From Pseudobacter ginsenosidimutans (GTDB lineage Bacteria; Bacteroidota; Bacteroidia; Chitinophagales; Chitinophagaceae): a stretch of DNA of 64,000 bases. Shown in pieces: positions 1 to 64,000 of the stretch (position 1 is its first letter; each line of letters begins with the position of its first letter). The DNA lies in contig NZ_CP042431.1 in the NCBI RefSeq assembly GCF_007970185.1, forward strand, positions 5,828,001 through 5,892,000. The letters run 5' to 3'. Both the position numbers and the translations under genes were made by a program. Under the pieces are notes generated by a model. That model worked only from the letters and a program-made list of their open reading frames with translations. It did not search any database and was not told the DNA's origin.

Positions 1-592
1 GGTCTTTTAATAATACGGCTCCGCGACCAATCACATTGATGGTAGCATTATCCATACTTATAGGGATACCTGCCGGGATGAAGATCCTGACTGTTGTGTT
101 GGGGGAACGCTGTCCGGCAGAGAAGGAAAGTTCCAGATCAGATTTAATGCCTGCAGTAACGGTTGACTTATGCAAAGTCAGATTCCCATTCAACGCCAGG
201 GGACGAAGATGGAGGTAATATCGCTTCAGTACTGTTCCATTCGAAGCGTCAGATAAAACCAATTGATCGCCTTCGTTTATAAGTCCGGCTGATCTGAGAG
301 AGCCATCTGTGCTTTCAATACTTGCCATTGAATGGTGCGGCAATTCAAATTGTTGCAATAAACTTCTTATATCAGGTAAAGTGCTTACCAGGCCACTATC
401 GGCAGGAGTATCAACAGTAAATGTATAAGTGCTGCCTTTCGTGATCAGGATTGTATCACCGGCGAAACCCGCAACATGATTTGCTCCGGCGCGAGAATTC
501 AATAAAGAAGAATTGGAATCCTGACCACTTGCCCTAATTGTAAACAATACACAAATGCAAAAAAAACGGAGATGTAATAAAGGTACTGCCAT
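1..592 (-). CDS. Secreted protein of unknown function, partial (3' end beyond window)
   Basis: Reading the minus strand from an ATG at 592 gives an uninterrupted frame of 197 codons to the left edge, so the C-terminus is missing. The N-terminus (MAVPLLHLRFFCICVLF) is a signal peptide-like hydrophobic segment. The body is rich in Ser, Thr, Gly and beta-forming residues, as in exported Bacteroidota surface proteins, for example the stretch PAGIPISMDNATINVIGRG near residues 174-192. No family was recognised. It is transcribed divergently from the RHS cassettes, separated by about 230 bp of AT-rich DNA. Coding status is supported by the long open frame with a signal peptide; function is unknown. 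Confidence 0.7.
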   Translation of the reverse strand, partial: MAVPLLHLRFFCICVLFTIRASGQDSNSSLLNSRAGANHVAGFAGDTILITKGSTYTFTVDTPADSGLVSTLPDIRSLLQQFELPHHSMASIESTDGSLRSAGLINEGDQLVLSDASNGTVLKRYYLHLRPLALNGNLTLHKSTVTAGIKSDLELSFSAGQRSPNTTVRIFIPAGIPISMDNATINVIGRGAVLLKD

Positions 593-819
593 CAATCTAT
601 ATTAATAATTTTCAGAATGATGAATGTAGAAACATTGTCTTTACTAAAAATATGACACATTGGCAAACCATTATCTAAAATTAACTGACAGAATAAAATT
701 GATAAGAAAAACATTTACACAGTTGTTTACGATTCTGCGCATTTAATAACTGAAACTGTACACTTATAAATCCATGCATTTGTAAATAACACCCAGTTCC
801 TATTTTTCAACATTGGTAG

Positions 820-2364
820 CATATTCTCTTATACCATAATGGTAAGATTACGGGTATTAGTAGAGGCGCAGGTATTCAGGTACCAGCCAGTGAGATAAGA
901 TATACTTATGATGCGGCGGGTACCCGGATCAGTAAATCAGTAGAAAAGAATGGAAGAAAAACCATCACCTGGTATGTGAGAGATGCGCAGGGGAATGTAA
1001 TGGCGACGTATAACAGTGATACCACCACCGCCACTCCGTTGCAGGGATTTGTGTTAAACGAAAGTGAGCGTTATATTTACGGTAGCAGCAGGCTGGGAGT
1101 GGTGAATGCAATACAGCCGGTTGACAATGGAAATGCGGGCCCCGCAGCAGTGGTTGATACAGGTGGGTTATTTGTGAGAGGTGAAAGGATGTATGAGTTG
1201 AGTAACCACTTAGGCAATGTGCTGGTGACTATCTCCGATAGAAAGAAAGGCATAGCAGATCCATTGAATGCTGCCTTGATTAAGTTCTTTGAACCAATTG
1301 TGTTAAGCGGGACAGATTATTATCCTTTTGGTATGGCAATGAGGGTAGGAGGAGATAATAAGTATAAGTATGGGTTTAATGGGAAAGAGAATGATAATGA
1401 GGTGAAGGGAACTGGAAATCAAATTGATTTTGGTTCAAGGGTACATGATGTTCGTATTGGCAGATTCCTTTCTATGGATCCCTTACAAGCAAAATACCCG
1501 TCATTTACGCCTTACCATTTTGCAGGTAATAATCCAACAGCATCGATTGACTATGACGGCAAAGACACAATACGTTTCATCACAACTAGAGTCTATTATC
1601 CATCAATAACTGGTCCTAGTGGAGTCAAAATTGGCGGCGGAGGTTCTACATCTCGTTCAATAGTCGTAATACAAGCCCAAGGCAAAGATGTCTTTTACGA
1701 TGAAGTGGTGATAAAAACCCTGTCTGCTCATGGTTTCTCCACAAATACGGGTAAAAAGGAGTTTTTCCCCAATGCACAACTTGGAGAGCCTGGAGGACCA
1801 CTTCAAGGAACTGGCATTACTAAATCTGATGGTGCACTCCCGTTTACAAAAAGAAATGACGAGGATCAAATAGCACTTTGGAAATTAACAACTCCACAGT
1901 TGACTAGTTATCTGATGAAAAAGGACCCTGTTCTTTATGGAGCTTTAGCTCTAGGGGCAGCGGGTATGCAAGTTGCTGAAAGAGGTCGACAAATTGCAAA
2001 TATTGCATTGTTATTCGAAGGATTTGCGATTGCACCGAGGACAGTAATTACTGCACAAAATATTAAGTTTATCGAACAACACCTTGCGCAATTCGGCAAA
2101 AAAGCAGAAAACGACATTATGCTTGATAGACTTCGAAAAATCGCAAACGGAGAAATAAAAGCTACACAGGTAGACGTTAACTTTGCTAAGCATGAATTAC
2201 GTGAACGGGAATTAGTAGGTAAGGGTATGAAATATGAGGACGCACATGTACAGGTGTTAAAAGAGATGAATATGTTTCATCGTGATTACGACATGAAGCT
2301 CTATACTGAGGAAGCTATAAAAGCAGGAAACGCACAAATAGAGAAAGAAGTTATGAATAAATAA
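820..2364 (+). CDS. Orphan YD-repeat/RHS C-terminal cassette 1 (5'-truncated polymorphic toxin)
   Basis: The frame opens after a TAG at 817-819 with no ATG; RHS-like sequence starts around 838 and the first usable start is GTG 976. The N-terminal part has YD-type repeats (IRYTYDAAG, WYVRDAQGNVMATY) and the core end SGTDYYPFGM then NGKENDNEVKG. After the DPLQAKYPSFTPYHFAGNNP box the sequence becomes cassette-specific. A middle section (KEFFPNAQ...LPFTKRNDED) resembles the same section of cassette 3. The last 90 residues (FAKHELRERELVGKGMKYEDAH, then HRDYDMKLYTEEAI) look like a conserved toxin domain; its activity was not identified. Full RHS proteins usually exceed 1,000 residues, so this is a displaced C-terminal end that could be reactivated by recombination with a complete rhs gene. 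Confidence 0.8.
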   Translation, partial: HILLYHNGKITGISRGAGIQVPASEIRYTYDAAGTRISKSVEKNGRKTITWYVRDAQGNVMATYNSDTTTATPLQGFVLNESERYIYGSSRLGVVNAIQPVDNGNAGPAAVVDTGGLFVRGERMYELSNHLGNVLVTISDRKKGIADPLNAALIKFFEPIVLSGTDYYPFGMAMRVGGDNKYKYGFNGKENDNEVKGTGNQIDFGSRVHDVRIGRFLSMDPLQAKYPSFTPYHFAGNNPTASIDYDGKDTIRFITTRVYYPSITGPSGVKIGGGGSTSRSIVVIQAQGKDVFYDEVVIKTLSAHGFSTNTGKKEFFPNAQLGEPGGPLQGTGITKSDGALPFTKRNDEDQIALWKLTTPQLTSYLMKKDPVLYGALALGAAGMQVAERGRQIANIALLFEGFAIAPRTVITAQNIKFIEQHLAQFGKKAENDIMLDRLRKIANGEIKATQVDVNFAKHELRERELVGKGMKYEDAHVQVLKEMNMFHRDYDMKLYTEEAIKAGNAQIEKEVMNK

Positions 2365-2374
2365 TTTATTTTGT

Positions 2375-2698
2375 ATGGAAATCAAAAAACATGAAAAGCT
2401 ATTGTTTTTACTGTTATTAAATAAAATGAAAGCGTGGAACAATTCCATTGAATTAATCAGGGTACTAGAATTCAAATTTGGAATATTCTATTTTAATGAT
2501 TTGGTGAATAGTATTCTTCATGAAGAATTCATTACTCGTGAATATGAGGGACAAGTGGGAAGCTATTTTCTAACTCAAAAAGGAATTGATGTCTTAAATA
2601 AGGATTATTTAGGAATCCAAAGATTGCTTCTAACTCAATATCCTGATCAAAACGACTTCTTAAACTCAATTTTCGCTAGAGAGAACTTGAATAAATAA
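2375..2698 (+). CDS. Probable immunity protein for RHS cassette 1
   Basis: A 107-residue cytosolic protein starting 10 bp after the cassette 1 stop codon. It has no signal peptide. The sequence is helix-rich and its centre (FNDLVNSILHEEFITRE) followed by a short strand-like YFLTQKGIDVL resembles a winged-helix layout. Position, size and lack of export signal fit the immunity partner of polymorphic toxins, which binds the toxin domain and protects the producer. No named immunity family was recognised, so the assignment rests on context. Repeat A follows directly. Confidence 0.6.
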   Translation: MEIKKHEKLLFLLLLNKMKAWNNSIELIRVLEFKFGIFYFNDLVNSILHEEFITREYEGQVGSYFLTQKGIDVLNKDYLGIQRLLLTQYPDQNDFLNSIFARENLNK

Positions 2699-2724
2699 AG
2701 TATAGTTGGTAGTATAAAACTAAT

Positions 2725-2773
2725 CACCAGCTAAATAATCCTCAAAAGGATTGGCTTAACGGTCAATCCTTTT
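2725..2773 (+). repeat. Cassette-end hairpin repeat, copy A
   Basis: A conserved block containing CTAAATAATCCTC followed by a 10-bp perfect inverted repeat, AAAAGGATTG (2744-2753) and CAATCCTTTT (2764-2773), around the loop GCTTAACGGT. The trailing T-run makes it a plausible intrinsic terminator for the toxin/immunity pair. The same block occurs at 4327, 4777 and 16969, each time after an immunity-type gene. Confidence 0.85.
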
Positions 2774-2781
2774 CTTAATAG

Positions 2782-3921
2782 AAGATAACAGATATTCAAA
2801 GTTCTTTGATAAGCCATTTTGAGCCGATAATGTTGAGTGGAACTGATTATTATCCATTTGGTATGGCGATGAGAGTGGGAGGGGATAATAAGTATAAGTT
2901 TGGGTTTAATGGACAGGAAATGTCTAATGAGATTAAAGGAGAAGGTAATAGTTATACTGCTGAGTTTTGGGAATATGATCCAAGGATAGGAAGGAGGTGG
3001 AATTTGGATCCCAGACCTGTTATGGGATACAGCCCTTATTCTGCTTATACAAATAATCCAATTGTTTTTAGTGACCCTTATGGTGATAATTCAGTTGTAG
3101 GTGCAACAGGAACTCATAAAGTAGAAATTGATGAAAAGACTAATAAGCTAGGATTTTATGAAGCTGGAAAAGATTATTTCTTAAGTGGAACAAAGACTAA
3201 GGTTCCAATAAAAGCTGGGCAGTTACGATCCTTTACAAATGAATTGGGTACATTTAGTGCGAGATGGACACAAATCACTGATAATTTCATAGGATTTGAA
3301 GGATATAAGAATGATGACGGGCTGACTTATGAACAGGCATTTAATAAGTTTTGGTCTAGCTGGGATACGAAGTTAGCACTATGGTTGAAGAATTTTGGAG
3401 AAGCGGGGCTTCGTAGTTATGAGGCAGATCCAGTAGCTCATAATCTTAAAGTTTCGACAAGCCTATTAATGATGGGATCATCTTCTATAGTTATGGAAGC
3501 TATGCCATTGAGCTTCTCCACGAAGGCAACAACAAAGCTAGATGACATGTCAGCCTTAGGAACACTGACATTTGCTCCTAAAAGAGCGGATTTGGCTTTT
3601 GGTCTATTAGATGATTTGCATTCATTTTCAGCAACAACTGGCTTCGCTAATTATCGGCAATTCTCAACAGGAGCATTTAATAAAGCAGAAATACAAGCAG
3701 CAATAATGAACCCTAATAACAACCTTCATTTTAACTTAGAAGGGTTCAAAAACTGGAAGTATCTAAAATATGCACAAAATCCTGTAGGCCCATCACCTGT
3801 ATTAGGGAATGTGACAAATTGGGAAATGTATTTAATTAAGAATACACCGGGGGTTATCGATAGAACAACCTTCTATAAAAAAATAAATGGAGCATACCAG
3901 ATTGCACCAAAACCTAGATAA
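2782..3921 (+). CDS. Orphan RHS C-terminal cassette 2 (5'-truncated polymorphic toxin)
   Basis: The frame is open from 2782 (stop just upstream at 2779) and has no ATG before the RHS core; the first possible start is TTG 2806. It keeps only the last stretch of the core (FEPIMLSGTDYYPFGM, NGQEMSNEIKGEG, YDPRIGRRWNLDP, YSPYSAYTNNPIVFSDPYG). A roughly 280-residue specific region follows that shares nothing obvious with the other cassettes. It includes a hydrophobic stretch (STSLLMMGSSSIVMEAMPL) and ends in a basic tail (FYKKINGAYQIAPKPR). The toxin activity was not identified. The junction at 2797-2822 carries a short extra segment relative to the matching part of cassettes 1 and 3, which looks like a recombination scar. 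The immunity-type gene starts 3 bp downstream. Confidence 0.75.
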   Translation, partial: KITDIQSSLISHFEPIMLSGTDYYPFGMAMRVGGDNKYKFGFNGQEMSNEIKGEGNSYTAEFWEYDPRIGRRWNLDPRPVMGYSPYSAYTNNPIVFSDPYGDNSVVGATGTHKVEIDEKTNKLGFYEAGKDYFLSGTKTKVPIKAGQLRSFTNELGTFSARWTQITDNFIGFEGYKNDDGLTYEQAFNKFWSSWDTKLALWLKNFGEAGLRSYEADPVAHNLKVSTSLLMMGSSSIVMEAMPLSFSTKATTKLDDMSALGTLTFAPKRADLAFGLLDDLHSFSATTGFANYRQFSTGAFNKAEIQAAIMNPNNNLHFNLEGFKNWKYLKYAQNPVGPSPVLGNVTNWEMYLIKNTPGVIDRTTFYKKINGAYQIAPKPR

Positions 3922-3923
3922 TT

Positions 3924-4301
3924 ATGAACTATAAATCAGAACGAAAATTTAAGTTATGGGCATATGCAGCAAGTCATTCAATATTAGTTTTAAGAAGTTT
4001 GAATAATGAGGAAAACTATGAAGATGGCTTCAATATTGACGTGGAGTTTTGGGGAGTAATGTATTTGGATATCCCTTCTATAATGAATGGACTGACAATC
4101 AGTGAGATTAATAGTGAAATTCCTGAAAAATTATTGGATATCGTAGCTCCTCCAGATGCATATGTGTTTAAAATAGAGTCTGACAAAGTCTATTACATAG
4201 TTGCTGCAAATTGGCGTGCAGGATCAAATAATTGGATTGAAGAAAACAGAATAAATTCACCTGAATTGAATTATGATAAAATACTAGGATCATTTCGATA
4301 A
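3924..4301 (+). CDS. Probable immunity protein for RHS cassette 2
   Basis: A 125-residue acidic, cytosolic protein starting 3 bp after the toxin cassette stop, so translational coupling is likely. The sequence is rich in Trp, Tyr and acidic residues (NIDVEFWGVMYLDIPSI, VYYIVAANWRAGSNNW), as is common in alpha/beta immunity proteins. No named family was recognised. Repeat B follows its stop codon by about 25 bp, closing the cassette. The assignment is by position and size. Confidence 0.6.
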   Translation: MNYKSERKFKLWAYAASHSILVLRSLNNEENYEDGFNIDVEFWGVMYLDIPSIMNGLTISEINSEIPEKLLDIVAPPDAYVFKIESDKVYYIVAANWRAGSNNWIEENRINSPELNYDKILGSFR

Positions 4302-4326
4302 CATCCAATGGTCAGTGTACAATTTA

Positions 4327-4376
4327 TCAACTGCTAAATAACACTCAAAAGGATTAGCTTAATGGTCAATTCTTTT
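4327..4376 (+). repeat. Cassette-end hairpin repeat, copy B (degenerate)
   Basis: Same layout as copy A with several changes: CTAAATAACACTC, then AAAAGGATT at 4347 and AATTCTTTT ending at 4376, with loop AGCTTAATGGTC. The stem is weaker than in the other copies. It is followed at 4383-4398 by TTCAGCATATTCTGAA, a near-palindrome that also follows copy C at 4830-4845. Confidence 0.75.
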
Positions 4377-4505
4377 AGTAAGTTCAGCATATTCTGAATA
4401 GTTCTGTATATGGATCCAGATTCACTGTTAATCTACCGACTTAGGTATGCGGAATACACGTAGACCTGCATAGGATGAAAAATATTTTATAAAGTAATTT
4501 TGGGG

Positions 4506-4772
4506 ATGAATTTGAATTGCGTGGAAGCACCAACACTCGAATATGGTCAGATAGCCCTGTTATTGTGCGATAGCAGAACTGGGCATGTCTTACAAAAGAA
4601 TGGAATAGATTTATTTCTTCAAGGTCAAGAGGAACCATTTTTTATAGAGGATTCAATTGAAAAAGCAAAGAGTAATATTATTAGACTTTTCCAAATCAAT
4701 CCTAATCTTGAAATTCTAATGTATGATCATAATGGCGCTTTAATTGAAATACTTAGACAAGGTATGGTATGA
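4506..4772 (+). CDS. Orphan immunity-like protein
   Basis: An 88-residue ORF starting at ATG 4506 (a TTG at 4500 is also possible). It lies between repeats B and C, the position an immunity gene would occupy, but with no RHS toxin fragment directly before it. The sequence (YGQIALLLCDSRTGHVLQ, NPNLEILMYDHNGALIEIL) is a small alpha/beta cytosolic protein of no recognised family. A likely history is a toxin cassette whose toxin part was deleted while its immunity gene stayed, which in known RHS arrays can protect against kin carrying the lost toxin. This is inferred from position only. Confidence 0.5.
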   Translation: MNLNCVEAPTLEYGQIALLLCDSRTGHVLQKNGIDLFLQGQEEPFFIEDSIEKAKSNIIRLFQINPNLEILMYDHNGALIEILRQGMV

Positions 4773-4776
4773 CTTA

Positions 4777-4823
4777 TCACCTGAATAATACTCAAAAGGA
4801 TTGGCTTAACTGTCAATCCTTTT
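4777..4823 (+). repeat. Cassette-end hairpin repeat, copy C
   Basis: TCACCTGAATAATACTC followed by a perfect stem AAAAGGATTG (4794-4803) and CAATCCTTTT (4814-4823), loop GCTTAACTGT, then more T residues. It starts 4 bp after the orphan immunity stop. The TTCAGCATATTCTGAA motif follows at 4830-4845. Confidence 0.85.
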
Positions 4824-4856
4824 TCTGTGTTCAGCATATTCTGAAACTAACAAAAG

Positions 4857-4877
4857 AAGCAGGCGCAATGCCTGCTT
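4857..4877 (-). terminator. Intrinsic terminator of the HNH endonuclease gene
   Basis: An 8-bp perfect inverted repeat, AAGCAGGC (4857-4864) and GCCTGCTT (4870-4877), with a 5-nt loop. On the minus strand it lies 7 bp past the HNH gene stop and is followed by a T-rich run (CTTTTGTT). Confidence 0.65.
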
Positions 4878-4884
4878 TGTTCTA

Positions 4885-5418
4885 TTAGGCAGCCAATTGC
4901 AGACAAGTGTGATTTTTCGTCAGAGATCTCAGAATATACTTACAAGTGCTGTAAGGTATACCATACGCCTTTGCAGCCTCTCGTATGCTGTCATACTCCT
5001 GATTAGTACAATTGTCAATAACTTTTCTGTGGTTCTGATTAGGGGGCTTAGATAAGCCTGTATCGTGCGCATGTTTCATGTTGTTTGCCGGTGATGACCA
5101 TTCTAAATTCTCGATTCTGTTATCTGTTTTTATTCCATTGAGGTGATTCACCTGTGAGAGATTGGCTGGATTTGGAATAAATGCCTCTGCAATGAGACGA
5201 TGCAGAAAAGCAGACTTCTTTTTACCGTTCTTATATAGACGAGTGTCAAGATATCCGAAGTTGTTTAGTCTAATAGTAATGGACCTGCCTTTTATTCGAC
5301 AGAGCTTCCCGTTTTTAGTCTTGATAATTCTGTCAATGCTCTTTAGGTTTCCCTGATCGCTGACGAAGTAGCCGTCAAATCCGACGACTGGTCTCCAAGT
5401 TTCTTTGATTTCTTCCAT
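4885..5418 (-). CDS. HNH homing endonuclease-like protein (NUMOD4-HNH)
   Basis: A 177-residue protein. The N-terminus (ETWRPVVGFDGYFVSDQGNLKS, residues about 6-27) is a NUMOD4 motif, and the centre (AFLHRLIAEAFIPNP, then VNHLNGIKTDNRIENLEW) is the HNH_3 nuclease core with the His-Asn-Asn signature. The C-terminal part (DSIREAAKAYGIPYSTCKYIL) is a NUMOD1-like DNA-binding helix. Such free-standing nucleases are common in phages and integrative elements, where they cut unoccupied target sites. It lies alone at the left end of the element, reading outward, with its own terminator. Family assignment is confident; a role in element homing is inferred. Confidence 0.85.
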   Translation of the reverse strand: MEEIKETWRPVVGFDGYFVSDQGNLKSIDRIIKTKNGKLCRIKGRSITIRLNNFGYLDTRLYKNGKKKSAFLHRLIAEAFIPNPANLSQVNHLNGIKTDNRIENLEWSSPANNMKHAHDTGLSKPPNQNHRKVIDNCTNQEYDSIREAAKAYGIPYSTCKYILRSLTKNHTCLQLAA

Positions 5419-5601
5419 AAAATTGTTTTTTTCATACTCCTGAATGTTTTTGTGTACATCATGGAATGTTTGTGTTTAAATGTTTGTTTATTTCAGGTCC
5501 ACAGACTGATGGTTTAATACTTATAGTGTTTCTAACTGTACAAAAAGAGGGAATATTATAAATGAGAGATTATAAGAGAGTATTATTTCAATCTTTTCTA
5601 A

Positions 5602-6459
5602 TCAAGCCCTCACAAGTCGGTTTTTCAATGCTCTAATCACCGCTTTTTGGCTACTAAATCTCATACAACTTATTATTTCATCAAAAGTCCTTTCACGAAA
5701 CAGATAAACTGTAGCTCCTTTAGATTTTCGCTTTTTTACATCATAGCGCCTGTTAGCTGGCAAATGCCTGAATAGTGAAAAATCTGGGCTATTTAAAGTT
5801 TGAATTACTTCGTAATGCTTCTTTCTCCTGATATAGTTTAGCCTTATTAGTCGGTTCTTAATTCGATCTGCCTGAGATTTACTTACATTCCATAATTGGC
5901 CCAGTTTTTCAAGTGAGATTCCAATATAGGCTGTGATATATTTCTTTGCTTTCAGTACTTGTAATGCACTCTCATTTTTTAATGCGGAACGTCCAGCCTT
6001 CTTTATTATCACAGCCCTTCTTGCATGCTCTCTCCTTTTTATCTCGAAGCAGAGGATAGTGGAGCTAATGAAATCAACGATATGCCTTGCATCTTCAACT
6101 ACATCAAACTCTACAATAGAAGGTTCATACAAGCCATATTTCATTCTAAGCCACTTAAAGCTCCTTATATAAACTGTATTGCTCTTTTTGTCCAGCCCCA
6201 CCCAGTTTTCATTAATGAGCATGCTCATATACTTATTAAAGGAACGAGTAGTCTTTATGTCTAAAGTATTCATTAAAAATGCCTTCCAATCATGATTAAA
6301 TTCTGCATGTCCATCACAGGACGCTTTTAAGAGCAAATACAGGCCAAGAGCCTTTTGCAGCTTATTAGCATGCGCATACTTAATTAATTGAACAGGCACA
6401 CAAAGGGTGGCGCGCTGTAACACAATAAATAGTTGAGGTGAGATAAATATTAATTCCAA
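5602..6459 (-). CDS. Winged-helix DNA-binding protein, possible replication initiator of the element
   Basis: A 285-residue basic protein with a TTG start at 6459. No enzyme motif is visible. Residues about 30-115 (LQKALGLYLLLKAS...TRSFNKYMSMLINENWV) and 190-220 (LEKLGQLWNVSKSQADRIKNRLIRLNYI) each look like a winged-helix or helix-turn-helix unit. The second resembles the DNA-binding parts of element replication initiators and DnaD-like proteins. The C-terminus is very basic (RRYDVKKRKSKG). It lies in the left half of the element behind a 415-bp non-coding region. No exact family was recognised; a role in replication or regulation is inferred from the fold pattern and neighbours. Confidence 0.5.
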   Translation of the reverse strand: MELIFISPQLFIVLQRATLCVPVQLIKYAHANKLQKALGLYLLLKASCDGHAEFNHDWKAFLMNTLDIKTTRSFNKYMSMLINENWVGLDKKSNTVYIRSFKWLRMKYGLYEPSIVEFDVVEDARHIVDFISSTILCFEIKRREHARRAVIIKKAGRSALKNESALQVLKAKKYITAYIGISLEKLGQLWNVSKSQADRIKNRLIRLNYIRRKKHYEVIQTLNSPDFSLFRHLPANRRYDVKKRKSKGATVYLFRERTFDEIISCMRFSSQKAVIRALKNRLVRA

Positions 6460-6816
6460 AACTAGGAGACTTTAACTCCTCCCAAGCATCAGCATATTGC
6501 TTTGATATGGGGTCTATAAAGAGAAGAAATACAGCAGAAATGAACTACAAAATATTTATTTTCTTACGTCTGCAAAGTTAAATCAAATGATCTTTTTTCA
6601 AAATGTGTAATCAAAAATGCTTATTGTGGTTCGGCTCTATATACTGTAACTGAAATAATCAATTTTGGTTCCTTTGAATGCCTTTTCATTCCATTAGTAG
6701 AGTGACCTTAAATCATCGAAATTACTGTTCAGCAGTAAAGTTAATCCTGCCTATAAGTTTTAGACAGGTCGATATTACATACATAATTCCTGTCTTTACA
6801 AACAATACTATTTTCA
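6460..6816. other. AT-rich intergenic region between divergent element genes
   Basis: About 400 bp separate the minus-strand winged-helix gene and the plus-strand lipoprotein gene. It is AT-rich, has no ORF of note, and contains no clear repeats or structured RNA. The promoter/operator described next lies at its right end. If the winged-helix protein is a replication initiator, this would be a natural place for an origin, but no iterons were seen. Confidence 0.4.
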
Positions 6817-6840
6817 TATATTTGGTGTCATATTTGACAC
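6817..6840 (+). promoter_or_regulatory. Bacteroidota -7 promoter element with overlapping inverted-repeat operator
   Basis: TATATTTG (6817-6824) matches the Bacteroidota -7 consensus TAnnTTTG exactly. It abuts a perfect inverted repeat, GTGTCA (6825-6830) and TGACAC (6835-6840), with a 4-bp spacer that would cover the start of transcription, about 35 bp before the lipoprotein ATG. No good -33 TTG was seen. Possible binders are the nearby XRE regulators; this is inferred. Confidence 0.45.
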
Positions 6841-6874
6841 TCTATATGTGATACTTCTCTATAAAACAATTCTT

Positions 6875-7492
6875 ATGAGCAAAAAAATCATACTACTGTT
6901 ATTTGTCTCAAGCATTGTCATAATTGCTTGCAACGATTCATTAAAGGAAAGAGAATTAGCCTTAAAGGAGAGGGAGCTTTCAATCCGTGAAAAAGAATTA
7001 GCCAGTGAAAAGAAACCTATATCTGCGTCTACAGATAATAAGGCCACACCAACTGTAAGTAATCCACAAACTCGGGAAGTAAAAAAGAATAAGAAATACA
7101 TTTTTGTTGTTTTGAAAGCCAAGCAGCCTGCTTTGCATACAGTTACCAATAAACAAGAGTATTCTACTGATGCTGGAGGTATTAGTGTGCCGATTGGAGA
7201 CAGGTATAGTTATGTCACGTTGATGGAGACCAATTATTATACATCAGAAGTAATCGAAGTTGGGGATTACAGTATTGCTAAGCAATACAAGCTCATGGAT
7301 CAATTTGAATTTCAGATCAAGGAGAAAATTGAGGAAGACGACAGGCAATATTATTTTGAAGTCAATACCAAAGTATATTCAAATAGAGATGGATATCATG
7401 CCTATGCCTCAGAAATTGTGAACCGAAAATGTTTTGTCTATGATTCCTATGAAAAGGCATCGATAGAATGCAAGAAATCGATCCGGTTTTAG
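6875..7492 (+). CDS. Lipoprotein of unknown function with heptad-like repeat
   Basis: The start is taken at ATG 6875, giving MSKKIILLLFVSSIVIIACN, a signal peptide ending in a lipobox (IIAC), so the mature protein would carry a lipid on Cys18 or so. Residues about 21-45 contain near-identical charged repeats (KERELALKERELSIREKEL) that should form a short coiled coil. A Ser/Thr/Lys-rich linker and a C-terminal domain of about 120 residues follow. That domain is rich in Tyr and beta-strand pattern and has no recognised family. In the element it stands alone on the plus strand, with an operator-like promoter in front. Confidence 0.65.
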   Translation: MSKKIILLLFVSSIVIIACNDSLKERELALKERELSIREKELASEKKPISASTDNKATPTVSNPQTREVKKNKKYIFVVLKAKQPALHTVTNKQEYSTDAGGISVPIGDRYSYVTLMETNYYTSEVIEVGDYSIAKQYKLMDQFEFQIKEKIEEDDRQYYFEVNTKVYSNRDGYHAYASEIVNRKCFVYDSYEKASIECKKSIRF

Positions 7493-7499
7493 CAGTCAA

Positions 7500-7709
7500 T
7501 TAATATCTTCCCTCAATCAACACAGTGTAAGGTTTGATGTCGTAATATTTGCATAGATCAAATAAAGCCCAAATTCCTACATTTCCGCATTTGCCAGTTT
7601 CCAGTTTGTAAAGTGTGGTCATAGAGATATTCGCATGATAGGCTACAGTAGCTCTTGTCAATCCCTTTGATTTACGCAATCCAGAAAGATTTTGTCCAAT
7701 AACAGCCAT
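7500..7709 (-). CDS. XRE-family helix-turn-helix regulator (short)
   Basis: A 69-residue protein that is essentially one Cro/C1-type helix-turn-helix domain (IGQNLSGLRKSKGLTRATVAYHANISMTTLYKLETGK). The end (LFDLCKYYDIKPYTVL) is the usual last helix of the family. It lies tail to tail with the lipoprotein gene (7 bp between stops). It lacks any effector domain, so it is likely a simple DNA-binding repressor of element genes; its target is unknown. Confidence 0.8.
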   Translation of the reverse strand: MAVIGQNLSGLRKSKGLTRATVAYHANISMTTLYKLETGKCGNVGIWALFDLCKYYDIKPYTVLIEGRY

Positions 7710-7793
7710 ACAAGTTTCAGTGTGGCTTTTTCATTATTTTGAGATTTCATTGAATCGAAATATTTAAGAATGACAACGGCATACTAATGCAGA

Positions 7794-8057
7794 TTATATG
7801 GGTGATCTATGTTCAAAAACAAAATCACTTTTCGACATTTCACCGGGCTTGTATCCGTAGAAAGCGCATATTTTCATGAATAACACAAACCTCCATTGTC
7901 CTTCAAACTTCCCTGCTTCCATTTTAACAAGGGTGGGCAAGGGGATGCCTGCTGATTTAGCCACCTGCTTCTGAGTAAAGCCACTTTTTTCACGACATAG
8001 ACGGAGGTTTTTCGAGAATATTCTTTCAAATTCTTCAATAGAATGAGATGCTTTCAT
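7794..8057 (-). CDS. XRE-family helix-turn-helix regulator
   Basis: The start is taken at ATG 8057, giving 87 residues; the longer frame to 8153 would overlap the upstream gene and adds no recognisable sequence. Residues about 10-70 (FSKNLRLCREKSGFTQKQVAKSAGIPLPTLVKMEAGK) form a Cro/C1-type helix-turn-helix. It is about 85 bp from the smaller XRE gene and just downstream of the sigma-like gene on the same strand, so the three may form a regulatory cluster. Domain call is confident; targets are unknown. Confidence 0.8.
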   Translation of the reverse strand: MKASHSIEEFERIFSKNLRLCREKSGFTQKQVAKSAGIPLPTLVKMEAGKFEGQWRFVLFMKICAFYGYKPGEMSKSDFVFEHRSPI

Positions 8058-8097
8058 AATAGTGGATTTGAAATATGATTCAAATGTTAAGTAGAAA

Positions 8098-8406
8098 TTA
8101 TTCAAATGACTGCATGAGCAGTTTAAACTTTTCAACGATAACGTTTCGGTCAATATCGATTTGGGGAATTGCCTTTTTCAGCAGCCAAAGGAACAGTCCT
8201 TCCTGCTGCGGATCGTAGGTGTGAATAGCTGCTATTGCTGCTTTAAGCGCGTAATGCAATACCTTTTCTGACCTTTTATCATCTTCCACGATAAACAGGA
8301 TCAGAAAGTACAAAGCGCCGGAATACTCGTCTACAAATTGCTGTAAAGCGACTCTTTCCTTCGCTCGCAGTCGATCCAGAAAATCCATATTGAAAGGTCG
8401 GTTCAT
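8098..8406 (-). CDS. Sigma-70 region 2-like protein lacking region 4
   Basis: About 102 residues from ATG 8406 (a TTG at 8412 is also possible). The stretch ALQQFVDEYSGALYFLIL, followed by EKVLHYALKAAIAAIHTYDP and GLFLWLLKKAI, follows the layout of ECF sigma factor region 2 (core-polymerase and -10 binding), including the Asp-Pro...Leu-Phe...Trp-Leu-Leu run typical of SigK-like factors. It ends before any region 4, so it cannot read a -35 element alone. It could be a decayed sigma factor, a regulator that binds core polymerase, or half of a split factor. The similarity is weak and read by eye. Confidence 0.5.
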   Translation of the reverse strand: MNRPFNMDFLDRLRAKERVALQQFVDEYSGALYFLILFIVEDDKRSEKVLHYALKAAIAAIHTYDPQQEGLFLWLLKKAIPQIDIDRNVIVEKFKLLMQSFE

Positions 8407-8533
8407 TTGCAATGCACAGCTGTATGTTTATGTAATCACTGAACCAAAAGTAGGGCAGCTACTAAAAACCTTATGCGTACATCTGGTTCAGGGTGTACGA
8501 CCAAATTGTTCATGAAATAAGTAAAGAAGTAAT

Positions 8534-8896
8534 ATGGATGGAATAATATCAATCATCAAAAAACTACGAAAGTTCAAAGGCATTACGCAAGAAGCAATGG
8601 CAGAACAACTACATCTGTCTGTTAGAGCCTATCAGAAGTTAGAAAGCGGACAGACACGTATAGATATTGATCGATTACAGCAAATGGCTGCAATACTGGA
8701 AGTTTCTATTTCTGATCTGGTGACTGCAAAATTCAATACGGAAAATCAACTTCTTCGTTCAAAGTCTTTGTGGAGATCGGAAACAGGTGTACAAAAGATT
8801 CTGGAAGAATGGACAGACAGGCTATTGCATGTCCTTATTAAAGGAAAAGGTGCAGAAATGGAATATTTGAATAGAGCCAAAGAGGAAGGATTGTAA
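8534..8896 (+). CDS. XRE-family regulator with C-terminal extension
   Basis: A 120-residue protein with a Cro/C1-type helix-turn-helix at residues about 5-60 (IIKKLRKFKGITQEAMAEQL, AYQKLESGQTRIDIDRLQQM). A helical tail of about 55 residues (WTDRLLHVLIKGKGAEMEYLNRAKEE) may mediate dimer formation. It is divergent from the sigma-like gene, with 127 bp between the starts, so it may control that pair or the downstream ATPase genes. A T-poor 250-bp gap separates it from the next gene. Confidence 0.8.
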   Translation: MDGIISIIKKLRKFKGITQEAMAEQLHLSVRAYQKLESGQTRIDIDRLQQMAAILEVSISDLVTAKFNTENQLLRSKSLWRSETGVQKILEEWTDRLLHVLIKGKGAEMEYLNRAKEEGL

Positions 8897-9147
8897 AAAT
8901 GCAATAGATAGCTGACCTACTCACATACCTATGAATTTGCAGATAAAAATAGCCTCTTCGCTGTACTCTATTTAATCATTAATACTATAGCATTTTTGAT
9001 TTCAAAGAATTGAAATATGTGAAAGCAATACTACCCAGTGTCAACGGCTCCCCCTCCTTCACCTGATGCCGCCGGATAGCCCCCGTACTTGCTGTATGGG
9101 GATTTTTAGTTTGCGGCAATTCCTACAAATAATCAAAATTACTTATT
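8897..9147. other. Intergenic leader before the recombination/ATPase genes
   Basis: About 250 bp without an ORF. Near 9082-9101 the arms CCCC and GGGG followed by a T-run (GGGGATTTTT) could form a weak terminator-like hairpin; the stem is only four base pairs, so this is uncertain. Nothing else was recognised. Confidence 0.3.
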
Positions 9148-9495
9148 ATGGTTACTATTACTGGCTATGTTCTTCGTCAGAACAAGGAGGGGAAATCCTT
9201 TGTTGCATTGGAAATCTCAGGAGATATTGAAATGATCCAATCTTCCAGTTCCGGAAGATTTTACATGACTGCTAAACGATGCAGTATACCTTCCACCTTC
9301 ACAGAAGAAACAGCAAAGCATCTTATCGGTAAAACGATGCCGGGACACATTGACAGGGTGCAAACTGAACCTTATGAATACACTGTGAAGGAAACAGGAG
9401 AAGTCATTACGTTGGTGCATACCTATGCGTATGTGCCGGAAGAAAGACCGCACCATAGTATAGCAATGGCTTCCGAAGCATTGTTGGGTGCGTAG
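9148..9495 (+). CDS. Conserved element protein of unknown function
   Basis: A 115-residue cytosolic protein with no signal peptide. The sequence is mostly beta-strand (VTITGYVLRQNKEGKSFVAL near the start, ITLVHTYAYVPEE near the end), which would fit a small OB-like or barrel fold. It is followed after 57 bp by a RecA-like ATPase gene, and single-strand DNA-binding or annealing proteins often sit in this place in phage recombination modules. No specific motif supports that function, so the role is a guess from context. Confidence 0.55.
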   Translation: MVTITGYVLRQNKEGKSFVALEISGDIEMIQSSSSGRFYMTAKRCSIPSTFTEETAKHLIGKTMPGHIDRVQTEPYEYTVKETGEVITLVHTYAYVPEERPHHSIAMASEALLGA

Positions 9496-9552
9496 GTACT
9501 AGGGAGTAGGGAAACCTGCTCCCTTATTTTCTAATTAATAAATCACTGATCA

Positions 9553-10443
9553 ATGCAATTACATACAGCAGCCCGAAAAAGAGTGAAGCTGCGATTAAAT
9601 ATAGCTTCGCCTTCCGGATTTGGAAAGACTTATGGAGCCTTACTCTTGGCTTACGGAATCACTGGAAATTGGCAAAAGATTGCCGTCATCGATACAGAGA
9701 ACGATTCAGCTTCTTTGTATGCACACTTAGGGAATTTTGAAACTGTTTCACTGAAACCACCTTTCTCACCTGATCGGTATATACAGGCCATACGCATGTG
9801 TGAAGAAGCAGGCATGGAAGTAATCATCATTGATTCCGTAACGCATGTCTGGAAAGGACAGGGTGGATTATTGGAATACCAGAACTCACTTGGTGGCAGG
9901 TATCAGGATTGGGCAAAAGCTACACCCTTATACCAGCAATGGCTAAATGCCATCCTGCAATCTCCCTGTCATGTGATTACTACCTGCAGAAAGAAACAAG
10001 CCTACAATATTATTACTGAAGGCAACAAAACCAAAGTGGAGAAAGCTGGTCTGGATGATGAGATCAGGGATGGTTATGAGTATGAAATGACCCTTGCTTT
10101 GGAGATCACCAATGACCAGCATATGGCAAGAGCCTCAAAAGATAGAACCGGCTTGTTTTCCGGAAAGCCTGAGTTTATCATTACTTCAGAAACCGGCAAG
10201 AAAATCCTTAACTGGTGCAATGAGGGTATTCATTCTACAGATCCCGGAAAGTCCGGTTTCTCAGATCGTATCAATGCCTGTAAAGATATTGGAGAATTAG
10301 GGCGCCTGTATATTCTGCATCCGGAATACCAACAGGAGTACCACGATCATTTCAGCAGGCGCAAGAAAGAATTGCAGCCCTTAGCTGCAATCGCACATTT
10401 ATCTACTCAAAACACATACGCAAATGGAAGTAGCAATATTTAA
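9553..10443 (+). CDS. RecA-like AAA ATPase (phage nucleotide-binding / Sak4-type)
   Basis: 296 residues. Walker A is SPSGFGKT at residues 19-26, and a Walker B strand ending in Asp (VIIIDSVTHVW) lies near residues 96-106. The layout, with a short N-terminus, a WKGQGGLLEYQN segment and a later STTCRKKQAY-like arm (here TTCRKKQAYNI), fits the RecA-fold NTPases of phages and Bacteroidota elements that act in single-strand annealing or recombination. The C-terminal 60 residues are helical and may contact DNA. It overlaps the DUF3871 gene by 20 bp. Its CpG content is normal, unlike everything downstream. Confidence 0.8.
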   Translation: MQLHTAARKRVKLRLNIASPSGFGKTYGALLLAYGITGNWQKIAVIDTENDSASLYAHLGNFETVSLKPPFSPDRYIQAIRMCEEAGMEVIIIDSVTHVWKGQGGLLEYQNSLGGRYQDWAKATPLYQQWLNAILQSPCHVITTCRKKQAYNIITEGNKTKVEKAGLDDEIRDGYEYEMTLALEITNDQHMARASKDRTGLFSGKPEFIITSETGKKILNWCNEGIHSTDPGKSGFSDRINACKDIGELGRLYILHPEYQQEYHDHFSRRKKELQPLAAIAHLSTQNTYANGSSNI

Positions 10444-11413
10444 TGAACAGGAATTAGTCATGCTGGATGATCAGCAGCCTGTTCCTATCATATCATCTGA
10501 TAAACCCTTCATACAGGCCAACACCATAGCATCTTCTGTAGAAGAGATCAGGCATAAGCATGTGATCCCTGTTTTTATTAAAGACAATGAGCCAGTAATC
10601 TCACAGTCAGATTTCATCGAAAGCACTATGGGGCTTGTATCTGATATATTTCAAAGAGAGACTATTTTAAAGCCCTCAGTAAGATTGTCTCACCCCATTA
10701 AGGGCAGAATCCCGGAAGCAAAGGATAAACCTGCCAGTGCCTTACAGGAGCATGAAAAGACCCTGTATTATGAAAGGATGGCCTTTGTCATAGAAATCCC
10801 TTCCATTCAGGACACCATTGCAGGCAATACCTTATCGCTGACTATTGGAGGTGTAAAGGCTTACAATCTGGATAACCTGTACAGCAGAAAAGGAGCTGAT
10901 GAACATTTTAAAGTGTTTATTGGATTCCAGAACAAGGTTTGTACTAATTTATGTGTCTGGACTGATGGCTACCTGAGTGATCTGAAAATAAAGAATATTG
11001 CTCAGTTGAAATCCAGCATCCAGACTATGATTGAGGACTACAATGCCAGCCTGCATATCAAGGAATTGAAATCCTTCACAGGGTATGATTTATCAGAACA
11101 GCAATTTGCACAACTGATTGGCAGGTGCAGGATGTACAATTTCCTGCCTGCTAATATGAGGAATGAGATTGACCCTTTATTACTCAGTGACACCCAACTG
11201 GGGGCTGTAGTGAAAGATTACTACAGGGATGATTCTTTTTGCAGGGGAGAAGATGGCAATATCAATCTATGGAGATTGTATAACCTGTTCACTGGATCAA
11301 ACAAGACTTCTTACATAGACACTTTTGTAGACAGGAGTGTAAATGCCTTCCAGTTTGTGGATCAATTGAAACATGGGCTGGATAACAGGAACAGTAATTG
11401 GTTTTTAAACTAA
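10424..11413 (+). CDS. DUF3871 family protein
   Basis: 329 residues matching the pattern of DUF3871, a Bacteroidota family found in integrative elements: a variable N-terminus, then RLSHPIKGRIPEAKDKPA, LTIGGVKAYNLDNLYS and FIGFQNKVCTNLCVWTDG in the middle, and a C-terminal INLWRLYNLFTGSNKTSYID. The function of the family is not known. Because it lies between a RecA-like ATPase and a replication-type AAA+ protein, a role in element DNA processing is likely but unproven. Its first roughly 400 bases have three CpGs; the rest has none. Confidence 0.75.
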   Translation: MEVAIFNEQELVMLDDQQPVPIISSDKPFIQANTIASSVEEIRHKHVIPVFIKDNEPVISQSDFIESTMGLVSDIFQRETILKPSVRLSHPIKGRIPEAKDKPASALQEHEKTLYYERMAFVIEIPSIQDTIAGNTLSLTIGGVKAYNLDNLYSRKGADEHFKVFIGFQNKVCTNLCVWTDGYLSDLKIKNIAQLKSSIQTMIEDYNASLHIKELKSFTGYDLSEQQFAQLIGRCRMYNFLPANMRNEIDPLLLSDTQLGAVVKDYYRDDSFCRGEDGNINLWRLYNLFTGSNKTSYIDTFVDRSVNAFQFVDQLKHGLDNRNSNWFLN

Positions 11414-11451
11414 TCAGAGAGCTGGCACATCACCAGCTCTTATTCTTTACT

Positions 11452-11697
11452 ATGAAAGATCATTATACCATTAAATATTGTGATGCCAGCAGTATTCTGC
11501 TGATCAATCCACAGGGAATGCTGAAAAGGCTGTATTGTCCATTCAGGGTACAATGCAAGCAAAGTACAGGGCCATTTAAACAAGGCATGTGGGTATGGGT
11601 GGAAGAGGTTTCTGTAAATGCACAAGATCAGCTACTGTTCAGCATTCTGGACACCTTGTACCTGTATGCTCATTTTGATATTAAAACTGTATTCTGA
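11452..11697 (+). CDS. Small element protein of unknown function
   Basis: The start is taken at ATG 11452 (MKDHYTIKYCDASSILLINP), giving 81 residues; the frame extends upstream, but that part overlaps the DUF3871 gene and has a less convincing start. The protein is beta-rich with several Trp and aromatic residues (FKQGMWVWVEEVSVNAQDQ). Its stop codon overlaps the next gene's ATG by one base (ATGA), so it is translationally coupled to the AAA+ ATPase. No family was recognised. Confidence 0.6.
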   Translation: MKDHYTIKYCDASSILLINPQGMLKRLYCPFRVQCKQSTGPFKQGMWVWVEEVSVNAQDQLLFSILDTLYLYAHFDIKTVF

Positions 11698-13301
11698 TGA
11701 AAGGAGCAACACTTAACACACAGAATACAGAATGCCTGACATGGAGCTATGAGCAGTTAACTGTGGCTGTACTGGGAGGATTAAAGAAAGAAGGACTGGA
11801 CAGAATGAGGGTCACCCTGAAACTGGAATGGAAGGATAATACCATCAGGCACAGTTTGGACTTGTACAATGATACCCAGTTAGAAAAGCTGATCAGAAAA
11901 TGTGCTGAAAGGTTTAGTCTGGGAACTGCTTTCATGACAGACCTGTTTGCTGCACTGGTGAATATATTAGAAGCCTACAGACTGGAATTATTAGCTAAAC
12001 AGCAGGATGAAAGACCCAAACCCATTTCTTTATCTACTGAAGAGAGAAAGGCTGTGCAGCACTTCTTACAGCAGACTGATCTTCTTCAGCAAACCAATGA
12101 ACTCATTGGACAATCAGGAGTAATAGGAGAAGAAGCCAACAGGCTATTGATGTATTTAATCTTCACCAGCAGAAAGAGAGAACACCCATTACATGTAATC
12201 AGTTTGGGAAGTAGTGGTACAGGAAAAAGTCACTTACAGGAGAAGGTGGGAGAACTGATGCCATCTGAAGATGTAATAGAGATCACCAGCCTCAGTGAAA
12301 ATGCCTTCTATTATTTTGGCAAGCAGGAACTGAAGCACAAGCTGCTATTAATTGAAGATTTGGATGGAGCACAGGATGTACTCTATCCACTCAGGGAACT
12401 ACAGAGTAAGAAGGTGATCAATAAAACAGTGGTCTACAAGAATGCAGCAGGAGAACCACAAACCACGACCCTGAGAGTAGAAGGGCCTGTTTGTATTGGA
12501 GGCTGCACCACTCAGGAATCAGTCTATGAAGACAATGCCAACAGGAGTTTTCTCCTGTATCTGGATGAAAGCAGGGAACAGGATGCAAGGATCATGGACT
12601 ACCAGCGGAAAAGGAGTGCAGGAAAGATCAACACTCAAGAGGAAAAGAGAGTGAAGCAGTTCCTGCAAAATGTTCAGAGAGTATTGCAGCCTGTTTCAGT
12701 GAGAAATCCCTATGCTGAATATCTCCAACTCCCTGAGCATGTATTTAAGCCCAGAAGAACCAATGCACATTATCTGGCATTCATTGAAGCAGTGACTTTT
12801 TACCACCAGTTTCAAAGAAACCAGCAAACAGATAATGCAACAGGTGAAGTGTTCATTGAAACCATTGTTGAGGATATTAAGCAGGCTAATTTGCTCATGA
12901 AAGAAATCCTGCTGAGGAAATCAGATGATCTTTCAGGAGCCTGTAGAAACTATCTGGAAAGGCTTAGGATGTGGCTTGCCATGCAGTCCCTTTTTGTTTT
13001 TACTAACAGGGAGGTGAGCAACAGCTTACACATTCCTATTCCTACAGTGAAAAGGCATAATTTAGCGCTATTGAATGCAGGCTATTTGCAAAAACAGCTC
13101 ACTGAGGAGAACAGAATGCACACCTATAGCCTGATTGAAGGGATCACCTACCAGCAATTAAGCCACTCCATCAGTACAGTGTTAGATTCCATTGTAGAAA
13201 ATTTACCTTCTTATCAGCTCACTGGCTCACCACCAGCTCAGTTACCTACTGAGCCACTGAAACCCAGTACCAGCAAGAAAAAGAAGGTATCAGCTCAGTA
13301 G
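11697..13301 (+). CDS. AAA+ ATPase, likely replication or helicase-type protein of the element
   Basis: 534 residues. Walker A is GSSGTGKS at residues 171-178, and a Walker B-like strand LLLIEDLD lies at 216-223. A sensor-like segment (GGCTTQESVYEDNANRSFLL) follows, with a C-terminal winged-helix-like part (TNREVSNSLHIPIPTVKRH, about residues 438-456) suited to DNA binding. The N-terminal 140 residues have no recognised domain and no primase motifs. The layout resembles replication-associated ATPases of integrative elements. It is translationally coupled to the gene before it and followed after 52 bp by the recombinases. The whole gene lies in the CpG-depleted tract. Confidence 0.7.
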   Translation: MKGATLNTQNTECLTWSYEQLTVAVLGGLKKEGLDRMRVTLKLEWKDNTIRHSLDLYNDTQLEKLIRKCAERFSLGTAFMTDLFAALVNILEAYRLELLAKQQDERPKPISLSTEERKAVQHFLQQTDLLQQTNELIGQSGVIGEEANRLLMYLIFTSRKREHPLHVISLGSSGTGKSHLQEKVGELMPSEDVIEITSLSENAFYYFGKQELKHKLLLIEDLDGAQDVLYPLRELQSKKVINKTVVYKNAAGEPQTTTLRVEGPVCIGGCTTQESVYEDNANRSFLLYLDESREQDARIMDYQRKRSAGKINTQEEKRVKQFLQNVQRVLQPVSVRNPYAEYLQLPEHVFKPRRTNAHYLAFIEAVTFYHQFQRNQQTDNATGEVFIETIVEDIKQANLLMKEILLRKSDDLSGACRNYLERLRMWLAMQSLFVFTNREVSNSLHIPIPTVKRHNLALLNAGYLQKQLTEENRMHTYSLIEGITYQQLSHSISTVLDSIVENLPSYQLTGSPPAQLPTEPLKPSTSKKKKVSAQ

Positions 13302-13353
13302 CTCACTGAAAAAGGTATACCCCCCCTCATTTATTATTATCAATTCAGACACT

Positions 13354-14331
13354 ATGAAATCACTCTCATTACAGTCTGCTCATTTCCTGTATCTGGAAAA
13401 GAGTTATCAGGAATGGTTGAAGACTATTGGCTATGCTGACCCTACAGTCAATAACTGGCCTGCTCATGTACATGAACTATTGCATTATCTGGAAGGAAAG
13501 GGAGTACAACACATCACTACAGTCAGTCATTTGCAGATACAGGACTTTATCTTTCATATCAAATACAGGAAGAATCATTCCAGAGCAGGTACATTAAGTA
13601 GCAGTAGCATCAACACCATCATCAATGCAATCAACAGCTTTGCCAGATACCTGAATAGTACTGGCAGGTATGTACTGGACCTAACTTTAGAAAGAGCAGA
13701 GAATGATCAGGAAATACCTGTAGTACTATCTGTACAGGAGATCAAAGAACTCTATGAAGCCACATTTTATCCTTCCAGAGAAAACCCTATAGCTATGGGG
13801 CAAAGAGACAGGGCTATGATTGCTATCTTCTATGGCTGTGGCCTCAGAAAGATGGAAGGAACCATGCTCAACCTGTCAGATATTGACCTTCAGAAAAGCA
13901 GGGTCTTTGTAAGAAAAGGAAAAGGCAATAAACAAAGGTATGTTCCTCTGGCAGCCAAGCCAGCAGAAGACCTCAGAGCCTACATTCAGGAAGGTAGGGA
14001 TTGGTTCCAGTATGAACACTATGCCAAGAGATACACTGATAAATATGCCAGTAAGAAAGGAGCCTCCAACAGTGAGGCTCTTTTCATTGGTAAACATGGA
14101 GACAGAATGAGCAAGTTTTATCAGAGGTTAGCCATCCTGAAGGAAAGAGCAGGCATAGAGAAACAGTTTGGTCCTCATACTCTGAGACACAGCATAGCCA
14201 CCCATTTAGCCATGAGTGGAATGGAGATCGAGGAAATATCCAAGTTCTTAGGGCATAGCTCACTGGATTCAACACAACTATATGTACACCTTGCTCATGA
14301 ATTAAAACAGGAAGAAGATGGAAGATTTTAA
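13354..14331 (+). CDS. Tyrosine recombinase (XerC/D-like), first of a tandem pair
   Basis: 325 residues with the two-domain XerC/D layout: an N-terminal SAM-like core-binding domain (about 10-110) and a C-terminal catalytic domain. Catalytic motifs can be read: FYGCGLRKMEG with the first Arg, HTLRHSIATHL with His-x-x-Arg, and FLGHSSLDSTQLYVHL with the later His and the nucleophilic Tyr near residue 309. It is complete and likely active. Its 3' end overlaps the second recombinase by 14 bp, so the two are probably made together and may act as a heteromer. Confidence 0.9.
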   Translation: MKSLSLQSAHFLYLEKSYQEWLKTIGYADPTVNNWPAHVHELLHYLEGKGVQHITTVSHLQIQDFIFHIKYRKNHSRAGTLSSSSINTIINAINSFARYLNSTGRYVLDLTLERAENDQEIPVVLSVQEIKELYEATFYPSRENPIAMGQRDRAMIAIFYGCGLRKMEGTMLNLSDIDLQKSRVFVRKGKGNKQRYVPLAAKPAEDLRAYIQEGRDWFQYEHYAKRYTDKYASKKGASNSEALFIGKHGDRMSKFYQRLAILKERAGIEKQFGPHTLRHSIATHLAMSGMEIEEISKFLGHSSLDSTQLYVHLAHELKQEEDGRF

Positions 14332-15184
14332 GAAGTATCTACAGGCTCAGAAGCTAAAAAGCAGTACTGTAGAGGAACACAGCAAGAATGTAGGTTACTT
14401 CACCCAATGGCTGAAACAGGAAGGCTATGATACAGGAACCACCATTCAGTATGCTGATCTGTTAGGCTACATCCAGTTTGAGAAGGAGAAAGGCATTACA
14501 CCTGCTACAATTAATCTCAGGCTATCCAGTATCAAGTATTATTTTGAATATCTGAAAAGCATAGGTGAAGTAGTAAAGAATCCTGCAAAGACCATCAGGG
14601 TGAAAGGAACTATCAACACTATCATTGAAAACCCTCTGAGTACCCCAGAGCTGGAAATCCTGTATCAGCAGTATGCTCAGTTGGCTGTTCCTGATCATCT
14701 GCTTATGATCCACAAAAGAAGTATAGTGATACTAGGCTTAATGATCTGGCAGGGTGTACACTCAGGAGAACTACAGAAAATGGAGATCAGCCATATTGAT
14801 CTGAATAATGCATCAGTGTATATTCCCTCCACCAGCCAGAGCAATAGCAGGCAGATCAGTATTCACAGCAAACAGTTACTGAGCCTGCATGAATATGTAT
14901 CAACCATCAGGCTTTTATTGAAGCCAAAGGGTAATGAATTGATTGCAGGAAGTGTGAGAAATCATGTACAGAGAGTGTTACAGGAGATACAAGGCATCAA
15001 TCCCATGATCAGGAATGCCCAACAAATCAGAGGCTCAGTGATCATCAACTGGCTGAAACAGCACTCCAAAAGGCAGGTGCAATATATGGCAGGACACAAG
15101 TATATCAGCAGTACAGAGAAGTACGAGCAGCAGGAGATAGATTCACTGAAAGATGTACTGTCAAAGCATCATCCATTTGGCTAA
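14318..15184 (+). CDS. Tyrosine recombinase-like protein, second of a tandem pair (atypical active site)
   Basis: 288 residues with the same fold plan: a core-binding domain (about 1-90, YLQAQKLKSSTVEEHSKNV) and a catalytic-type domain. The motifs are degenerate: the first Arg region reads WQGVHSGELQKME with no Arg; the box II region reads QQIRGSVIINWLK, where Arg is kept but the His-x-x-Arg form is not; the end has MAGHKYISSTEKYEQQ with a His and a Tyr. It may depend on its partner or act in directionality or DNA bending. It ends at the right end of the element, 86 bp before RHS cassette 3. Confidence 0.8.
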   Translation: MEDFKKYLQAQKLKSSTVEEHSKNVGYFTQWLKQEGYDTGTTIQYADLLGYIQFEKEKGITPATINLRLSSIKYYFEYLKSIGEVVKNPAKTIRVKGTINTIIENPLSTPELEILYQQYAQLAVPDHLLMIHKRSIVILGLMIWQGVHSGELQKMEISHIDLNNASVYIPSTSQSNSRQISIHSKQLLSLHEYVSTIRLLLKPKGNELIAGSVRNHVQRVLQEIQGINPMIRNAQQIRGSVIINWLKQHSKRQVQYMAGHKYISSTEKYEQQEIDSLKDVLSKHHPFG

Positions 15185-15209
15185 ACATTCACTTAGCACA
15201 TACCCCTAG

Positions 15210-16547
15210 TGGTTATTTTTTTGTATTCTTTCCACCTGTGCCTATATTTATTGCTCAGGATCAGAAAGTGTGCAGTTAAGTAACCACCTGGGGAATGTGC
15301 TGGTGACGGTGTCAGATAGAAAGAAGGGCATTGCTGATCCATTGAATGCTGCATTGATTAAGTTCTTTGAACCAGTGATGTTGAGTGGGACCGATTATTA
15401 TCCTTTTGGAATGACTATGAGAGTGGGAGGGGATAATAAGTATAAGTATGGGTTTAATGGCAAGGAGAATGATAATGAGGTGAAGGGGGGAGATGGGTTG
15501 CAGCAGGACTTTACTGCAAGAGCATACGATCCAAGAATTGGAAGGTGGTTTGCAACAGATGAAATGATCAAGCCACATTTAACCCCTTATAATTTTGTAC
15601 AAAATAATCCAGCTAACAATATCGATCCAGATGGGAAGGACGATATTCATTTTCACTTTGTCACTAAAGTGGTTGCATATACAATTGGCGCGGGAAGTTC
15701 TGCTTGCTCAACTGTATATAAGAATGTAACTACAGCAAGAGTGGAAATAGTCAAAACCAATGGCCCTGACAGGTTTTATCATCATAAACATTTTGTGGCT
15801 GCAAATGGAATGACTTCGGAAAAGATCAAAGAGTTCCATCCTTTTGTTGCATCAGCAAGAAGTGGGTTAACAACAACAGAAATTCCATTTACATTTGGAT
15901 TGCTTAATAAGGATGATCGTGATATTCATACGCTGAGTAAGTATTATGATGCATTCCCTGCTTTTAAGTCTTATTTGGATGACAGACTAAAGGGGCCTGT
16001 TGACGGAACTGGTAATTCTAGCAATTACACTGAACTGTTTTTCCCGAATCGAGAACATTACAATTCTGCTGGAAATGTAGTTAAGACAGCGGAAACTGTA
16101 GCTGCTGTGGCAAGTGTAGTTGATCTAGGATTAGGAGCCTTTCAATTATACAGATCAGGTGGATTATGGTTGGAAGGTGCGGCATATGGTTCAGACAAAG
16201 CAACTGTAAAAAGTTTCAACAACGTAGTTCCCAAGAAAGGGTGGTTTGATGTGGTTGTACACGGAGACTCTAAATATCCGGGGATGCTTTTTAATGCAGA
16301 TGGTCAAGTATTTAATGCTGAAACGTTGTTTAAAATGATGCAAGAAAGTGGATTTAAGGAAGGGATGAAAATAAGATTAATTTCCTGCAATGGTGGTCTA
16401 GGAGGCGCTGGTAGTGCCGCACAAGAATTGTCAAATATTTCAAATACTACGGTAATTTCGCCAGCAGCAAGAACTAAAGTTGGTGAATTTGGAAAGTTGA
16501 TCACTGAAGACAATAGTAAATACAAAGTATTTAAACCAAACCCATAA
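15210..16547 (+). CDS. Orphan RHS C-terminal cassette 3 (possible peptidase-like toxin)
   Basis: The frame opens at 15210; RHS similarity begins at about 15272, and the first start-like codon is GTG 15270. It keeps QLSNHLGNVLVTVSDRKKG, SGTDYYPFGM and YDPRIGRWFATDE, then PYNFVQNNPANNIDPDG. A middle part (KEFHPFVASARSGLTTTEIPFTFG) resembles cassette 1. The C-terminal 120 residues include VVVHGDSKYPG, with His331, and IRLISCNGGLGG, with Cys373, followed by SPAARTKVGEFG. A His-Gly and Ser-Cys pair about 42 residues apart recalls clan CD cysteine peptidases such as caspases and the C80 toxin autoproteases. That match is by eye only. Confidence 0.7.
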   Translation, partial: WLFFCILSTCAYIYCSGSESVQLSNHLGNVLVTVSDRKKGIADPLNAALIKFFEPVMLSGTDYYPFGMTMRVGGDNKYKYGFNGKENDNEVKGGDGLQQDFTARAYDPRIGRWFATDEMIKPHLTPYNFVQNNPANNIDPDGKDDIHFHFVTKVVAYTIGAGSSACSTVYKNVTTARVEIVKTNGPDRFYHHKHFVAANGMTSEKIKEFHPFVASARSGLTTTEIPFTFGLLNKDDRDIHTLSKYYDAFPAFKSYLDDRLKGPVDGTGNSSNYTELFFPNREHYNSAGNVVKTAETVAAVASVVDLGLGAFQLYRSGGLWLEGAAYGSDKATVKSFNNVVPKKGWFDVVVHGDSKYPGMLFNADGQVFNAETLFKMMQESGFKEGMKIRLISCNGGLGGAGSAAQELSNISNTTVISPAARTKVGEFGKLITEDNSKYKVFKPNP

Positions 16548-16550
16548 GAA

Positions 16551-16943
16551 ATGAAATTTATAGGCTTTCTAAAGACTGAAGATAAAAACATTAGGGGAGG
16601 ATTAGAGTTGAATGAATTAATCAATCAGAATATTTCCGAACCTGATATCAGGAGTAAAGTATTGCAATATTTAAATGAAGGTGTATTCCTAACTGGGATA
16701 ATGAGCTTCCTTTATGACAATGATGGTCAACCAATTGGAAATTTGGACTATTTTACTGATGGAGAGTTGGTATGGCCAATTTATTATAGGTACTATCTTG
16801 CGAAGTATGAGAGTTGCTATATTGACCCCGATCTTTTAAGAGCTGCGAGTAATAATAGTCAAATAACTATAAGTAATGAAAGATTAGTTGAGTTAGAAAA
16901 CATCTTTGACAAAGAATGGAGTGGAGCATGGAAGAAAGGATAG
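16551..16943 (+). CDS. Probable immunity protein for RHS cassette 3
   Basis: A 130-residue acidic cytosolic protein starting 3 bp after the cassette 3 stop, so coupled to it. The sequence contains MSFLYDNDGQPIGNLDYFTD and WPIYYRYYLAKYES and has no export signal or enzyme motif. Size, position and coupling fit a toxin-specific immunity protein. No named family was recognised. Repeat D follows within 30 bp. Confidence 0.6.
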   Translation: MKFIGFLKTEDKNIRGGLELNELINQNISEPDIRSKVLQYLNEGVFLTGIMSFLYDNDGQPIGNLDYFTDGELVWPIYYRYYLAKYESCYIDPDLLRAASNNSQITISNERLVELENIFDKEWSGAWKKG

Positions 16944-16968
16944 TGTAGGTGGAGGTATTGTACTACTC

Positions 16969-17017
16969 ACCAACTAAATAACACTCAATAGGATTGGCTT
17001 AACGGTCAATCCTTTTT
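16969..17017 (+). repeat. Cassette-end hairpin repeat, copy D
   Basis: CACCAACTAAATAACACTC, then AGGATTG (16990-16996), loop GCTTAACGGT, CAATCCT (17007-17013) and a run of five T. One base differs from the perfect stem of copies A and C (AATAGG for AAAAGG), shortening it. It ends the cassette 3 unit and is probably its terminator. Confidence 0.85.
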
Positions 17018-17123
17018 GCTTGGAGAGAGATGAATATGGATTTATTGAAAAATGATTATTTTCAGTGATTCAATCAGTCGGTTACTGCTAGGTAAATTCT
17101 GCGCTGACTAAATCATTTTTTAT

Positions 17124-17964
17124 ATGGCGAGGAAGCAAGCGGAAATAATATTTAATCTAAGGAAGTTTATTCAGCAAGGACTGAGAGAGCAGATTGATCG
17201 CTTCAGGGATATTTGTGATGAATATGAGTTTGCAGCATCAGGCATATTATCATGAGCCTTCAGATGCAATTAGAGAACATCATTATGGGTTTGATGAATT
17301 TCCGTATGAATACTGTACAATTCGATACTTCAGTGATGTACTTTCCAAGCAGCTTGCCTCATATGAATTCGAATTTTAAAAGCACATAGAAAATATTAGA
17401 AAGAATAAGAAATTTAATGAGCAGGGGCGTAAGGAATTATTTGCAAGCTTATATACAGGTTTGAATGAAATATCTGTTTTGGTAAGTGAAAATGCTTTAA
17501 TAAACCAGTATCTTCAGCCATTAACCAATTTCATTGATCGGTTAAAGAACTTGTTTGTGGAAGATGCCACCAAGAAAATTGCCTTGTCTTTTAAATACAA
17601 GTGTGATAATGATATTTTCTTGGAAAAGGTTTTCAATATGGAAATTAATGGCATATGGTTCATTGATAAGGTAGAAACAAGTTTTCCTGTTTATAAGGCG
17701 ATAATGACTTCTAAAAACATCTATGATATTGATCCTGCTTACAAAATACAATTGCAGTGCAATACTAGGATGGCAGCTTATATTCTTAGAAAAATGGAGA
17801 GCTATTTTTCAAGTTTTTACTTTTCAAATATCATTAGTTCCCAAAGATTTTATTCAAGAAACGGAGTGCTTCTAAAGGGTAGTAATCTGGATGTTTCTCT
17901 AAAGAGAGGCGGTAAGCCACCTCCGAATAAAAAGGCGATCGATTGTTTTTTTGACCGTTTATAA
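17124..17964 (+). pseudogene. Decayed gene of unknown function (frameshift plus internal stop)
   Basis: An ATG at 17124 opens MARKQAEIIFNLRKFIQQGL and runs 43 codons to a TGA at 17253. A second frame, shifted by one base, takes over from about 17194 and runs to a TAA at 17377. It then continues in the same frame without a break from 17380 to the final stop at 17964. Read as one protein this would be about 280 residues: helical, acidic in the middle and basic at the end (LDVSLKRGGKPPPNKKA). No family was recognised. The two lesions suggest loss of function. A hairpin of seven base pairs (17968-17985) follows the stop. Confidence 0.55.
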
Positions 17965-18028
17965 AAACAGTAATTTTTATTACTGAAACGTTCTCATTTT
18001 CAGCACATTAATAATTTTGCATCAGAAA

Positions 18029-18058
18029 CTGGTATTAAACAGTTGCCGTTAATACCAG
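18029..18058. promoter_or_regulatory. Inverted repeat before a truncated ORF, possible operator
   Basis: CTGGTATTAA (18029-18038) and TTAATACCAG (18049-18058) form a perfect 10-bp inverted repeat with a 10-nt spacer, about 50 bp before the ATG at 18108. There is no T-run, so it is more likely an operator than a terminator. Confidence 0.4.
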
Positions 18059-18107
18059 AATAGGCAGCGGTTAATCAAAATCAAATTATTAATGTAAACT
18101 GTAAGCA

Positions 18108-18182
18108 ATGAACATTCCACAAATAAATGAAGGCGAGAGAGCGCAAAAACAACTCGCAAAAGATATAAAGGTCAATGTATAA
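18108..18182 (+). pseudogene. N-terminal remnant of a gene, possibly cut by the IS481 insertion
   Basis: A 24-codon frame, MNIPQINEGERAQKQLAKDI then KVNV and a stop. It begins in a clean upstream region with an operator-like repeat and stops close to where the IS481 element should begin. The helical, charged sequence looks like the start of a normal cytosolic protein. No continuation was recognised beyond the transposase. It could instead be a genuine small peptide. Confidence 0.35.
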
Positions 18183-18218
18183 AATGTGATATTTCAACAC
18201 ATGTGAGACAAAATTGAA

Positions 18219-19187
18219 CTATTTTTTTCGATAGTACCAACTGCTGTTTCTTGAGTGAATTTGCTCCTCCTTTTCCCAGTATTTTGCAGTAACATCGGGC
18301 TGTATCGGTATAAGATTTTCTACGGATAATAATTTTTCATGCGGAGTCATGCCGTTCAATGAAGCGTGCGGTCGCTTGTAATTATAAAAATTCTGCCATT
18401 CGAGAAGCTTGTCAGCCAATTCAAGTGTTCGTTCTTTTCTAGGGATTGTACTATAAAACTCTGCTTTATCAGTCAATTGCGATCTTTCAACTTTTCCATT
18501 TAAGTGAGGGCTCCGAGGCTTAATTGGTCTGAATTTTATAAAATGATCCATAAGCTCTTCCTGAAACTTATCATTGAAGAATTCTGTTCCCCAATCGGTC
18601 TGGATCCTATGAACTGGAAACAGAAAAGTATCCAGGATATGGCCAAGAAAATTAACTGTCGATTCTGCTTTTTTATTTGGATATAAGCGGAGAGTTCTAA
18701 ACCTGGTGCAATCATCAATGGCAGTAAACTGATAGCATTTGGGGCCAATCTTTGTCACATCAATTTGAACTCTATCGCCTGGAATAGGTCGATTGTACCT
18801 GGTGAAATCGCTATGCTTACGATATTTCTTGATATTGGGGAGATTGTTAGCCTTTAACACCCTCCAGACCGTTGGGCCTGAAATTTCAATGTTGTGCAGC
18901 CTTGAAAGGTGAAGGCTAATTCTCTGCGGGCCAAAATTGAATTCCTGTCTAATGGACTTTATCAATTCGGTGATTTCAGCAGTTATTCTTTGTCTTGCAA
19001 GGGTTTTAGGTCTTCTGGATCGTCCTGCTAAACCATCTTTTCCTTCATTCTTAACTCTTTTAATCCAACGATACAGGGTAGACCGTGGAATACCACATTT
19101 TCGGGCTGCCTTGCTCACTGAGCCAAGTTCCTCGTAACATTTTAACCAGGTTTCTCTTGCTTTGATTGACCTTCTCTTTGAAATCAT
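18219..19187 (-). CDS. IS481-family transposase (DDE)
   Basis: 322 residues with the full family plan: an N-terminal helix-turn-helix (YEELGSVSKAARKCGIPRST with LYRWIKR), a second helix-turn-helix (GPTVWRVLKANNLP), then an integrase core with the DDE signatures VQIDVTKIGP, IQTDWGTEFFND and SPHLNGKVERSQ, and a tail FYNYKRPHASLNGMTPHE. It is intact. The element should span about 18,190-19,230, but no convincing terminal inverted repeats or target duplication were found, so only the gene is marked. It lies at the junction between the accessory region and normal chromosome. Confidence 0.9.
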   Translation of the reverse strand: MISKRRSIKARETWLKCYEELGSVSKAARKCGIPRSTLYRWIKRVKNEGKDGLAGRSRRPKTLARQRITAEITELIKSIRQEFNFGPQRISLHLSRLHNIEISGPTVWRVLKANNLPNIKKYRKHSDFTRYNRPIPGDRVQIDVTKIGPKCYQFTAIDDCTRFRTLRLYPNKKAESTVNFLGHILDTFLFPVHRIQTDWGTEFFNDKFQEELMDHFIKFRPIKPRSPHLNGKVERSQLTDKAEFYSTIPRKERTLELADKLLEWQNFYNYKRPHASLNGMTPHEKLLSVENLIPIQPDVTAKYWEKEEQIHSRNSSWYYRKK

Positions 19188-19234
19188 AATACGTATGGAA
19201 GCGATTGCCTATCGTCGTTAGGTTTTAACAAAAT

Positions 19235-19296
19235 GCTTTATCCACAACAGCTCATTCCAATTTTTAAGGATTTTCATTCGCTGTTGTGGATAAAGC
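19235..19296. repeat. 17-bp perfect inverted repeat carrying two consensus DnaA boxes
   Basis: GCTTTATCCACAACAGC (19235-19251) and its exact reverse complement (19280-19296) flank a 28-nt loop. Each arm contains TTATCCACA, the strict DnaA box, in opposite orientations. It lies between the IS481 gene and the ompA-type gene terminator. There is no T-run, so it does not look like a terminator. A DnaA-binding or titration role is possible but unproven. Confidence 0.7.
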
Positions 19297-19406
19297 CGAG
19301 GATCGTACTTCAACATTTGATCTCTAATCAGCGAATAATATCCTTATGAAAGGACCACAATATAGGAAAAAGAAAATGTAGCGAATGTCATGAAACTTCA
19401 CATATA

Positions 19407-19436
19407 AAAACCCGGGGATATGCTTCCCCGGGTTTT
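19407..19436 (-). terminator. Intrinsic terminator of the OmpA/DUF5723 gene
   Basis: A perfect 12-bp stem, AAAACCCGGGGA (19407-19418) and TCCCCGGGTTTT (19425-19436), with a 6-nt loop, lies 18 bp past the gene's stop on the minus strand. The GC-rich core with a T-run is classical. Confidence 0.85.
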
Positions 19437-19453
19437 CTTATATCTAATCCACC

Positions 19454-21670
19454 TTACGGATTCGTCCCTGTCTTTTGCTGAGCTATATTCCTGATCACAA
19501 CTTCCACTCTTCTGTTACAAGCCCTTCCTTCTTCGGTCTTATTACTGCATTTCGGATTATCCTTACCAAATCCACGTGCAATCAACCTGCTCTTATCAAC
19601 GCCTGCTGCCGTAAGCGCATCTGCAACAGCCTGTGCACGCAATCTGGAGATCTTCTTATTGGCAGCTACACTACCGATATTATCTGTGAAGCCGTCTATG
19701 AAGAAATTGGAATTCGGGATCACTTCATTCATCGTTTTCGCAGCATTCTCGATGATTGACCTGGATTCTGCCTTGATGGTAGCCTTATTGAAATCGAACA
19801 GGATATTCTTGAAGTCTGCAGTGATCTGCACCACCACATCTTCAACTGGACATCCTTTGGATGATGCCGGTCCTGGTTTATCCGGACATAGATCCTCTTC
19901 ATCATTCACACCGTCGCCGTCACGATCAGGGATCGGACAACCCTGATATTTCGGAACGCCGGGAACAGTAGGACATTTATCATCCTTATCAGGAATGCCA
20001 TCGCCATCAGTATCAGGACAACCCTTGAACTGACCGGAGCCAGGCTGATCAGGACATTCATCGATCTCATCATTTACGCCATCGCCATCTCTGTCAGGGA
20101 TCGGACAACCATTGTATTTGGCCAATCCAGGCACAGTTCTGCAACTATCCATTTCATCGTTCACACCATCACCATCCGTATCCGGGATCGGACAACCATG
20201 ATAACGGGCAACGCCTGGAATGGTAACACAGCTGTCTTCATTGTCGTAAATGCCATCCTGGTCTGTATCCTTACGCAGTTTCTTCTTCGCCTGCAGACCA
20301 AAACGGATGCCTATATGCAGGTCAGCCTGTTTTGATTTATCGAAGATGGCGGTCCACAAACTTCCGGAACCGAGGAATACAGGGCCCGCACGCAACGAGA
20401 TACCGGCATTCCACTGTGTGAGCTCGCTGTAATTGATGGGCAATGCCACACCGAATTTTGCAACCTCCCAGCGTGGTGTAACGGTATAACTGTTCCAGGC
20501 AAAGAGATTGAGATTTCCTGTTTTACTGGTAGTGATCTGTGCATTCGCATTTGCATACAGCCCCTTCACGATCAGGTAATCCACATTGAACTGGAAAGAA
20601 GTAGGCAAAGAGATCTTGTAACTATTGTCTACCGAAGCATCTGGTGTGAAGTAAGGACTTGCATCCAGGATGCCTTTGAAGTCCTTCACAGACTTATCCT
20701 TGAACTGGCTAAGCAGGAATTGCTGGCCCGCAGGTACATTCATGGTATAAGCTCCTGACTGGTTACTGCTCTCATTGAATTTGATCTCGCCAATGTCCAG
20801 CGCGGCAATGCTTATTTTCAATTTGTATTTGTTGGCAAAACGGTCGTTCTCGAATTTTGAATAATCGAGGTTCGGACGATATTCGTACACAACACCGATA
20901 TCTCCACCAAAACCATGACCATTGAATTTGAAGAAATCTCCAAAATCATAGTCTTTGAAATTGGCGTCTGTAGTGTTCAGGAATACGCGGCCTGTAGCAT
21001 CAGTGATATACGTGCCGGAGCCGCCTGTATTGACTGTTCCATTGAAGTTCTCCATGCGAAGGTAAGCATCGGCTACGCCTGCCAGGTATTTCAGCGTAAG
21101 CCCCACTTTTACGAAGTGATGCGATTTGGATGGAGTAAGGATCTGGCCAACTGATGCGCCGATCTCCGTCCAGGCAGCTGAGTTGAGGATCGCTTTTTGC
21201 TGAGCAAAGTTGAAAGGATAATTATCTTTCGCTTCGCCTGCATCGATCACTGCTCTTGCCAGTTTGCCATCCGCATCACGCGCATTACCGAAGATCCGCG
21301 CACGGGTAGTGAACGCCACACCGGTCCTTGAACCTGCATTGAACAATACGGAAGGGCCCAGGATATCAACCCTTGCCATACCGTTCAGACCACCTCCACT
21401 TCCTGAAAGTAATTTTGATTTTAATGAATCTGAATTGAAAGATGATTTGGTGATGTCTTTAAAACTGAGACTGTTTTGGTTATTACCCGCAAAACCATCG
21501 ATCGAAAAAAGATTGATATCCCAGCGGGAACGGCTATCAGCCGCATTGGCAGGATTGAAGAAAACACCGTTCACCCCGGTATAATTACTCGTTCGGTAGC
21601 CGGGATAACTTTGCGCATACGCGCCAACGGTAGCTGCCATCAATAAGGCGCACAGGTAAACTTTTCTCAT
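19454..21670 (-). CDS. Outer-membrane protein: DUF5723 barrel, TSP3 calcium repeats, OmpA domain
   Basis: The start is taken at ATG 21670 (MRKVYLCALLMAATVGAYAQ, a clear signal peptide); the longer frame adds 14 residues with no merit. About 738 residues. Residues about 20-490 are a DUF5723-type beta-barrel-like region. Then come five calcium-binding thrombospondin type 3 repeats (DTDGDGVNDEMDSC, DRDGDGVNDEIDEC and relatives), and a C-terminal OmpA domain that binds peptidoglycan (NILFDFNKATIKAES, FIDGFTDNIGS, RLRAQAVADAL, NRRVEV). It likely anchors the outer membrane to the cell wall. It stands alone with its own terminator. Confidence 0.9.
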   Translation of the reverse strand: MRKVYLCALLMAATVGAYAQSYPGYRTSNYTGVNGVFFNPANAADSRSRWDINLFSIDGFAGNNQNSLSFKDITKSSFNSDSLKSKLLSGSGGGLNGMARVDILGPSVLFNAGSRTGVAFTTRARIFGNARDADGKLARAVIDAGEAKDNYPFNFAQQKAILNSAAWTEIGASVGQILTPSKSHHFVKVGLTLKYLAGVADAYLRMENFNGTVNTGGSGTYITDATGRVFLNTTDANFKDYDFGDFFKFNGHGFGGDIGVVYEYRPNLDYSKFENDRFANKYKLKISIAALDIGEIKFNESSNQSGAYTMNVPAGQQFLLSQFKDKSVKDFKGILDASPYFTPDASVDNSYKISLPTSFQFNVDYLIVKGLYANANAQITTSKTGNLNLFAWNSYTVTPRWEVAKFGVALPINYSELTQWNAGISLRAGPVFLGSGSLWTAIFDKSKQADLHIGIRFGLQAKKKLRKDTDQDGIYDNEDSCVTIPGVARYHGCPIPDTDGDGVNDEMDSCRTVPGLAKYNGCPIPDRDGDGVNDEIDECPDQPGSGQFKGCPDTDGDGIPDKDDKCPTVPGVPKYQGCPIPDRDGDGVNDEEDLCPDKPGPASSKGCPVEDVVVQITADFKNILFDFNKATIKAESRSIIENAAKTMNEVIPNSNFFIDGFTDNIGSVAANKKISRLRAQAVADALTAAGVDKSRLIARGFGKDNPKCSNKTEEGRACNRRVEVVIRNIAQQKTGTNP

Positions 21671-21850
21671 ACTAAATAGATTTAATGAGTGCATAGCGTG
21701 AAATAATATCACAACATTCTACGCCTGTAGTAAGGGGAAAAACTTATGCAGGTCAGAGCTAAATCTATAAGTAGAGAGAGTAGGGGGGAAATGTTATAAC
21801 ACAAATATATACAAATATATTGCCATGCCGGCAGTTTTGACAAAAATCGT

Positions 21851-22741
21851 TCACGCTTCGCTCATCCATTTACGGAAGGCCGGCGCCGTTTCCTGACTGA
21901 TGATCACCAGTACATCTGAAACGGTGAGGTCTACCTGTAGTTTCACTTTTTCAAATGGCTTGAACCCTTTAATGAAGTTGAGGCCGATAATGTATTGCCT
22001 GTTAGCCCTGAAAAAGAGATCGGTATTGAGTTCCGCTTCAAGTTCGCTTAGCTTTTTGTCGGCCAGATATTTTTTACCGCTGCCATCCACAGCATACACG
22101 ATCTTGTTTTCAGTGTAGAACAATGCAATATCCTCCAGCTTCACAGGAATGTTCTCATACCCTTTGCGCAACAACAGCCTGCTTTTACGCCGGTGGTTAG
22201 CTGAATCGATGATTACTGAACCGTTTTCAATCAACGAAGGAAGATCTTCCTGATTATCCTGTTGAAGGACCGCCCCAACAGGTGGTAAAGACTCCGCAAC
22301 CAGTGCCTGCGGCCCATGCTGCGCGATCTTCTTTTCACGGTTCAGCATCAGCAACTCTTCACAGAGTGTAAGGATGATAATGCCCAGTACCATATCCGCG
22401 AGGTATTGCAGCACAATACCTGTTGATATTCGCTGCCCGGTAAACAAGATCCAGATATATACCAATATACCGGCAATGAACACACTAATAAGAGCATTCA
22501 CGGCGGCGGTGGCGCTTATCTTTTTAAGCAGATTGTGGTTTAACCAGGATTGTTCACGTAGCCGCAACTGCACTATGCGGGTAACGGTAACGATCAGAAA
22601 GGTCAGAGCTATAAAAAAGAAACAGGTGATCAGTAACGCTGCAGGATGGTAATGAGCAGGCACAAATAAACCTGAAAGAAGAGGAATGATCACTCCCAGC
22701 AGAACAGTTACAGACAATCGCAGGTAATTATTCCGGTTCAT
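21851..22741 (-). CDS. Membrane-anchored LytTR-domain transcription regulator
   Basis: 296 residues. Residues about 5-130 hold four hydrophobic segments (LRLSVTVLLGVIIPLLSGLF, LLITCFFFIALTFLIV and two more near 85-130). A linker follows, and residues about 195-296 form a LytTR DNA-binding domain (RLLLRKGYENIPVKLEDIAL, FFRANRQYIIGLNFIKGF). There is no receiver domain, so it is not a classical response regulator; the membrane part may sense an envelope signal. It is divergent from the SusC operon with 335 bp between, so it may control that operon or itself. Confidence 0.85.
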   Translation of the reverse strand: MNRNNYLRLSVTVLLGVIIPLLSGLFVPAHYHPAALLITCFFFIALTFLIVTVTRIVQLRLREQSWLNHNLLKKISATAAVNALISVFIAGILVYIWILFTGQRISTGIVLQYLADMVLGIIILTLCEELLMLNREKKIAQHGPQALVAESLPPVGAVLQQDNQEDLPSLIENGSVIIDSANHRRKSRLLLRKGYENIPVKLEDIALFYTENKIVYAVDGSGKKYLADKKLSELEAELNTDLFFRANRQYIIGLNFIKGFKPFEKVKLQVDLTVSDVLVIISQETAPAFRKWMSEA

Positions 22742-23076
22742 ACAACTACAAATTTTTCAAATGTGAATTGTGCAATTCGGAATAGACTCATGTGACGATA
22801 TTTTGAACACTTGCTAACTCGACAACTTGACTCAAGCTTTCGGTAACATTTGATCTTAGTTTTCTAAGGTATTCAATTACTGTAGAATAGCAGTAATTAA
22901 CGATACAGTCCGGTCTAATAGTAGGGGAGTTGGTTGTAAATATAGAGCACTTCGCGCAATAAAATGCTGCTTCAGGTTCTAAAATTCATGGTTCGGGAAC
23001 AAAACGCTGTTAAATAGAAGCGTAGCCACGCCTTTTGTTGCCTTAGTTTTTTATTCCAAACAAAAATCGCAGGCAA
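22742..23076. promoter_or_regulatory. Divergent promoter region between lytTR gene and SusC operon
   Basis: 335 bp without an ORF, AT-rich near both ends. The SusC promoter must lie here; the best -7 candidate is TAGTTTTT near 23045, a weak match to TAnnTTTG without a clear -33 partner. No direct repeats typical of LytTR sites were identified by eye. Confidence 0.4.
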
Positions 23077-26000
23077 ATGAAACGCTTATTACTTGTTTTT
23101 ACATGTCTCCTGTCTGTATTGTTTGCTGTTGCACAAACGAGAAGTATTTCCGGTATCGTCAAGGACGATAAAGGAGATCCTGTTGCTGCAGCTACAGTGC
23201 GGGCAAAAGGAGCGAGATCAGGAACAACTACGAAAGGCGATGGCAGCTTTACGTTGACGATTCCTCAAACTGCCCAGACACTGGTAGTGTCATCAGTAGG
23301 ATTTACAGAACAGGAGATCCCACTGACACCGGCACTCACCTATGACATCACGCTTCAAAAAAGTTCAGGTCAGGAACTCAGTGAAGTGGTAGTAACCGCA
23401 CAGGGCATCAGTCGCGACCGGCGCTCACTGGGTTATGCCACCACCAATCTGAAAACAGACCAGATCGCCAACAAGGGTGAGGTGAACCTGGTAAACTCCC
23501 TTCAGGGTAAGGTAGCCGGTGTGAACATCACTGGCGCTTCCGGTAGCCCCGGCGCATCCTCTAATATCAATATCCGTGGTATCACGTCTTTCCTGGGTAG
23601 TAACCAACCGCTCTTTGTAGTGGATGGCGTTCCCGTTAGTAACGACCTGGACCGTACAAACGGAGGCCCGATCTCTTCTCTCGGTGATGCACAACCCTCC
23701 AACCGGATTGCAGACCTCAACCTGAACAATATCGAGTCTGTGAACGTTCTGAAAGGACCAGCAGCCGCTGTTTTGTATGGTTCACGCGCATCCAATGGCG
23801 CCATCATCATCACAACCAAGAAAGGTGCAGGCGGCAGAGGGAAAATGGATATTTCGCTTGGCAGCTCCTATTCCATTCAAAAGGTAAGCGGCCTGCCAGA
23901 ATTACAAAATGAATACGGCCAGGGCTTGAATGGTGTTTACAATCCGATCAGCGGCAACTCATTTGGCCCAAAGTTCGGCGCTACACCCACCACTGCCAAT
24001 GGCCTGATAGACGCACAGGGTAATACAGTGCCTTATCAGTTGTATAAAGACAATATCAAAGATTTCTTTGAAACCGGCAACCTGAATGAAAACAACCTGA
24101 ACATCAACTTCGGGGATGCAACTCAGAATGCTACACTGAACATCGGACACTTATCACAACATGGTATCATCCCTGCAACGTCACTGAAAAGGACCAACAT
24201 TCAGTTTGGTGGCAATACCACTGTTGGTAAAATGAAAATTGGCGGTACTGTTACTTATATCAATACCGGCAATCAGGGAGCGCTTGGTGGAAACAGCGCC
24301 GGTGGTGGTACCGGTTTCGGTTACCTGGTGAATATCCCCAGAAGCTTCGATCTGCAGGCATATGAAAATGACTGGAAGTTCCCCAATGGCCAGCAGAAAT
24401 TTGCATTGCTGGCAAACGGTATTGAGAATCCATATTTCACTGCACATGAAAACCCTGTAACAGGAAACCTGAGCAGGTTCCTGGGATCAGCAACACTCAG
24501 TTACGATATCACTCCATGGTTAAATGCCACTTATCGTTTCGGAGCGGACGTTTATACTGACAGAAGAAAACAAATCTATGCTGTGTCTTCCCGCGTAATT
24601 CCGCAAGGTCTGGTATTGGAAGATCAGTTTTATCGTCAGGAGCTGAACAGCGATCTTTTCGTTACCGCTAAGAAAAAAGACATATTCACGGAAGGTTTGA
24701 ACGCTACTGCCATGTTAGGCTGGGGCGTTAACCAGCGAAAATTCCAAAACGTATTTGCGCAGGGAGATGAACTGGTAATAAACAATTTCTATAACCTGAG
24801 CAGCGCTACGGTATTCTCCAATGGAACAGGCGAAACTCATTCACTGAGAAGACTGGTAGGTTATTACGGCCAGATCTCATTGGACTGGAACAATTATCTT
24901 TTTCTTGAGTTGACAGGTCGCGTTGACCAGAGCTCAACTTTGCCCAAGAACAAGAACACCTATCTGTATCCGGGCGGAGCTTTGAGTTTCGTTTTCACGG
25001 ATGCATTTGATATTAGCAACGATGTGCTTTCATATGGCAAACTGCGTTTCAGTGCCGCCCAGGTGGGACGTGATGCAGACCCATATCAGTTACAGAATAT
25101 TTTTGTCAACAACAGTCTCGGTAACAACGTGGCAGGTGTTACATTCCCTCTTGCTGTAGGAGCTAAACCGCTTCCAGGATTTACACCAAGCAATATTATT
25201 CGTAATCCGGATATCAAACCAGAGTTTACAACCTCTTACGAAGTAGGCGTAAACCTCGGTCTCTTCAAGAACAGGGTAACAATTGATGCGGCATATTTTA
25301 ATACTGTGAGTAAAGACCAGATCTTCCAGGTTGCACTTCCTGCTTCAACAGGGTTTACAGCCCGCTTTGCCAACGTAGGAAAGATGACCAATAAAGGTAT
25401 TGAACTGGCACTTACCGGTTCGCCCTTCAATGGCAAGAACTTCCAATGGGATATCAACGCCAACTTTACCAGGATAAGGAATAAAGTAGTGGATATTTTT
25501 GAAGGAGTAGAGAATTTCGCCATCGCTTCCGGCCAGAGCTTCAGCGGTGTTGTTCCCTCTATCGCCAAGGGATATGCGTACGGTGTTGTAATAGGAAATA
25601 AATTACCCAGAACACCCGATGGACAATTTATCATCAACCCCCTCACCGGAACATTTGCTGCAGGTATTGGAAACTCCATCCTGTCTGATCCCAATCCTGA
25701 CTGGACTGCCGGTATCACCAATACCTTCCGCTTCCATGGGATATCACTGCAATTCCTTTGGGATTACACATCCGGTGGTGACATTTTCTCCTTCACAGTT
25801 CCTGCACTTCGCAGTTCCGGGGCTTTGAAGGAAACAGGTGTGAACAGGGATCAACCAATGATCATTCCCGGCGTAATTGAAGATCCGGCAGGTTCCGGAA
25901 AATACGTTCAAAACACTATCCAGATCCCTGCACAGGCTTATTGGAGAGCTGCTGGTCTGGCTACCGATCTCAGTGTGTTTGATGCAACTGTTCTCAGATT

Positions 26001-26229
26001 AAGGGAACTGGCGCTGGGTTACGATCTCCCTGCCAATGTGCTGCAAAAAACACCATTGAGCCTGGTTCGCTTTACTGCATTCGCGAGGAATCTCTGGTTC
26101 CATGCTCCTAACTATCCAATGGATCCGGAAGTGAATACGCAGGGTGCAGGCAACCTTCGTGGCCTGGATCTGATGGGTGCGCCCAATGTTAAAACAATGG
26201 GCATTAGCCTGAAGGTTACTTTTAAATAA
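23077..26229 (+). CDS. SusC/RagA-family TonB-dependent outer-membrane transporter
   Basis: 1,050 residues. A signal peptide (MKRLLLVFTCLLSVLFAVAQ) is followed by a carboxypeptidase-regulatory-like domain (about 22-95, SISGIVKDDKGDPVAAATVR), a TonB box region (LSEVVVTAQG), a plug with SSNINIRGITSF, PLFVVDGVPV and VLYGSRASNGAIIITTKKG, and a 22-strand-type barrel to the C-terminus (MGISLKVTFK). It has no STN domain, so it does not itself signal through a FecR partner. It imports a nutrient, often an oligosaccharide or peptide, together with the SusD partner encoded 23 bp downstream. The substrate cannot be told from the sequence; there are no adjacent glycoside hydrolases. Confidence 0.95.
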   Translation: MKRLLLVFTCLLSVLFAVAQTRSISGIVKDDKGDPVAAATVRAKGARSGTTTKGDGSFTLTIPQTAQTLVVSSVGFTEQEIPLTPALTYDITLQKSSGQELSEVVVTAQGISRDRRSLGYATTNLKTDQIANKGEVNLVNSLQGKVAGVNITGASGSPGASSNINIRGITSFLGSNQPLFVVDGVPVSNDLDRTNGGPISSLGDAQPSNRIADLNLNNIESVNVLKGPAAAVLYGSRASNGAIIITTKKGAGGRGKMDISLGSSYSIQKVSGLPELQNEYGQGLNGVYNPISGNSFGPKFGATPTTANGLIDAQGNTVPYQLYKDNIKDFFETGNLNENNLNINFGDATQNATLNIGHLSQHGIIPATSLKRTNIQFGGNTTVGKMKIGGTVTYINTGNQGALGGNSAGGGTGFGYLVNIPRSFDLQAYENDWKFPNGQQKFALLANGIENPYFTAHENPVTGNLSRFLGSATLSYDITPWLNATYRFGADVYTDRRKQIYAVSSRVIPQGLVLEDQFYRQELNSDLFVTAKKKDIFTEGLNATAMLGWGVNQRKFQNVFAQGDELVINNFYNLSSATVFSNGTGETHSLRRLVGYYGQISLDWNNYLFLELTGRVDQSSTLPKNKNTYLYPGGALSFVFTDAFDISNDVLSYGKLRFSAAQVGRDADPYQLQNIFVNNSLGNNVAGVTFPLAVGAKPLPGFTPSNIIRNPDIKPEFTTSYEVGVNLGLFKNRVTIDAAYFNTVSKDQIFQVALPASTGFTARFANVGKMTNKGIELALTGSPFNGKNFQWDINANFTRIRNKVVDIFEGVENFAIASGQSFSGVVPSIAKGYAYGVVIGNKLPRTPDGQFIINPLTGTFAAGIGNSILSDPNPDWTAGITNTFRFHGISLQFLWDYTSGGDIFSFTVPALRSSGALKETGVNRDQPMIIPGVIEDPAGSGKYVQNTIQIPAQAYWRAAGLATDLSVFDATVLRLRELALGYDLPANVLQKTPLSLVRFTAFARNLWFHAPNYPMDPEVNTQGAGNLRGLDLMGAPNVKTMGISLKVTFK

Positions 26230-26252
26230 TTGATAAGAATAATTCTATTGTT

Positions 26253-27737
26253 ATGAATAATAAGATTTTTCTATGGTTGCTGTGCGTTCTGATGATCGCT
26301 TCAGCAGGGTGTAGTAAAAGTGCATTCCTGGATATAAACGAAAATCCCAATAATCCATTAGATGTACCTCCAAATGTTCTGCTGTCTTCAGCAACATATA
26401 CAACAGCATTTGCAAATGCAAATGAACTCTCCAGGGTAGCCAGTCTGCTCATTCAACATAATGCAGGCGTAGCCAATCAGGCAGTGGGATTTGATATTTA
26501 TAACCTGGACGGAAATTTCGATAACTCCTGGAATTTTGAAATCTATGCAGGAGCTTTGCCTGCTATCCAGGCATTGATCGATAAGACTGATACCACGGGC
26601 CTTGGTCCCAATTATGCAGGTATCGGCAAAATTCTGAAGGCATATCTTCTTGCTATGGCTACAGATCTCTGGGGTGATGTGCCTTATTCTCAGGCCGGAT
26701 ATGGATTGAAATTTCAGCAACCCAGATTCGATAAACAGGAAGATATTTATCAGGGTAATGCATCACTCGGAATACAAAGTCTGTTCGATCTGGTTAAAGC
26801 AGGAATTGCCGATCTCAAAAAAACTACCCCAACCGGTGGTTTCCCTGTTACTTCTGACGCAGACAGGGTTTATGGTGGAAGTACTGCAAACTGGGTCAGG
26901 GCAGGAAACACTTTGCTGCTGAAATTAGCAATGACAATTTCAAACGTCAATCCAACGCTTGCAAAAAGTGTGATCGATGGTGTAATAGCAGATAATCAAA
27001 TGATCTCCGTAAATGGGCAGGACCTTGAGGTTCCCTACGGAACTTCTGTTGGTAGTCAAAGCCCGCTCTATAGTTTCAACGAAGTGAACAGACCTACTGA
27101 TATGATGCTGAGCACCCGTTTCCTGAATTTGATGACGACAGGACTGAATGCCAAAGCCTATCTTCAGAAAATGTATTCCGATACTTCCGGCGTTTTCGTT
27201 CCTTATGAAAACGGTTCGGGGGTTACGCCTCCCGGAATTGACTTCAGGTCAAAATACCATGAATATGTTCTGATCTCTTCGGATTCAACCACAACTCCGG
27301 TTAGGTTACTGACCAATTCCCAACGGGCATTCATACTCGCAGAAAGTGCATTGATCCTTAATACTGCCGGTGATCCCAATACGCTGTTCCGGGAAGGTAT
27401 TTTCACTGCGATGCTGAAAGCCGGCTTTGATTCCGCAGCTATTAACACCTATTTTGCTGCCAACCCTGCAAAGGTTACTTTGACTGGTTCAATTGAAAAC
27501 AAAAGGGAACAGATCATTACCTGGAAATACGCTGCCAATATCGTGAATCCTTTGGAAGCTTATAACGACTACAGGAGAACAGGCTATCCGGAACTGCAGC
27601 CTGCATTGAATGCTTCCGGCGACGATCCTTCTGTGATCCCCAAACGTTTCACTTATCCACCCAATGAGACTTCCGCCAATCCAAACATGCCGAAGCCTCG
27701 TCCGCTTACCAATCAAAAAGTCTGGTGGGGTAAATAA
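26253..27737 (+). CDS. SusD/RagB-family lipoprotein (SusD-like group 2)
   Basis: 494 residues with a lipoprotein signal (MNNKIFLWLLCVLMIASAGC). The helical TPR-like fold pattern (LLSSATYTTAFANANELSRV, AYLLAMATDLWGDVPYSQAG) and C-terminal EAYNDYRRTGYPEL fit the SusD-like_2 group. It would sit on the cell surface as the lid and binding partner of the SusC transporter encoded just before it. It shares an operon with SusC and a small lipoprotein (26 bp downstream). Substrate unknown. Confidence 0.92.
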   Translation: MNNKIFLWLLCVLMIASAGCSKSAFLDINENPNNPLDVPPNVLLSSATYTTAFANANELSRVASLLIQHNAGVANQAVGFDIYNLDGNFDNSWNFEIYAGALPAIQALIDKTDTTGLGPNYAGIGKILKAYLLAMATDLWGDVPYSQAGYGLKFQQPRFDKQEDIYQGNASLGIQSLFDLVKAGIADLKKTTPTGGFPVTSDADRVYGGSTANWVRAGNTLLLKLAMTISNVNPTLAKSVIDGVIADNQMISVNGQDLEVPYGTSVGSQSPLYSFNEVNRPTDMMLSTRFLNLMTTGLNAKAYLQKMYSDTSGVFVPYENGSGVTPPGIDFRSKYHEYVLISSDSTTTPVRLLTNSQRAFILAESALILNTAGDPNTLFREGIFTAMLKAGFDSAAINTYFAANPAKVTLTGSIENKREQIITWKYAANIVNPLEAYNDYRRTGYPELQPALNASGDDPSVIPKRFTYPPNETSANPNMPKPRPLTNQKVWWGK

Positions 27738-27763
27738 AGTGATCACCATTAAAATGATGAATT

Positions 27764-28267
27764 ATGAAAATATTGAAATATAGTCTGATCTGCATAGCGC
27801 TTATGGCGGGCGCCTCCTCCTGTGAAAAGGATGGGTTTGTTCCACTTTCGGATGTGAGACCGGCCATACCACTGATTGTTTCCAATGGTATGGAATTTAG
27901 ACCTGGTTATACCGTTCGGGCATCCCGCGCTGATGGCAATTTCAAATTCGATCTTGAAATTCCGGCTTCAAGCGGAAGAAGTATTAAAGAGATCACGAAT
28001 ATAGTTGCAGGTACCGGCCCTGGCAGGTTCTTCAGCCGCACACCTTCAACAGATTTCGTATACATCAATACGCCAATTGCAGGAACTGGTAACAAAGCAA
28101 GCTTTGCTTCCACTCTTACCCAGTTCACCGCAATCACCAAAAGAGCTGTGCCGGCCAACAATGCAGCCAATGCTGTAGAACTGCCGCTTCAATTCTTTTT
28201 CCTTGTAACCCTCGATGATAATTCCACTTTGGTGTCTGAACCAGTACGAGTTCTCGTTGTTCCATAG
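27764..28267 (+). CDS. Small lipoprotein, third gene of the SusC/SusD operon
   Basis: 167 residues with a lipoprotein signal ending in Cys20 (MKILKYSLICIALMAGASSC). The body is beta-rich and Ser/Thr/Ala-rich (FKFDLEIPASSGRSIKEITN, LQFFFLVTLDDNSTLVSEP), which would fit an immunoglobulin-like or small sandwich domain. Such proteins often act as surface binding partners of SusCD complexes. No named family was recognised; the role follows from operon position. Confidence 0.75.
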   Translation: MKILKYSLICIALMAGASSCEKDGFVPLSDVRPAIPLIVSNGMEFRPGYTVRASRADGNFKFDLEIPASSGRSIKEITNIVAGTGPGRFFSRTPSTDFVYINTPIAGTGNKASFASTLTQFTAITKRAVPANNAANAVELPLQFFFLVTLDDNSTLVSEPVRVLVVP

Positions 28268-28274
28268 TAACAAC

Positions 28275-28322
28275 GCGTTTCTCTGCCATGCCGGGTTCGC
28301 CCGGCGTGGCAGTTGAAAACGC
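28275..28322 (+). terminator. Strong UUCG-tetraloop hairpin ending the SusC/SusD operon
   Basis: CTGCCATGCCGGG (28283-28295) and CCCGGCGTGGCAG (28300-28312) pair over 13 positions with one G-T wobble and a TTCG loop. An outer GCGTTT (28275-28280) and AAACGC (28317-28322) extend the stem. There is no T-run, so it may stabilise the 3' end of the mRNA rather than stop transcription alone. Confidence 0.6.
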
Positions 28323-28416
28323 AGTTCCATTTATTTTCGATTCCTTTCATTTCTCCTTTCGTTTATTTCCATTTTTATACTATTATTGTTGTAATTCCAC
28401 ATTACAACACATACCT

Positions 28417-29805
28417 ATGAACAGGAGAAATCTGATCAAATCATTAGGCATCGGCGTTGGCGCTGTAGTATTAGGAAAAGACGCACTCGCCGATCTCGGT
28501 AACAACACCTACGCCTACACGCTTCCTCCCGATCCGCTTCACAAAAAATTAGACAAACCCGTTACCGCCATTACGCTCGGCGCAGGCAGTCGCGGTAACG
28601 TATATGGCAATTTCGGGTTGAAATTCCCTGATCAGCTGGATATAATCGGTGTGGCTGAGCCAATTGCGCTCCGCAATGAGCGCTATGCCGCCAAGCACAG
28701 GATCCCCGATGCCAATCGCTTCAATACATGGGAAGATGTATTCAAACGGCCGAAATTCGCCGATGCCATTATCATCACCACACCAGATAACCTCCATTAT
28801 GGCCCCTGCATGAAAGCGTTGCAGATGGGTTACGATATCCTGCTGGAAAAGCCCATCGCGCCCACAGAAAAAGAATGCCGCGATATCCTGGCTCTTGCAA
28901 AGAAAACAGGCCGCATCGTAGCCGTATGTCACGTGCTCCGTTATGCGCCATATTTTGTGAAGATGAAAGAACTGCTGCAGGCAGGCGCCATCGGAGAGAT
29001 CATCAGCATTCAGCATTTCGAGCCTATCGAACATACGCATATGGCGCACTCTTATGTGCGCGGCAACTGGCATAACTCCAAAGCCACCACGCCGATATTG
29101 CTGGCCAAATCATGTCATGATCTCGATATCATCAAGTGGGTGATCAACAAACCCGCAAAGCAGATCTCCGCCATGGGAGATCTCAAATGGTTCCGCAAAG
29201 AAAATGCTCCCGCAGGCAGCACCGCCCGCTGTACAGACGGCTGTGCAGTGGAAAAGACCTGCCCGTATTCCGCCATCAGGAACTATTACGAGAAACGCCA
29301 GCGCCTGTATGTGTTCGATCTTCCGGAAGACAAAAGCAAACAACCGGAATTCATCATGGAGCAGCTGAAAACAACCAATTACGGCCGTTGCGTATACCGG
29401 ATGGACAATGATCAGCCTGATCATTATATCACCAATATCCGCTTCGCTGATAATGTGACCGCCAGTTTCAGTATGGAAGCCTTCACTTCCTACCACGGCA
29501 GAAGAACACGCATCATGGGTTCCATGGGAGATATGGTGGGCGATATGGAAGAACTGGTGCTGACAGACTTTCGCACCGGCAAAGTCACCAAACTGGTGCC
29601 GAAGGCTGAAGACGTGGACGATTACAAGAACAGCGGTCACGGCGGCGGCGACTGGGGCCTCGCGCGCGACTTTGTTCAGGCCGTATCCCAGCAGAACCCC
29701 AATTTGCTCACCAGCACTATCGACGAAAGCATCGAAAGCCATATCATGGGATTCATGGCCGAGGCCAGTCGCAAATCAGACAAAGTGATGTCCATTAAGA
29801 TGTAA
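28417..29805 (+). CDS. Gfo/Idh/MocA-family oxidoreductase, exported
   Basis: The start is taken at ATG 28417 (MNRRNLIKSLGIGVGAVVLG), which gives a Tat-like or similar export signal; the longer frame from 28288 starts inside the upstream hairpin. 462 residues. A Rossmann fold with TLGAGSRGNVYG near residue 50 binds NAD(P), the EKP motif (ILLEKPIAPTEKE) has the usual Lys near residue 145, and CHDLDII lies near 230. A Cys-rich segment (CTDGCAVEKTCPYSA, about 270) is typical of one Bacteroidota/Firmicutes subgroup. The family oxidises or reduces sugars and inositols, and some members are glycosidases. The exact substrate is unknown. Confidence 0.88.
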   Translation: MNRRNLIKSLGIGVGAVVLGKDALADLGNNTYAYTLPPDPLHKKLDKPVTAITLGAGSRGNVYGNFGLKFPDQLDIIGVAEPIALRNERYAAKHRIPDANRFNTWEDVFKRPKFADAIIITTPDNLHYGPCMKALQMGYDILLEKPIAPTEKECRDILALAKKTGRIVAVCHVLRYAPYFVKMKELLQAGAIGEIISIQHFEPIEHTHMAHSYVRGNWHNSKATTPILLAKSCHDLDIIKWVINKPAKQISAMGDLKWFRKENAPAGSTARCTDGCAVEKTCPYSAIRNYYEKRQRLYVFDLPEDKSKQPEFIMEQLKTTNYGRCVYRMDNDQPDHYITNIRFADNVTASFSMEAFTSYHGRRTRIMGSMGDMVGDMEELVLTDFRTGKVTKLVPKAEDVDDYKNSGHGGGDWGLARDFVQAVSQQNPNLLTSTIDESIESHIMGFMAEASRKSDKVMSIKM

Positions 29806-29823
29806 TGAATTCATCATACCGCT

Positions 29824-29859
29824 TACCGGCATGTTCTTTGGAAGATGCCGGTATTTTTT
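29824..29859 (+). terminator. Intrinsic terminator of the Gfo/Idh/MocA gene
   Basis: A perfect 9-bp stem, TACCGGCAT (29824-29832) and ATGCCGGTA (29845-29853), followed by TTTTTTG, starting 19 bp past the stop codon. The sequence TTTGG then TATATTGG just beyond could overlap the promoter of the downstream dnaJ-type gene. Confidence 0.85.
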
Positions 29860-29950
29860 GTATATTGGATTAGCAACTTGAAATCCCCTTATTCAGACCT
29901 TTCTGTAGACACTACCCGGAGTTCTATTCTCACATAAAATACCAGGCAAG

Positions 29951-30853
29951 ATGGCCAGAGACTTTTATGCCATACTGGGGGTTGGCAGGGATGCATCAGA
30001 AGCCGATATTAAGAAAGCATATCGCAAACTGGCAGTAAAATATCATCCCGACAAGAACCCCAACAACAAAGAAGCAGAGAACAAATTCAAAGAGATCAAC
30101 GAAGCCTATGAAGTGTTGTCCGATGCAGATAAAAGAAAGAAATATGATCAGTTCGGCGAGAACTGGAATCGTATGAATGAACAGGGACCACCACCCGGAG
30201 GGGGCGGACAATATCAATATTACAGCAATGATCCCGGAGGGGAGGGTTTTCATTTCGAAGGCGATCCCAACGATATCTTCGAATCCTTTTTCGGTGGCGG
30301 AGGCCGCAGAAGAAGCGGCAAATCAAAAGGAGGGGATTACCAATCGGAAACCACCATCACACTCGAAGAAGCTTTTCACGGAACAACACGCTTACTGCAA
30401 TTGAACGAACAAAAACTGCGCATCAAGCTCAAACCAGGCACCTACGATGGGCTTGTGATCAAGCTGGGCGGCAAAGGCGCACCAGGAGTGAACGGAGGAC
30501 CAGCAGGCGATCTTTATATCACCATTCATGTGATGCCGCATGCCCAGTTCAGAAGGGAAGGAGATAATCTCGTTCAACCATTGCAGTCAGATCTTTTTAC
30601 GGCGGTGCTCGGAGGCAAGCAGGAAGTGAGCACACTCACAGGCAAGATCAATATCACCATTCCTCCCGGCACACAGAACGGAAAACTGCTGCGCATCAAA
30701 GGCAAGGGAATGCCCGTGTATGACCACCCAGACCAGCACGGCGATTTGCTCCTGGAGATCCAGGTGAATATCCCTGAAAACCTGACGGAACAACAAAAGG
30801 AATTATTCAGGCAATTGCAGGACAGTTTCAATCAGTCCAAAACTTTTGCCTGA
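29951..30853 (+). CDS. cbpA: DnaJ-type co-chaperone without zinc fingers (CbpA-like)
   Basis: 300 residues. The J domain is at residues 4-70 with the His-Pro-Asp tripeptide (YHPDKNPNN). A Gly/Phe-rich linker follows ([25 protein letters not shown]), then two C-terminal substrate-binding beta domains ([34 protein letters not shown]). There is no zinc-finger region, so it is class B, like CbpA, which stimulates DnaK. It is upstream of a small hypothetical gene and thioredoxin, spaced 42 and 9 bp, which may be a stress operon. Confidence 0.92.
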
Positions 30854-30894
30854 TCAGATCATAACCACGGCATTGTTGAACTAAACTCAGTCAG

Positions 30895-31272
30895 ATGGAA
30901 AGCAATACATTTACACGTAGCATCATTCCGCACTTCTTTACCCACGACGATTACGATTCAGTAATGGATGCGGTGGCAGACAGGATCATTACCAGTCATC
31001 TTACCCATTACACCAGTACTCTAATCGGGGATGAATTGTTCGATGAAGAAGCGCTGGAACAGGCGCTGCACAAAGCCATGGAAACATGCTCCGCTGCCGG
31101 AATGCCGCTCAGCAATCATTTCCGAATGATCTTTATCAGTTCAGGTGGTAACTTGCGCCGCGACTGGCTGGTATCCGATCTCGGATTTCATCTCGTGATC
31201 CTCAATTTGGAAGTGAGCAGCCCGCTCGCAGCCAAACTGAAGATCCAGATACTGACCAGAACTGTGCACTAA
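30895..31272 (+). CDS. Conserved hypothetical protein between dnaJ-type and thioredoxin genes
   Basis: 125 residues, cytosolic, with no membrane segment or signal peptide. It contains SIIPHFFTHDDYDSVMDAVA and GNLRRDWLVSDLGFHLVIL; no catalytic motif is visible. It is not CbpM, which is shorter and has a MerR-like start. Because it lies 42 bp after the CbpA-like gene and 9 bp before thioredoxin, it may be a partner of one of them. No family was recognised. Confidence 0.65.
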   Translation: MESNTFTRSIIPHFFTHDDYDSVMDAVADRIITSHLTHYTSTLIGDELFDEEALEQALHKAMETCSAAGMPLSNHFRMIFISSGGNLRRDWLVSDLGFHLVILNLEVSSPLAAKLKIQILTRTVH

Positions 31273-31281
31273 TTTGCAATT

Positions 31282-31578
31282 ATGGAAACCTTCAATGAAC
31301 TCATACAGTCCGAAACACCCGTGCTGGTAGACTTCTATGCAGACTGGTGCGGACCCTGCAAAGCTATGGACCCCGTGATCAAAGACGTGGCCGGCGCCGT
31401 GAAAGGCAAGGCGCGGATCGTAAGGGTGAATATCGATAAGAACACAGCCGCACCCAGGGCATACCAGGTACAGGCAGTGCCCACTTTTATACTTTTCAAA
31501 AATGGAAAAGTGCTCTGGCGCCATCCGGGAATGATAGATAAAACATCATTGATATCCGTCATCGAACAATATTCCTGA
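31282..31578 (+). CDS. trxA: Thioredoxin
   Basis: 98 residues, the size of a single thioredoxin domain without signal peptide, so it acts in the cytosol. The active site Trp-Cys-Gly-Pro-Cys lies in FYADWCGPCKAMDPV near residue 24, and the cis-proline loop QAVPTF is near residue 68. It reduces disulfides in target proteins using electrons from thioredoxin reductase. It follows the hypothetical gene by 9 bp. Several trx genes per genome are common, so the symbol is tentative. Confidence 0.93.
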   Translation: METFNELIQSETPVLVDFYADWCGPCKAMDPVIKDVAGAVKGKARIVRVNIDKNTAAPRAYQVQAVPTFILFKNGKVLWRHPGMIDKTSLISVIEQYS

Positions 31579-31664
31579 TCAGGATTTTTGCCGCTTACTG
31601 TTTGAACATATCTTTATGCTCCGGCCTGGTCATAACAGGAACCGGCAACCGCCCAACCCAAACT

Positions 31665-32486
31665 ATGAGCATATTGGACCTGTTCCGTAAACCCACGGAA
31701 GAAAAAAGTAAAATAGACAAAGGAGAGATGGAATTCAGGTGCTGCCTGCAGCCCGGATCAATACAATTGATACCACTACTGGAAACAATTCAGCAGGCAG
31801 AAGATTTCAAACCATTTTATATCGAAATTGACGGAGTTGATCATGTGATCACGAAAGCTGTAATTGAACAACTTCGCAATAATGACGAAGAGTCCAATAA
31901 ACTGTTATTGGAAGAGGGAAGAATTCATTTCAAAGACAGATCAGGGTATGATAATGTAACCCTGCACCAGTTCAAAGCAAGGCAAGGCGACTGGCAGGTG
32001 CTCTACTGGAAAACGATGCAACCCTGGCTGATGAACAATCCAATGATGCATTATTTCTTTGCTCATCCAGGTTTCATCGCTGCCTTTTGCTACAATTCAG
32101 AAGATAACCAGATGCAGAATACCACCCATCTTTTCGATTTTGAAAGGGCCGGTATGAAACCCGCAAAAGTTCGTAAGAATGAATATGGAGATAAGCAGGC
32201 AGTGCCGGATAATAACCCTGGAAAGACTTTCACCATCTCCAATACCTGGCTGATGAGTTCCTGGAAAATGTGGTTCGGCAACAGTTTCTTCAACAAGGTC
32301 AGCAAAGAAAAATTACTGGGTTTCAGAGTAGCAGAACTTGTATCAGAACAGGGGAACAATATTGTACATATCCAACTATACGAAAATCCACAGGAATATC
32401 ATCTCGTACCCAACAGGAAGCTACAACAGGCTTTCAGAGAATATATCGATATCCCTTCACTGGCCAAACAATTCCCCGCACATTGA
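31665..32486 (+). CDS. Conserved cytosolic protein of unknown function (pair A)
   Basis: The start is taken at ATG 31665 (MSILDLFRKPTEEKS), giving 273 residues; the frame extends to 31602 but adds only unlikely sequence. It has no signal peptide or membrane segment. Sequence features are charged and aromatic-rich (QPWLMNNPMMHYFFAHPGFI, NTWLMSSWKMWFGNSFFN), with no recognised family. Its stop codon is 2 bp before the next gene's ATG, so the two are translationally coupled and probably interact. Confidence 0.65.
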   Translation: MSILDLFRKPTEEKSKIDKGEMEFRCCLQPGSIQLIPLLETIQQAEDFKPFYIEIDGVDHVITKAVIEQLRNNDEESNKLLLEEGRIHFKDRSGYDNVTLHQFKARQGDWQVLYWKTMQPWLMNNPMMHYFFAHPGFIAAFCYNSEDNQMQNTTHLFDFERAGMKPAKVRKNEYGDKQAVPDNNPGKTFTISNTWLMSSWKMWFGNSFFNKVSKEKLLGFRVAELVSEQGNNIVHIQLYENPQEYHLVPNRKLQQAFREYIDIPSLAKQFPAH

Positions 32487-32488
32487 AC

Positions 32489-32833
32489 ATGAGTACGAGT
32501 ATAACCATTCGCAAAACGTTGCGCGGATCACTTTCCCCGAAGAAGATAAGGCAGGAGGAATTCATTGAAATGATAGAAGCTGATCCCGGCTTTTCCTGGG
32601 AAGAAAGTTCCAATAAATTAACCGCCACCTGGCATGATGAGGAAATGCCGGGCCCGCTTGACTTCACGCTTCAACATGATGGCACAATCGATATTTATTT
32701 CCGTGGCAGTAAGTATGACCTGATCGTTTTAGAAAAGATGATCCAACTGGCCGGAAAACTGAAAGCGTATGTAGAAGATAGTGAAGGCACTGTATTCTAT
32801 GATCCCGTCACCGGAAAACGGAAAGCTTATTGA
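32489..32833 (+). CDS. Small protein coupled to the previous gene (pair B)
   Basis: The start is taken at ATG 32489, two bases after the stop of the gene before; a longer frame that begins at 32270 lies inside that gene and is rejected. 114 residues, cytosolic, alpha/beta pattern (FSWEESSNKLTATWHDEEMP, DGTIDIYFRGSKYDLIVL) with a basic end. No family was recognised. The very tight coupling suggests that it works with the 273-residue partner. Confidence 0.6.
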   Translation: MSTSITIRKTLRGSLSPKKIRQEEFIEMIEADPGFSWEESSNKLTATWHDEEMPGPLDFTLQHDGTIDIYFRGSKYDLIVLEKMIQLAGKLKAYVEDSEGTVFYDPVTGKRKAY

Positions 32834-32964
32834 TATTTTCGGCCTGAACTGGCATCTATTCCTGATGCAACTGTCCCGGCATGGCAATATCTTAACTTTT
32901 ATCCAGAATTATGAAAGGGTAGTTCCCGGGCCTTGACTACTTTTAGTCCAGTCAAATCTTGCTT

Positions 32965-35085
32965 ATGGAACACCATCATCATCACGACGATAAAGACCAA
33001 CACAAGCCAGCAGAGCAATCACCCAAAGAAAAAGATCAGCACGGTCATGAACATACGCAATCCAATGCACAGCAAATGCATCCGGACCAGGAGCATGCTC
33101 ATCATCATATGCATGACATGGCTGCAGAACCGGGCGGCTATGATGAACATGCAGGCCATCACACCGCCAATTTCCTGAAGCGTTTCTGGATCAGCCTCAT
33201 TCTCACTATTCCATTATTGTTGCTTTCCAAAATGATCCAGCACTGGGCCGGATTTGAACTTTCATTTCCCGGTGACCAATATGCGCTGTTTGCTTTGGGC
33301 ACAGCCATCTTCTTTTACGGCGGCTGGCCCTTTCTTACCGGCCTTGTGAATGAACTGAAACACCGCAATCCTGGAATGATGACACTGGTGGCCGTTGCCA
33401 TCACTACAGCATATCTCTACAGTACTGCCGTTGTATTCGGATTACCGGGAATGGATTTCTTCTGGGAACTGGCCACGCTGATCGTGATCATGCTGCTGGG
33501 CCACTGGCTGGAAATGAAGTCCCAAATGGCCGCCAGTAACGCTTTGGAATCACTCGTAAAACTATTGCCTTCTGTTGTTCACCTCAAAACAGCACAGGGA
33601 GAAAAAGATATTCCGCTGGAACAATTGAAACAGGAAGATATCATTACAGTAAAACCCGGTGAGAAGATCCCCGCAGACGGTCTGGTGACAGATGGTTCCT
33701 CCTATGTGAACGAAAGCATGCTCACAGGTGAAAGCGTTCCCGTTAAAAAAGAGAAGAATGGAAAACTGATAGGTGGCAGTATCAACGGTGATGGCGTACT
33801 GCATGTTCGGGTAACCGGAACAGGTAGTAACAGCTATCTGAATAAAGTGATCGGAATGGTGAAGTCCGCGCAGGGAGCCAAATCGCGTACGCAAAACCTG
33901 GCAGGGAAAGTGGCGAAATGGCTGACGATCATTTCCATCAGTGTAGGGTTGATCACTTTTATCGTCTGGCTGTTTGCCGGCAAGGAGCTCTCATTTGCCC
34001 TTGAGAGGATGGTAACGGTGATGGTCACCAGTTGTCCGCATGCATTGGGAGTAGCCATTCCGCTGGTAGTGGCCATTTCAACTATCTTGTCTGCAACTCA
34101 TGGACTGCTGATCCGCAACCGGACAGCCTTTGAGAATGCGCGCCTGCTGAACCTGATCATCTTCGATAAAACAGGAACACTTACCAAAGGCTCACACGAA
34201 GTGCAGCAGATCATTCCGCTGCAATCCGGCATCAGCGATCTGGAATTATTGCAATACGCAGCAGCAGTGCAGCAAAACTCCGAGCACCATATTGCACGGG
34301 GCATCATCAGGAAATTAAATGAGAGGAATCTCGAATTATGGCCCAGCACAGATTTTGAATACATGCAGGGCATGGGAGTGAGCGGGGTAGTGAAGGGTAA
34401 GAAAATTGTAGCGGCAGGCCCGAATTATTTCAGCAACCATCATCTTTCTACACCTGCAGTTCCTGCTTCAATTGATCAGTCTGCAGAAACCATCACTTAT
34501 GTTTTGATCGATGGAGAACCCGCAGGCATCATCACGCTGGCCGACAGCATCCGCGAAAGTGCACCGAAGGCCATTGCCGGATTGCAGCAAATGGGCATCA
34601 AAACCTATCTGCTTACCGGCGACAATGAGAAAGTGGCCGCATCGGTTTCCAAAAAACTGAAAATGGACGGTTATATCGCCAATGTGCTGCCACACGAAAA
34701 ACAGGAAAAAGTGAAAGCATTTCAGGCGCAGGGTTATATTGTTGCCATGACAGGCGATGGCGTGAATGATGCGCCGGCGCTGGCCCAGGCCGATGTTGGC
34801 ATTGCAGTGGGCTCAGGCACGGATGTGGCGGCTGAAACCGCTGATATCATTTTGGTGGACAGTGATCCGGAAGATGTTGTGCAATTGATCAGCTTCGGTA
34901 AAGCCACTTACAAGAAGATGGTGCAGAATCTGGTATGGGCCGCGGGTTATAATATCATTGCCATTCCGCTGGCTGCCGGTATCCTGTATCCGAATTTCAT
35001 GCTGAGCCCGGCAATGGGAGCAGTGTTGATGAGCGTTAGTACGATAGTGGTTGCGATCAATGCAAAATTATTGCGGGTTAAATAG
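32965..35085 (+). CDS. copB: CopB-type (P1B-3) copper-translocating ATPase
   Basis: The start is taken at ATG 32965 (MEHHHHHDDKDQHKPAEQ); TTG 32959 is also possible. 706 residues. The first 75 residues are very His-rich (about 20 His), a likely metal-binding region, and there is no ferredoxin-like HMA domain. Motifs: TGESVPV near 255, Cys-Pro-His at 357-359 in the membrane, DKTGTLTKG with phosphorylated Asp401, and GDGVNDAPAL near 597-606. Cys-Pro-His rather than Cys-Pro-Cys marks the CopB class, which exports copper or silver ions. No copper chaperone or regulator gene lies next to it. Confidence 0.92.
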   Translation: MEHHHHHDDKDQHKPAEQSPKEKDQHGHEHTQSNAQQMHPDQEHAHHHMHDMAAEPGGYDEHAGHHTANFLKRFWISLILTIPLLLLSKMIQHWAGFELSFPGDQYALFALGTAIFFYGGWPFLTGLVNELKHRNPGMMTLVAVAITTAYLYSTAVVFGLPGMDFFWELATLIVIMLLGHWLEMKSQMAASNALESLVKLLPSVVHLKTAQGEKDIPLEQLKQEDIITVKPGEKIPADGLVTDGSSYVNESMLTGESVPVKKEKNGKLIGGSINGDGVLHVRVTGTGSNSYLNKVIGMVKSAQGAKSRTQNLAGKVAKWLTIISISVGLITFIVWLFAGKELSFALERMVTVMVTSCPHALGVAIPLVVAISTILSATHGLLIRNRTAFENARLLNLIIFDKTGTLTKGSHEVQQIIPLQSGISDLELLQYAAAVQQNSEHHIARGIIRKLNERNLELWPSTDFEYMQGMGVSGVVKGKKIVAAGPNYFSNHHLSTPAVPASIDQSAETITYVLIDGEPAGIITLADSIRESAPKAIAGLQQMGIKTYLLTGDNEKVAASVSKKLKMDGYIANVLPHEKQEKVKAFQAQGYIVAMTGDGVNDAPALAQADVGIAVGSGTDVAAETADIILVDSDPEDVVQLISFGKATYKKMVQNLVWAAGYNIIAIPLAAGILYPNFMLSPAMGAVLMSVSTIVVAINAKLLRVK

Positions 35086-35093
35086 AATAACCA

Positions 35094-35888
35094 TCAAAAC
35101 ACCGCTTTCCCTTTCTTCACCAACCTTACAAAATCCTCAAAACTATCATCACCTCTTATATCAAGCCTTTGCACCAGCAAAGGCTTTTTCAATGGCATTG
35201 CATTCAACCGGTTCCCGATCCTGAACGCCAGAACCATTCCACTTTTTTCCAGGGCTTCCGTAAAGCGCTTATACTTCACCGGGTTCTTTTTGGGATAGGC
35301 GCCATAGGGAAAAGCAATACAGGGCTGAAATGGGATGCCCTGTGCAGACAACCAATCAGCAGTCTTCCGGATATCGAGTTGCAAAGCTTCAGGAGATAGA
35401 GTTTTATAGCTCTGGTGGTCGTATGAATGCAGTCCGAATTCCACCAGTGAAGATTTCATTATTCTGATCTCAGAAAGATCAAGATAAACTCCGTCGGAAG
35501 AATGCATCTGTTGCTTCAGATATCCCGGTACCAGGAAGATATTCGCTTTCATGCCCAGGTGCTGCAAGATGGGATACATCACTTCGTAATTGTCTTTGTA
35601 CCCGTCGTCGAAAGTAAGGAGTACAGGTTTTGGGGGCAATGCTTTTCCCTGCTGTACAAATTGCACGAGATCACTGAACAGGATGGGAGAGTAGCCTTCG
35701 CTCTTCAGGTATTTCCATTGCGTGCTGAGCTGGTCCGCAGTAACGGTGAGGAAATCCCTTTCCCCGTTCCCGGAAACCTTATGATACATGAGCACGCGAA
35801 GACAAGGCCCTGCAGGGCGACTGACCTTAATAAAAAGAAAAGTAACCAATCCCAGGATGGCTACCATCAGAATATACCAGTACATCAT
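35094..35888 (-). CDS. Membrane-anchored polysaccharide deacetylase
   Basis: 264 residues. An N-terminal membrane segment (WYILMVAILGLVTFLFIKV) anchors it facing the periplasm. The catalytic domain has LMYHKVSG, the metal-binding motif TFDDGYKDNYE near residue 97, and HSYDHQS near 155 as the second His motif, so it belongs to the NodB-like carbohydrate esterase 4 group. These enzymes remove N- or O-acetyl groups from cell-wall or surface glycans. It follows the glycosyltransferase gene on the minus strand by one base, so the two act in one pathway. Confidence 0.9.
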   Translation of the reverse strand: MMYWYILMVAILGLVTFLFIKVSRPAGPCLRVLMYHKVSGNGERDFLTVTADQLSTQWKYLKSEGYSPILFSDLVQFVQQGKALPPKPVLLTFDDGYKDNYEVMYPILQHLGMKANIFLVPGYLKQQMHSSDGVYLDLSEIRIMKSSLVEFGLHSYDHQSYKTLSPEALQLDIRKTADWLSAQGIPFQPCIAFPYGAYPKKNPVKYKRFTEALEKSGMVLAFRIGNRLNAMPLKKPLLVQRLDIRGDDSFEDFVRLVKKGKAVF

Positions 35889-35889
35889 A

Positions 35890-36717
35890 TCAGGCTTTGG
35901 ACAAGGTAGTGGATGAAATCGTTGCGTGCTGGCGGCAGGCCTGACGCAGTTCTTTCAGTTTTACATGTTTCGAAAAATGATAATAGCTGCTGAATACACT
36001 CCAGTAAAAGCCTTTCACGCCATTCAGCATATTTCTTTCCAGGAAATAATATTTGAAAAAATTGAAAGGCAGCCCCAGCAGGATCACCAGCATGGATTTG
36101 TCCTTTCCCTTGCTGAAAGCCATTTCCGCCGAGTAGGTTGAGTAGCGGTTATTCTTTTCAAGACATTGGTGAAGGCTGCTGTAACTGTAATGAAGGATGA
36201 TATGGTTCAGTTTTTTCACCGGCCCGTCCACACGGATGGCTTCATGCACTTTATCATTGGTGAAACCACCCTTTTGTTTATTGAAGAGCCGGGTAAAATA
36301 GCGGCCGCTTTCTTTCCCATGTTTGAACTCCTTCCCAAGGAACACGAGGTTCATGCGGAAACTGAAACCATTGCTGGCCACCGCATCGGCCGGTGAAATT
36401 TGCATGATCTCATCCACCAGCTCATTGCTCAGCACTTCGTCCGCATCGATACAAAGCACCCAGTTGTGACTGGCTTTGCTCACGGCGAAACGCTTCTGGA
36501 CGCCATACCCTTCAAATTCCTTAAAAAAGATGGTACAGTTGAACTCCCGGCAAATGGCAACGGTCTTGTCTGTACTGTAGCTGTCTACGATCACAATCTC
36601 ATCGCACCAGTGAAGCTTTTGCAGCGTTCTCCTGATATTGGCTTCCTCATTATAGGTGATAATCACTGCACTTACCCCACCGAAGGCGGGCTTTTCCTTG
36701 TCCATTGTCCTCTTCAT
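35890..36717 (-). CDS. Family 2 glycosyltransferase (WaaE/KdtX-like)
   Basis: 275 residues. A GT-A fold with SAVIITYNEEANIRRTL near residue 15, VDSYSTDKTVAIC near 45, and the DXD-type motif in VLCIDADEVL near 97. The pattern with GYGVQKRFAV and the long C-terminal membrane-proximal helix matches the lipopolysaccharide-core transferases of the WaaE/KdtX group. It adds a sugar to lipid-linked glycan on the cytoplasmic side. The deacetylase gene begins one base after its stop codon. It is divergent from lepA. Confidence 0.88.
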   Translation of the reverse strand: MKRTMDKEKPAFGGVSAVIITYNEEANIRRTLQKLHWCDEIVIVDSYSTDKTVAICREFNCTIFFKEFEGYGVQKRFAVSKASHNWVLCIDADEVLSNELVDEIMQISPADAVASNGFSFRMNLVFLGKEFKHGKESGRYFTRLFNKQKGGFTNDKVHEAIRVDGPVKKLNHIILHYSYSSLHQCLEKNNRYSTYSAEMAFSKGKDKSMLVILLGLPFNFFKYYFLERNMLNGVKGFYWSVFSSYYHFSKHVKLKELRQACRQHATISSTTLSKA

Positions 36718-36811
36718 AATACCTTTAAAACAGTCTTTTCAGGGAATACCCCTATCCGGAAGCCCCTGTTTTTTGCCCCGGGAAGCTCCGGGAAAAACCG
36801 CCAAAATCTTT

Positions 36812-36819
36812 TACCTTTG
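36812..36819 (+). promoter_or_regulatory. Bacteroidota -7 promoter element for lepA
   Basis: TACCTTTG matches TAnnTTTG exactly and lies 65 bp before the lepA ATG. No TTG-type -33 box was found at the right spacing, which is often so for strong housekeeping promoters in this phylum. Confidence 0.6.
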
Positions 36820-36883
36820 CGTCCGCCCTCGCTAAATTGACAGCAGCCGCGGCTGCTCCTGAAAATGAAGGCATAAGGAAACA

Positions 36884-38677
36884 ATGAAGAATATCAGAAA
36901 TTTCTGCATCATCGCGCATATCGACCACGGTAAGAGTACCCTGGCTGACCGTTTATTGCAAAGCACCAATACCATTTCTGAAAGGGAAATGATGGATCAG
37001 GTACTGGACGATATGGACCTTGAAAGGGAGAAGGGCATTACCATCAAAAGCCACGCCATCCAGATCAATTACAAGCATACAGACGGACAGGAATATATTC
37101 TGAACCTGATTGATACGCCCGGGCACGTAGACTTCAGTTATGAAGTGAGCCGCGCACTGGCAGCCTGCGAAGGCGCCCTGCTGCTGGTAGATGCCACCCA
37201 GGGTATCCAGGCACAAACCATTTCCAACCTCTACCTGGCTATCGATAACGACCTCGAGATCATTCCCGTGATCAACAAGATCGATATGGACGGCGCCATG
37301 ATCGAGGAAGTACAGGACCAGATCATTGAACTGATCGGTTGCAAACCAGAAGATATCCTGCTGGCTTCCGGTCGCGCAGGTATCGGTATCGACGGCATTC
37401 TCGCTGCCATCGTAGATAAGATCCCTGCCCCCAAGGGCGATCCTGAAGCACCGCTGCAGGCCCTGATCTTCGACTCCGTTTTCAACTCCTTCCGCGGTAT
37501 CATCGTTTACTACCGTATCCTGAATGGTACGCTGAAAAAAGGCGATAAAGTAAAATTCGTACACACTGAAACAGAATACGAAGCTGATGAAGTAGGTGTA
37601 CTGAAATTAACACTCAGCCCGCGCAAAGAAGTACGCGCCGGTGATGTAGGCTATATCATTACTGGTATCAAGAACGCCAAAGAAGTGAAAGTAGGGGATA
37701 CGCTCACACTATCAAAGAACCCTACTCCGGAAATGATCAAAGGTTTCGAAGAAGTGAAACCGATGGTATTCGCTGGGATCTTCCCGGTAGAAACAGACGA
37801 TTTTGAAGAGCTTCGCGATTGCATGGATAAACTCCAGCTCAACGATGCCTCTCTCACATACGAGCTCGAAACCTCACAGGCCCTTGGTTTCGGTTTCCGT
37901 TGCGGATTCCTCGGAATGCTGCACATGGAGATCATCCAGGAAAGACTGGAGCGCGAGTTCAACCAGACCGTGATCACCACCGTTCCCAACGTAGGTTTCA
38001 TTGGTTACACCACACGTGGAGAAAAGATCATCATCAACAATCCCAGCGAAATGCCCGAGCCCACACAGCTCGATCGTTGTGAAGAACCTTTCATCAAAGC
38101 GCAGATCATCACCAAGCCCGAATATATCGGTAATATCATGACCCTCTGTCTTGGTAAACGCGGGATCCTCATCAACCAGAGCTACCTCACGCAAACCCGC
38201 GTGGAGCTGATCTTTGAGATGCCCATGACCGAGATCGTATTCGACTTCTACGATAAGCTGAAGAGCCAGACCCGTGGTTATGCGAGCTTCGATTACCATC
38301 CCATCGGTCACCGCGAAAGCGATATCGTGAAGATGGATATCCTCCTGAACGGCGACAAAGTGGATGCCCTCAGCGCACTGATCCACCGCGCACGCGCAGA
38401 AGACTTCGGCCGCAAGCTCTGCGAGAAGCTGAAAGAATTGCTCACCCGTCACCAGTTCCAGATCGCGATCCAGGCAGCCATCGGCGCCAAGATCGTGGCC
38501 CGCGAAACCATCTCCGCATTACGTAAAGACGTAACCGCCAAATGTTATGGTGGTGATATCAGCCGTAAGCGTAAACTGCTGGAAAAACAGAAAGAAGGTA
38601 AAAAGAGAATGAGACAGATCGGAAACGTGGAAGTTCCGCAGGAAGCATTCCTGGCGGTGCTGAAACTGAACGATTAA
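36884..38677 (+). CDS. lepA: Elongation factor 4 (LepA), ribosome back-translocase GTPase
   Basis: 597 residues, the usual length. The GTPase domain has the P-loop AHIDHGKST at residues 9-17, the switch region DTPGHVDF near 80 and NKIDM near 133. Domains II-III and V follow, and the LepA-specific C-terminal domain ends with [20 protein letters not shown] and [11 protein letters not shown]. It binds stalled ribosomes and moves tRNAs backward. It is monocistronic, with its own promoter and a strong terminator. Confidence 0.98.
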
Positions 38678-38698
38678 TAGATCATACAAATTTATAGT

Positions 38699-38735
38699 AA
38701 AGGGTATCTCCAACGTATAACCGGAGATACCCTTT
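38699..38735 (+). terminator. Intrinsic terminator of lepA
   Basis: A perfect 13-bp stem, AAAGGGTATCTCC (38699-38711) and GGAGATACCCTTT (38723-38735), with an 11-nt loop and a following T-rich run, 21 bp past the lepA stop codon. Confidence 0.9.
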
Positions 38736-38883
38736 CTTATTTATTGGTTTTCAGGCTCTGGACCACCCGATAGCATTTGTCCGTTTTTTGTCCGCCCCCA
38801 TTTTCCCCTCTCAGCAGCCCCGGTAATTAGCTTGCAGGTTTACTGACAAAAGTCAATCAGTAACCACTTACAAATCCCTCGTT

Positions 38884-41800
38884 ATGAAATTGACCTCATT
38901 GATCCTGGTCGCCTGCATGATCGCCGTACCTTCATCTGCCCAAAACATCCGCTATGTAAAGCCCGTGAGCAGCGGATCAGGTGATGGCAGTTCCTGGCTC
39001 AACGCCTCTTCGGATATCCAGGCAATGATCAATATTTCTGCATCAGGCGATGAGATCTGGGTCGCAACCGGAACCTATAAACCAAACAGGAGATCGGATA
39101 ATGCAAACACCATAACTCCCGGCAATATTCATAATGCATTCGTTCCGAAACCCGGTTTGAAACTATACGGAGGGTTTTCAGGGAACGAAACAACTATTGC
39201 ACAACGCAATGCTGCCAACCTGAACAGTTCCATACTCAGCGGCGATTACAACGATAATGATGTGGTCACAGGAGAAGGAGGTTTCCTTTCCATGTCCGGA
39301 TTTACAGAGAACACCAATCATATCATGATGCTCGTTGCCGTTTCTAATGTAACGATAGATGGATTTGTGCTGAAAGGTGGAAACGAATATAATACAACCG
39401 CTCCGGTTGTGAACGGCCTAATCACGAGCACTGGAATAGGAACAGGCTTATATTTCAATGGAAGCAATAATATCAACATCACCAATTGTAAAATAGAAAA
39501 CAATCAGGGCTCCGGAGTGTATCTGACCAATGGCAGCATTGCATTTGAGAATTGCCAGTTCATTCGCAATAAGGCTTTGGCAGGAGCTGCGATGTTTTTG
39601 GAAAATACATCCCCTTCATTTAACCACTGCCATTTTTTCGGGAACTGGGGAAGTGGCGCAGGGATGTATAACCGAAATGCTCACCCTATACTTACTCACT
39701 GCAGCTTCACGTATAATTTTGCCGGCAATTCCGGTGGTGCGATCTATAATATTGAAGGGTCAGCACCCATGATCATCAATTGCGTGTTTGCACATAACCA
39801 GGCTATAACACAGGGAGGCGCTATTTTCAACGATAGATCAGGCGACTTTACCATTTCCAGTTCAACCTTTGCCGGCAATCAGGTACCTGTTCCCGGCGGG
39901 ATGCAGGGCCATGCCATTGGCGGTAATTTCGGTTCCGCTGCCGGCACCAAAACAGTCACACTTGATAATTGTATCATTTGGGTTTCGCCTTCTTTTTCCG
40001 GGAACAATGCCCTCGCCGAAAATTTCGGACGCTATGTAATTAATAATTGCTTGTTACAGTATACAGGTTCAGGTTATAATGTTACTGGCACCTGGAGTAA
40101 CCTGGATCCTCAATTCATGAATTATATGTCGCCAGCCGGTCTGGACAACTTAATAGGAACAAAGGACGATGGCTTGCAGGTGAATCCCGCCTCTCCTGCG
40201 GTGAATGCAGGCAATCAGTCTTTGATCCCATCCGGCCTCACTACTGATCTTAAACAGGATCCCCGCATATCAGGGACACAAACTGATATAGGCGCTTATG
40301 AAAGCAATCCTGTTTCCTACACCGTTCTGCATGTGGACTCGGCCACGGGGAACGACAACAATACCGGCACAAGTTGGGGATGGCCATTGAAGACTTTGCA
40401 GAAAGCAGTTCAGATAGCCCAGGTAACGCATCCTGAAGTAGACAGCATATTGGTGGCCAAAGGCACTTATTATCCTGGCACCTGGTTATACGATTACCTC
40501 ACCATTACTGCAGGCGGATTGAAAATATATGGAGGTTACGATATATACGGTAACCGGAATATCCATCAAAAGCCAACTGTTTTAAGCGCAGAGATAGGGA
40601 GTCCGGGTACTGCAGATAACCCGATGCATATTCTGGTGATCGGCAATATTCCGGCCAATGCCGACAGCCTGGTGATCGATGGGTTTACATTTGCCAATGG
40701 TAACGCAGGCAATACAGGTGGGGCAAGCTCTTCCGGTGTTTCCACCCTTAACCATTCCGGAGGTGCCCTGTACATCACCAATGTTCTGAATGGCAATAAA
40801 ACAAGGTTCAGGTATTGCTCTTTCATCAATAACAACGCAATCACAGGCGGGGGAGCACTATATAACGAAAATGCACAGCCGCTTTTTGAGCATTGTATTT
40901 TCAGGAACAATACTGCTGCCGCAGGCGATGCCATCGTTTTCAGGAACGGAGGGGCTGCGGATTTCGTGAACTCGGTTTTTACAGGAGGCGGCAATTCACT
41001 GATCGATATTGCTGCGGGTTGTTCGCTGTCTTTGTCAAGTTCCACACTGGCAGGCAATACAGCAGCTGCTATTCTAAATAATGGAAATTGTTCTGTACAG
41101 AATTCCATTCTTTTCAAAAATGGCGGAGGTATTTCAGGGACCGGTTCAAGTCAGATCCAATATAGCCTTGTACAAGGGCACGCAGGGGGCACGGGCAATC
41201 TTGATGGAAACACCATCACTGATGTGCGCTTCGCGAACATGACTGATGGAGACTACCGCCTGCAACCCTGCAGTCCTGCCATCAATGCAGGGAATGACCT
41301 GCTGATTCCCTCAAACCTGCTCTCTGATCTCGACCGTCTTCCCCGAATCCAACTGGGTACAACAGACCTTGGCGCTTTTGAAGCCAACAGTCTTTCCGGT
41401 CAACTGGCCACTGGCCTTTCAAATGCACAGGAATCAGTTACGCAATTTCAGCTCAACAACGATACAACTTTCTATGCATCGGACTGCAACACTCTGATTG
41501 CAGCAGTGGCAGGCGATAGCTCCGCCACAAGCATCAGAGGAAATACAACTGTGAAGAATTGGGTGGAAGCCTCACAGCCTGCCGACTTTGTAAAGAGACA
41601 TGTAGAGATCACACCTGCAGATAATCCTTTATCCGCAACGGGAAGGATCATCCTGTATTTTACACAACAGGATTTTGATAACTTCAATTCAGTGAATGCC
41701 ATTAAGCTGCCTGCTGCTCCGGAAGATGCAACAGGCATTGCCAATCTTCTCATTGAAAAAAGAAGCGGGATAAGTTCCAACGGAACAGGTCATCCTCAAT

Positions 41801-42456
41801 CTTATCCCGGCGCACCCGTTACTATCAATCCCGTTGATACAGCCATCAAATGGAATGCAGGCAGATCAAGATGGGAAATCAGTTTCAGCGCCAGCAGCTT
41901 CAGTGGATTCTTTGTAAAGACCCAACTGCAGGCGCTTCCATTACAACTGTTGTTTTTCCATGTCCAGAGGAATGAAAAAGAAATCCTGTTGCAATGGAAT
42001 ACCGGCAATGAAATGAACACAAAGCAGTTCGATATCGAAAGAGGCAACGATGGAGCGAAGTTTGAACGCATTGGAATGGTCAGGGCAAAAGGAAATGGAG
42101 ACAATGCTTACCAGTTCAAAGATAATTTCCAGCGTGCAGGTCTTCTTTATTATAGATTAAAGATCACAGATCAGGATGGCAGGTACAGTTATTCACCGAT
42201 TCTTATACTACGTCAATCAGCTGTTCAGGAAGATGTTATAGTTTACCCCAATCCGGTTCATGATCTGCTGAACATTCAATTCACTAAAAGGGCACTGGCA
42301 GGAACAACCGTTCAGTTGTTCAACGCTGAGGGCAGGATGGTCCGTACCGATCAATTGCGCGGCGGATCACACAGCATTAATATGGAGGCGCTCAAACCGG
42401 GTATCTATCTTCTCCTTTTCCAGGATGGAAGCATTAAAAGGATTGTGAAACCCTGA
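38884..42456 (+). CDS. Secreted parallel beta-helix protein with type IX sorting domain
   Basis: 1,190 residues. The signal peptide MKLTSLILVACMIAVPSSAQ is followed by two long beta-helix regions (about 20-460 and 475-840) with repeated short turns and N-rich ladders (GGAIYNIEGSAPMIINCVF, GGALYNENAQPLFEHCIF), as in polysaccharide-binding or lyase-like surface proteins. A middle region of unknown fold leads to a fibronectin-like part (LLQWNTGNEMNTKQFDIERG), and the last 80 residues (VIVYPNPVHDLLNIQF, LKPGIYLLLF) are the type A C-terminal sorting signal. It is therefore exported by the Por/type IX system. No catalytic residues were identified, so it could be an adhesin. Confidence 0.9.
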   Translation: MKLTSLILVACMIAVPSSAQNIRYVKPVSSGSGDGSSWLNASSDIQAMINISASGDEIWVATGTYKPNRRSDNANTITPGNIHNAFVPKPGLKLYGGFSGNETTIAQRNAANLNSSILSGDYNDNDVVTGEGGFLSMSGFTENTNHIMMLVAVSNVTIDGFVLKGGNEYNTTAPVVNGLITSTGIGTGLYFNGSNNINITNCKIENNQGSGVYLTNGSIAFENCQFIRNKALAGAAMFLENTSPSFNHCHFFGNWGSGAGMYNRNAHPILTHCSFTYNFAGNSGGAIYNIEGSAPMIINCVFAHNQAITQGGAIFNDRSGDFTISSSTFAGNQVPVPGGMQGHAIGGNFGSAAGTKTVTLDNCIIWVSPSFSGNNALAENFGRYVINNCLLQYTGSGYNVTGTWSNLDPQFMNYMSPAGLDNLIGTKDDGLQVNPASPAVNAGNQSLIPSGLTTDLKQDPRISGTQTDIGAYESNPVSYTVLHVDSATGNDNNTGTSWGWPLKTLQKAVQIAQVTHPEVDSILVAKGTYYPGTWLYDYLTITAGGLKIYGGYDIYGNRNIHQKPTVLSAEIGSPGTADNPMHILVIGNIPANADSLVIDGFTFANGNAGNTGGASSSGVSTLNHSGGALYITNVLNGNKTRFRYCSFINNNAITGGGALYNENAQPLFEHCIFRNNTAAAGDAIVFRNGGAADFVNSVFTGGGNSLIDIAAGCSLSLSSSTLAGNTAAAILNNGNCSVQNSILFKNGGGISGTGSSQIQYSLVQGHAGGTGNLDGNTITDVRFANMTDGDYRLQPCSPAINAGNDLLIPSNLLSDLDRLPRIQLGTTDLGAFEANSLSGQLATGLSNAQESVTQFQLNNDTTFYASDCNTLIAAVAGDSSATSIRGNTTVKNWVEASQPADFVKRHVEITPADNPLSATGRIILYFTQQDFDNFNSVNAIKLPAAPEDATGIANLLIEKRSGISSNGTGHPQSYPGAPVTINPVDTAIKWNAGRSRWEISFSASSFSGFFVKTQLQALPLQLLFFHVQRNEKEILLQWNTGNEMNTKQFDIERGNDGAKFERIGMVRAKGNGDNAYQFKDNFQRAGLLYYRLKITDQDGRYSYSPILILRQSAVQEDVIVYPNPVHDLLNIQFTKRALAGTTVQLFNAEGRMVRTDQLRGGSHSINMEALKPGIYLLLFQDGSIKRIVKP

Positions 42457-42500
42457 AAATAAAAGCTGCTTACCCCTTTTCATTTTTTGTTTCAGATAAT

Positions 42501-42537
42501 GGAGGCTGTCTCGAAAATTTTGAGCAGTCTCCTTTTT
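42501..42537 (+). terminator. Intrinsic terminator after the beta-helix protein gene
   Basis: GGAGGCTGTCTC (42501-42512) and GAGCAGTCTCC (42522-42532) form an imperfect stem with an A/T loop and a trailing run of six T, 45 bp past the stop codon. Confidence 0.6.
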
Positions 42538-42603
42538 TCATTTACAGAAGCATATATGGATTATTTCCTTTAGTTTGCAACCATCAACACTGTTAAGCGC
42601 TGA

Positions 42604-43194
42604 GTGGCAACTACCCAACCATACCCTGAAAGCGAACTGCTCTTACGCCTGGCTGCCGGAGAAGAAGGCGCCATGAAAGCGCTGTATGAAAGCTATTTCT
42701 CCAGGCTCTACTATTTTGCCTTCAAGATGATCGGAGTGGAAAGGGAAGCCGAAGATATCGCACAGGAAGCTTTGATGAGCTTCTGGCAACGCAGGGACCA
42801 GTTCACCCACAGTACGCTGAAGGAAGCCGGATCCTATCTTTTCACCATCGCCAGGAATCGTTGTTATAATTATACCCGGGATAAAAATACACGCATCAGC
42901 AAACATGCTGAAATAGCCGCAGAGCAGGAGATATCCGAAGACTCACTCACATTGAATATTATCCGTGAAGATATCTTCAACCGTATTTACCAGGAGATCC
43001 AACAATTAGCGCCAGCCCAGGTAGCCCTCCTGAAAATGATCTTTATCGAAAACCTGGATACAGCCGAGATTGCAGAAAGATTGCAGACCACACCCAACAA
43101 CGTTCGCAACCAGAAGGCCCGCGCATTGGAAAAACTAAAAACAGCCCTGCTCCGTAAAAAACTCCTTACACAAATTCTTTTACTTTTTTACTGA
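42604..43194 (+). CDS. RNA polymerase ECF sigma factor
   Basis: 196 residues from a GTG at 42604. Region 2 is at about 25-90 (YYFAFKMIGVEREAEDIAQE, SYLFTIARNRCYNY), region 4 at about 130-185 (LLKMIFIENLDTAEIAERLQ, NNVRNQKARALEKL). There is no extra domain. The layout is the Bacteroidota sigma factor that partners FecR-like anti-sigma factors, encoded 76 bp downstream. A TTAGTTTG box 25 bp or so before the start resembles the -7 consensus with one mismatch. It would direct transcription of the SusC operon downstream, as in FecI/FecR systems. Confidence 0.93.
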   Translation: MATTQPYPESELLLRLAAGEEGAMKALYESYFSRLYYFAFKMIGVEREAEDIAQEALMSFWQRRDQFTHSTLKEAGSYLFTIARNRCYNYTRDKNTRISKHAEIAAEQEISEDSLTLNIIREDIFNRIYQEIQQLAPAQVALLKMIFIENLDTAEIAERLQTTPNNVRNQKARALEKLKTALLRKKLLTQILLLFY

Positions 43195-43270
43195 TAGTTG
43201 TGATGCTTTGCCTTGCTGGCGTGTTTACATAATAGTAACAGGCTTTTAGCCACCTAAAACCTTCCATCTT

Positions 43271-44446
43271 ATGCATACAGACAGCAACAATATTAATGAC
43301 CTTATCTATAAGCATCTTCGCGATGAAGCACTTTCTCAGGAAGAACAGGCAAGTTTGGATCATTGGCTGGAGCAGTCGGCGGCAAACCGGCAACTGTTAT
43401 CGGAACTGACGAACGAGCATGAATGGAATGCCTACTGGCAGATCAGAACAGATGAAGCAAGAACGAATAGTGCTTACAACAGATTCAGGGAAGCAGTATT
43501 TATTCCTCCGCAGGAAGAGCAGGGATCTGCCACTGAACCCCGGATCCGTTCCATCGGCAGCTGGAAATGGGTAGCGGCAGCAGCAGCAGTACTGATCATG
43601 ATATCAGTTGGCGCTTATCTCTGGATCAACACGGGTAAGCAAATGGATACAGACCTTCCCACGGCCGCAAAACAAGTCGCACCAGGAAAGAATGGCGCAA
43701 TCCTTACACTGGCAGATGGCTCCACCATTGTGCTGGACAGCCTGAACAACGGGATCATCGCATCACAGCAGGGAGCAAAGGTTCACCTGGAGAACAGTAA
43801 ACTGGTGTATGATCCTGCCGGTAAAACCTCCGGCGATATATCGTACAATATCATGACCACACCAAGAGGCCGGCAGTTCCAGGTCAGTTTACCGGATGGT
43901 ACAAAAGTATGGTTGAATGCGGGAAGCTCTTTACGCTACCCAACTGCATTTGAAGGCAATGATCGCACAGTGGAAATAGCAGGCGAGGCTTTTTTTGAAG
44001 TGGCTAAGAACAAGCAAAAGCCTTTCATCGTGAAAACACATGCAGACAGGATCACAGTAACAGGCACACAGTTCAACGTGAATGCTTATGCGAATGAGCC
44101 CTTCATGAAAACTACCCTCGTGGAAGGTTCCGTAATGATCAACAATGCAGTGCTGAAACCCGGTCAGGCATATATGAATGGACAGATCCTGAAGACTGAT
44201 GCCGACCAGGATATAGCCTGGAAAAATGGATTCTTCAATTTCACCAACCAGGACCTGCCTGCCGTAATGCGCCAGCTGGAAAGATGGTATGATATCGATG
44301 TGAAATTTGTGGGCGCAGCAAAGCCATTCAGTTTTAATGGAAAGATGGACCGCGGCATGCAACTGAGCGATGTATTGTTCTTCCTGGATGAAATGAAGAT
44401 AACGTACAAACTGGAGGGTAGGACCCTCACCATCTCAAATGAATAA
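43271..44446 (+). CDS. FecR-family anti-sigma factor
   Basis: 391 residues. The cytoplasmic N-terminus (about 1-95) would hold the sigma factor. One membrane helix (WVAAAAAVLIMISVGAYLWI, about 97-116) crosses the inner membrane, followed by a periplasmic FecR domain (about 140-280, LPDGTKVWLNAGSSLRYPT) and a C-terminal DUF4974 domain (DLPAVMRQLERWYDIDVKF). In the known mechanism the STN domain of the outer-membrane SusC partner signals through FecR to release the sigma factor. The SusC gene follows after 199 bp, with a hairpin between. Confidence 0.93.
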   Translation: MHTDSNNINDLIYKHLRDEALSQEEQASLDHWLEQSAANRQLLSELTNEHEWNAYWQIRTDEARTNSAYNRFREAVFIPPQEEQGSATEPRIRSIGSWKWVAAAAAVLIMISVGAYLWINTGKQMDTDLPTAAKQVAPGKNGAILTLADGSTIVLDSLNNGIIASQQGAKVHLENSKLVYDPAGKTSGDISYNIMTTPRGRQFQVSLPDGTKVWLNAGSSLRYPTAFEGNDRTVEIAGEAFFEVAKNKQKPFIVKTHADRITVTGTQFNVNAYANEPFMKTTLVEGSVMINNAVLKPGQAYMNGQILKTDADQDIAWKNGFFNFTNQDLPAVMRQLERWYDIDVKFVGAAKPFSFNGKMDRGMQLSDVLFFLDEMKITYKLEGRTLTISNE

Positions 44447-44542
44447 ATACCTTTTACCATAACACCTCCAATCCTGCCATTCAATCACCTAAATGCACCA
44501 ACCATGGCAACTTAAAAGCATTGGGCAAGCTCCATAAAAAAA

Positions 44543-44566
44543 CCGAAGGTGGGGAAACACCTTCGG
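44543..44566 (+). promoter_or_regulatory. Hairpin between fecR-type and susC-type genes
   Basis: CCGAAGGTG (44543-44551) and CACCTTCGG (44558-44566) form a perfect 9-bp stem with loop GGGAAA, 80 bp before the chosen SusC start. There is no T-run. It could act as an mRNA processing or stability element that separates regulator from transporter levels. An A-run lies on its 5' side, so it could also terminate minus-strand transcription. Confidence 0.5.
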
Positions 44567-44645
44567 CGAAATGAATGGGCTGACCCCAATAACAAGATTC
44601 CTTTTCAAGCTGCTCATTATTCATCAACCCAAACATTGCAAAGGT

Positions 44646-47600
44646 ATGCCAAAAACTGCTTTTTGCAGGTGTTATGTACTTCCCATGTCTATACCCGAAA
44701 GAGGAGGTAAGCGCCTGCTGACCAAAACCCTGTTAGTGATGAAACTAACGATCCTGCTTCTGACAGTATCCATTCTCCACGCCAATGCTGGAGGATTTGC
44801 GCAAAGCATCAGTCTTCAAGGCAAAAATCTGCCGGTGGAACAAGTGATCAAGAGCGTGGAAAAACAAACAGGATATGTTTTCCTGTATTCACGCGAAGTG
44901 CTGGCCAACACACGCACTATCACTATCGATGCTTCCAATACACCATTGAAGGAATTCCTGCAACAGGCATTCAGGGACCAACCATTCCGTTTTTCTATCC
45001 GGAGTAAGACCATCTTGCTTTTACAGAAAACAATGGCCCTGGAAAGTATCGATCTGCCTAAAGATTCCATACAGAACATACCCGAAGCAATCAAAGTAAA
45101 CGGCCAGGTATTTGGCGTGAATAATCAGCCGCTGATAGGCGCCAGTGTGCGAAAGCAGGGCACAAAAGAATTTGTGTTGACTGACCACAACGGAAGATTT
45201 GTGATCAATGCCGAAATAGGAAGCAAGTTGCTTGTGTCGTATGTAGGCTATGAACTGTACGAATGGAAAGTGACCGGCCCGCAGGTGAGGATCCCGCTTC
45301 AGCTTGTAGTGAATGATCTCGATCAGACAGTGGTGACTGCATATGGCAAAACAACCAAAAGACTGGCAACAGGAAATATCAGCACCGTGAAGGGAGAAGA
45401 TATCCAGCGGCAACCAGTGATGACTGTTCTGGAAGCATTGGTTGGCCGTGTTCCCGGCCTGATAGTTAATCAAACCTCAGGCAATGGTGCAGCGCCGGTG
45501 AGTCTTTTGATCCGCGGAAGAAATACGATCAACTCCACTGTGCCAACTGACCCGCTCTATGTGATAGATGGTGTGCCGCTTACTTATCTCAACGTAAGCA
45601 CGTCTACCAGTGCACTGGATTTTAGTCCTGGAGCAGTACAATCCGGTGTATCCAATACCAATGGAGAAAATCCACTGCTGAGCATAAATCCAAACGATAT
45701 TGAACGTGTAGATGTACTCAAGGATGCTGATGCAACAGCCATCTATGGTTCGAGAGGCGCCAATGGCGTTGTACTGATCACCACTAAAAAAGCAAAAGCC
45801 GGCCCTCCCAGTTTCAATATCAGCATTGGCAATGGTCTTAAGTTCAACCAACGCTATCCAAAACTGCTGAGCACTCCTGAATATCTCGCCATCCGGAGAG
45901 AAGCGCTTCAGAACGATGGTATTGCTGCAGACATCTACAGCGCCCCGGACCTGATGCTCTGGGATACCACCAAATACACAGACTGGCAAAGGGAAATGAT
46001 CGGAGTGGGCAATATGCTCAACGTGAACATTGGTGTTGGAGGTGGTACCACGCAAACCAGTTATGCACTGTCAGCAGGTTTTCGATCACAAAAAGAGCTC
46101 ATGAACAATGATGGGAAAAACAACGTTGTGAACCTCCTCACTTCTGTGAACCATAGCGGACTGAACCAAAAATTCAAGCTGTCATTCGGCAATTCAATGG
46201 CAGTAAGCGATGTGAAATCATATGCGTTGGGTTTGCTTACCGATATTCCACCCAATGCTCCCGATATCTATACTGAAAAAGGTGATTTCAACTTTATCCC
46301 ATACAGGGGACGAACTTCCAGTTTATTTTATTTTTCCAGACTCAAATCACCCAGTGAAAGCAAGTCGATCAAATTAGGCTCTCAACTGAATATCAGTTAT
46401 CAGATCATAAAGGGCCTGATCATTTCTGCAAGCGGCGGACATAACTTCAGTAATAACCAGAACAGGGCCATTACTCCTGCTGCTTCGCGGGACACGCTGT
46501 ACAGAAACGCTCCCGGCGCATACTATGGAAGAAGCACTCAAAATGATTTTAACATCGAACCTCAACTGGCATATTCAACAATGTTGGGCAAAGGGAATTT
46601 ATCAGTTCAGCTGATAGGAACATATTTCACCAGTACCGCCAGGGCTGAAACCATTCACGGGACGGATTTTACCAATGATGCATTGATGAAGAGCTACAAC
46701 AATGCAGGTACTAAAACAGTCAGTGAAGGATTCAGACAATACAAATATCTTTCGGCAGCAGCCATCCTCAGGTATATATGGGATAATAAATACATCATTA
46801 ACCTGAATGCTAAAAGAGATGGCTCCTCAAGGTTCGGACCTGGCAAGCAATTTGGGAATTTTGCTTCTGTAGGCGCCGCATGGATCTCGTCTGACGAGCG
46901 CTGGATGAAAGCAGTATTGCCCAAATGGATCAGCCTGCTAAAATTCAGAGGCAGTGTTGGCGCTACAGGCAGCGATAATGTAGGAGAGTTTGAGTACTTA
47001 TCCCAATGGGGCACTGCTCCTGCAGATCTGAATCCATTAAAGCTTTTCAGGTACAACGGAGTAGATGCTTACCATGTACTGAAACCTTTGAACCAGGAAT
47101 TTCAATGGGAAACTACTTTCAAATCCGAATTTGGTGCAAGCCTGGGATTCCTGAATGACCGCGTATTGCTGGAGTTTGCTGCTTACAGGAATATATCCAG
47201 TAATCAACTCACCAATATGCCAACGGGATTGTTTACAGGTTTTGCTTCAACTGTAACTAACCTGGCCGCAAAAATTGCCAACACAGGTATTGAATTTCAG
47301 ATGACTGCTAAATTGATCGAGCGAAAAGATTTCAATCTCTCGGTAGATTTCAATATCAGCAGGAACAGGAACCGTCTCCTCGAATTTCCCGGTATCGAAA
47401 ATTCAATATACAATAACAGGTTGAGGGTAGGGCAGCCAACCACTGTGGAATATCTCCTTCGCTATACCGGCATAGATCCGCTCACTGGTTCGCATAGTTT
47501 TGAAGACTACAATAAGGATGGTGTGATCACTGCCGGATCCAGGTTCTTTCTTCCAACACTTCCCAACGAGGACAGGTATATAACCATCGATAAAGCTCCA

Positions 47601-48077
47601 AAATATTTCGGGTCTACAGGATTGAATATATCCTACAAAGATTTTTCAATCTCTACCAGACTTGATTTTAAGAATCAACTGAGGGAAGATCCTTACCTGA
47701 CGGCCATTGTAGGAAGCATGAAGAATATTTCACTCCCTGCTGAGATCCTGAACAACCATTGGAGGAATCCGGGTGATATAGTTAAGTATCCCAGGTTTAC
47801 CACAGAAGGCACAAGGATCAACAGCAATAACCTTGACAGGTCAGATGCCAAATATGTTAACGGATCTTTCCTGCGCATGAATAATCTTTCCATCGCCTAC
47901 AGGTTCCCGCAAAGCTGGTGCAAAAAGATCGGCGTCAAGAACATTGGGATCTCTATCAATACCCAAAATCTCTTTACGATAAGTCCCTACAAAGGCCTGG
48001 AGCCGGATCTCCAGACTTCCATCTACGCCACTCCGATCCCGAGGACCATCAGCACCAATCTCCGACTCAATTTCTAA
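44646..48077 (+). CDS. SusC-type TonB-dependent transporter with STN signalling domain
   Basis: The start is taken at ATG 44646 (MPKTAFCRCYVLPMSIPERG), because this N-terminal form is common in family members from Chitinophagaceae; the frame runs up to 44571. About 1,143 residues. After a long signal region come the STN domain (about 58-125, LPVEQVIKSVEKQTGYVFLY), the carboxypeptidase-like domain (about 150-230), the TonB box (QTVVTAYGKTT), the plug (LLIRGRNTI, YVIDGVPL, GSRGANGVVLITTKKA) and the barrel to TISTNLRLNF. STN contacts the FecR periplasmic domain, which links substrate arrival to sigma release. SusD starts 10 bp downstream. Confidence 0.95.
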   Translation: MPKTAFCRCYVLPMSIPERGGKRLLTKTLLVMKLTILLLTVSILHANAGGFAQSISLQGKNLPVEQVIKSVEKQTGYVFLYSREVLANTRTITIDASNTPLKEFLQQAFRDQPFRFSIRSKTILLLQKTMALESIDLPKDSIQNIPEAIKVNGQVFGVNNQPLIGASVRKQGTKEFVLTDHNGRFVINAEIGSKLLVSYVGYELYEWKVTGPQVRIPLQLVVNDLDQTVVTAYGKTTKRLATGNISTVKGEDIQRQPVMTVLEALVGRVPGLIVNQTSGNGAAPVSLLIRGRNTINSTVPTDPLYVIDGVPLTYLNVSTSTSALDFSPGAVQSGVSNTNGENPLLSINPNDIERVDVLKDADATAIYGSRGANGVVLITTKKAKAGPPSFNISIGNGLKFNQRYPKLLSTPEYLAIRREALQNDGIAADIYSAPDLMLWDTTKYTDWQREMIGVGNMLNVNIGVGGGTTQTSYALSAGFRSQKELMNNDGKNNVVNLLTSVNHSGLNQKFKLSFGNSMAVSDVKSYALGLLTDIPPNAPDIYTEKGDFNFIPYRGRTSSLFYFSRLKSPSESKSIKLGSQLNISYQIIKGLIISASGGHNFSNNQNRAITPAASRDTLYRNAPGAYYGRSTQNDFNIEPQLAYSTMLGKGNLSVQLIGTYFTSTARAETIHGTDFTNDALMKSYNNAGTKTVSEGFRQYKYLSAAAILRYIWDNKYIINLNAKRDGSSRFGPGKQFGNFASVGAAWISSDERWMKAVLPKWISLLKFRGSVGATGSDNVGEFEYLSQWGTAPADLNPLKLFRYNGVDAYHVLKPLNQEFQWETTFKSEFGASLGFLNDRVLLEFAAYRNISSNQLTNMPTGLFTGFASTVTNLAAKIANTGIEFQMTAKLIERKDFNLSVDFNISRNRNRLLEFPGIENSIYNNRLRVGQPTTVEYLLRYTGIDPLTGSHSFEDYNKDGVITAGSRFFLPTLPNEDRYITIDKAPKYFGSTGLNISYKDFSISTRLDFKNQLREDPYLTAIVGSMKNISLPAEILNNHWRNPGDIVKYPRFTTEGTRINSNNLDRSDAKYVNGSFLRMNNLSIAYRFPQSWCKKIGVKNIGISINTQNLFTISPYKGLEPDLQTSIYATPIPRTISTNLRLNF

Positions 48078-48087
48078 AACACTGCTC

Positions 48088-49539
48088 ATGCGTAAACAAA
48101 CCTTCATACATACAATTTGCATCCTGATCTCAGCATCGGTGCTGGTTAGCAGCTGCAAAAAACTACTGGAAACAGAACCTCCGATCTCGAGCATTTCCAC
48201 GGAAGAAATGTTTTCCAATAACCAGCAGGCCGAACTGGCTATAGCCGGTATCTACTCAAAGATGATCAATGGCATTGACATGGTATCCACATCGGGGATA
48301 ACCAATACTTGCTTTGCAGCAGGACTCACTACCATTACAGCCGGTTTGTCGTCTGATGAGTTGATGATCACTGGAAACAATATTGCCGATGATCTGGCGC
48401 TTTCACAGAATAAGATCCTGCCGTCAAACACCAGGCGGACAGATGCTATCTGGAATTCTGCATTCAGGACTGCATATGATGCCACTGCCGTTATAGATGG
48501 TATCGCTGCATCAACTTCAGAAGAACTGGTAGAGAGCGTAAGGAATCAACTGACGGGAGAAGCGCTGGCCATCCGCGCCTTCAGTTATTTCTACCTGGTG
48601 AATTCTTTTGGCGATGTTCCGCTGGTGCTCAGTTCCGATTCAAAGAAAAACGTTGCATTGCCAAGAGCGCCTGTTTCAAAAATATATGAGCAGATCATTG
48701 CAGACCTCGTAAAGGCCCGCTCATTATTGAGCAGTGATTTTGCTTTCGCGAAAAATGAAAAAGTGAGGGTCAGCAAATGGTTTGCCGAAGCATTGCTGGC
48801 ACGTGTATACCTGTACACTGGTCAATACCAGTCGGCCATCAGCAGCGCAACGGAAGTGATCAATCAGAAAGCCCTTTTTGACCTCGAACCGGACCTTGGA
48901 AAAGTGTTCCTGAAACAAAGCAAGGAAGCCATCTTCCAACTGAAGCAAACTAGCGAAAATGCATACCAGAAACTGGGGACGCCGGAAGGTCTTGCTTTTT
49001 TGTATAATGCCAATACCGCAGGAACGCCGCCTTATATAGTATTGAGCGATCAACTGCTCGGCAGTTTTGAAGCTAATGATCAACGCCGTACTTCCTGGGT
49101 TGCTTCCTATCCTCCCTACCTGGCGCCTGCCAAGTATAAGAATGGAGAAGGTTTGGAATATTATATCGTGATGCGATTGGCTGAGCTGTACCTGATCCGC
49201 GCAGAAGCCACCGTACTGGGCTCACCGGCAAATGTAAACGCTGCCATTGCCGATATCAACCAGCTCAGAAAAAGGGCCAATGTAACAGAGCTGGAATTGG
49301 ATCTGCCTGCTGCAACTGTAATCGATGCCATCGCACATGAACGAAAGATAGAGCTGTTTGCAGAATGGGGCCATCGCTGGTTTGATCTGAAGAGAACAGG
49401 CAAAGCACATGATACCCTGTCTGCCATTCCCAACAAGCAACCCTGGTGGGGTGATTTCCAGTTACTCTATCCCATTCCGGAGAAAGAGATCAATGTGAAT
49501 GGACAGTTGATTCAAAACCCCGAATACAATACGCTCTAA
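48088..49539 (+). CDS. SusD/RagB-family surface lipoprotein
   Basis: 483 residues with a lipoprotein signal peptide (MRKQTFIHTICILISASVLV then SSC). The SusD_N part (about 24-220, ISTEEMFSNNQQAELAIAGI) and the TPR-rich C-terminal part (RAFSYFYLVNSFGDVPLVL, HERKIELFAEWGHRWFDLKR) are complete. It would cover the SusC channel and bind substrate at the surface. It follows SusC by 10 bp and precedes the DUF4397-like lipoprotein by 11 bp. Substrate unknown. Confidence 0.94.
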   Translation: MRKQTFIHTICILISASVLVSSCKKLLETEPPISSISTEEMFSNNQQAELAIAGIYSKMINGIDMVSTSGITNTCFAAGLTTITAGLSSDELMITGNNIADDLALSQNKILPSNTRRTDAIWNSAFRTAYDATAVIDGIAASTSEELVESVRNQLTGEALAIRAFSYFYLVNSFGDVPLVLSSDSKKNVALPRAPVSKIYEQIIADLVKARSLLSSDFAFAKNEKVRVSKWFAEALLARVYLYTGQYQSAISSATEVINQKALFDLEPDLGKVFLKQSKEAIFQLKQTSENAYQKLGTPEGLAFLYNANTAGTPPYIVLSDQLLGSFEANDQRRTSWVASYPPYLAPAKYKNGEGLEYYIVMRLAELYLIRAEATVLGSPANVNAAIADINQLRKRANVTELELDLPAATVIDAIAHERKIELFAEWGHRWFDLKRTGKAHDTLSAIPNKQPWWGDFQLLYPIPEKEINVNGQLIQNPEYNTL

Positions 49540-49550
49540 AAAGATATTCA

Positions 49551-50303
49551 ATGCAAAATAATTTCTTATTGTTATGTACTGCATTCCTGCTTATAACGGT
49601 AATGAATGCATGCAGCAAACGCGAACTGAATCCCGGCTCTCCAGCCACCATACAGGTTTACAATGCCCTCAATGATGGTTCTGCAGTATACATGGATTTT
49701 TCAGGCAAACGCCCTGCAGTATTCAGAACAACCCGCCTTTTCAGTGTCAACACTTCCGGCAGGCTTACACTGGATGCATCGCCTCTGCCCGTGCAACTGT
49801 ACAGCAGACCTGATACGATGGCTAAGGATGGTCCGATATTGACAGCCAGTCTTGATTTTGAAAAAGGCGCTATTTATTCCATGTTCATCTATGGTTCCAA
49901 ATCAACGGCAAAATACAGCTGGCATAAAGATGTGATACCACCACTCGGCATGTCTGACAGCACCACACATATCAGGTTTGCCAATTTCAGCGAAGAACAC
50001 AATATCAGCGTGAACCTGAAAGGCCAGCCAACCGGTAGTTTCATTCAGCAATTACAACTGAGGTCTTTTTCTGATTTCACAGAACTGAGCGCCAACAAAT
50101 CTGTTGCGAAATACGAATTTGAAATAAAAGACCTCAATACCGGAACCATCATCGCCACCTATGTTGCCGATAAGGTGAACGATTTCACCGGCAATGGCGG
50201 AAACAATGCCTGGTTCAACAAATCCAATACCCTGGTGCTGGTTGGGAAACAGGGTGGTACCGGTACCGTACAACCGAAAGTGGTTGTTATGCCTCACCGA
50301 TAA
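49551..50303 (+). CDS. DUF4397-like surface lipoprotein
   Basis: 250 residues. The lipoprotein signal has Cys near residue 21 (ITVMNACSKRELNPGSPATI). The body is beta-rich and reads like two DUF4397-type immunoglobulin-like units: AMF-type strands ATIQVYNALNDGSAVYMDFS and, further on, HIRFANFSEEHNISVNLKG. Such domains bind ligands or stabilise surface complexes. It is the third gene of the operon, 11 bp after SusD and 41 bp before the ABC ATPase gene. The family call is by eye. Confidence 0.7.
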   Translation: MQNNFLLLCTAFLLITVMNACSKRELNPGSPATIQVYNALNDGSAVYMDFSGKRPAVFRTTRLFSVNTSGRLTLDASPLPVQLYSRPDTMAKDGPILTASLDFEKGAIYSMFIYGSKSTAKYSWHKDVIPPLGMSDSTTHIRFANFSEEHNISVNLKGQPTGSFIQQLQLRSFSDFTELSANKSVAKYEFEIKDLNTGTIIATYVADKVNDFTGNGGNNAWFNKSNTLVLVGKQGGTGTVQPKVVVMPHR

Positions 50304-50344
50304 ATATTCACTTTCATCAGTATTTAATTTATCCATTACATATT

Positions 50345-51265
50345 ATGAGTACAGTGTTAAAAGTGGAGAACCTCTCCCATAGGTATTCCTCTGCCTGGGC
50401 TATCCGTGACCTTAACTTCGAGATCAGCCAAACAGGCGTGATCGGACTGCTCGGCTCCAATGGAGCCGGCAAGTCCACCACCATGAATATCATTTGTGGC
50501 GTACTGAAACAAACGGAAGGAGATGTATACATCAATGGCATCAATAAGAAGAATGATCCGAGGCTGGCCAAAAGACAGCTGGGATTCCTTCCGCAAACTC
50601 CGCCGCTCTACGCAGACTTTACCGTGAACGAGTACCTGACCTATGCGGCAGACCTTCGTTTCATTGAAAAAACTCAGGTAAAGAAGGCAGTGGCTGAAGC
50701 CATGGACAAAACCGGGATCTCACATTTCAGTTCCCGGCTGATCAAAAACCTGTCTGGTGGCTATAAGCAACGCGTAGGCATTGCACAGGCCATCATTCAC
50801 AAACCAAGTGTTGTAATATTGGATGAGCCAACCAACGGACTTGATCCCAACCAGATCATCGAAGCCAGAAAACTGATCCGGGAGATCGGCAATGATCATA
50901 TCGTATTGCTGAGCTCACATGTTTTGTCTGAGATCAACCTGCTATGCCGTGATATCATCATGATTGAAGGAGGCCGCATCGTTTTCTCAGATTCAATGGA
51001 TTCATTCAATAACTACCTGCAGCCATCCAGCGTGATCGCCATTATGGAAAACCCACCACCGGAAACCGAGCTGACAAAAATTGCAGGAGTGACCCGCGTG
51101 GAATTCCTTACCGGTAAACAGTGCCGGATCTTCTTCAATGGCAACACCAATATCACAGAAACCATTATTGCCGCCAGCATGCAGCACCAATGGAGACTGC
51201 AGGAGATCCACCTGGAAAGATCCCTGCTGGATGATGTGTTCAAACAATTATCCAGACAATCCTAA
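50345..51265 (+). CDS. ABC transporter ATP-binding protein (GldA-like)
   Basis: 306 residues. Walker A is GSNGAGKST at residues 37-45, the Q-loop is FLPQTPPLY near 81, the ABC signature is NLSGGYKQR near 136, Walker B with the catalytic Glu is VVILDEPTNG near 157, and the H-loop is LSSHVLSE near 193. The C-terminal 85 residues are the extension found in gliding-type GldA and other ABC-2 exporters. It powers the GldF-GldG-type permease encoded 11 bp downstream and possibly the second permease at 56260, which has no ATPase gene of its own. Confidence 0.92.
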   Translation: MSTVLKVENLSHRYSSAWAIRDLNFEISQTGVIGLLGSNGAGKSTTMNIICGVLKQTEGDVYINGINKKNDPRLAKRQLGFLPQTPPLYADFTVNEYLTYAADLRFIEKTQVKKAVAEAMDKTGISHFSSRLIKNLSGGYKQRVGIAQAIIHKPSVVILDEPTNGLDPNQIIEARKLIREIGNDHIVLLSSHVLSEINLLCRDIIMIEGGRIVFSDSMDSFNNYLQPSSVIAIMENPPPETELTKIAGVTRVEFLTGKQCRIFFNGNTNITETIIAASMQHQWRLQEIHLERSLLDDVFKQLSRQS

Positions 51266-51276
51266 ATCCTGCGACC

Positions 51277-53598
51277 ATGAAAATATATTTGAAAATAGCC
51301 CGGGCAGAATTACGATACCTGTTCTACTCGCCGGTAGCCTGGTTTGTGCTGCTGGTGTTCTATACATTCGCTGCCTACCTTTTCTTTTTTCCGCAGGAAA
51401 GCAAAACCATCGTACAGGAAGAGATCCTGGATACAACGCTCGACTGGATGGGAGTTGCTCCGGGGTTATATGGCGACATGATCGGCCCGATTGTGAAGCA
51501 ATTGACAGATAACCTGTATCTGTTCATTCCTCTACTCACTATGGGTGTGATCAACAGGGAAACCACCAGCGGCTCCATCAAGCTCCTGTATTCATCTCCC
51601 ATCAGGACAAGAGAGATCGTTTTGGGAAAATACCTGGGGATGGTTTGCTTCAATGCCTTTCTGCTGCTGGGTTTTGGAGTAGTGCTGGCCACTGCCAGTT
51701 TCACTATCAGCGATCCGGAAACGGGCTGGATGATCTCTGCACTGTTCGGCATGTTCCTCATTGCGAATGCCTATACAGCAATCGGTATTTTTATCAGCTC
51801 CCTCACCAATTACCAGATAGTGGCAGCAGCACTGACCTTTGTCGTTTTCTTTGCCATGAATCAATTGTCAGGACTCTGGCAGCAATACGACCTGGTGCGC
51901 GATCTCACTTACTCATTTTCTTTGAAGACCAAAGCAATAATGCTACTGAGAGGAATGCTCACCAGCAGGGATATTATTTATTTCCTGCTCATCGCAGCCC
52001 TTTTCCTGTTCTTTACTTTGATCAGGTTGAAAAGCATGCAGGAATCGAAAACAAGAAAACTGGTTTTCTCCAGGTATGCACTGGCCTTCCTTGCAGTGGT
52101 AATGCTGAGCTATCTTTCTTCCAGACCTGGTTATATCCTGTACCACGATCTCACAAAAAACAAGAACAACACTTTACATCCTGTTTTGCAGGATGTGGTA
52201 AAAAAACTGGATGGATCACCTCTTACTGTAACGCTTTATGCCAACCTGTTCCACCCGCGAGCGTACGCGGCACTGCCACAGAACAGGGTCAATTATTTCC
52301 TGGATCTCTGGGAAGAATATATCAGGTTCTATCCAAACCTGAAGTTCAAATTTGAATACTATTATGATATCAACGAGGGAGACAGCAGTTTGTATAAAAA
52401 GTACCCGGGAAAAAGCATGGATGAAATTGCTGCAATCAGATGCGAGATCCTGGACATCCGTAAGTCGCTTTTCAAAAAGCCTTCGGAGATGAAGAACATG
52501 GCGGAGCTGCGTGATGAAGAGCTCAGGATGCTGATGGAACTGGATTACAAAGGACGCAAAACCATTTTGAGGGCTTTCGATGATGGCAAAACCTGGCCCA
52601 AAGAAGAAAATATTGCAGGCTCTTTGATGAGACTGGTCCGCGACAACGATGTGAAAACAACATTTCTCACCGGCCATATCGAACGCAGCCCGTATAGATT
52701 CACGCCAAAAGATTTTGGGGGTATGGTCACCAATAAGGATTTCCGGAATTCCCTGATCAATAAAGGTGTGGACGCAGATACAATTTCCATTGCCGATAAA
52801 GAAATTCCTGACAACCTGGACCTGTTGGTAGTGGCTGATCCCAGAACTCCCTACAATGAAGCAGAATTGAACCGCCTCTCGAAATATATCGATGCAGGGG
52901 GAAATGCAATTGTATTAACAGAGCCGGGCAGGCAACAATTCCTGGATCCAATTTTGAAGAAGCTCGGCGTGCAGGTAGATCATGGAACCATTGTGCGTAT
53001 CGATAAAGATGAAAAGCCCACAATTTTCTCCAACAGATTTACGGATGAAGCCAACCTGATGGCTGATGAATTATACTGGCAATATTATAATTGGTACCGG
53101 AAATGGTACCTCGGAGGATGGGCTATGAACGATGGAGCCGCCAGTCTGAATGTTGAGCCTGTAAATGGTTTCAAGCCAACGCCTATCCTGATCATGCCCG
53201 GCGATCAAAACACCTGGATCGAGAATGGCTTGTTTGTAGTGGATTCCGCAGCACCGGTATTTTCTGAGCAGGAAGGTGATATCAGGAAACCAGCTTACAA
53301 TATTGTGGTAAGTCTGACAAGAACGATCAACAACAAAGAACAACGGATCATCGTTGCCGGTGATGCCGATTTCATGAATACAAAAAGAGTTCCACAAGGC
53401 AAGATCTGGCAGGCGCTCTACAGCTGGGGATTGAATAACCAGTATCCCGTATACGCCAACAAGCGAATGCCACCGGACAGGTTTTTCTCCATCAGCAACA
53501 AAACAGCCGGGATCTTACTAGGCATCTATGTTTATTTGATTCCGGCAGCATTGTTATTGATAGCTGCCATCATCCTCGTGAGAAGAAAGAGAAAATAA
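51277..53598 (+). CDS. GldF-GldG fusion ABC permease, copy 1
   Basis: 773 residues. Residues about 1-255 are an ABC-2 permease like GldF (KIYLKIARAELRYLFYSPVA, LLTMGVINRETTSGSIKLL; about six membrane segments). Residues about 260-740 are a GldG-like region of the ABC-type uncharacterised transport family (LRLVRDND, FLTGHIERSPYRF, LLVVADPRTPYNEAELN), followed by a last membrane helix (LLGIYVYLIPAALLLIAAII). In Flavobacterium these are two separate proteins; here they are fused. It follows the ATPase by 11 bp. Copy 2 at 56260 has the same plan. Confidence 0.92.
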   Translation: MKIYLKIARAELRYLFYSPVAWFVLLVFYTFAAYLFFFPQESKTIVQEEILDTTLDWMGVAPGLYGDMIGPIVKQLTDNLYLFIPLLTMGVINRETTSGSIKLLYSSPIRTREIVLGKYLGMVCFNAFLLLGFGVVLATASFTISDPETGWMISALFGMFLIANAYTAIGIFISSLTNYQIVAAALTFVVFFAMNQLSGLWQQYDLVRDLTYSFSLKTKAIMLLRGMLTSRDIIYFLLIAALFLFFTLIRLKSMQESKTRKLVFSRYALAFLAVVMLSYLSSRPGYILYHDLTKNKNNTLHPVLQDVVKKLDGSPLTVTLYANLFHPRAYAALPQNRVNYFLDLWEEYIRFYPNLKFKFEYYYDINEGDSSLYKKYPGKSMDEIAAIRCEILDIRKSLFKKPSEMKNMAELRDEELRMLMELDYKGRKTILRAFDDGKTWPKEENIAGSLMRLVRDNDVKTTFLTGHIERSPYRFTPKDFGGMVTNKDFRNSLINKGVDADTISIADKEIPDNLDLLVVADPRTPYNEAELNRLSKYIDAGGNAIVLTEPGRQQFLDPILKKLGVQVDHGTIVRIDKDEKPTIFSNRFTDEANLMADELYWQYYNWYRKWYLGGWAMNDGAASLNVEPVNGFKPTPILIMPGDQNTWIENGLFVVDSAAPVFSEQEGDIRKPAYNIVVSLTRTINNKEQRIIVAGDADFMNTKRVPQGKIWQALYSWGLNNQYPVYANKRMPPDRFFSISNKTAGILLGIYVYLIPAALLLIAAIILVRRKRK

Positions 53599-53624
53599 AA
53601 TACTGTATTAAAAACAACGAGACG

Positions 53625-54914
53625 ATGTTCCTGCAAACGGATGATCAAACGATCGAAGACCTCAGGCTATTTGCCAAAAAAGAACAAAAAGGAATCTACG
53701 ATATCTACAATAATGCCGCAACCCGCGGCGGAGAATTGCTGCTGGAAAAAATGTTCAGGAATCCATTGTCTGACCTGGAAGCTATCACCGAAAGAAGCGG
53801 CATCATTGGATCATTTGCAAAAATGAGAACAATATTCCCTTTTCAACCGGCAATCCTGGATAGCGTGGAGAAATACCTCAGCCAGGATCAGGAACAGCGG
53901 GATGGGCAAAAGTCAACGCTCGGCGAACGCGAGATGGCCAATGGCATTGCCGCGATCATCGAGTTGCTGCATGCCCTGCATTCATTCCTTGAAAAAGGAG
54001 ATATAACGAAGGTCAGCGGATTGAAAAGGGAAAGTATAGCCATGATCAACCTCTTGAACGATCCCGGTCTTGAACCTGCTTTCAAAGAGAAACCCGGATC
54101 GAAACTTTCCTATGCTGCCATCACAGCTTTTGATATTCTCTTCCGGGTAAAAGAAAGGACCCGGATTACAACTGCACTGAATTTCATCTACCAACTGGAT
54201 GTATACATTGCCGTTGGTGCAGTTGCCAATAAAAGGGATTTCACTTTTCCACTTGCAAGGCCCAAAGGCAGCAACCTGCTGAAGATAGAAGGCGTGTATC
54301 ATCCCGAGTTGAACTCTCCTGTGCCCAACAGTCTTCATATGCATGCAGGCAAATCAGTTGTGTTTCTTACAGGAGCCAATATGGCGGGCAAGTCCACTTT
54401 TCTCAGATCATATAGTACAGCAGTGTATATCGCGCATATGGGATTCCCTGTTGCAGCTGCTTCCGTGGAGTTTTCGGTTATGGATGGGATTTATACAACC
54501 ATTAACCTGCCGGACAATCTTGGCATCGGGGCCAGTCACTTTTATGCGGAAGTACTGAGGGTAAAGAAAGTAGCCACCGAATTGGGAGCCGGAAAATCTC
54601 TTTTCATCCTGTTCGATGAATTGTTCAGAGGCACCAATGTAAAGGACGCGCATGAAGGTACTGTGGCCATCACACATGCTTTTGCGGGCAAGGGGACAAG
54701 TATGTTCATCATTTCTTCCCATATAGTGGAAGCAGGGGATGAGCTGAAACAGAAAAGGAATATTGCTTTCCATTATTTGCCCACCAGGATGAAGGGCACT
54801 GTTCCCGAATATACCTATACGTTGGAAGAAGGGATCACGGACGACCGGCATGGCATGATCATCATTCGCAATGAAGGCATTTTGGAAACACTGAAAAACG
54901 GGAAGAAAAACTAA
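53625..54914 (+). CDS. MutS-core ATPase without mismatch-recognition domain, copy 1
   Basis: 429 residues against more than 800 in MutS. Residues about 5-230 resemble the lever/clamp domain III (TRGGELLLEKMFRNPLSDLE). The ATPase domain V has Walker A LTGANMAGKSTFLR at 248-261, ILFDELFRGTNVKDAHEGTV for Walker B and signature, and ISSHIVEAGDEL. Domains I (mismatch reading) and II are absent. In MutS the ATP-binding sites form between two subunits, so this and copy 2 may form a heterodimer. It lies between two GldF-GldG-type permease genes, which no standard repair role explains. Confidence 0.85.
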   Translation: MFLQTDDQTIEDLRLFAKKEQKGIYDIYNNAATRGGELLLEKMFRNPLSDLEAITERSGIIGSFAKMRTIFPFQPAILDSVEKYLSQDQEQRDGQKSTLGEREMANGIAAIIELLHALHSFLEKGDITKVSGLKRESIAMINLLNDPGLEPAFKEKPGSKLSYAAITAFDILFRVKERTRITTALNFIYQLDVYIAVGAVANKRDFTFPLARPKGSNLLKIEGVYHPELNSPVPNSLHMHAGKSVVFLTGANMAGKSTFLRSYSTAVYIAHMGFPVAAASVEFSVMDGIYTTINLPDNLGIGASHFYAEVLRVKKVATELGAGKSLFILFDELFRGTNVKDAHEGTVAITHAFAGKGTSMFIISSHIVEAGDELKQKRNIAFHYLPTRMKGTVPEYTYTLEEGITDDRHGMIIIRNEGILETLKNGKKN

Positions 54915-54919
54915 CTGAT

Positions 54920-56236
54920 ATGAATTTTACCATCGATAAGCAATCACTGGATGAATTGAACCTCCTGGGTAAGTTCAGACAAGGATCTGTGTATTCTCTT
55001 TTTAACCAGGTGAAGACGCGTGGCGGTGAACAATTGCTGGATCAGCTGTTCCGTACACCCTTGACAGATGCTGAAGCCATCAATCGCCGGACTGCCGTTT
55101 TTCGTTTTTTCCAGGAATCGAAATTCCAATTTCCATTCGATGCGCAACAGGTAGTGCTGATGCGGGAATATGTGGATGCAGAAAGCAGTAAGAATTACAT
55201 GCAGACCTGGGCAGGGGTGCTGCTGAAAAAATGCTTGTCGTCCCTCACGCGCGATGAGCGATACAAGGCGCTTATCCAGGGGCTGCAGGCAACCATCGTT
55301 ACGATGAAGAAATGTTTCGGCTTCGCCAGTTCTTTATCAGCAATGACCGGCCCTTACCAGCAGGAGGCATCAGCCATCTTGCAGATCCTGCAATCTCCGG
55401 AGATCAGCAGGCTGATCGATACGGATATCTATACAGACATTTCCGTTGGAAATATTGCCAGGTATGATCATCTGCTGAAAAATAAACTCAACAAAGAGAT
55501 CAGGCTGATCCTGGACTTTATTGCCGCATCGGATGTAAATATCGCTGTAGGAAATATTGCCGCGGAAAAAGGATTTACTTATGCCAGAGCCATGCCAAAA
55601 GAAAGGAATATTTTAAGAGCTATCGATCTGAAACATCCCTCCATTGGTGGCGCTATTGGCAATACCATTGAAATGGCGGCGCAACAGAATGTGATCTTTC
55701 TCACCGGCGCTAATATGGCAGGTAAATCAACCTGGATGAAGAGCATCGGTATCGGGATGTACCTGGCGCATATCGGATTTCCTGTGGCGGCAAAGTCCAT
55801 GGAATTCTCGGTAAGGGAGGGCATTTATTCCAGCATCAATGTTGCGGATAATATTGCGCTTGGCTATAGCCATTTCTACGCAGAAGTGGTAAGGGTTAAG
55901 AATGCTGCTGATGCAACTGCTACCGGAAAACACCTGCTGCTGATGTTCGATGAACTGTTCAAAGGCACCAATGTAAAAGATGCATTCGATGGCACGCTGG
56001 CGGTAACGGAATCATTTGCAGAATATACCAACTGTCTCTTCATTGTGAGCACACATATCATAGAAGTGGGCGCTGCATTGAAAAACAGGAATAATATACA
56101 ATTCACTTTCATGCCTACAGTACTGGAAGGAAGCGTGCCCAGGTATACGTATCGTTTACAGGAAGGCATAACCGAAGACCGGCAGGGAATGATGATCATC
56201 AGGAATGAAGGCATTCTTGAACTGATCGGCAATTAA
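54920..56236 (+). CDS. MutS-core ATPase without mismatch-recognition domain, copy 2
   Basis: 438 residues with the same plan as copy 1: domain III-like (about 5-240, VKTRGGEQLLDQLFRTPLTD), then domain V with Walker A LTGANMAGKSTWMK at 261-274, MFDELFKGTNVKDAFDGTLA and VSTHIIEVGAALKN, and the final RYTYRLQEGITEDRQGMMII. It begins 5 bp after copy 1, so the two are made together and are paralogues from a tandem duplication. No mismatch-recognition or nuclease domain is present. The second permease follows by 23 bp. Confidence 0.85.
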   Translation: MNFTIDKQSLDELNLLGKFRQGSVYSLFNQVKTRGGEQLLDQLFRTPLTDAEAINRRTAVFRFFQESKFQFPFDAQQVVLMREYVDAESSKNYMQTWAGVLLKKCLSSLTRDERYKALIQGLQATIVTMKKCFGFASSLSAMTGPYQQEASAILQILQSPEISRLIDTDIYTDISVGNIARYDHLLKNKLNKEIRLILDFIAASDVNIAVGNIAAEKGFTYARAMPKERNILRAIDLKHPSIGGAIGNTIEMAAQQNVIFLTGANMAGKSTWMKSIGIGMYLAHIGFPVAAKSMEFSVREGIYSSINVADNIALGYSHFYAEVVRVKNAADATATGKHLLLMFDELFKGTNVKDAFDGTLAVTESFAEYTNCLFIVSTHIIEVGAALKNRNNIQFTFMPTVLEGSVPRYTYRLQEGITEDRQGMMIIRNEGILELIGN

Positions 56237-56259
56237 TATCAATCTTAATTATCACTGAC

Positions 56260-58575
56260 ATGAAAATCATATTTAAAATCGCCAGGGCAGAGCTCAGAAC
56301 ATTGTTTTATTCTCCCATTGCCTGGGTGATCCTGGTTACTTTCTTTGTTGTTACCGGCGTATTTTTTGTAACACCGCTTATGAACATGGCCAGGGCGCAG
56401 GAAGTGCAATTGGCCAACAGTCCATCCTGGACAGGGTTCCAGGGGCCATTGACATTATCTATGTTCAGTGTTACGCTTGAGAACGCCATGTCTTATCTCT
56501 ACCTGTTCATTCCATTGCTGACCATGGGAACCATCAGCAGGGAAGTGAATTCCGGGTCGATGAACCTGTTGAGCTCTTCTCCCATCAGGATCAGGGAGAT
56601 CATTGCAGGCAAATACCTGGGTCTGATGTTATTTGGCCTGGTATTGATGTCGTCCATCGCATTGCTGTTGCTCACAGGTTATTTCAGTATCGTGAATGCA
56701 GAATTGAAATGGTATATGTCCATAATGCTGGGGTTCTGGTTGCTTTCCAGCACTTACCTGGCCATCGGTTTATTTATTTCCTGTTTGACCAATTACCAGA
56801 TCATGGCAGGTATCGCCACTTTTGTGGTATTCTTCCTGCTGAGTATTATGGGGACTGTTTGGCAGCAATATGATTTCGTGCGTGATATTACCTGGTTCCT
56901 GAGCATCGATGGAAGAGTAAAGTCGATGACGATGGGTTTGATCACTACCAAAGACGTATTTTATTTCCTGCTCATCATTGCTTTATTCCTGGGGCTCTCC
57001 ATGATCAAATTGAAAACGAGACAGGAATCTGCAAAATGGACAGTCCCATTTTCCAGGAGCATTGCCTGGGTGGTGCTGATCCTCACGATCGGGTATTTCT
57101 CATCCCGTCCGGGTTATATCGGTTACCTGGATGTAACCAGGGACCAGCGCAATACCATCGACTCCGCTACCCGGGCAGTGTTGAAAGAACTGGACGGTTC
57201 GCCGCTCACCGTAACATTGTTCACCAATTTATTTGGCGGGAATTTTCCGATCGGACTTCCTGAAGCAAGGAACAATTACGTATGGGGCGTCTGGGATAAA
57301 TATGTGCGGTTCTATCCCAATATCAAATTGCAATACGAGTATTACTATGACACGGAAAAAGGCGACAGCACAGCGTATCTCGGGTATAAAAATAAAACCC
57401 TGCATCAGATCGCAAAGTCGAAAGTGAGGATGTATAAGATTGATATCAACGATTTCAAAAAACCGGAAGAGATCAGGAAAATAATTGATTTTGGCGATGA
57501 GCCTTTGAGGATGTTGATGCTACTGGAGTATAAAGGAAAGAAAGAATTCCTGCGCACTTACAGCGCCAGTGATCCCTGGCCCACGCAACCGAATGTTTCC
57601 GGAACCATCAGGCGATTGACAAGGGAAAAAGTCCCCAATATTACTTTCATAACGGGGCACTATGAGCGAAGTCCCTGGCGGAATGGTGAAAGAGAGTTTG
57701 GTTCTCATACCAACAGTAAGCTGGAAAAACCCGCCCTCATCAATCTGGGCGTCAATACAGATACTGTTTCTCTTTTGCATTCGGAAATCCCTGATTCCAC
57801 AGACCTGCTGGTGGTGGCTGATCCCAGGTCTGCATTGCTGCAAGGTGAGCAACAGAAGATCCTGGAATACCTGAACAAAGGAGGCAATGCCATTTTCTAT
57901 GCCGAACCGGGTAAGCAGCAAATGCTGAATCCGATACTGAACCAGCTGGCAGTGAACATCGATTCCGGAATATTGGTATCACCGCGAAAACACAGGGAAG
58001 GGGAAATATTCAATGGTATCATGACCAGGGCCGGAAATTACATGGCGGCGGAAGGCATGATGCAGCTCTATCAACGGTTTGGTAAAATTGGAGCATCGGC
58101 TAGTTTCAGTGGAAGCAGCACCGTGAGTTTCCTGGAAAAGAATGGATTTACAATTGAGCCGATCGTTTCGGTGGCAGGTAACAAAAATACATGGATCGAA
58201 AAAGGGATTTTCGTGTCGGATTCTGCAGCGCCAATATTTGCAGCCAGTGAAGGAGATTTGAAAAAAGAGGAATATGTGCTGGCGGTGAAGATGTCCAGAA
58301 AAATAAATGACAGGGAGCAAAGGATCGTGGTGAGCGGAGATGCAGATTTTATGTCGTTGGACCAGAAAAATGGGATGTCGATCGGAACAGGTTTGTACAG
58401 CTGGCTGATGAATAATGAATACCCGGTGTATACGAAAGTGAGATTGCCAACGGATAAGATGCTGACAATAGGGAGGACCGCAGGAAAAATGATCTGGTAT
58501 GTTTATGTGTATATTATTCCGGGATTGTTGCTGGCGCTGGGAGCAATTATTATTATCAGGAGAATGAGAAAGTAA
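56260..58575 (+). CDS. GldF-GldG fusion ABC permease, copy 2
   Basis: 771 residues, a clear paralogue of the product of the 51277 gene (both start MKI-x-x-KIARAELR-x-LFYSP). The order is ABC-2 permease part (about 1-255), GldG-like soluble part (FITGHYERSPWRNG, LLVVADPRSALLQGEQQ, VVSGDADFMSLDQKNG), and a terminal membrane helix (MIWYVYVYIIPGLLLALGAI). It ends the operon, followed by a strong bidirectional terminator. Two fused permeases could form the two halves of one exporter. Confidence 0.92.
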   Translation: MKIIFKIARAELRTLFYSPIAWVILVTFFVVTGVFFVTPLMNMARAQEVQLANSPSWTGFQGPLTLSMFSVTLENAMSYLYLFIPLLTMGTISREVNSGSMNLLSSSPIRIREIIAGKYLGLMLFGLVLMSSIALLLLTGYFSIVNAELKWYMSIMLGFWLLSSTYLAIGLFISCLTNYQIMAGIATFVVFFLLSIMGTVWQQYDFVRDITWFLSIDGRVKSMTMGLITTKDVFYFLLIIALFLGLSMIKLKTRQESAKWTVPFSRSIAWVVLILTIGYFSSRPGYIGYLDVTRDQRNTIDSATRAVLKELDGSPLTVTLFTNLFGGNFPIGLPEARNNYVWGVWDKYVRFYPNIKLQYEYYYDTEKGDSTAYLGYKNKTLHQIAKSKVRMYKIDINDFKKPEEIRKIIDFGDEPLRMLMLLEYKGKKEFLRTYSASDPWPTQPNVSGTIRRLTREKVPNITFITGHYERSPWRNGEREFGSHTNSKLEKPALINLGVNTDTVSLLHSEIPDSTDLLVVADPRSALLQGEQQKILEYLNKGGNAIFYAEPGKQQMLNPILNQLAVNIDSGILVSPRKHREGEIFNGIMTRAGNYMAAEGMMQLYQRFGKIGASASFSGSSTVSFLEKNGFTIEPIVSVAGNKNTWIEKGIFVSDSAAPIFAASEGDLKKEEYVLAVKMSRKINDREQRIVVSGDADFMSLDQKNGMSIGTGLYSWLMNNEYPVYTKVRLPTDKMLTIGRTAGKMIWYVYVYIIPGLLLALGAIIIIRRMRK

Positions 58576-58580
58576 ATTCA

Positions 58581-58615
58581 GCGCGAAGGCTCCTCTGATA
58601 GAGGCGCCTTCGCGC
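58581..58615. terminator. Bidirectional terminator between convergent genes
   Basis: GCGCGAAGGC (58581-58590) and GCCTTCGCGC (58606-58615) pair perfectly, and inner CCTCT and AGAGG extend the stem across a single mismatch to a 3-nt loop. It lies between the end of the Gld/MutS operon and a minus-strand gene. Confidence 0.85.
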
Positions 58616-58634
58616 AATTTGAAAGCGTTATATA

Positions 58635-59240
58635 TCAGAAGCTTTTCCGCACATTCTTTTTATCGTAAGTCCTGTTGTAATTTTTGATACACTCGTCATA
58701 GTGCTTATTGGAATACCGAACATAAGCGCGATAAACATTTTTCACCAGCGGTAAGATCTTTTCAGGCTCCCAGGATTCGATAGGGCCACCATCGATACTT
58801 AGCCCCTTATACATAAATGAATTGGATTGACTGCCTTCCGCAAACGGCGAGTACACAGATATCTTTCCATCGATGAGCTTGAAAAGCCAGCAACTGTCGT
58901 TTGCCACACCTTCCTTTACACCAACATCATAGCTCTTTCTTGTGATGGAAACAGTTGAATCCACATAAATCTTCATGATCCTGTTTTCATAACTTTTACG
59001 GGCATCCTTATTTGTATGGAGGAGATAACTTTTCTTAAGTACTGTATCCATATAGATCTTTGAGGATACCAGCAGCCTGGTGCTGTCTTTGAACAATACA
59101 TGGTAATCATGTTTCAGGTTCACTTCCTGGCGGATACGCAAGCCTTGCATCCAGTTCTCCAGCGGCAGATGCTGAGCGAAGACTAATTGGAGGGAAAATG
59201 AAAAAAGCGAAAACAGGACAAACGGTTTAATGAATTTCAT
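58635..59240 (-). CDS. Secreted protein of unknown function
   Basis: The start is taken at ATG 59240 (MKFIKPFVLFSLFSFSLQLV then FAQ), a good signal peptide; the frame extends to 59315 without merit. About 201 residues. The mature part is basic with many Lys/Tyr residues (TVLKKSYLLHTNKDARKSYE) and no known domain. It may be a GLPGLI- or similar periplasmic protein, but no motif supports this. It is followed on its strand by the terminator shared with the Gld/MutS operon. Confidence 0.65.
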   Translation of the reverse strand: MKFIKPFVLFSLFSFSLQLVFAQHLPLENWMQGLRIRQEVNLKHDYHVLFKDSTRLLVSSKIYMDTVLKKSYLLHTNKDARKSYENRIMKIYVDSTVSITRKSYDVGVKEGVANDSCWLFKLIDGKISVYSPFAEGSQSNSFMYKGLSIDGGPIESWEPEKILPLVKNVYRAYVRYSNKHYDECIKNYNRTYDKKNVRKSF

Positions 59241-59290
59241 TTGGTTGGGGTTTATGATCCGGGCGCAAAAATCGTTTTTTCCTGAAACAA

Positions 59291-59312
59291 AAAAGCGCCC
59301 GCAGGCGCTTTT
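59291..59312 (-). terminator. Intrinsic terminator of the 59322 gene
   Basis: A perfect 9-bp stem, AAAAGCGCC (59291-59299) and GGCGCTTTT (59304-59312), with a 4-nt loop, ten bases past the minus-strand stop codon. Confidence 0.8.
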
Positions 59313-59321
59313 CATATTTTA

Positions 59322-60350
59322 TTAAGGCTTTTTCTTTATCGGGCTTGGTGGCGTTGGGCTTCCGCCATTCTTCTTCCTTTCTTTTTCATAATTCTTCCTG
59401 CTTTGTTCTTCCAGCTTCTGTTCATCTGCCTTTCCGGCATCATCCAAAATCTTGGCATCAGTCGGGAACTGACCATCCTTGAGCTTTTGATTGAAGAACT
59501 TGGTCACGTGCACCCAGCGTCCATTTTTCCATTTGAAGGCCTCATAGTCACCGTCAGGTACATACGTATTCTTCCTGGCTGGCTCATCAGTTTCTGAGAT
59601 CAGGTGATCAACAATGATCAGGTCCAGTTCAGGATCATAATTGAAGAATGCTTTCGCTTCTTTTTTGAACTCGATGCTAAAACGGTGCTGGGGCTTGCGT
59701 TTCTCCTCATCATCTTCAAATGAAATGGCAGGATTGCCAAATACCGGCTGTCCATTTTCGAAACTGAGCACTTCCATCCATTTCTTGGAGCTGCCTACGC
59801 TGAATTCATCGAAACCGATCAGCGTATAATATTTTTTCCCTTTATATTCTTTGAGGATGATCTTGTAATAAATAGCGCCGATCCAGTTTTCATTGCTGCG
59901 TACGGAATCCATCGGATTTTTAGTGAACATGCTCTGATCATGAAGCGGGATCAGTTTGAGTTTGCCATCGGGCGTGCGCATCTGGATAGCGCCTCGCTGC
60001 ATCACTACATATTCATCTTTCTTGGCCTGCCAGGTGAAGATGCGGAACGCACTGTCCGGAGCATACAGTTTGGAAATATTCACTGAATCGAAAGGGTAGT
60101 AGAAGGAATTGGTGAACTGCAGGGCGCGCACGAAACTGCGGATAAACAAACTATCATAGCGGAACCTTTCAGCGGGCTCCTGGGCCATCACCATCTGCCT
60201 GCTGTATTCCTTAAGGGTATCTTCCCTCATTTTGAGCGCAGCCCGGAAGCCAGGCGTTATTTTCTGCACCTGCGCAGATACTTGCAGGGGCATCAATCCG
60301 GCAGACGATAAAACACCAATCAATAAACTAAAACAGAGGGAACGATTCAT
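59322..60350 (-). CDS. Secreted protein of unknown function
   Basis: The start is taken at ATG 60350 (MNRSLCFSLLIGVLSSAGLM then PLQVSAQ), a signal peptide. About 342 residues. The mature protein is mixed alpha/beta and charged, with no recognised family; an EEQSRKNYEKERKKNGG segment near the C-terminus is probably disordered or coiled. The C-terminal tail is Pro/Lys-rich (GGSPTPPSPIKKKP). It has its own terminator. The gene lies between the Gld/MutS locus and the heptose operon and reads like the latter, with an 81-bp gap. Confidence 0.65.
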   Translation of the reverse strand: MNRSLCFSLLIGVLSSAGLMPLQVSAQVQKITPGFRAALKMREDTLKEYSRQMVMAQEPAERFRYDSLFIRSFVRALQFTNSFYYPFDSVNISKLYAPDSAFRIFTWQAKKDEYVVMQRGAIQMRTPDGKLKLIPLHDQSMFTKNPMDSVRSNENWIGAIYYKIILKEYKGKKYYTLIGFDEFSVGSSKKWMEVLSFENGQPVFGNPAISFEDDEEKRKPQHRFSIEFKKEAKAFFNYDPELDLIIVDHLISETDEPARKNTYVPDGDYEAFKWKNGRWVHVTKFFNQKLKDGQFPTDAKILDDAGKADEQKLEEQSRKNYEKERKKNGGSPTPPSPIKKKP

Positions 60351-60431
60351 ATGCATACTTTTCCTGTGCGGCAAAGGTACAATCCCTTTACCAATGCTTG
60401 CAAACGGAAAAGCTTTGGGAAAATTTTATGC

Positions 60432-60980
60432 TTATTGCAAAGATTTTGCAAAATCGGCCAGGTCGTTGAAGGCCAGGTCAATGGCAGGATCGGGGCCTTG
60501 TTCAGGGTGCGTGTTACGCACGTAAACGGTATGCATACCGGCATTGCGGCCGAACTGCATATCGCTGAGCTTATTGCCCACAATGAGGGAGCGGTGCAGA
60601 TCGATCTCGGGATAATCCTTTTTGGCGCTGAAAGCCATGCCGGGATTGGGTTTGCGACTGGGATCGGATTTATCTGCAGCCGGACAGTAATAGATCTTGT
60701 CGATGCGGCCGCCGGCTTTATTGATGGCGGCCATCATATTGGTATGGATCGCATGGAGGTCTGCATCGGTCATGAGCCCACGGCCGATCCCGCGCTGGTT
60801 GGTCACCATCACGATCCTGCCGAAAACACCGTTAAGGGTTTTGAGTGCTTCCAGCACGCCATCGTAAAAAACGAATTCGTCCCAGTTGTAGATATAATCT
60901 TCTTTCTTCTCGTGATTGATCACTCCATCACGGTCCAGGAACAAAGTCCAGCTCTTGTCGATACGTTGCAGGTCCAGCAT
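60432..60980 (-). CDS. gmhB: D-glycero-D-manno-heptose 1,7-bisphosphate 7-phosphatase
   Basis: The start is taken at ATG 60980 (MLDLQRIDKSWTLFLDRDG), giving 182 residues; the ORF that begins at 61160 overlaps the upstream gene and is rejected. The HAD signature FLDRDGVINHE holds the nucleophilic Asp near residue 15, VTNQRGIGRG is motif II near 59, and the metal-binding Lys/Asp motifs are at RKPNPGM and IVGNKLSDM. It removes the 7-phosphate from heptose 1,7-bisphosphate. It is encoded 4 bp after hddC. Confidence 0.9.
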   Translation of the reverse strand: MLDLQRIDKSWTLFLDRDGVINHEKKEDYIYNWDEFVFYDGVLEALKTLNGVFGRIVMVTNQRGIGRGLMTDADLHAIHTNMMAAINKAGGRIDKIYYCPAADKSDPSRKPNPGMAFSAKKDYPEIDLHRSLIVGNKLSDMQFGRNAGMHTVYVRNTHPEQGPDPAIDLAFNDLADFAKSLQ

Positions 60981-60984
60981 AATC

Positions 60985-61689
60985 TTAAAAAACCTTGTTG
61001 CGGAATTCCTGGTTGGCCCGCTCGAAGTCGGAAGGAATTCCAATATCAATGAAATATTCGTCCTGGACCAGTCCAAACATATTCTGTTGGGTATAGTACT
61101 TTTCCAGGTAATCTTTTTCGAAAGAGAATTTTTCGTCGAAAGGCAGTTCCAGGAAGGCATTCACATTCAGCGCATATACACCACCGTTGATAAGCCCTTC
61201 TTCATAGTGTTGTTTCTCTTTGAAGCTTTCGATGCGCTGATCGGGGAGAAGGGATACTACTCCGTATCGATCGAAGTCCTTCATCGGTTTCAAACTGAGT
61301 GTGCAATCTGATTGCACGGAATCGTGGAAAGCAGTCAACTCATCCATTTTCACGGTAAAGATGGTATCACCATTCAATACCAGCACATCATCACTGAAAG
61401 TATGTGCACAGGCAAGACGGATGGCACCTCCTGTTCCCAGCGGTTCGTACTCGATGCTCACGGCCGTTTCCAGTTCAGGGTATTCGGAAGCGATAAATGC
61501 TTCGATCACTTCGTGCATATAACCCAGCGCCAGCACAAAACGCGTAATGCCCTGCTGACGGTAATAATCGATCACCCAGCCCAGGAAGGGCCTGCCGGCC
61601 ACGGGAGCCATGCATTTGGGAAGATCGGGCACGGCGCTGCGAAGCCTTGTGCCCAATCCGCCGGCGAGAATGATGCATTCATTGATCAT
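60985..61689 (-). CDS. hddC: D-glycero-D-manno-heptose 1-phosphate guanylyltransferase
   Basis: 234 residues, a nucleotidyltransferase with the sugar-nucleotide motif LAGGLGTRLRSAVPDLPKCM at residues 8-27 and LVLNGDTIFTV near 100. Neighbours (hddA, gmhA, gmhB) identify it as HddC, which makes GDP-D-glycero-alpha-D-manno-heptose from heptose 1-phosphate and GTP. Its stop is 4 bp before gmhB's start, and it follows gmhA by one base, so the genes are coupled. Confidence 0.88.
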   Translation of the reverse strand: MINECIILAGGLGTRLRSAVPDLPKCMAPVAGRPFLGWVIDYYRQQGITRFVLALGYMHEVIEAFIASEYPELETAVSIEYEPLGTGGAIRLACAHTFSDDVLVLNGDTIFTVKMDELTAFHDSVQSDCTLSLKPMKDFDRYGVVSLLPDQRIESFKEKQHYEEGLINGGVYALNVNAFLELPFDEKFSFEKDYLEKYYTQQNMFGLVQDEYFIDIGIPSDFERANQEFRNKVF

Positions 61690-61690
61690 C

Positions 61691-62266
61691 TTAGCCGAAA
61701 TATTTTTCTTCCACCAGCTGACAATAGATATGTCCGAGGAGGATATGACTTTCCTGGATGCGTGGCGTGTCTTTGGAAGGAACGTTCACGAGATAATCGC
61801 TCAGTTCTTTCATCTTACCCCCTGATTCACCGGTGAAGCCGATAGTGGTAACGCCTTTTTCGCGCGCCACTTCAAAAGCCTTCACGATATTGCCGGAATT
61901 GCCGGAAGTGGAGAGGCCGATCAGCACATCGCCTTTATTGCAGATGCCTTTCACCAGGCGGGCGTAAACAACATCATAGCTGTAGTCGTTGGCAACGGCA
62001 GTGAGGTAAGATGTGTTCACGTGCAAAGCCTCTGCAGGCAATGCGTCGCGGTCTTTGTAGAATCTTCCGGAGAATTCAGCGGCCAGGTGTTGTGCATCGG
62101 CTGCACTTCCGCCGTTACCACAGAAATATACACGGTTGCCGTTCTTAAGAGCAGCAACAGTGAGATTGGTAATGTCTTCGATCACTTTCACAATGGCTTC
62201 GTCCTGCAGTACTTTTTCTTTCACTGCGATGGATGCGGAAATTATTTCCTTGATCTTGCTCTGCAT
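61691..62266 (-). CDS. gmhA: Phosphoheptose isomerase (sedoheptulose 7-phosphate isomerase)
   Basis: 191 residues, a SIS-domain protein with the GmhA signature FCGNGGSAADAQHLAAEFSG near residue 49 and the serine-rich loop LIGLSTSGNSGNIVKA near 118. It turns sedoheptulose 7-phosphate into D-glycero-D-manno-heptose 7-phosphate, the entry to the heptose pathway. It lies 30 bp after hddA and directly before hddC. Confidence 0.92.
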   Translation of the reverse strand: MQSKIKEIISASIAVKEKVLQDEAIVKVIEDITNLTVAALKNGNRVYFCGNGGSAADAQHLAAEFSGRFYKDRDALPAEALHVNTSYLTAVANDYSYDVVYARLVKGICNKGDVLIGLSTSGNSGNIVKAFEVAREKGVTTIGFTGESGGKMKELSDYLVNVPSKDTPRIQESHILLGHIYCQLVEEKYFG

Positions 62267-62296
62267 ACCTTGATATGTTTTAGAAAAGGTGTTTGT

Positions 62297-63319
62297 TTAA
62301 ATGGTCCAGGTAGTGAGGCCATGCTTCACAAACTGGTATTGCTTTACATAACCTCCGAATTTTCCGAGGGCTGATTCCACGGCGTATTTGGTGGTGCCCG
62401 GGCAATAGAAGGTCATGAAACCGCCGCCGCCTGCTCCGGAGATCTTGCCACCGGTAGCGCCGGCTTCTTTGGCGGTGTTGTAAATATCGTCCATCAGGCT
62501 GTTGCTGATGCCTTCAGCCATTTGTTTTTTTTGCTGGAATCCGAAATCGAGGATATTACCCACTTCGTGCACTTTCCCTTTGAGCAGCGCTTCCTTCATC
62601 ATCTGCGCCTGCGCTTTGAGCTGGTGCATGGCTTCGATGGATTTCTCTTTCTTGTTCACCACGTTCTGGCTCTGCTTTTCGATGATGCGTGCAGACTCCC
62701 GACTGGTGCTTGTATAATAGAGGAGAAGATTGTTCTCCAGTTCAAACAGGTATTGTTGTTTGATGCGAAGCGGATTCACGATCACTTTCTCATCGGCATA
62801 GAACTCCATGAAGTTGACGCCACCAAAAGTGGCTGCATACTGGTCCTGTCGGCCGCCGGCCATATTGAGGTCTTTGCGTTCGATCTCATATGCCAGGTGC
62901 GCGATATCATATTCGCCGAGGGGCAGCCTGCACATTTCGGCAAAGGCGCCGATGATGGCTACCACCAAAGTGGAAGAGGTACCAAGACCAGAACCTGCAG
63001 GTGCGTCTACATAAGTGCTGAGACGGAAACCCGTTTCAGCTACTCCAAAATCCCGCTGGATCCGGTTGTACACGCCGGTGTGGAGGTCCAGCGTTCCCTG
63101 CAGTGGTAACTGTTGGGCATAGTCGAAGCTGATGATCTCTTTCCTGTCGAGCGCTTCGAAGATGATCTTCTTTTCCGCAATCGGTTCTATATTGGCGTAA
63201 GCATAGAGAGATACAGTGGCATTGAGGATGGCGCCATTGTACATATCGCAATAGGGACTTACATCGGTGCCACCACCGGCGAGGCCAATACGGAGCGGAG
63301 CTTTGCTTCTATAGATCAT
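62297..63319 (-). CDS. hddA: D-glycero-alpha-D-manno-heptose 7-phosphate kinase
   Basis: 340 residues, a GHMP-family kinase. RIGLAGGGTDVSPYC near residue 11 is the N-terminal motif, and DAPAGSGLGTSSTLVVA near 105 is the ATP-binding loop. A GGKISGAGGGGFMTFYC C-terminal motif lies near 292. It phosphorylates the 1-position of heptose 7-phosphate with alpha configuration, as in the GDP-heptose route rather than the ADP-heptose route. It starts 6 bp after the glycosyltransferase stop. Confidence 0.92.
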   Translation of the reverse strand: MIYRSKAPLRIGLAGGGTDVSPYCDMYNGAILNATVSLYAYANIEPIAEKKIIFEALDRKEIISFDYAQQLPLQGTLDLHTGVYNRIQRDFGVAETGFRLSTYVDAPAGSGLGTSSTLVVAIIGAFAEMCRLPLGEYDIAHLAYEIERKDLNMAGGRQDQYAATFGGVNFMEFYADEKVIVNPLRIKQQYLFELENNLLLYYTSTSRESARIIEKQSQNVVNKKEKSIEAMHQLKAQAQMMKEALLKGKVHEVGNILDFGFQQKKQMAEGISNSLMDDIYNTAKEAGATGGKISGAGGGGFMTFYCPGTTKYAVESALGKFGGYVKQYQFVKHGLTTWTI

Positions 63320-63325
63320 AACTGA

Positions 63326-64000
63326 TTATCCTTTTGTTTCAGCGGCAATGGTTTCGATGGTTTCCACCAGCGAATGCCAGCTGTATTTTTGCTTCTCCAT
63401 ACGCAGGGCAGGGAGAAAATATTGTTCTCCCTTGTTAAAATATTCACTGATGGCTGCGGCGATGGCTTTGGGCTCAGGCTCGCAGACCAGTCCAACCTTA
63501 TCATGCGGCACCAGTGATGGCAGTCCGCCTACATTGGTCACCACCATCGGCACTTCAAAGTGATAGGCCAGTGGCGTTACGCCGCTTTGCGTGGCGTTGC
63601 GGTAGGGCTGCACCACTACATCAGCGGCACAAAGGTAATATTTCACTTCACTGTCGGGTATGAATTGCGTGCGCATGATCAGCGAATCCGAAATCCCGAG
63701 TTTACTGATCAGCTCATTGTATTCTTTTTCGTCATCATAGAATTCACCCGCCACCATCAGTTTGATGTTGCGGGGATCATTTTTCAGTTCCTTCATGGCT
63801 TCCAGCAGGAGGTCCAGCCCCTTGTATTTGCGGATGAACCCGAAGAAGAGTGCGATCTTATCATCTTCCCTCAATCCCAGTTTTTTCCTTGCTTCAGCTT
63901 TTGAAATGGGATCGCCGAAATTATCGTACAGGGGATGGGAAGCGAGCCTGGCCGGTTTGGAAGCTTCAAACTGCCGGAGGTCTTTCATCACTTTATCGCT
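63326..64000 (-). CDS. Family 4 glycosyltransferase, partial (5' end beyond window)
   Basis: The frame is open from the stop at 63326 to the right edge; the M at 63991 is internal because in-frame codons continue upstream (SDKV before MKDLRQ). At least 225 residues. The C-terminal half of a GT-B fold is visible: KIALFFGFIRKYKGLDLLLE, then LMVAGEFYDDEKE and VQPYRNATQSGVTPLAYHFE, with the nucleotide-sugar EX7E-type loop. It probably transfers heptose or another sugar to a surface glycan. It is first in the heptose operon as seen here, 6 bp before hddA. Confidence 0.88.
   Translation of the reverse strand, partial: SDKVMKDLRQFEASKPARLASHPLYDNFGDPISKAEARKKLGLREDDKIALFFGFIRKYKGLDLLLEAMKELKNDPRNIKLMVAGEFYDDEKEYNELISKLGISDSLIMRTQFIPDSEVKYYLCAADVVVQPYRNATQSGVTPLAYHFEVPMVVTNVGGLPSLVPHDKVGLVCEPEPKAIAAAISEYFNKGEQYFLPALRMEKQKYSWHSLVETIETIAAETKG

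Follow-up and report, generated by a model that had tools for sequence, protein, structure and literature searches.

A recurrent gene cassette of Pseudobacter ginsenosidimutans links SusCD uptake and a Gld-type ABC transporter to paired MutS-core ATPases

MutS proteins are textbook DNA-repair factors. In P. ginsenosidimutans a MutS core has apparently been co-opted for a membrane transporter; about a tenth of the genome is given to this arrangement. The locus at 42604–58575 of the window (the whole analyzed stretch of 64,000 nucleotides), previously seen as a single locus, is one of 56 diverged copies of a cassette that combines an ECF/FecR-controlled SusCD system, an ABC-2 transporter related to GldA-GldF-GldG, and a pair of MutS-core ATPases. 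We read it as a sense-and-import cassette, probably for polypeptides, with a dedicated MutS heterodimer that drives or gates its Gld-type ABC transporter. In the absence of expression, contact, or transport data, we put the chances of this reading slightly below even. If it is true, the MutS family has a role in membrane transport.

The locus comprises ten open reading frames, all on the plus strand, in the order and at the places given by the earlier note; their domains were named by profile searches against Pfam and NCBIfam.

42604..43194, plus strand: ECF sigma factor (Sigma70_r2 and Sigma70_r4_2 in Pfam; TIGR02937 above cut-off in NCBIfam)
43271..44446, plus strand: FecR anti-sigma/signal transducer (FecR and FecR_C above cut-off)
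44542..44567, no strand: strong hairpin in the FecR-SusC gap (hairpin scan)
44571..48077, plus strand: STN-SusC TonB-dependent outer-membrane transporter (STN, Plug, SusC/RagA; TIGR04056 at 653.6 bits)
48088..49539, plus strand: SusD lipoprotein (SusD_RagB, SusD-like_3)
49551..50303, plus strand: DUF4397-like lipoprotein (Cys 21 invariant in 26 rows; DUF4397 in 21 of 26 members)
50345..51265, plus strand: GldA-like ABC ATPase (ABC_tran; GldA model 262.6 bits, below the cut-off of 402.6)
51277..53598, plus strand: GldF-GldG fusion permease 1 (ABC2_membrane_2 and ABC_transp_aux; GldF 91 bits)
53625..54914, plus strand: MutSa, MutS core ATPase of lever and ATPase parts (MutS_V above cut-off, MutS_III below; MUTA clade 99, starred)
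54920..56236, plus strand: MutSb, MutS core ATPase of lever and ATPase parts (MutS_V above cut-off, MutS_III below; model pLDDT 90.1)
56260..58575, plus strand: GldF-GldG fusion permease 2 (ABC2_membrane_2 and ABC_transp_aux; GldF 81.6 bits)

The gaps downstream of SusC measure 10, 11, 41, 11, 26, 5, and 23 bp, which agrees with the earlier figure of 5–41 bp. Adjacent SusC and SusD genes with sigma factor and FecR genes upstream satisfy the layout criterion for an ECF/FecR-controlled SusCD system. The true start of STN-SusC possibly lies further inside the reading frame than 44571. The DUF4397 match of the locus lipoprotein is weak (E 0.011); the 21 DUF4397-bearing members were counted at E up to 0.1 among 26 aligned relatives, the locus protein included.

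The 7.8-Mb genome contains 117 MutS_V matches, 112 of which form the 56 pairs; reckoned at 15 kb each, these loci occupy approximately 11% of the genome. Within 20-kb stretches around the 56 loci, the window included, SusC lies on the same strand in every case (56/56), and SusD, GldA, and GldFG in 55/56 each. The remaining locus (L012) has a permuted gene order that is completed in a further stretch (L219), so that all four components are found near the MutS pair at all 56 loci. The same gene order was also found in Chitinophaga, Niastella, Pedobacter, Mucilaginibacter, and Sphingobacterium. The earlier note would have been refuted if homologs of the MutS and permease genes were not neighbors elsewhere, and they do adjoin in other genomes: in the named genome collection, GldA and GldFG lie at most 7.5 kb upstream on the same strand in 69 of the 72 loci with at least 6.5 kb of upstream sequence, and the other three (L164, L177, L179) have permuted orders with GldA downstream. 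Counted by locus and strand, GldA or GldFG shares the MutS strand in 134 of 135 sets with at least 6.5 kb upstream, some pairs being counted twice via overlapping stretches; the 135th is again L012. One locus, L116, has GldA-GldFG-MutS without SusCD directly upstream. Such recurrence excludes a chance association.

The earlier reading of the locus as one unit holds for the linkage, which recurs, but not for the MutS pair as a fixed part, since GldA-GldFG-SusCD loci without MutS exist. GldA-GldFG without MutS was found at 12 loci, and no MutS pair with enough flanking sequence was found without GldA-GldFG. The dependence thus seems to run one way, MutS needing GldA-GldFG and not the reverse; the MutS-less loci show that the transporter does not in principle depend on MutS, and they offer built-in controls for the contribution of the pair. 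On the GldA tree the MutS label requires four changes, and because the deep forks are unresolved, one gain cannot be separated from several losses.

The best NCBIfam match of the locus ATPase is GldA, below its cut-off, and none of the curated gliding equivalog cut-offs is reached (GldA 262.6 of 402.6 bits, GldF 91.2 of 288.5, GldG 27.7 of 389.85). Both permeases combine ABC2_membrane_2 with ABC_transp_aux and match GldF at 82–91 bits, under the cut-off. Among the GldA proteins, Walker A is kept in 54/55, LSGG in 55/55, and the Walker B pattern in 27/55; the last count is probably low because the pattern was too narrow.

In 79 of 80 loci the MutSa and MutSb genes lie side by side or are fused, and nine natural MutSa-MutSb fusions occur among all loci, in several lineages. 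Both subunits have intact ABC-type ATPase motifs: Walker A and the ATPase signature are kept in 51/51 MutSa and 51/51 MutSb sequences, Walker B in 50/51 and 51/51, respectively. Pfam searches at E up to 0.01 recognized only MutS_III and MutS_V, with 188 MutSa residues matching MutS_III profile positions 1–191, and did not find the mismatch (I), connector (II), or clamp (IV) domains in the pair; Pfam likewise did not find the SMR and KOW domains of MutS2. NCBIfam scores fall far under the MutS cut-offs. A PDB profile search matched MSH2 at 2.5e-32, and all of the 50 matches listed by Foldseek for the MutSb model are MutS family chains (TMq 0.63–0.76). The profile match to 5x9w aligns query residues 113–385 with chain residues 447–728 with little gap, across a stretch which we take to span the clamp region of MutS; a clamp remnant is therefore not excluded. 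From their sequences we infer that MutSa and MutSb may pair in the cytoplasm as a heterodimer in which both ATP sites work, although no contact data exist. The AlphaFold model of a natural fusion, built from six alignment rows, was weak (pLDDT 64.2, pTM 0.43), and for this reason it was left out of any statement on the interface and the heterodimer geometry remains undemonstrated; a wider alignment was discarded, as MutSb rows had seemingly been placed on the MutSa half.

That MutS and the Gld exporters act in one process had earlier been only an inference; the joint divergence observed for GldA, GldFG, MutSa, and MutSb lends it support. Mantel rho, calculated over 38–54 loci per gene pair, was 0.92 for MUTA-MUTB, 0.84 for GLDA-MUTA, 0.83 for GLDA-MUTB, 0.85 for GLDA-GFG, 0.74–0.75 for GFG-MUT, and 0.70 for SUSC-SUSD, as against 0.00–0.08 for FECR with GLDA, GFG, or MUT. 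SusC followed FecR (0.27) about as closely as it followed GldA (0.24). FecR was the sole low control in this test. Copying of whole cassettes and shared deep subfamilies could partly account for the joint divergence. Median identity between copies is 24–25% for the receptors, 40% for the permease, and 60–65% for GldA and MutS. We propose that one inner engine serves many ligands, the receptors diversifying while GldA and MutS stay alike; the set of diverging receptors would then let ligand choice be studied as a natural experiment.

Among the extra genes beside the cassettes, those that recur most often belong to an M16-like cluster of 15, an S41-like cluster of 14, and a TlpA-like cluster of 8, besides 45 singletons; one representative of each cluster was checked with Pfam. 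Because M16 and S41 peptidases and TlpA thioredoxins predominate, we infer a peptide or small protein as the probable ligand. The window cassette itself contains no peptidase gene; the M16 gene, absent there, does occur next to certain sister loci and loci without MutS. Little can be learned about the ligand from the DUF4397, DUF4843, and PKD-like proteins. An enzymatic function is not claimed for the Mx1-like lipoproteins, as Peptidase_Mx1 matched only 4 of 20 members and none of the 25 listed showed an HExxH motif in a script search.

In the proposed mechanism, SusC-SusD and the surface lipoprotein would capture a particular ligand, which SusC would bring in by TonB, while the STN domain would pass a signal via FecR to the ECF sigma factor encoded in the same cassette, a control inferred from family biology. 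At the inner membrane, an ABC-2 transporter would be assembled from GldA and the GldF-GldG fusion, whose GldG part is extracytoplasmic, as expected from gliding GldAFG. It would handle the ligand, fragments of it, or what follows from them; we assign no direction. The MutS heterodimer, presumably built like MutS minus the mismatch-reading and connector parts and without a Pfam-detectable clamp, would be dedicated to this transporter and gate or remodel it by ATP-driven opening and closing. Contact is inferred; a dedicated role is suggested by the linkage, the joint divergence, the fusions, and the intact motifs. MutS2, whose core can split ribosomes, is an earlier case in which a MutS core works mechanically on a complex other than DNA (PMC10897456).

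Each known system resembles the cassette only in part. ECF/FecR SusCD loci for polysaccharide or oligopeptide utilization share the standard order of sigma, FecR, STN-SusC, and SusD genes and the surface lipoproteins, but the cassette continues with an ABC-2 transporter and a MutS pair in the same gene run, and Pfam found no glycoside hydrolase or other carbohydrate-active enzyme among the ten genes at 42604–58575. In the protease-associated Fus (FusA/FusC/FusD) and YddB/PqqL import systems, described for Proteobacteria (PMC6793856), a TonB-dependent importer goes with an M16 protease and a gene for an inner-membrane transporter; a term search of that paper's main text did not find SusD, ABC, FecR, or MutS, and the window cassette lacks M16. 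Among named families, those of gliding GldA-GldF-GldG (PMC5682007) come closest to the ATPase and permease; from them the cassette differs by the GldF-GldG fusion, the scores under curated cut-offs, and the SusCD neighbors. With MutS, MSH2, and MutS2 the cassette proteins share the lever and the ABC-type ATPase core, but at 438 aa they show none of the mismatch, connector, clamp, SMR, and KOW domains in Pfam, and they form a pair of distinct subunits in 79/80 loci. KamC, the MutS-related reactivase ATPase of NCBIfam, is likewise a MutS core, its name denoting an ATPase that reactivates an enzyme, and scores similarly (95 bits), yet under its cut-off of 300, and no aminomutase is present among the ten genes. 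Literature searches, which mostly did not cover subscription journals, found no published account of the cassette or of a MutS-transport partnership: works pairing SusC with MutS were unrelated by title and abstract, and the listed matches for GldF, GldG, and MutS contained no account of the locus. The most far-reaching proposal, which we rate as somewhat less likely than not, is that the cassette encodes an envelope machine of a new class: coupled to TonB-dependent import across the outer membrane, its ABC-2 transporter would have a stripped-down MutS heterodimer as dedicated ATPase subunit or gate, and one genome would hold 56 copies, each probably specific for a ligand.

ABC-2 transporters are usually exporters, which fits poorly with uptake, and peptidases can be maturases. 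Both facts would suit a cassette in which GldA-GldFG exports a peptide product that peptidases mature and that SusCD with ECF/FecR senses or retakes, MutS assisting, as in self-signaling or a RiPP-like system; SusCD genes next to RiPP clusters have been described in Bacteroidota in a preprint (PMC12636315). We nevertheless regard this as unlikely, though worth keeping in mind, because the peptidases vary between cassettes and no peptide-modifying enzyme was recognized among the accessory cluster representatives, a search that left out the 45 singletons and reading frames under 70 aa. Many diverging receptors, peptidases, an ABC-2 transporter, and seemingly ligand-responsive control could also serve a defense in which every cassette has its own antimicrobial peptide, made by competitors, to detect, bind, and remove or degrade. 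An importer driven by TonB would make an unusual shield, and we consider this rather improbable. PADLOC, which covers phages and not peptides, assigned no specific family to the seven proteins scanned, and an anti-phage identity was dropped: GldA matched 17 ATPase models (best mad3, 91.5 bits), which we read as general ABC similarity, MutSb had one weak match (E 0.0093), and the other five had none.

The MutS fold, its intact motifs, and a genome rich in recombination targets leave some room for a DNA-directed role of the pair, like that of MSH4-MSH5; recombination between the 56 cassettes would be one example. This has little to recommend it, given that Pfam did not find the mismatch, connector, and clamp domains, that MutS divergence tracks GldA and not FecR, and that genomes with one or few cassettes (G010, G116, G387) carry the pair as well. 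Hardly tenable is the idea that the MutS pairs are passengers present by historical accident: the cassettes were seemingly copied as blocks, but the motifs are intact despite deep divergence (median identity 60–62%), the order is kept across families, and fusions arose in several lineages.

The motif TTTG-N-TANNTTTG, the Bacteroidota promoter pattern, occurs three times in the window (2.28 expected by chance) and not within the locus, and a scan for sigma-70-type promoters gave 17 sites, fewer than the 28.3 in shuffled sequences. Sigma factor and FecR may be transcribed apart from SusC onwards, a possibility for which no expression data exist and which is suggested by frequent FecR-SusC hairpins and by a second sigma gene before GldA in some cassettes. 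A stem of at least seven perfect pairs was found in 16 of 48 sister gaps, compared with a mean of 3.05 after mononucleotide shuffling; each gap was scanned together with 60 nt of SusC, and two hairpins were seen twice via overlapping stretches.

The locus at window 42604–58575 contains ten genes, all on the + strand in the ORF list and positioned as an earlier note had placed them, for an ECF sigma factor, FecR, STN-SusC, SusD, a lipoprotein, a GldA-like ATPase, a GldF-GldG fusion permease (GldFG), two paired MutS cores of lever and ATPase (MutSa and MutSb) and a second GldFG. Its domain assignments were borne out by Pfam and NCBIfam, and the gaps after SusC, put by the note at 5–41 bp, measured 10, 11, 41, 11, 26, 5 and 23 bp. 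The DUF4397 label of the lipoprotein is weak alone, but applies to 21 of 26 aligned members.

In the same genome, a single contig of 7,797,595 bases, MutS_V matched 117 times. Of these matches, 112 form 56 neighbouring pairs; the five unpaired ones are the top-scoring open frame of 910 aa, frames of 716, 600 and 445 aa, and one partial match. In 58 stretches of 20 kb, ORFs were labelled by BLAST and then with profiles built from the copies themselves; the cassette pair was absent from three (L019, L055, L061), and addition of the window yielded 56 loci. SusC lies on the same strand of the stretch in all 56, and SusD, GldA and GldFG in 55/56 each. The exception, L012, has the gene order MutSa-MutSb-sigma-FecR-SusC and is continued by a further stretch (L219) with SusD in pieces, DUF4843, a PKD-like gene, GldA and GldFG. 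FecR was found in at least 49 and sigma in at least 48 of the loci, both lower bounds because two-permease cassettes can extend beyond the fetched end. If each cassette is taken to be 15 kb long, together they account for 10.8% of the genome, across which they are scattered (14 neighbour distances below 25 kb; random placement gave 9.0 on average and at most 19). SusC or MutSa ORFs are fragmented in seven stretches (L017, L028, L030, L037, L041, L042, L060), reflecting either sequencing errors or the decay of copies in a birth-and-death family.

The cassette also occurs in other genomes. In a named genome collection at least 598 stretches matched, 580 of which encode a relative; the best 80 of these 580, which were analysed, belong to Pseudobacter/Pseudoflavitalea, Chitinophaga, Niastella, Longitalea, Puia, Pedobacter, Mucilaginibacter, Sphingobacterium and a few other or unclassified bins. 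MutSa and MutSb are adjacent or fused in 79 of these 80. GldA and GldFG lie within 7.5 kb upstream in 69 of the 72 best-80 loci with 6.5 kb of upstream sequence, the remaining three (L164, L177, L179) having a permuted order with GldA downstream. Where 9 kb was available upstream, SusD was present in 66/69 and SusC in 61/69; of the SusC misses, five are truncated by the flank and begin at SusD, two have the permuted order, and L116 is a real exception, in which GldA-GldFG-MutSa-MutSb has sigma and FecR on the opposite strand and no SusCD directly upstream. In the permuted loci (L012/L219, L164, L177 and L179) the MutS pair comes first and GldA last, with the parts still together. Copy number varies widely, as five congeners have 23, 37, 9, 51 and 7 MutSb-like matches at 1e-30.

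Of 392 genomes sampled across the phylum, 18 matched the MutS alignment at 1e-60, scoring being limited to four candidates in each. Scores of 598–682 bits were reached only in G000, G387 and G116; the other 15 genomes have one more distant MutS core each (two in G025) at 275–350 bits. Neither SusC nor GldFG was found in nine contexts of such distant single cores, and two contexts (L092, L097) have another ABC ATPase gene nearby. At L019:5953–7266, and likewise in L092–L095 and L109, lies a single core of roughly 440 aa whose ATPase motifs are intact; in six of seven contexts (these same stretches) it is preceded by what we take, from its sequence, to be a dihydroorotase-like gene.

Both cassette proteins have MutS_III and MutS_V as their only Pfam domains. 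In MutSa, 188 residues span MutS_III profile positions 1–191, leaving no space for a nested clamp. MutSb matched MutS_III at positions 2–66 only. A clamp remnant is still possible, since a PDB profile match to 5x9w (chain 447–728) has little gap. A MutSb model from 106 rows (pLDDT 90.1, pTM 0.88) had MutS family chains as all 50 Foldseek matches listed (TMq 0.63–0.76). Walker A, Walker B and signature motifs are kept in 51/51 MutSa and 51/51 MutSb, save one MutSa Walker B. A quick, long-branched tree of 64 rows, including ten single MutS cores, places MutSa in one starred clade, with MutSb as the remaining cassette rows. MutSa and MutSb also occur as natural fusions, nine of which were found.

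Loci with SusC-SusD and GldA-GldFG exist without MutS. The GldF-GldG fusion was found in 11/392 genomes of the phylum sample, and 12 MutS-less loci were identified in total, nearly all with sigma and FecR. Six belong to one genus of another family, each with an M16-like gene next downstream; L207, L208 and L213 come from other genomes, and L216, L217 and L218, natural controls for what MutS adds, from the window's own. The MutS search of the phylum sample gave no cassette-type match in the eight genomes holding the first nine of these loci. Conversely, GldA or GldFG is on the same strand in 134 of 135 MutS locus-strand sets with enough upstream flank, the last being the permuted L012; overlapping stretches double-count some pairs here, and sets wider than 4 kb were left out. 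The dependence therefore appears to be that of MutS on the transporter, rather than of the transporter on MutS. In a GldA tree with 83 rows, a single MutS gain followed by losses could not be told apart from several gains.

Pairwise identities between the genome's own cassettes (38 to 54 loci per pair) correlate strongly within the inner block: 0.92 for MutSa-MutSb, 0.85 for GldA-GldFG, 0.84 for GldA-MutSa, 0.83 for GldA-MutSb and 0.74–0.75 for GldFG-MutS. SusC and SusD correlate at 0.70, whereas values between these two blocks are 0.23–0.49, and FecR reaches 0.27 with SusC, 0.12 with SusD and 0.00–0.08 with GldA, GldFG and MutS. Given these differences within and between blocks, we read the cassette as three evolutionary modules, sigma/FecR, SusC-SusD and GldA-GldFG-MutSa-MutSb, although the correlations are not independent of cassette duplication and FecR is the sole low control. 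Median identities are 0.24–0.25 for SusC and SusD, 0.40 for GldFG and 0.60–0.65 for MutS and GldA.

Between SusD and GldA, 27 loci encode a DUF4397-like and 15 an Mx1-like lipoprotein, eight have DUF4843 and/or PKD-like genes, and six other or no recognised genes. An extra ECF sigma gene often precedes GldA, mostly behind the Mx1-like gene (10 sigma-GldA and 9 Mx1-sigma neighbours; Pfam-confirmed at L059:8692–9369, between lipoprotein and GldA), and some cassettes thus have two sigma factors. GldFG genes above 600 aa number one in 28 loci, two in 26 and none in two. Accessory genes were defined as ORFs in the interval from SusD to GldA or just 3' of MutSb or GldFG. Their largest clusters comprise M16-like peptidases (15), S41-like peptidases (14) and DUF4369-TlpA thioredoxins (8), with one representative of each large cluster Pfam-confirmed; 45 ORFs remained singletons.

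Sensing by STN/FecR/ECF and TonB-dependent import by SusCD are family biology. The imported ligand is inferred to be a polypeptide, from the peptidase and thioredoxin neighbours and from a likeness to protease-associated import systems, described for Proteobacteria (PMC6793856). The MutS pair could gate or remodel the Gld-type transporter; physical contact and transport direction are open, and the inference is based on the dependence on the transporter, the joint divergence and the lack of DNA-handling domains. MutS2, whose ABC ATPase serves to split stalled ribosomes (PMC10897456), shows that MutS-type cores can work mechanically on non-DNA targets.

The gap between FecR and SusC contains a hairpin, also seen in sister gaps:

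Window 44542–44567: hairpin in the FecR-SusC gap

A stem of at least seven pairs occurs in 16 of 48 sister gaps, with two hairpins counted twice, versus 3.05 in mono-shuffles; it may mark the end of a sigma-FecR transcript. Just 5' of the sigma gene, window 38884–42456 encodes a large secreted-looking protein whose C-terminus looks like a sorting signal for type IX secretion. Tandem ORFs of 1050 and 494 aa at window 23077–27737 suggest, from their sizes only, a second SusCD pair.
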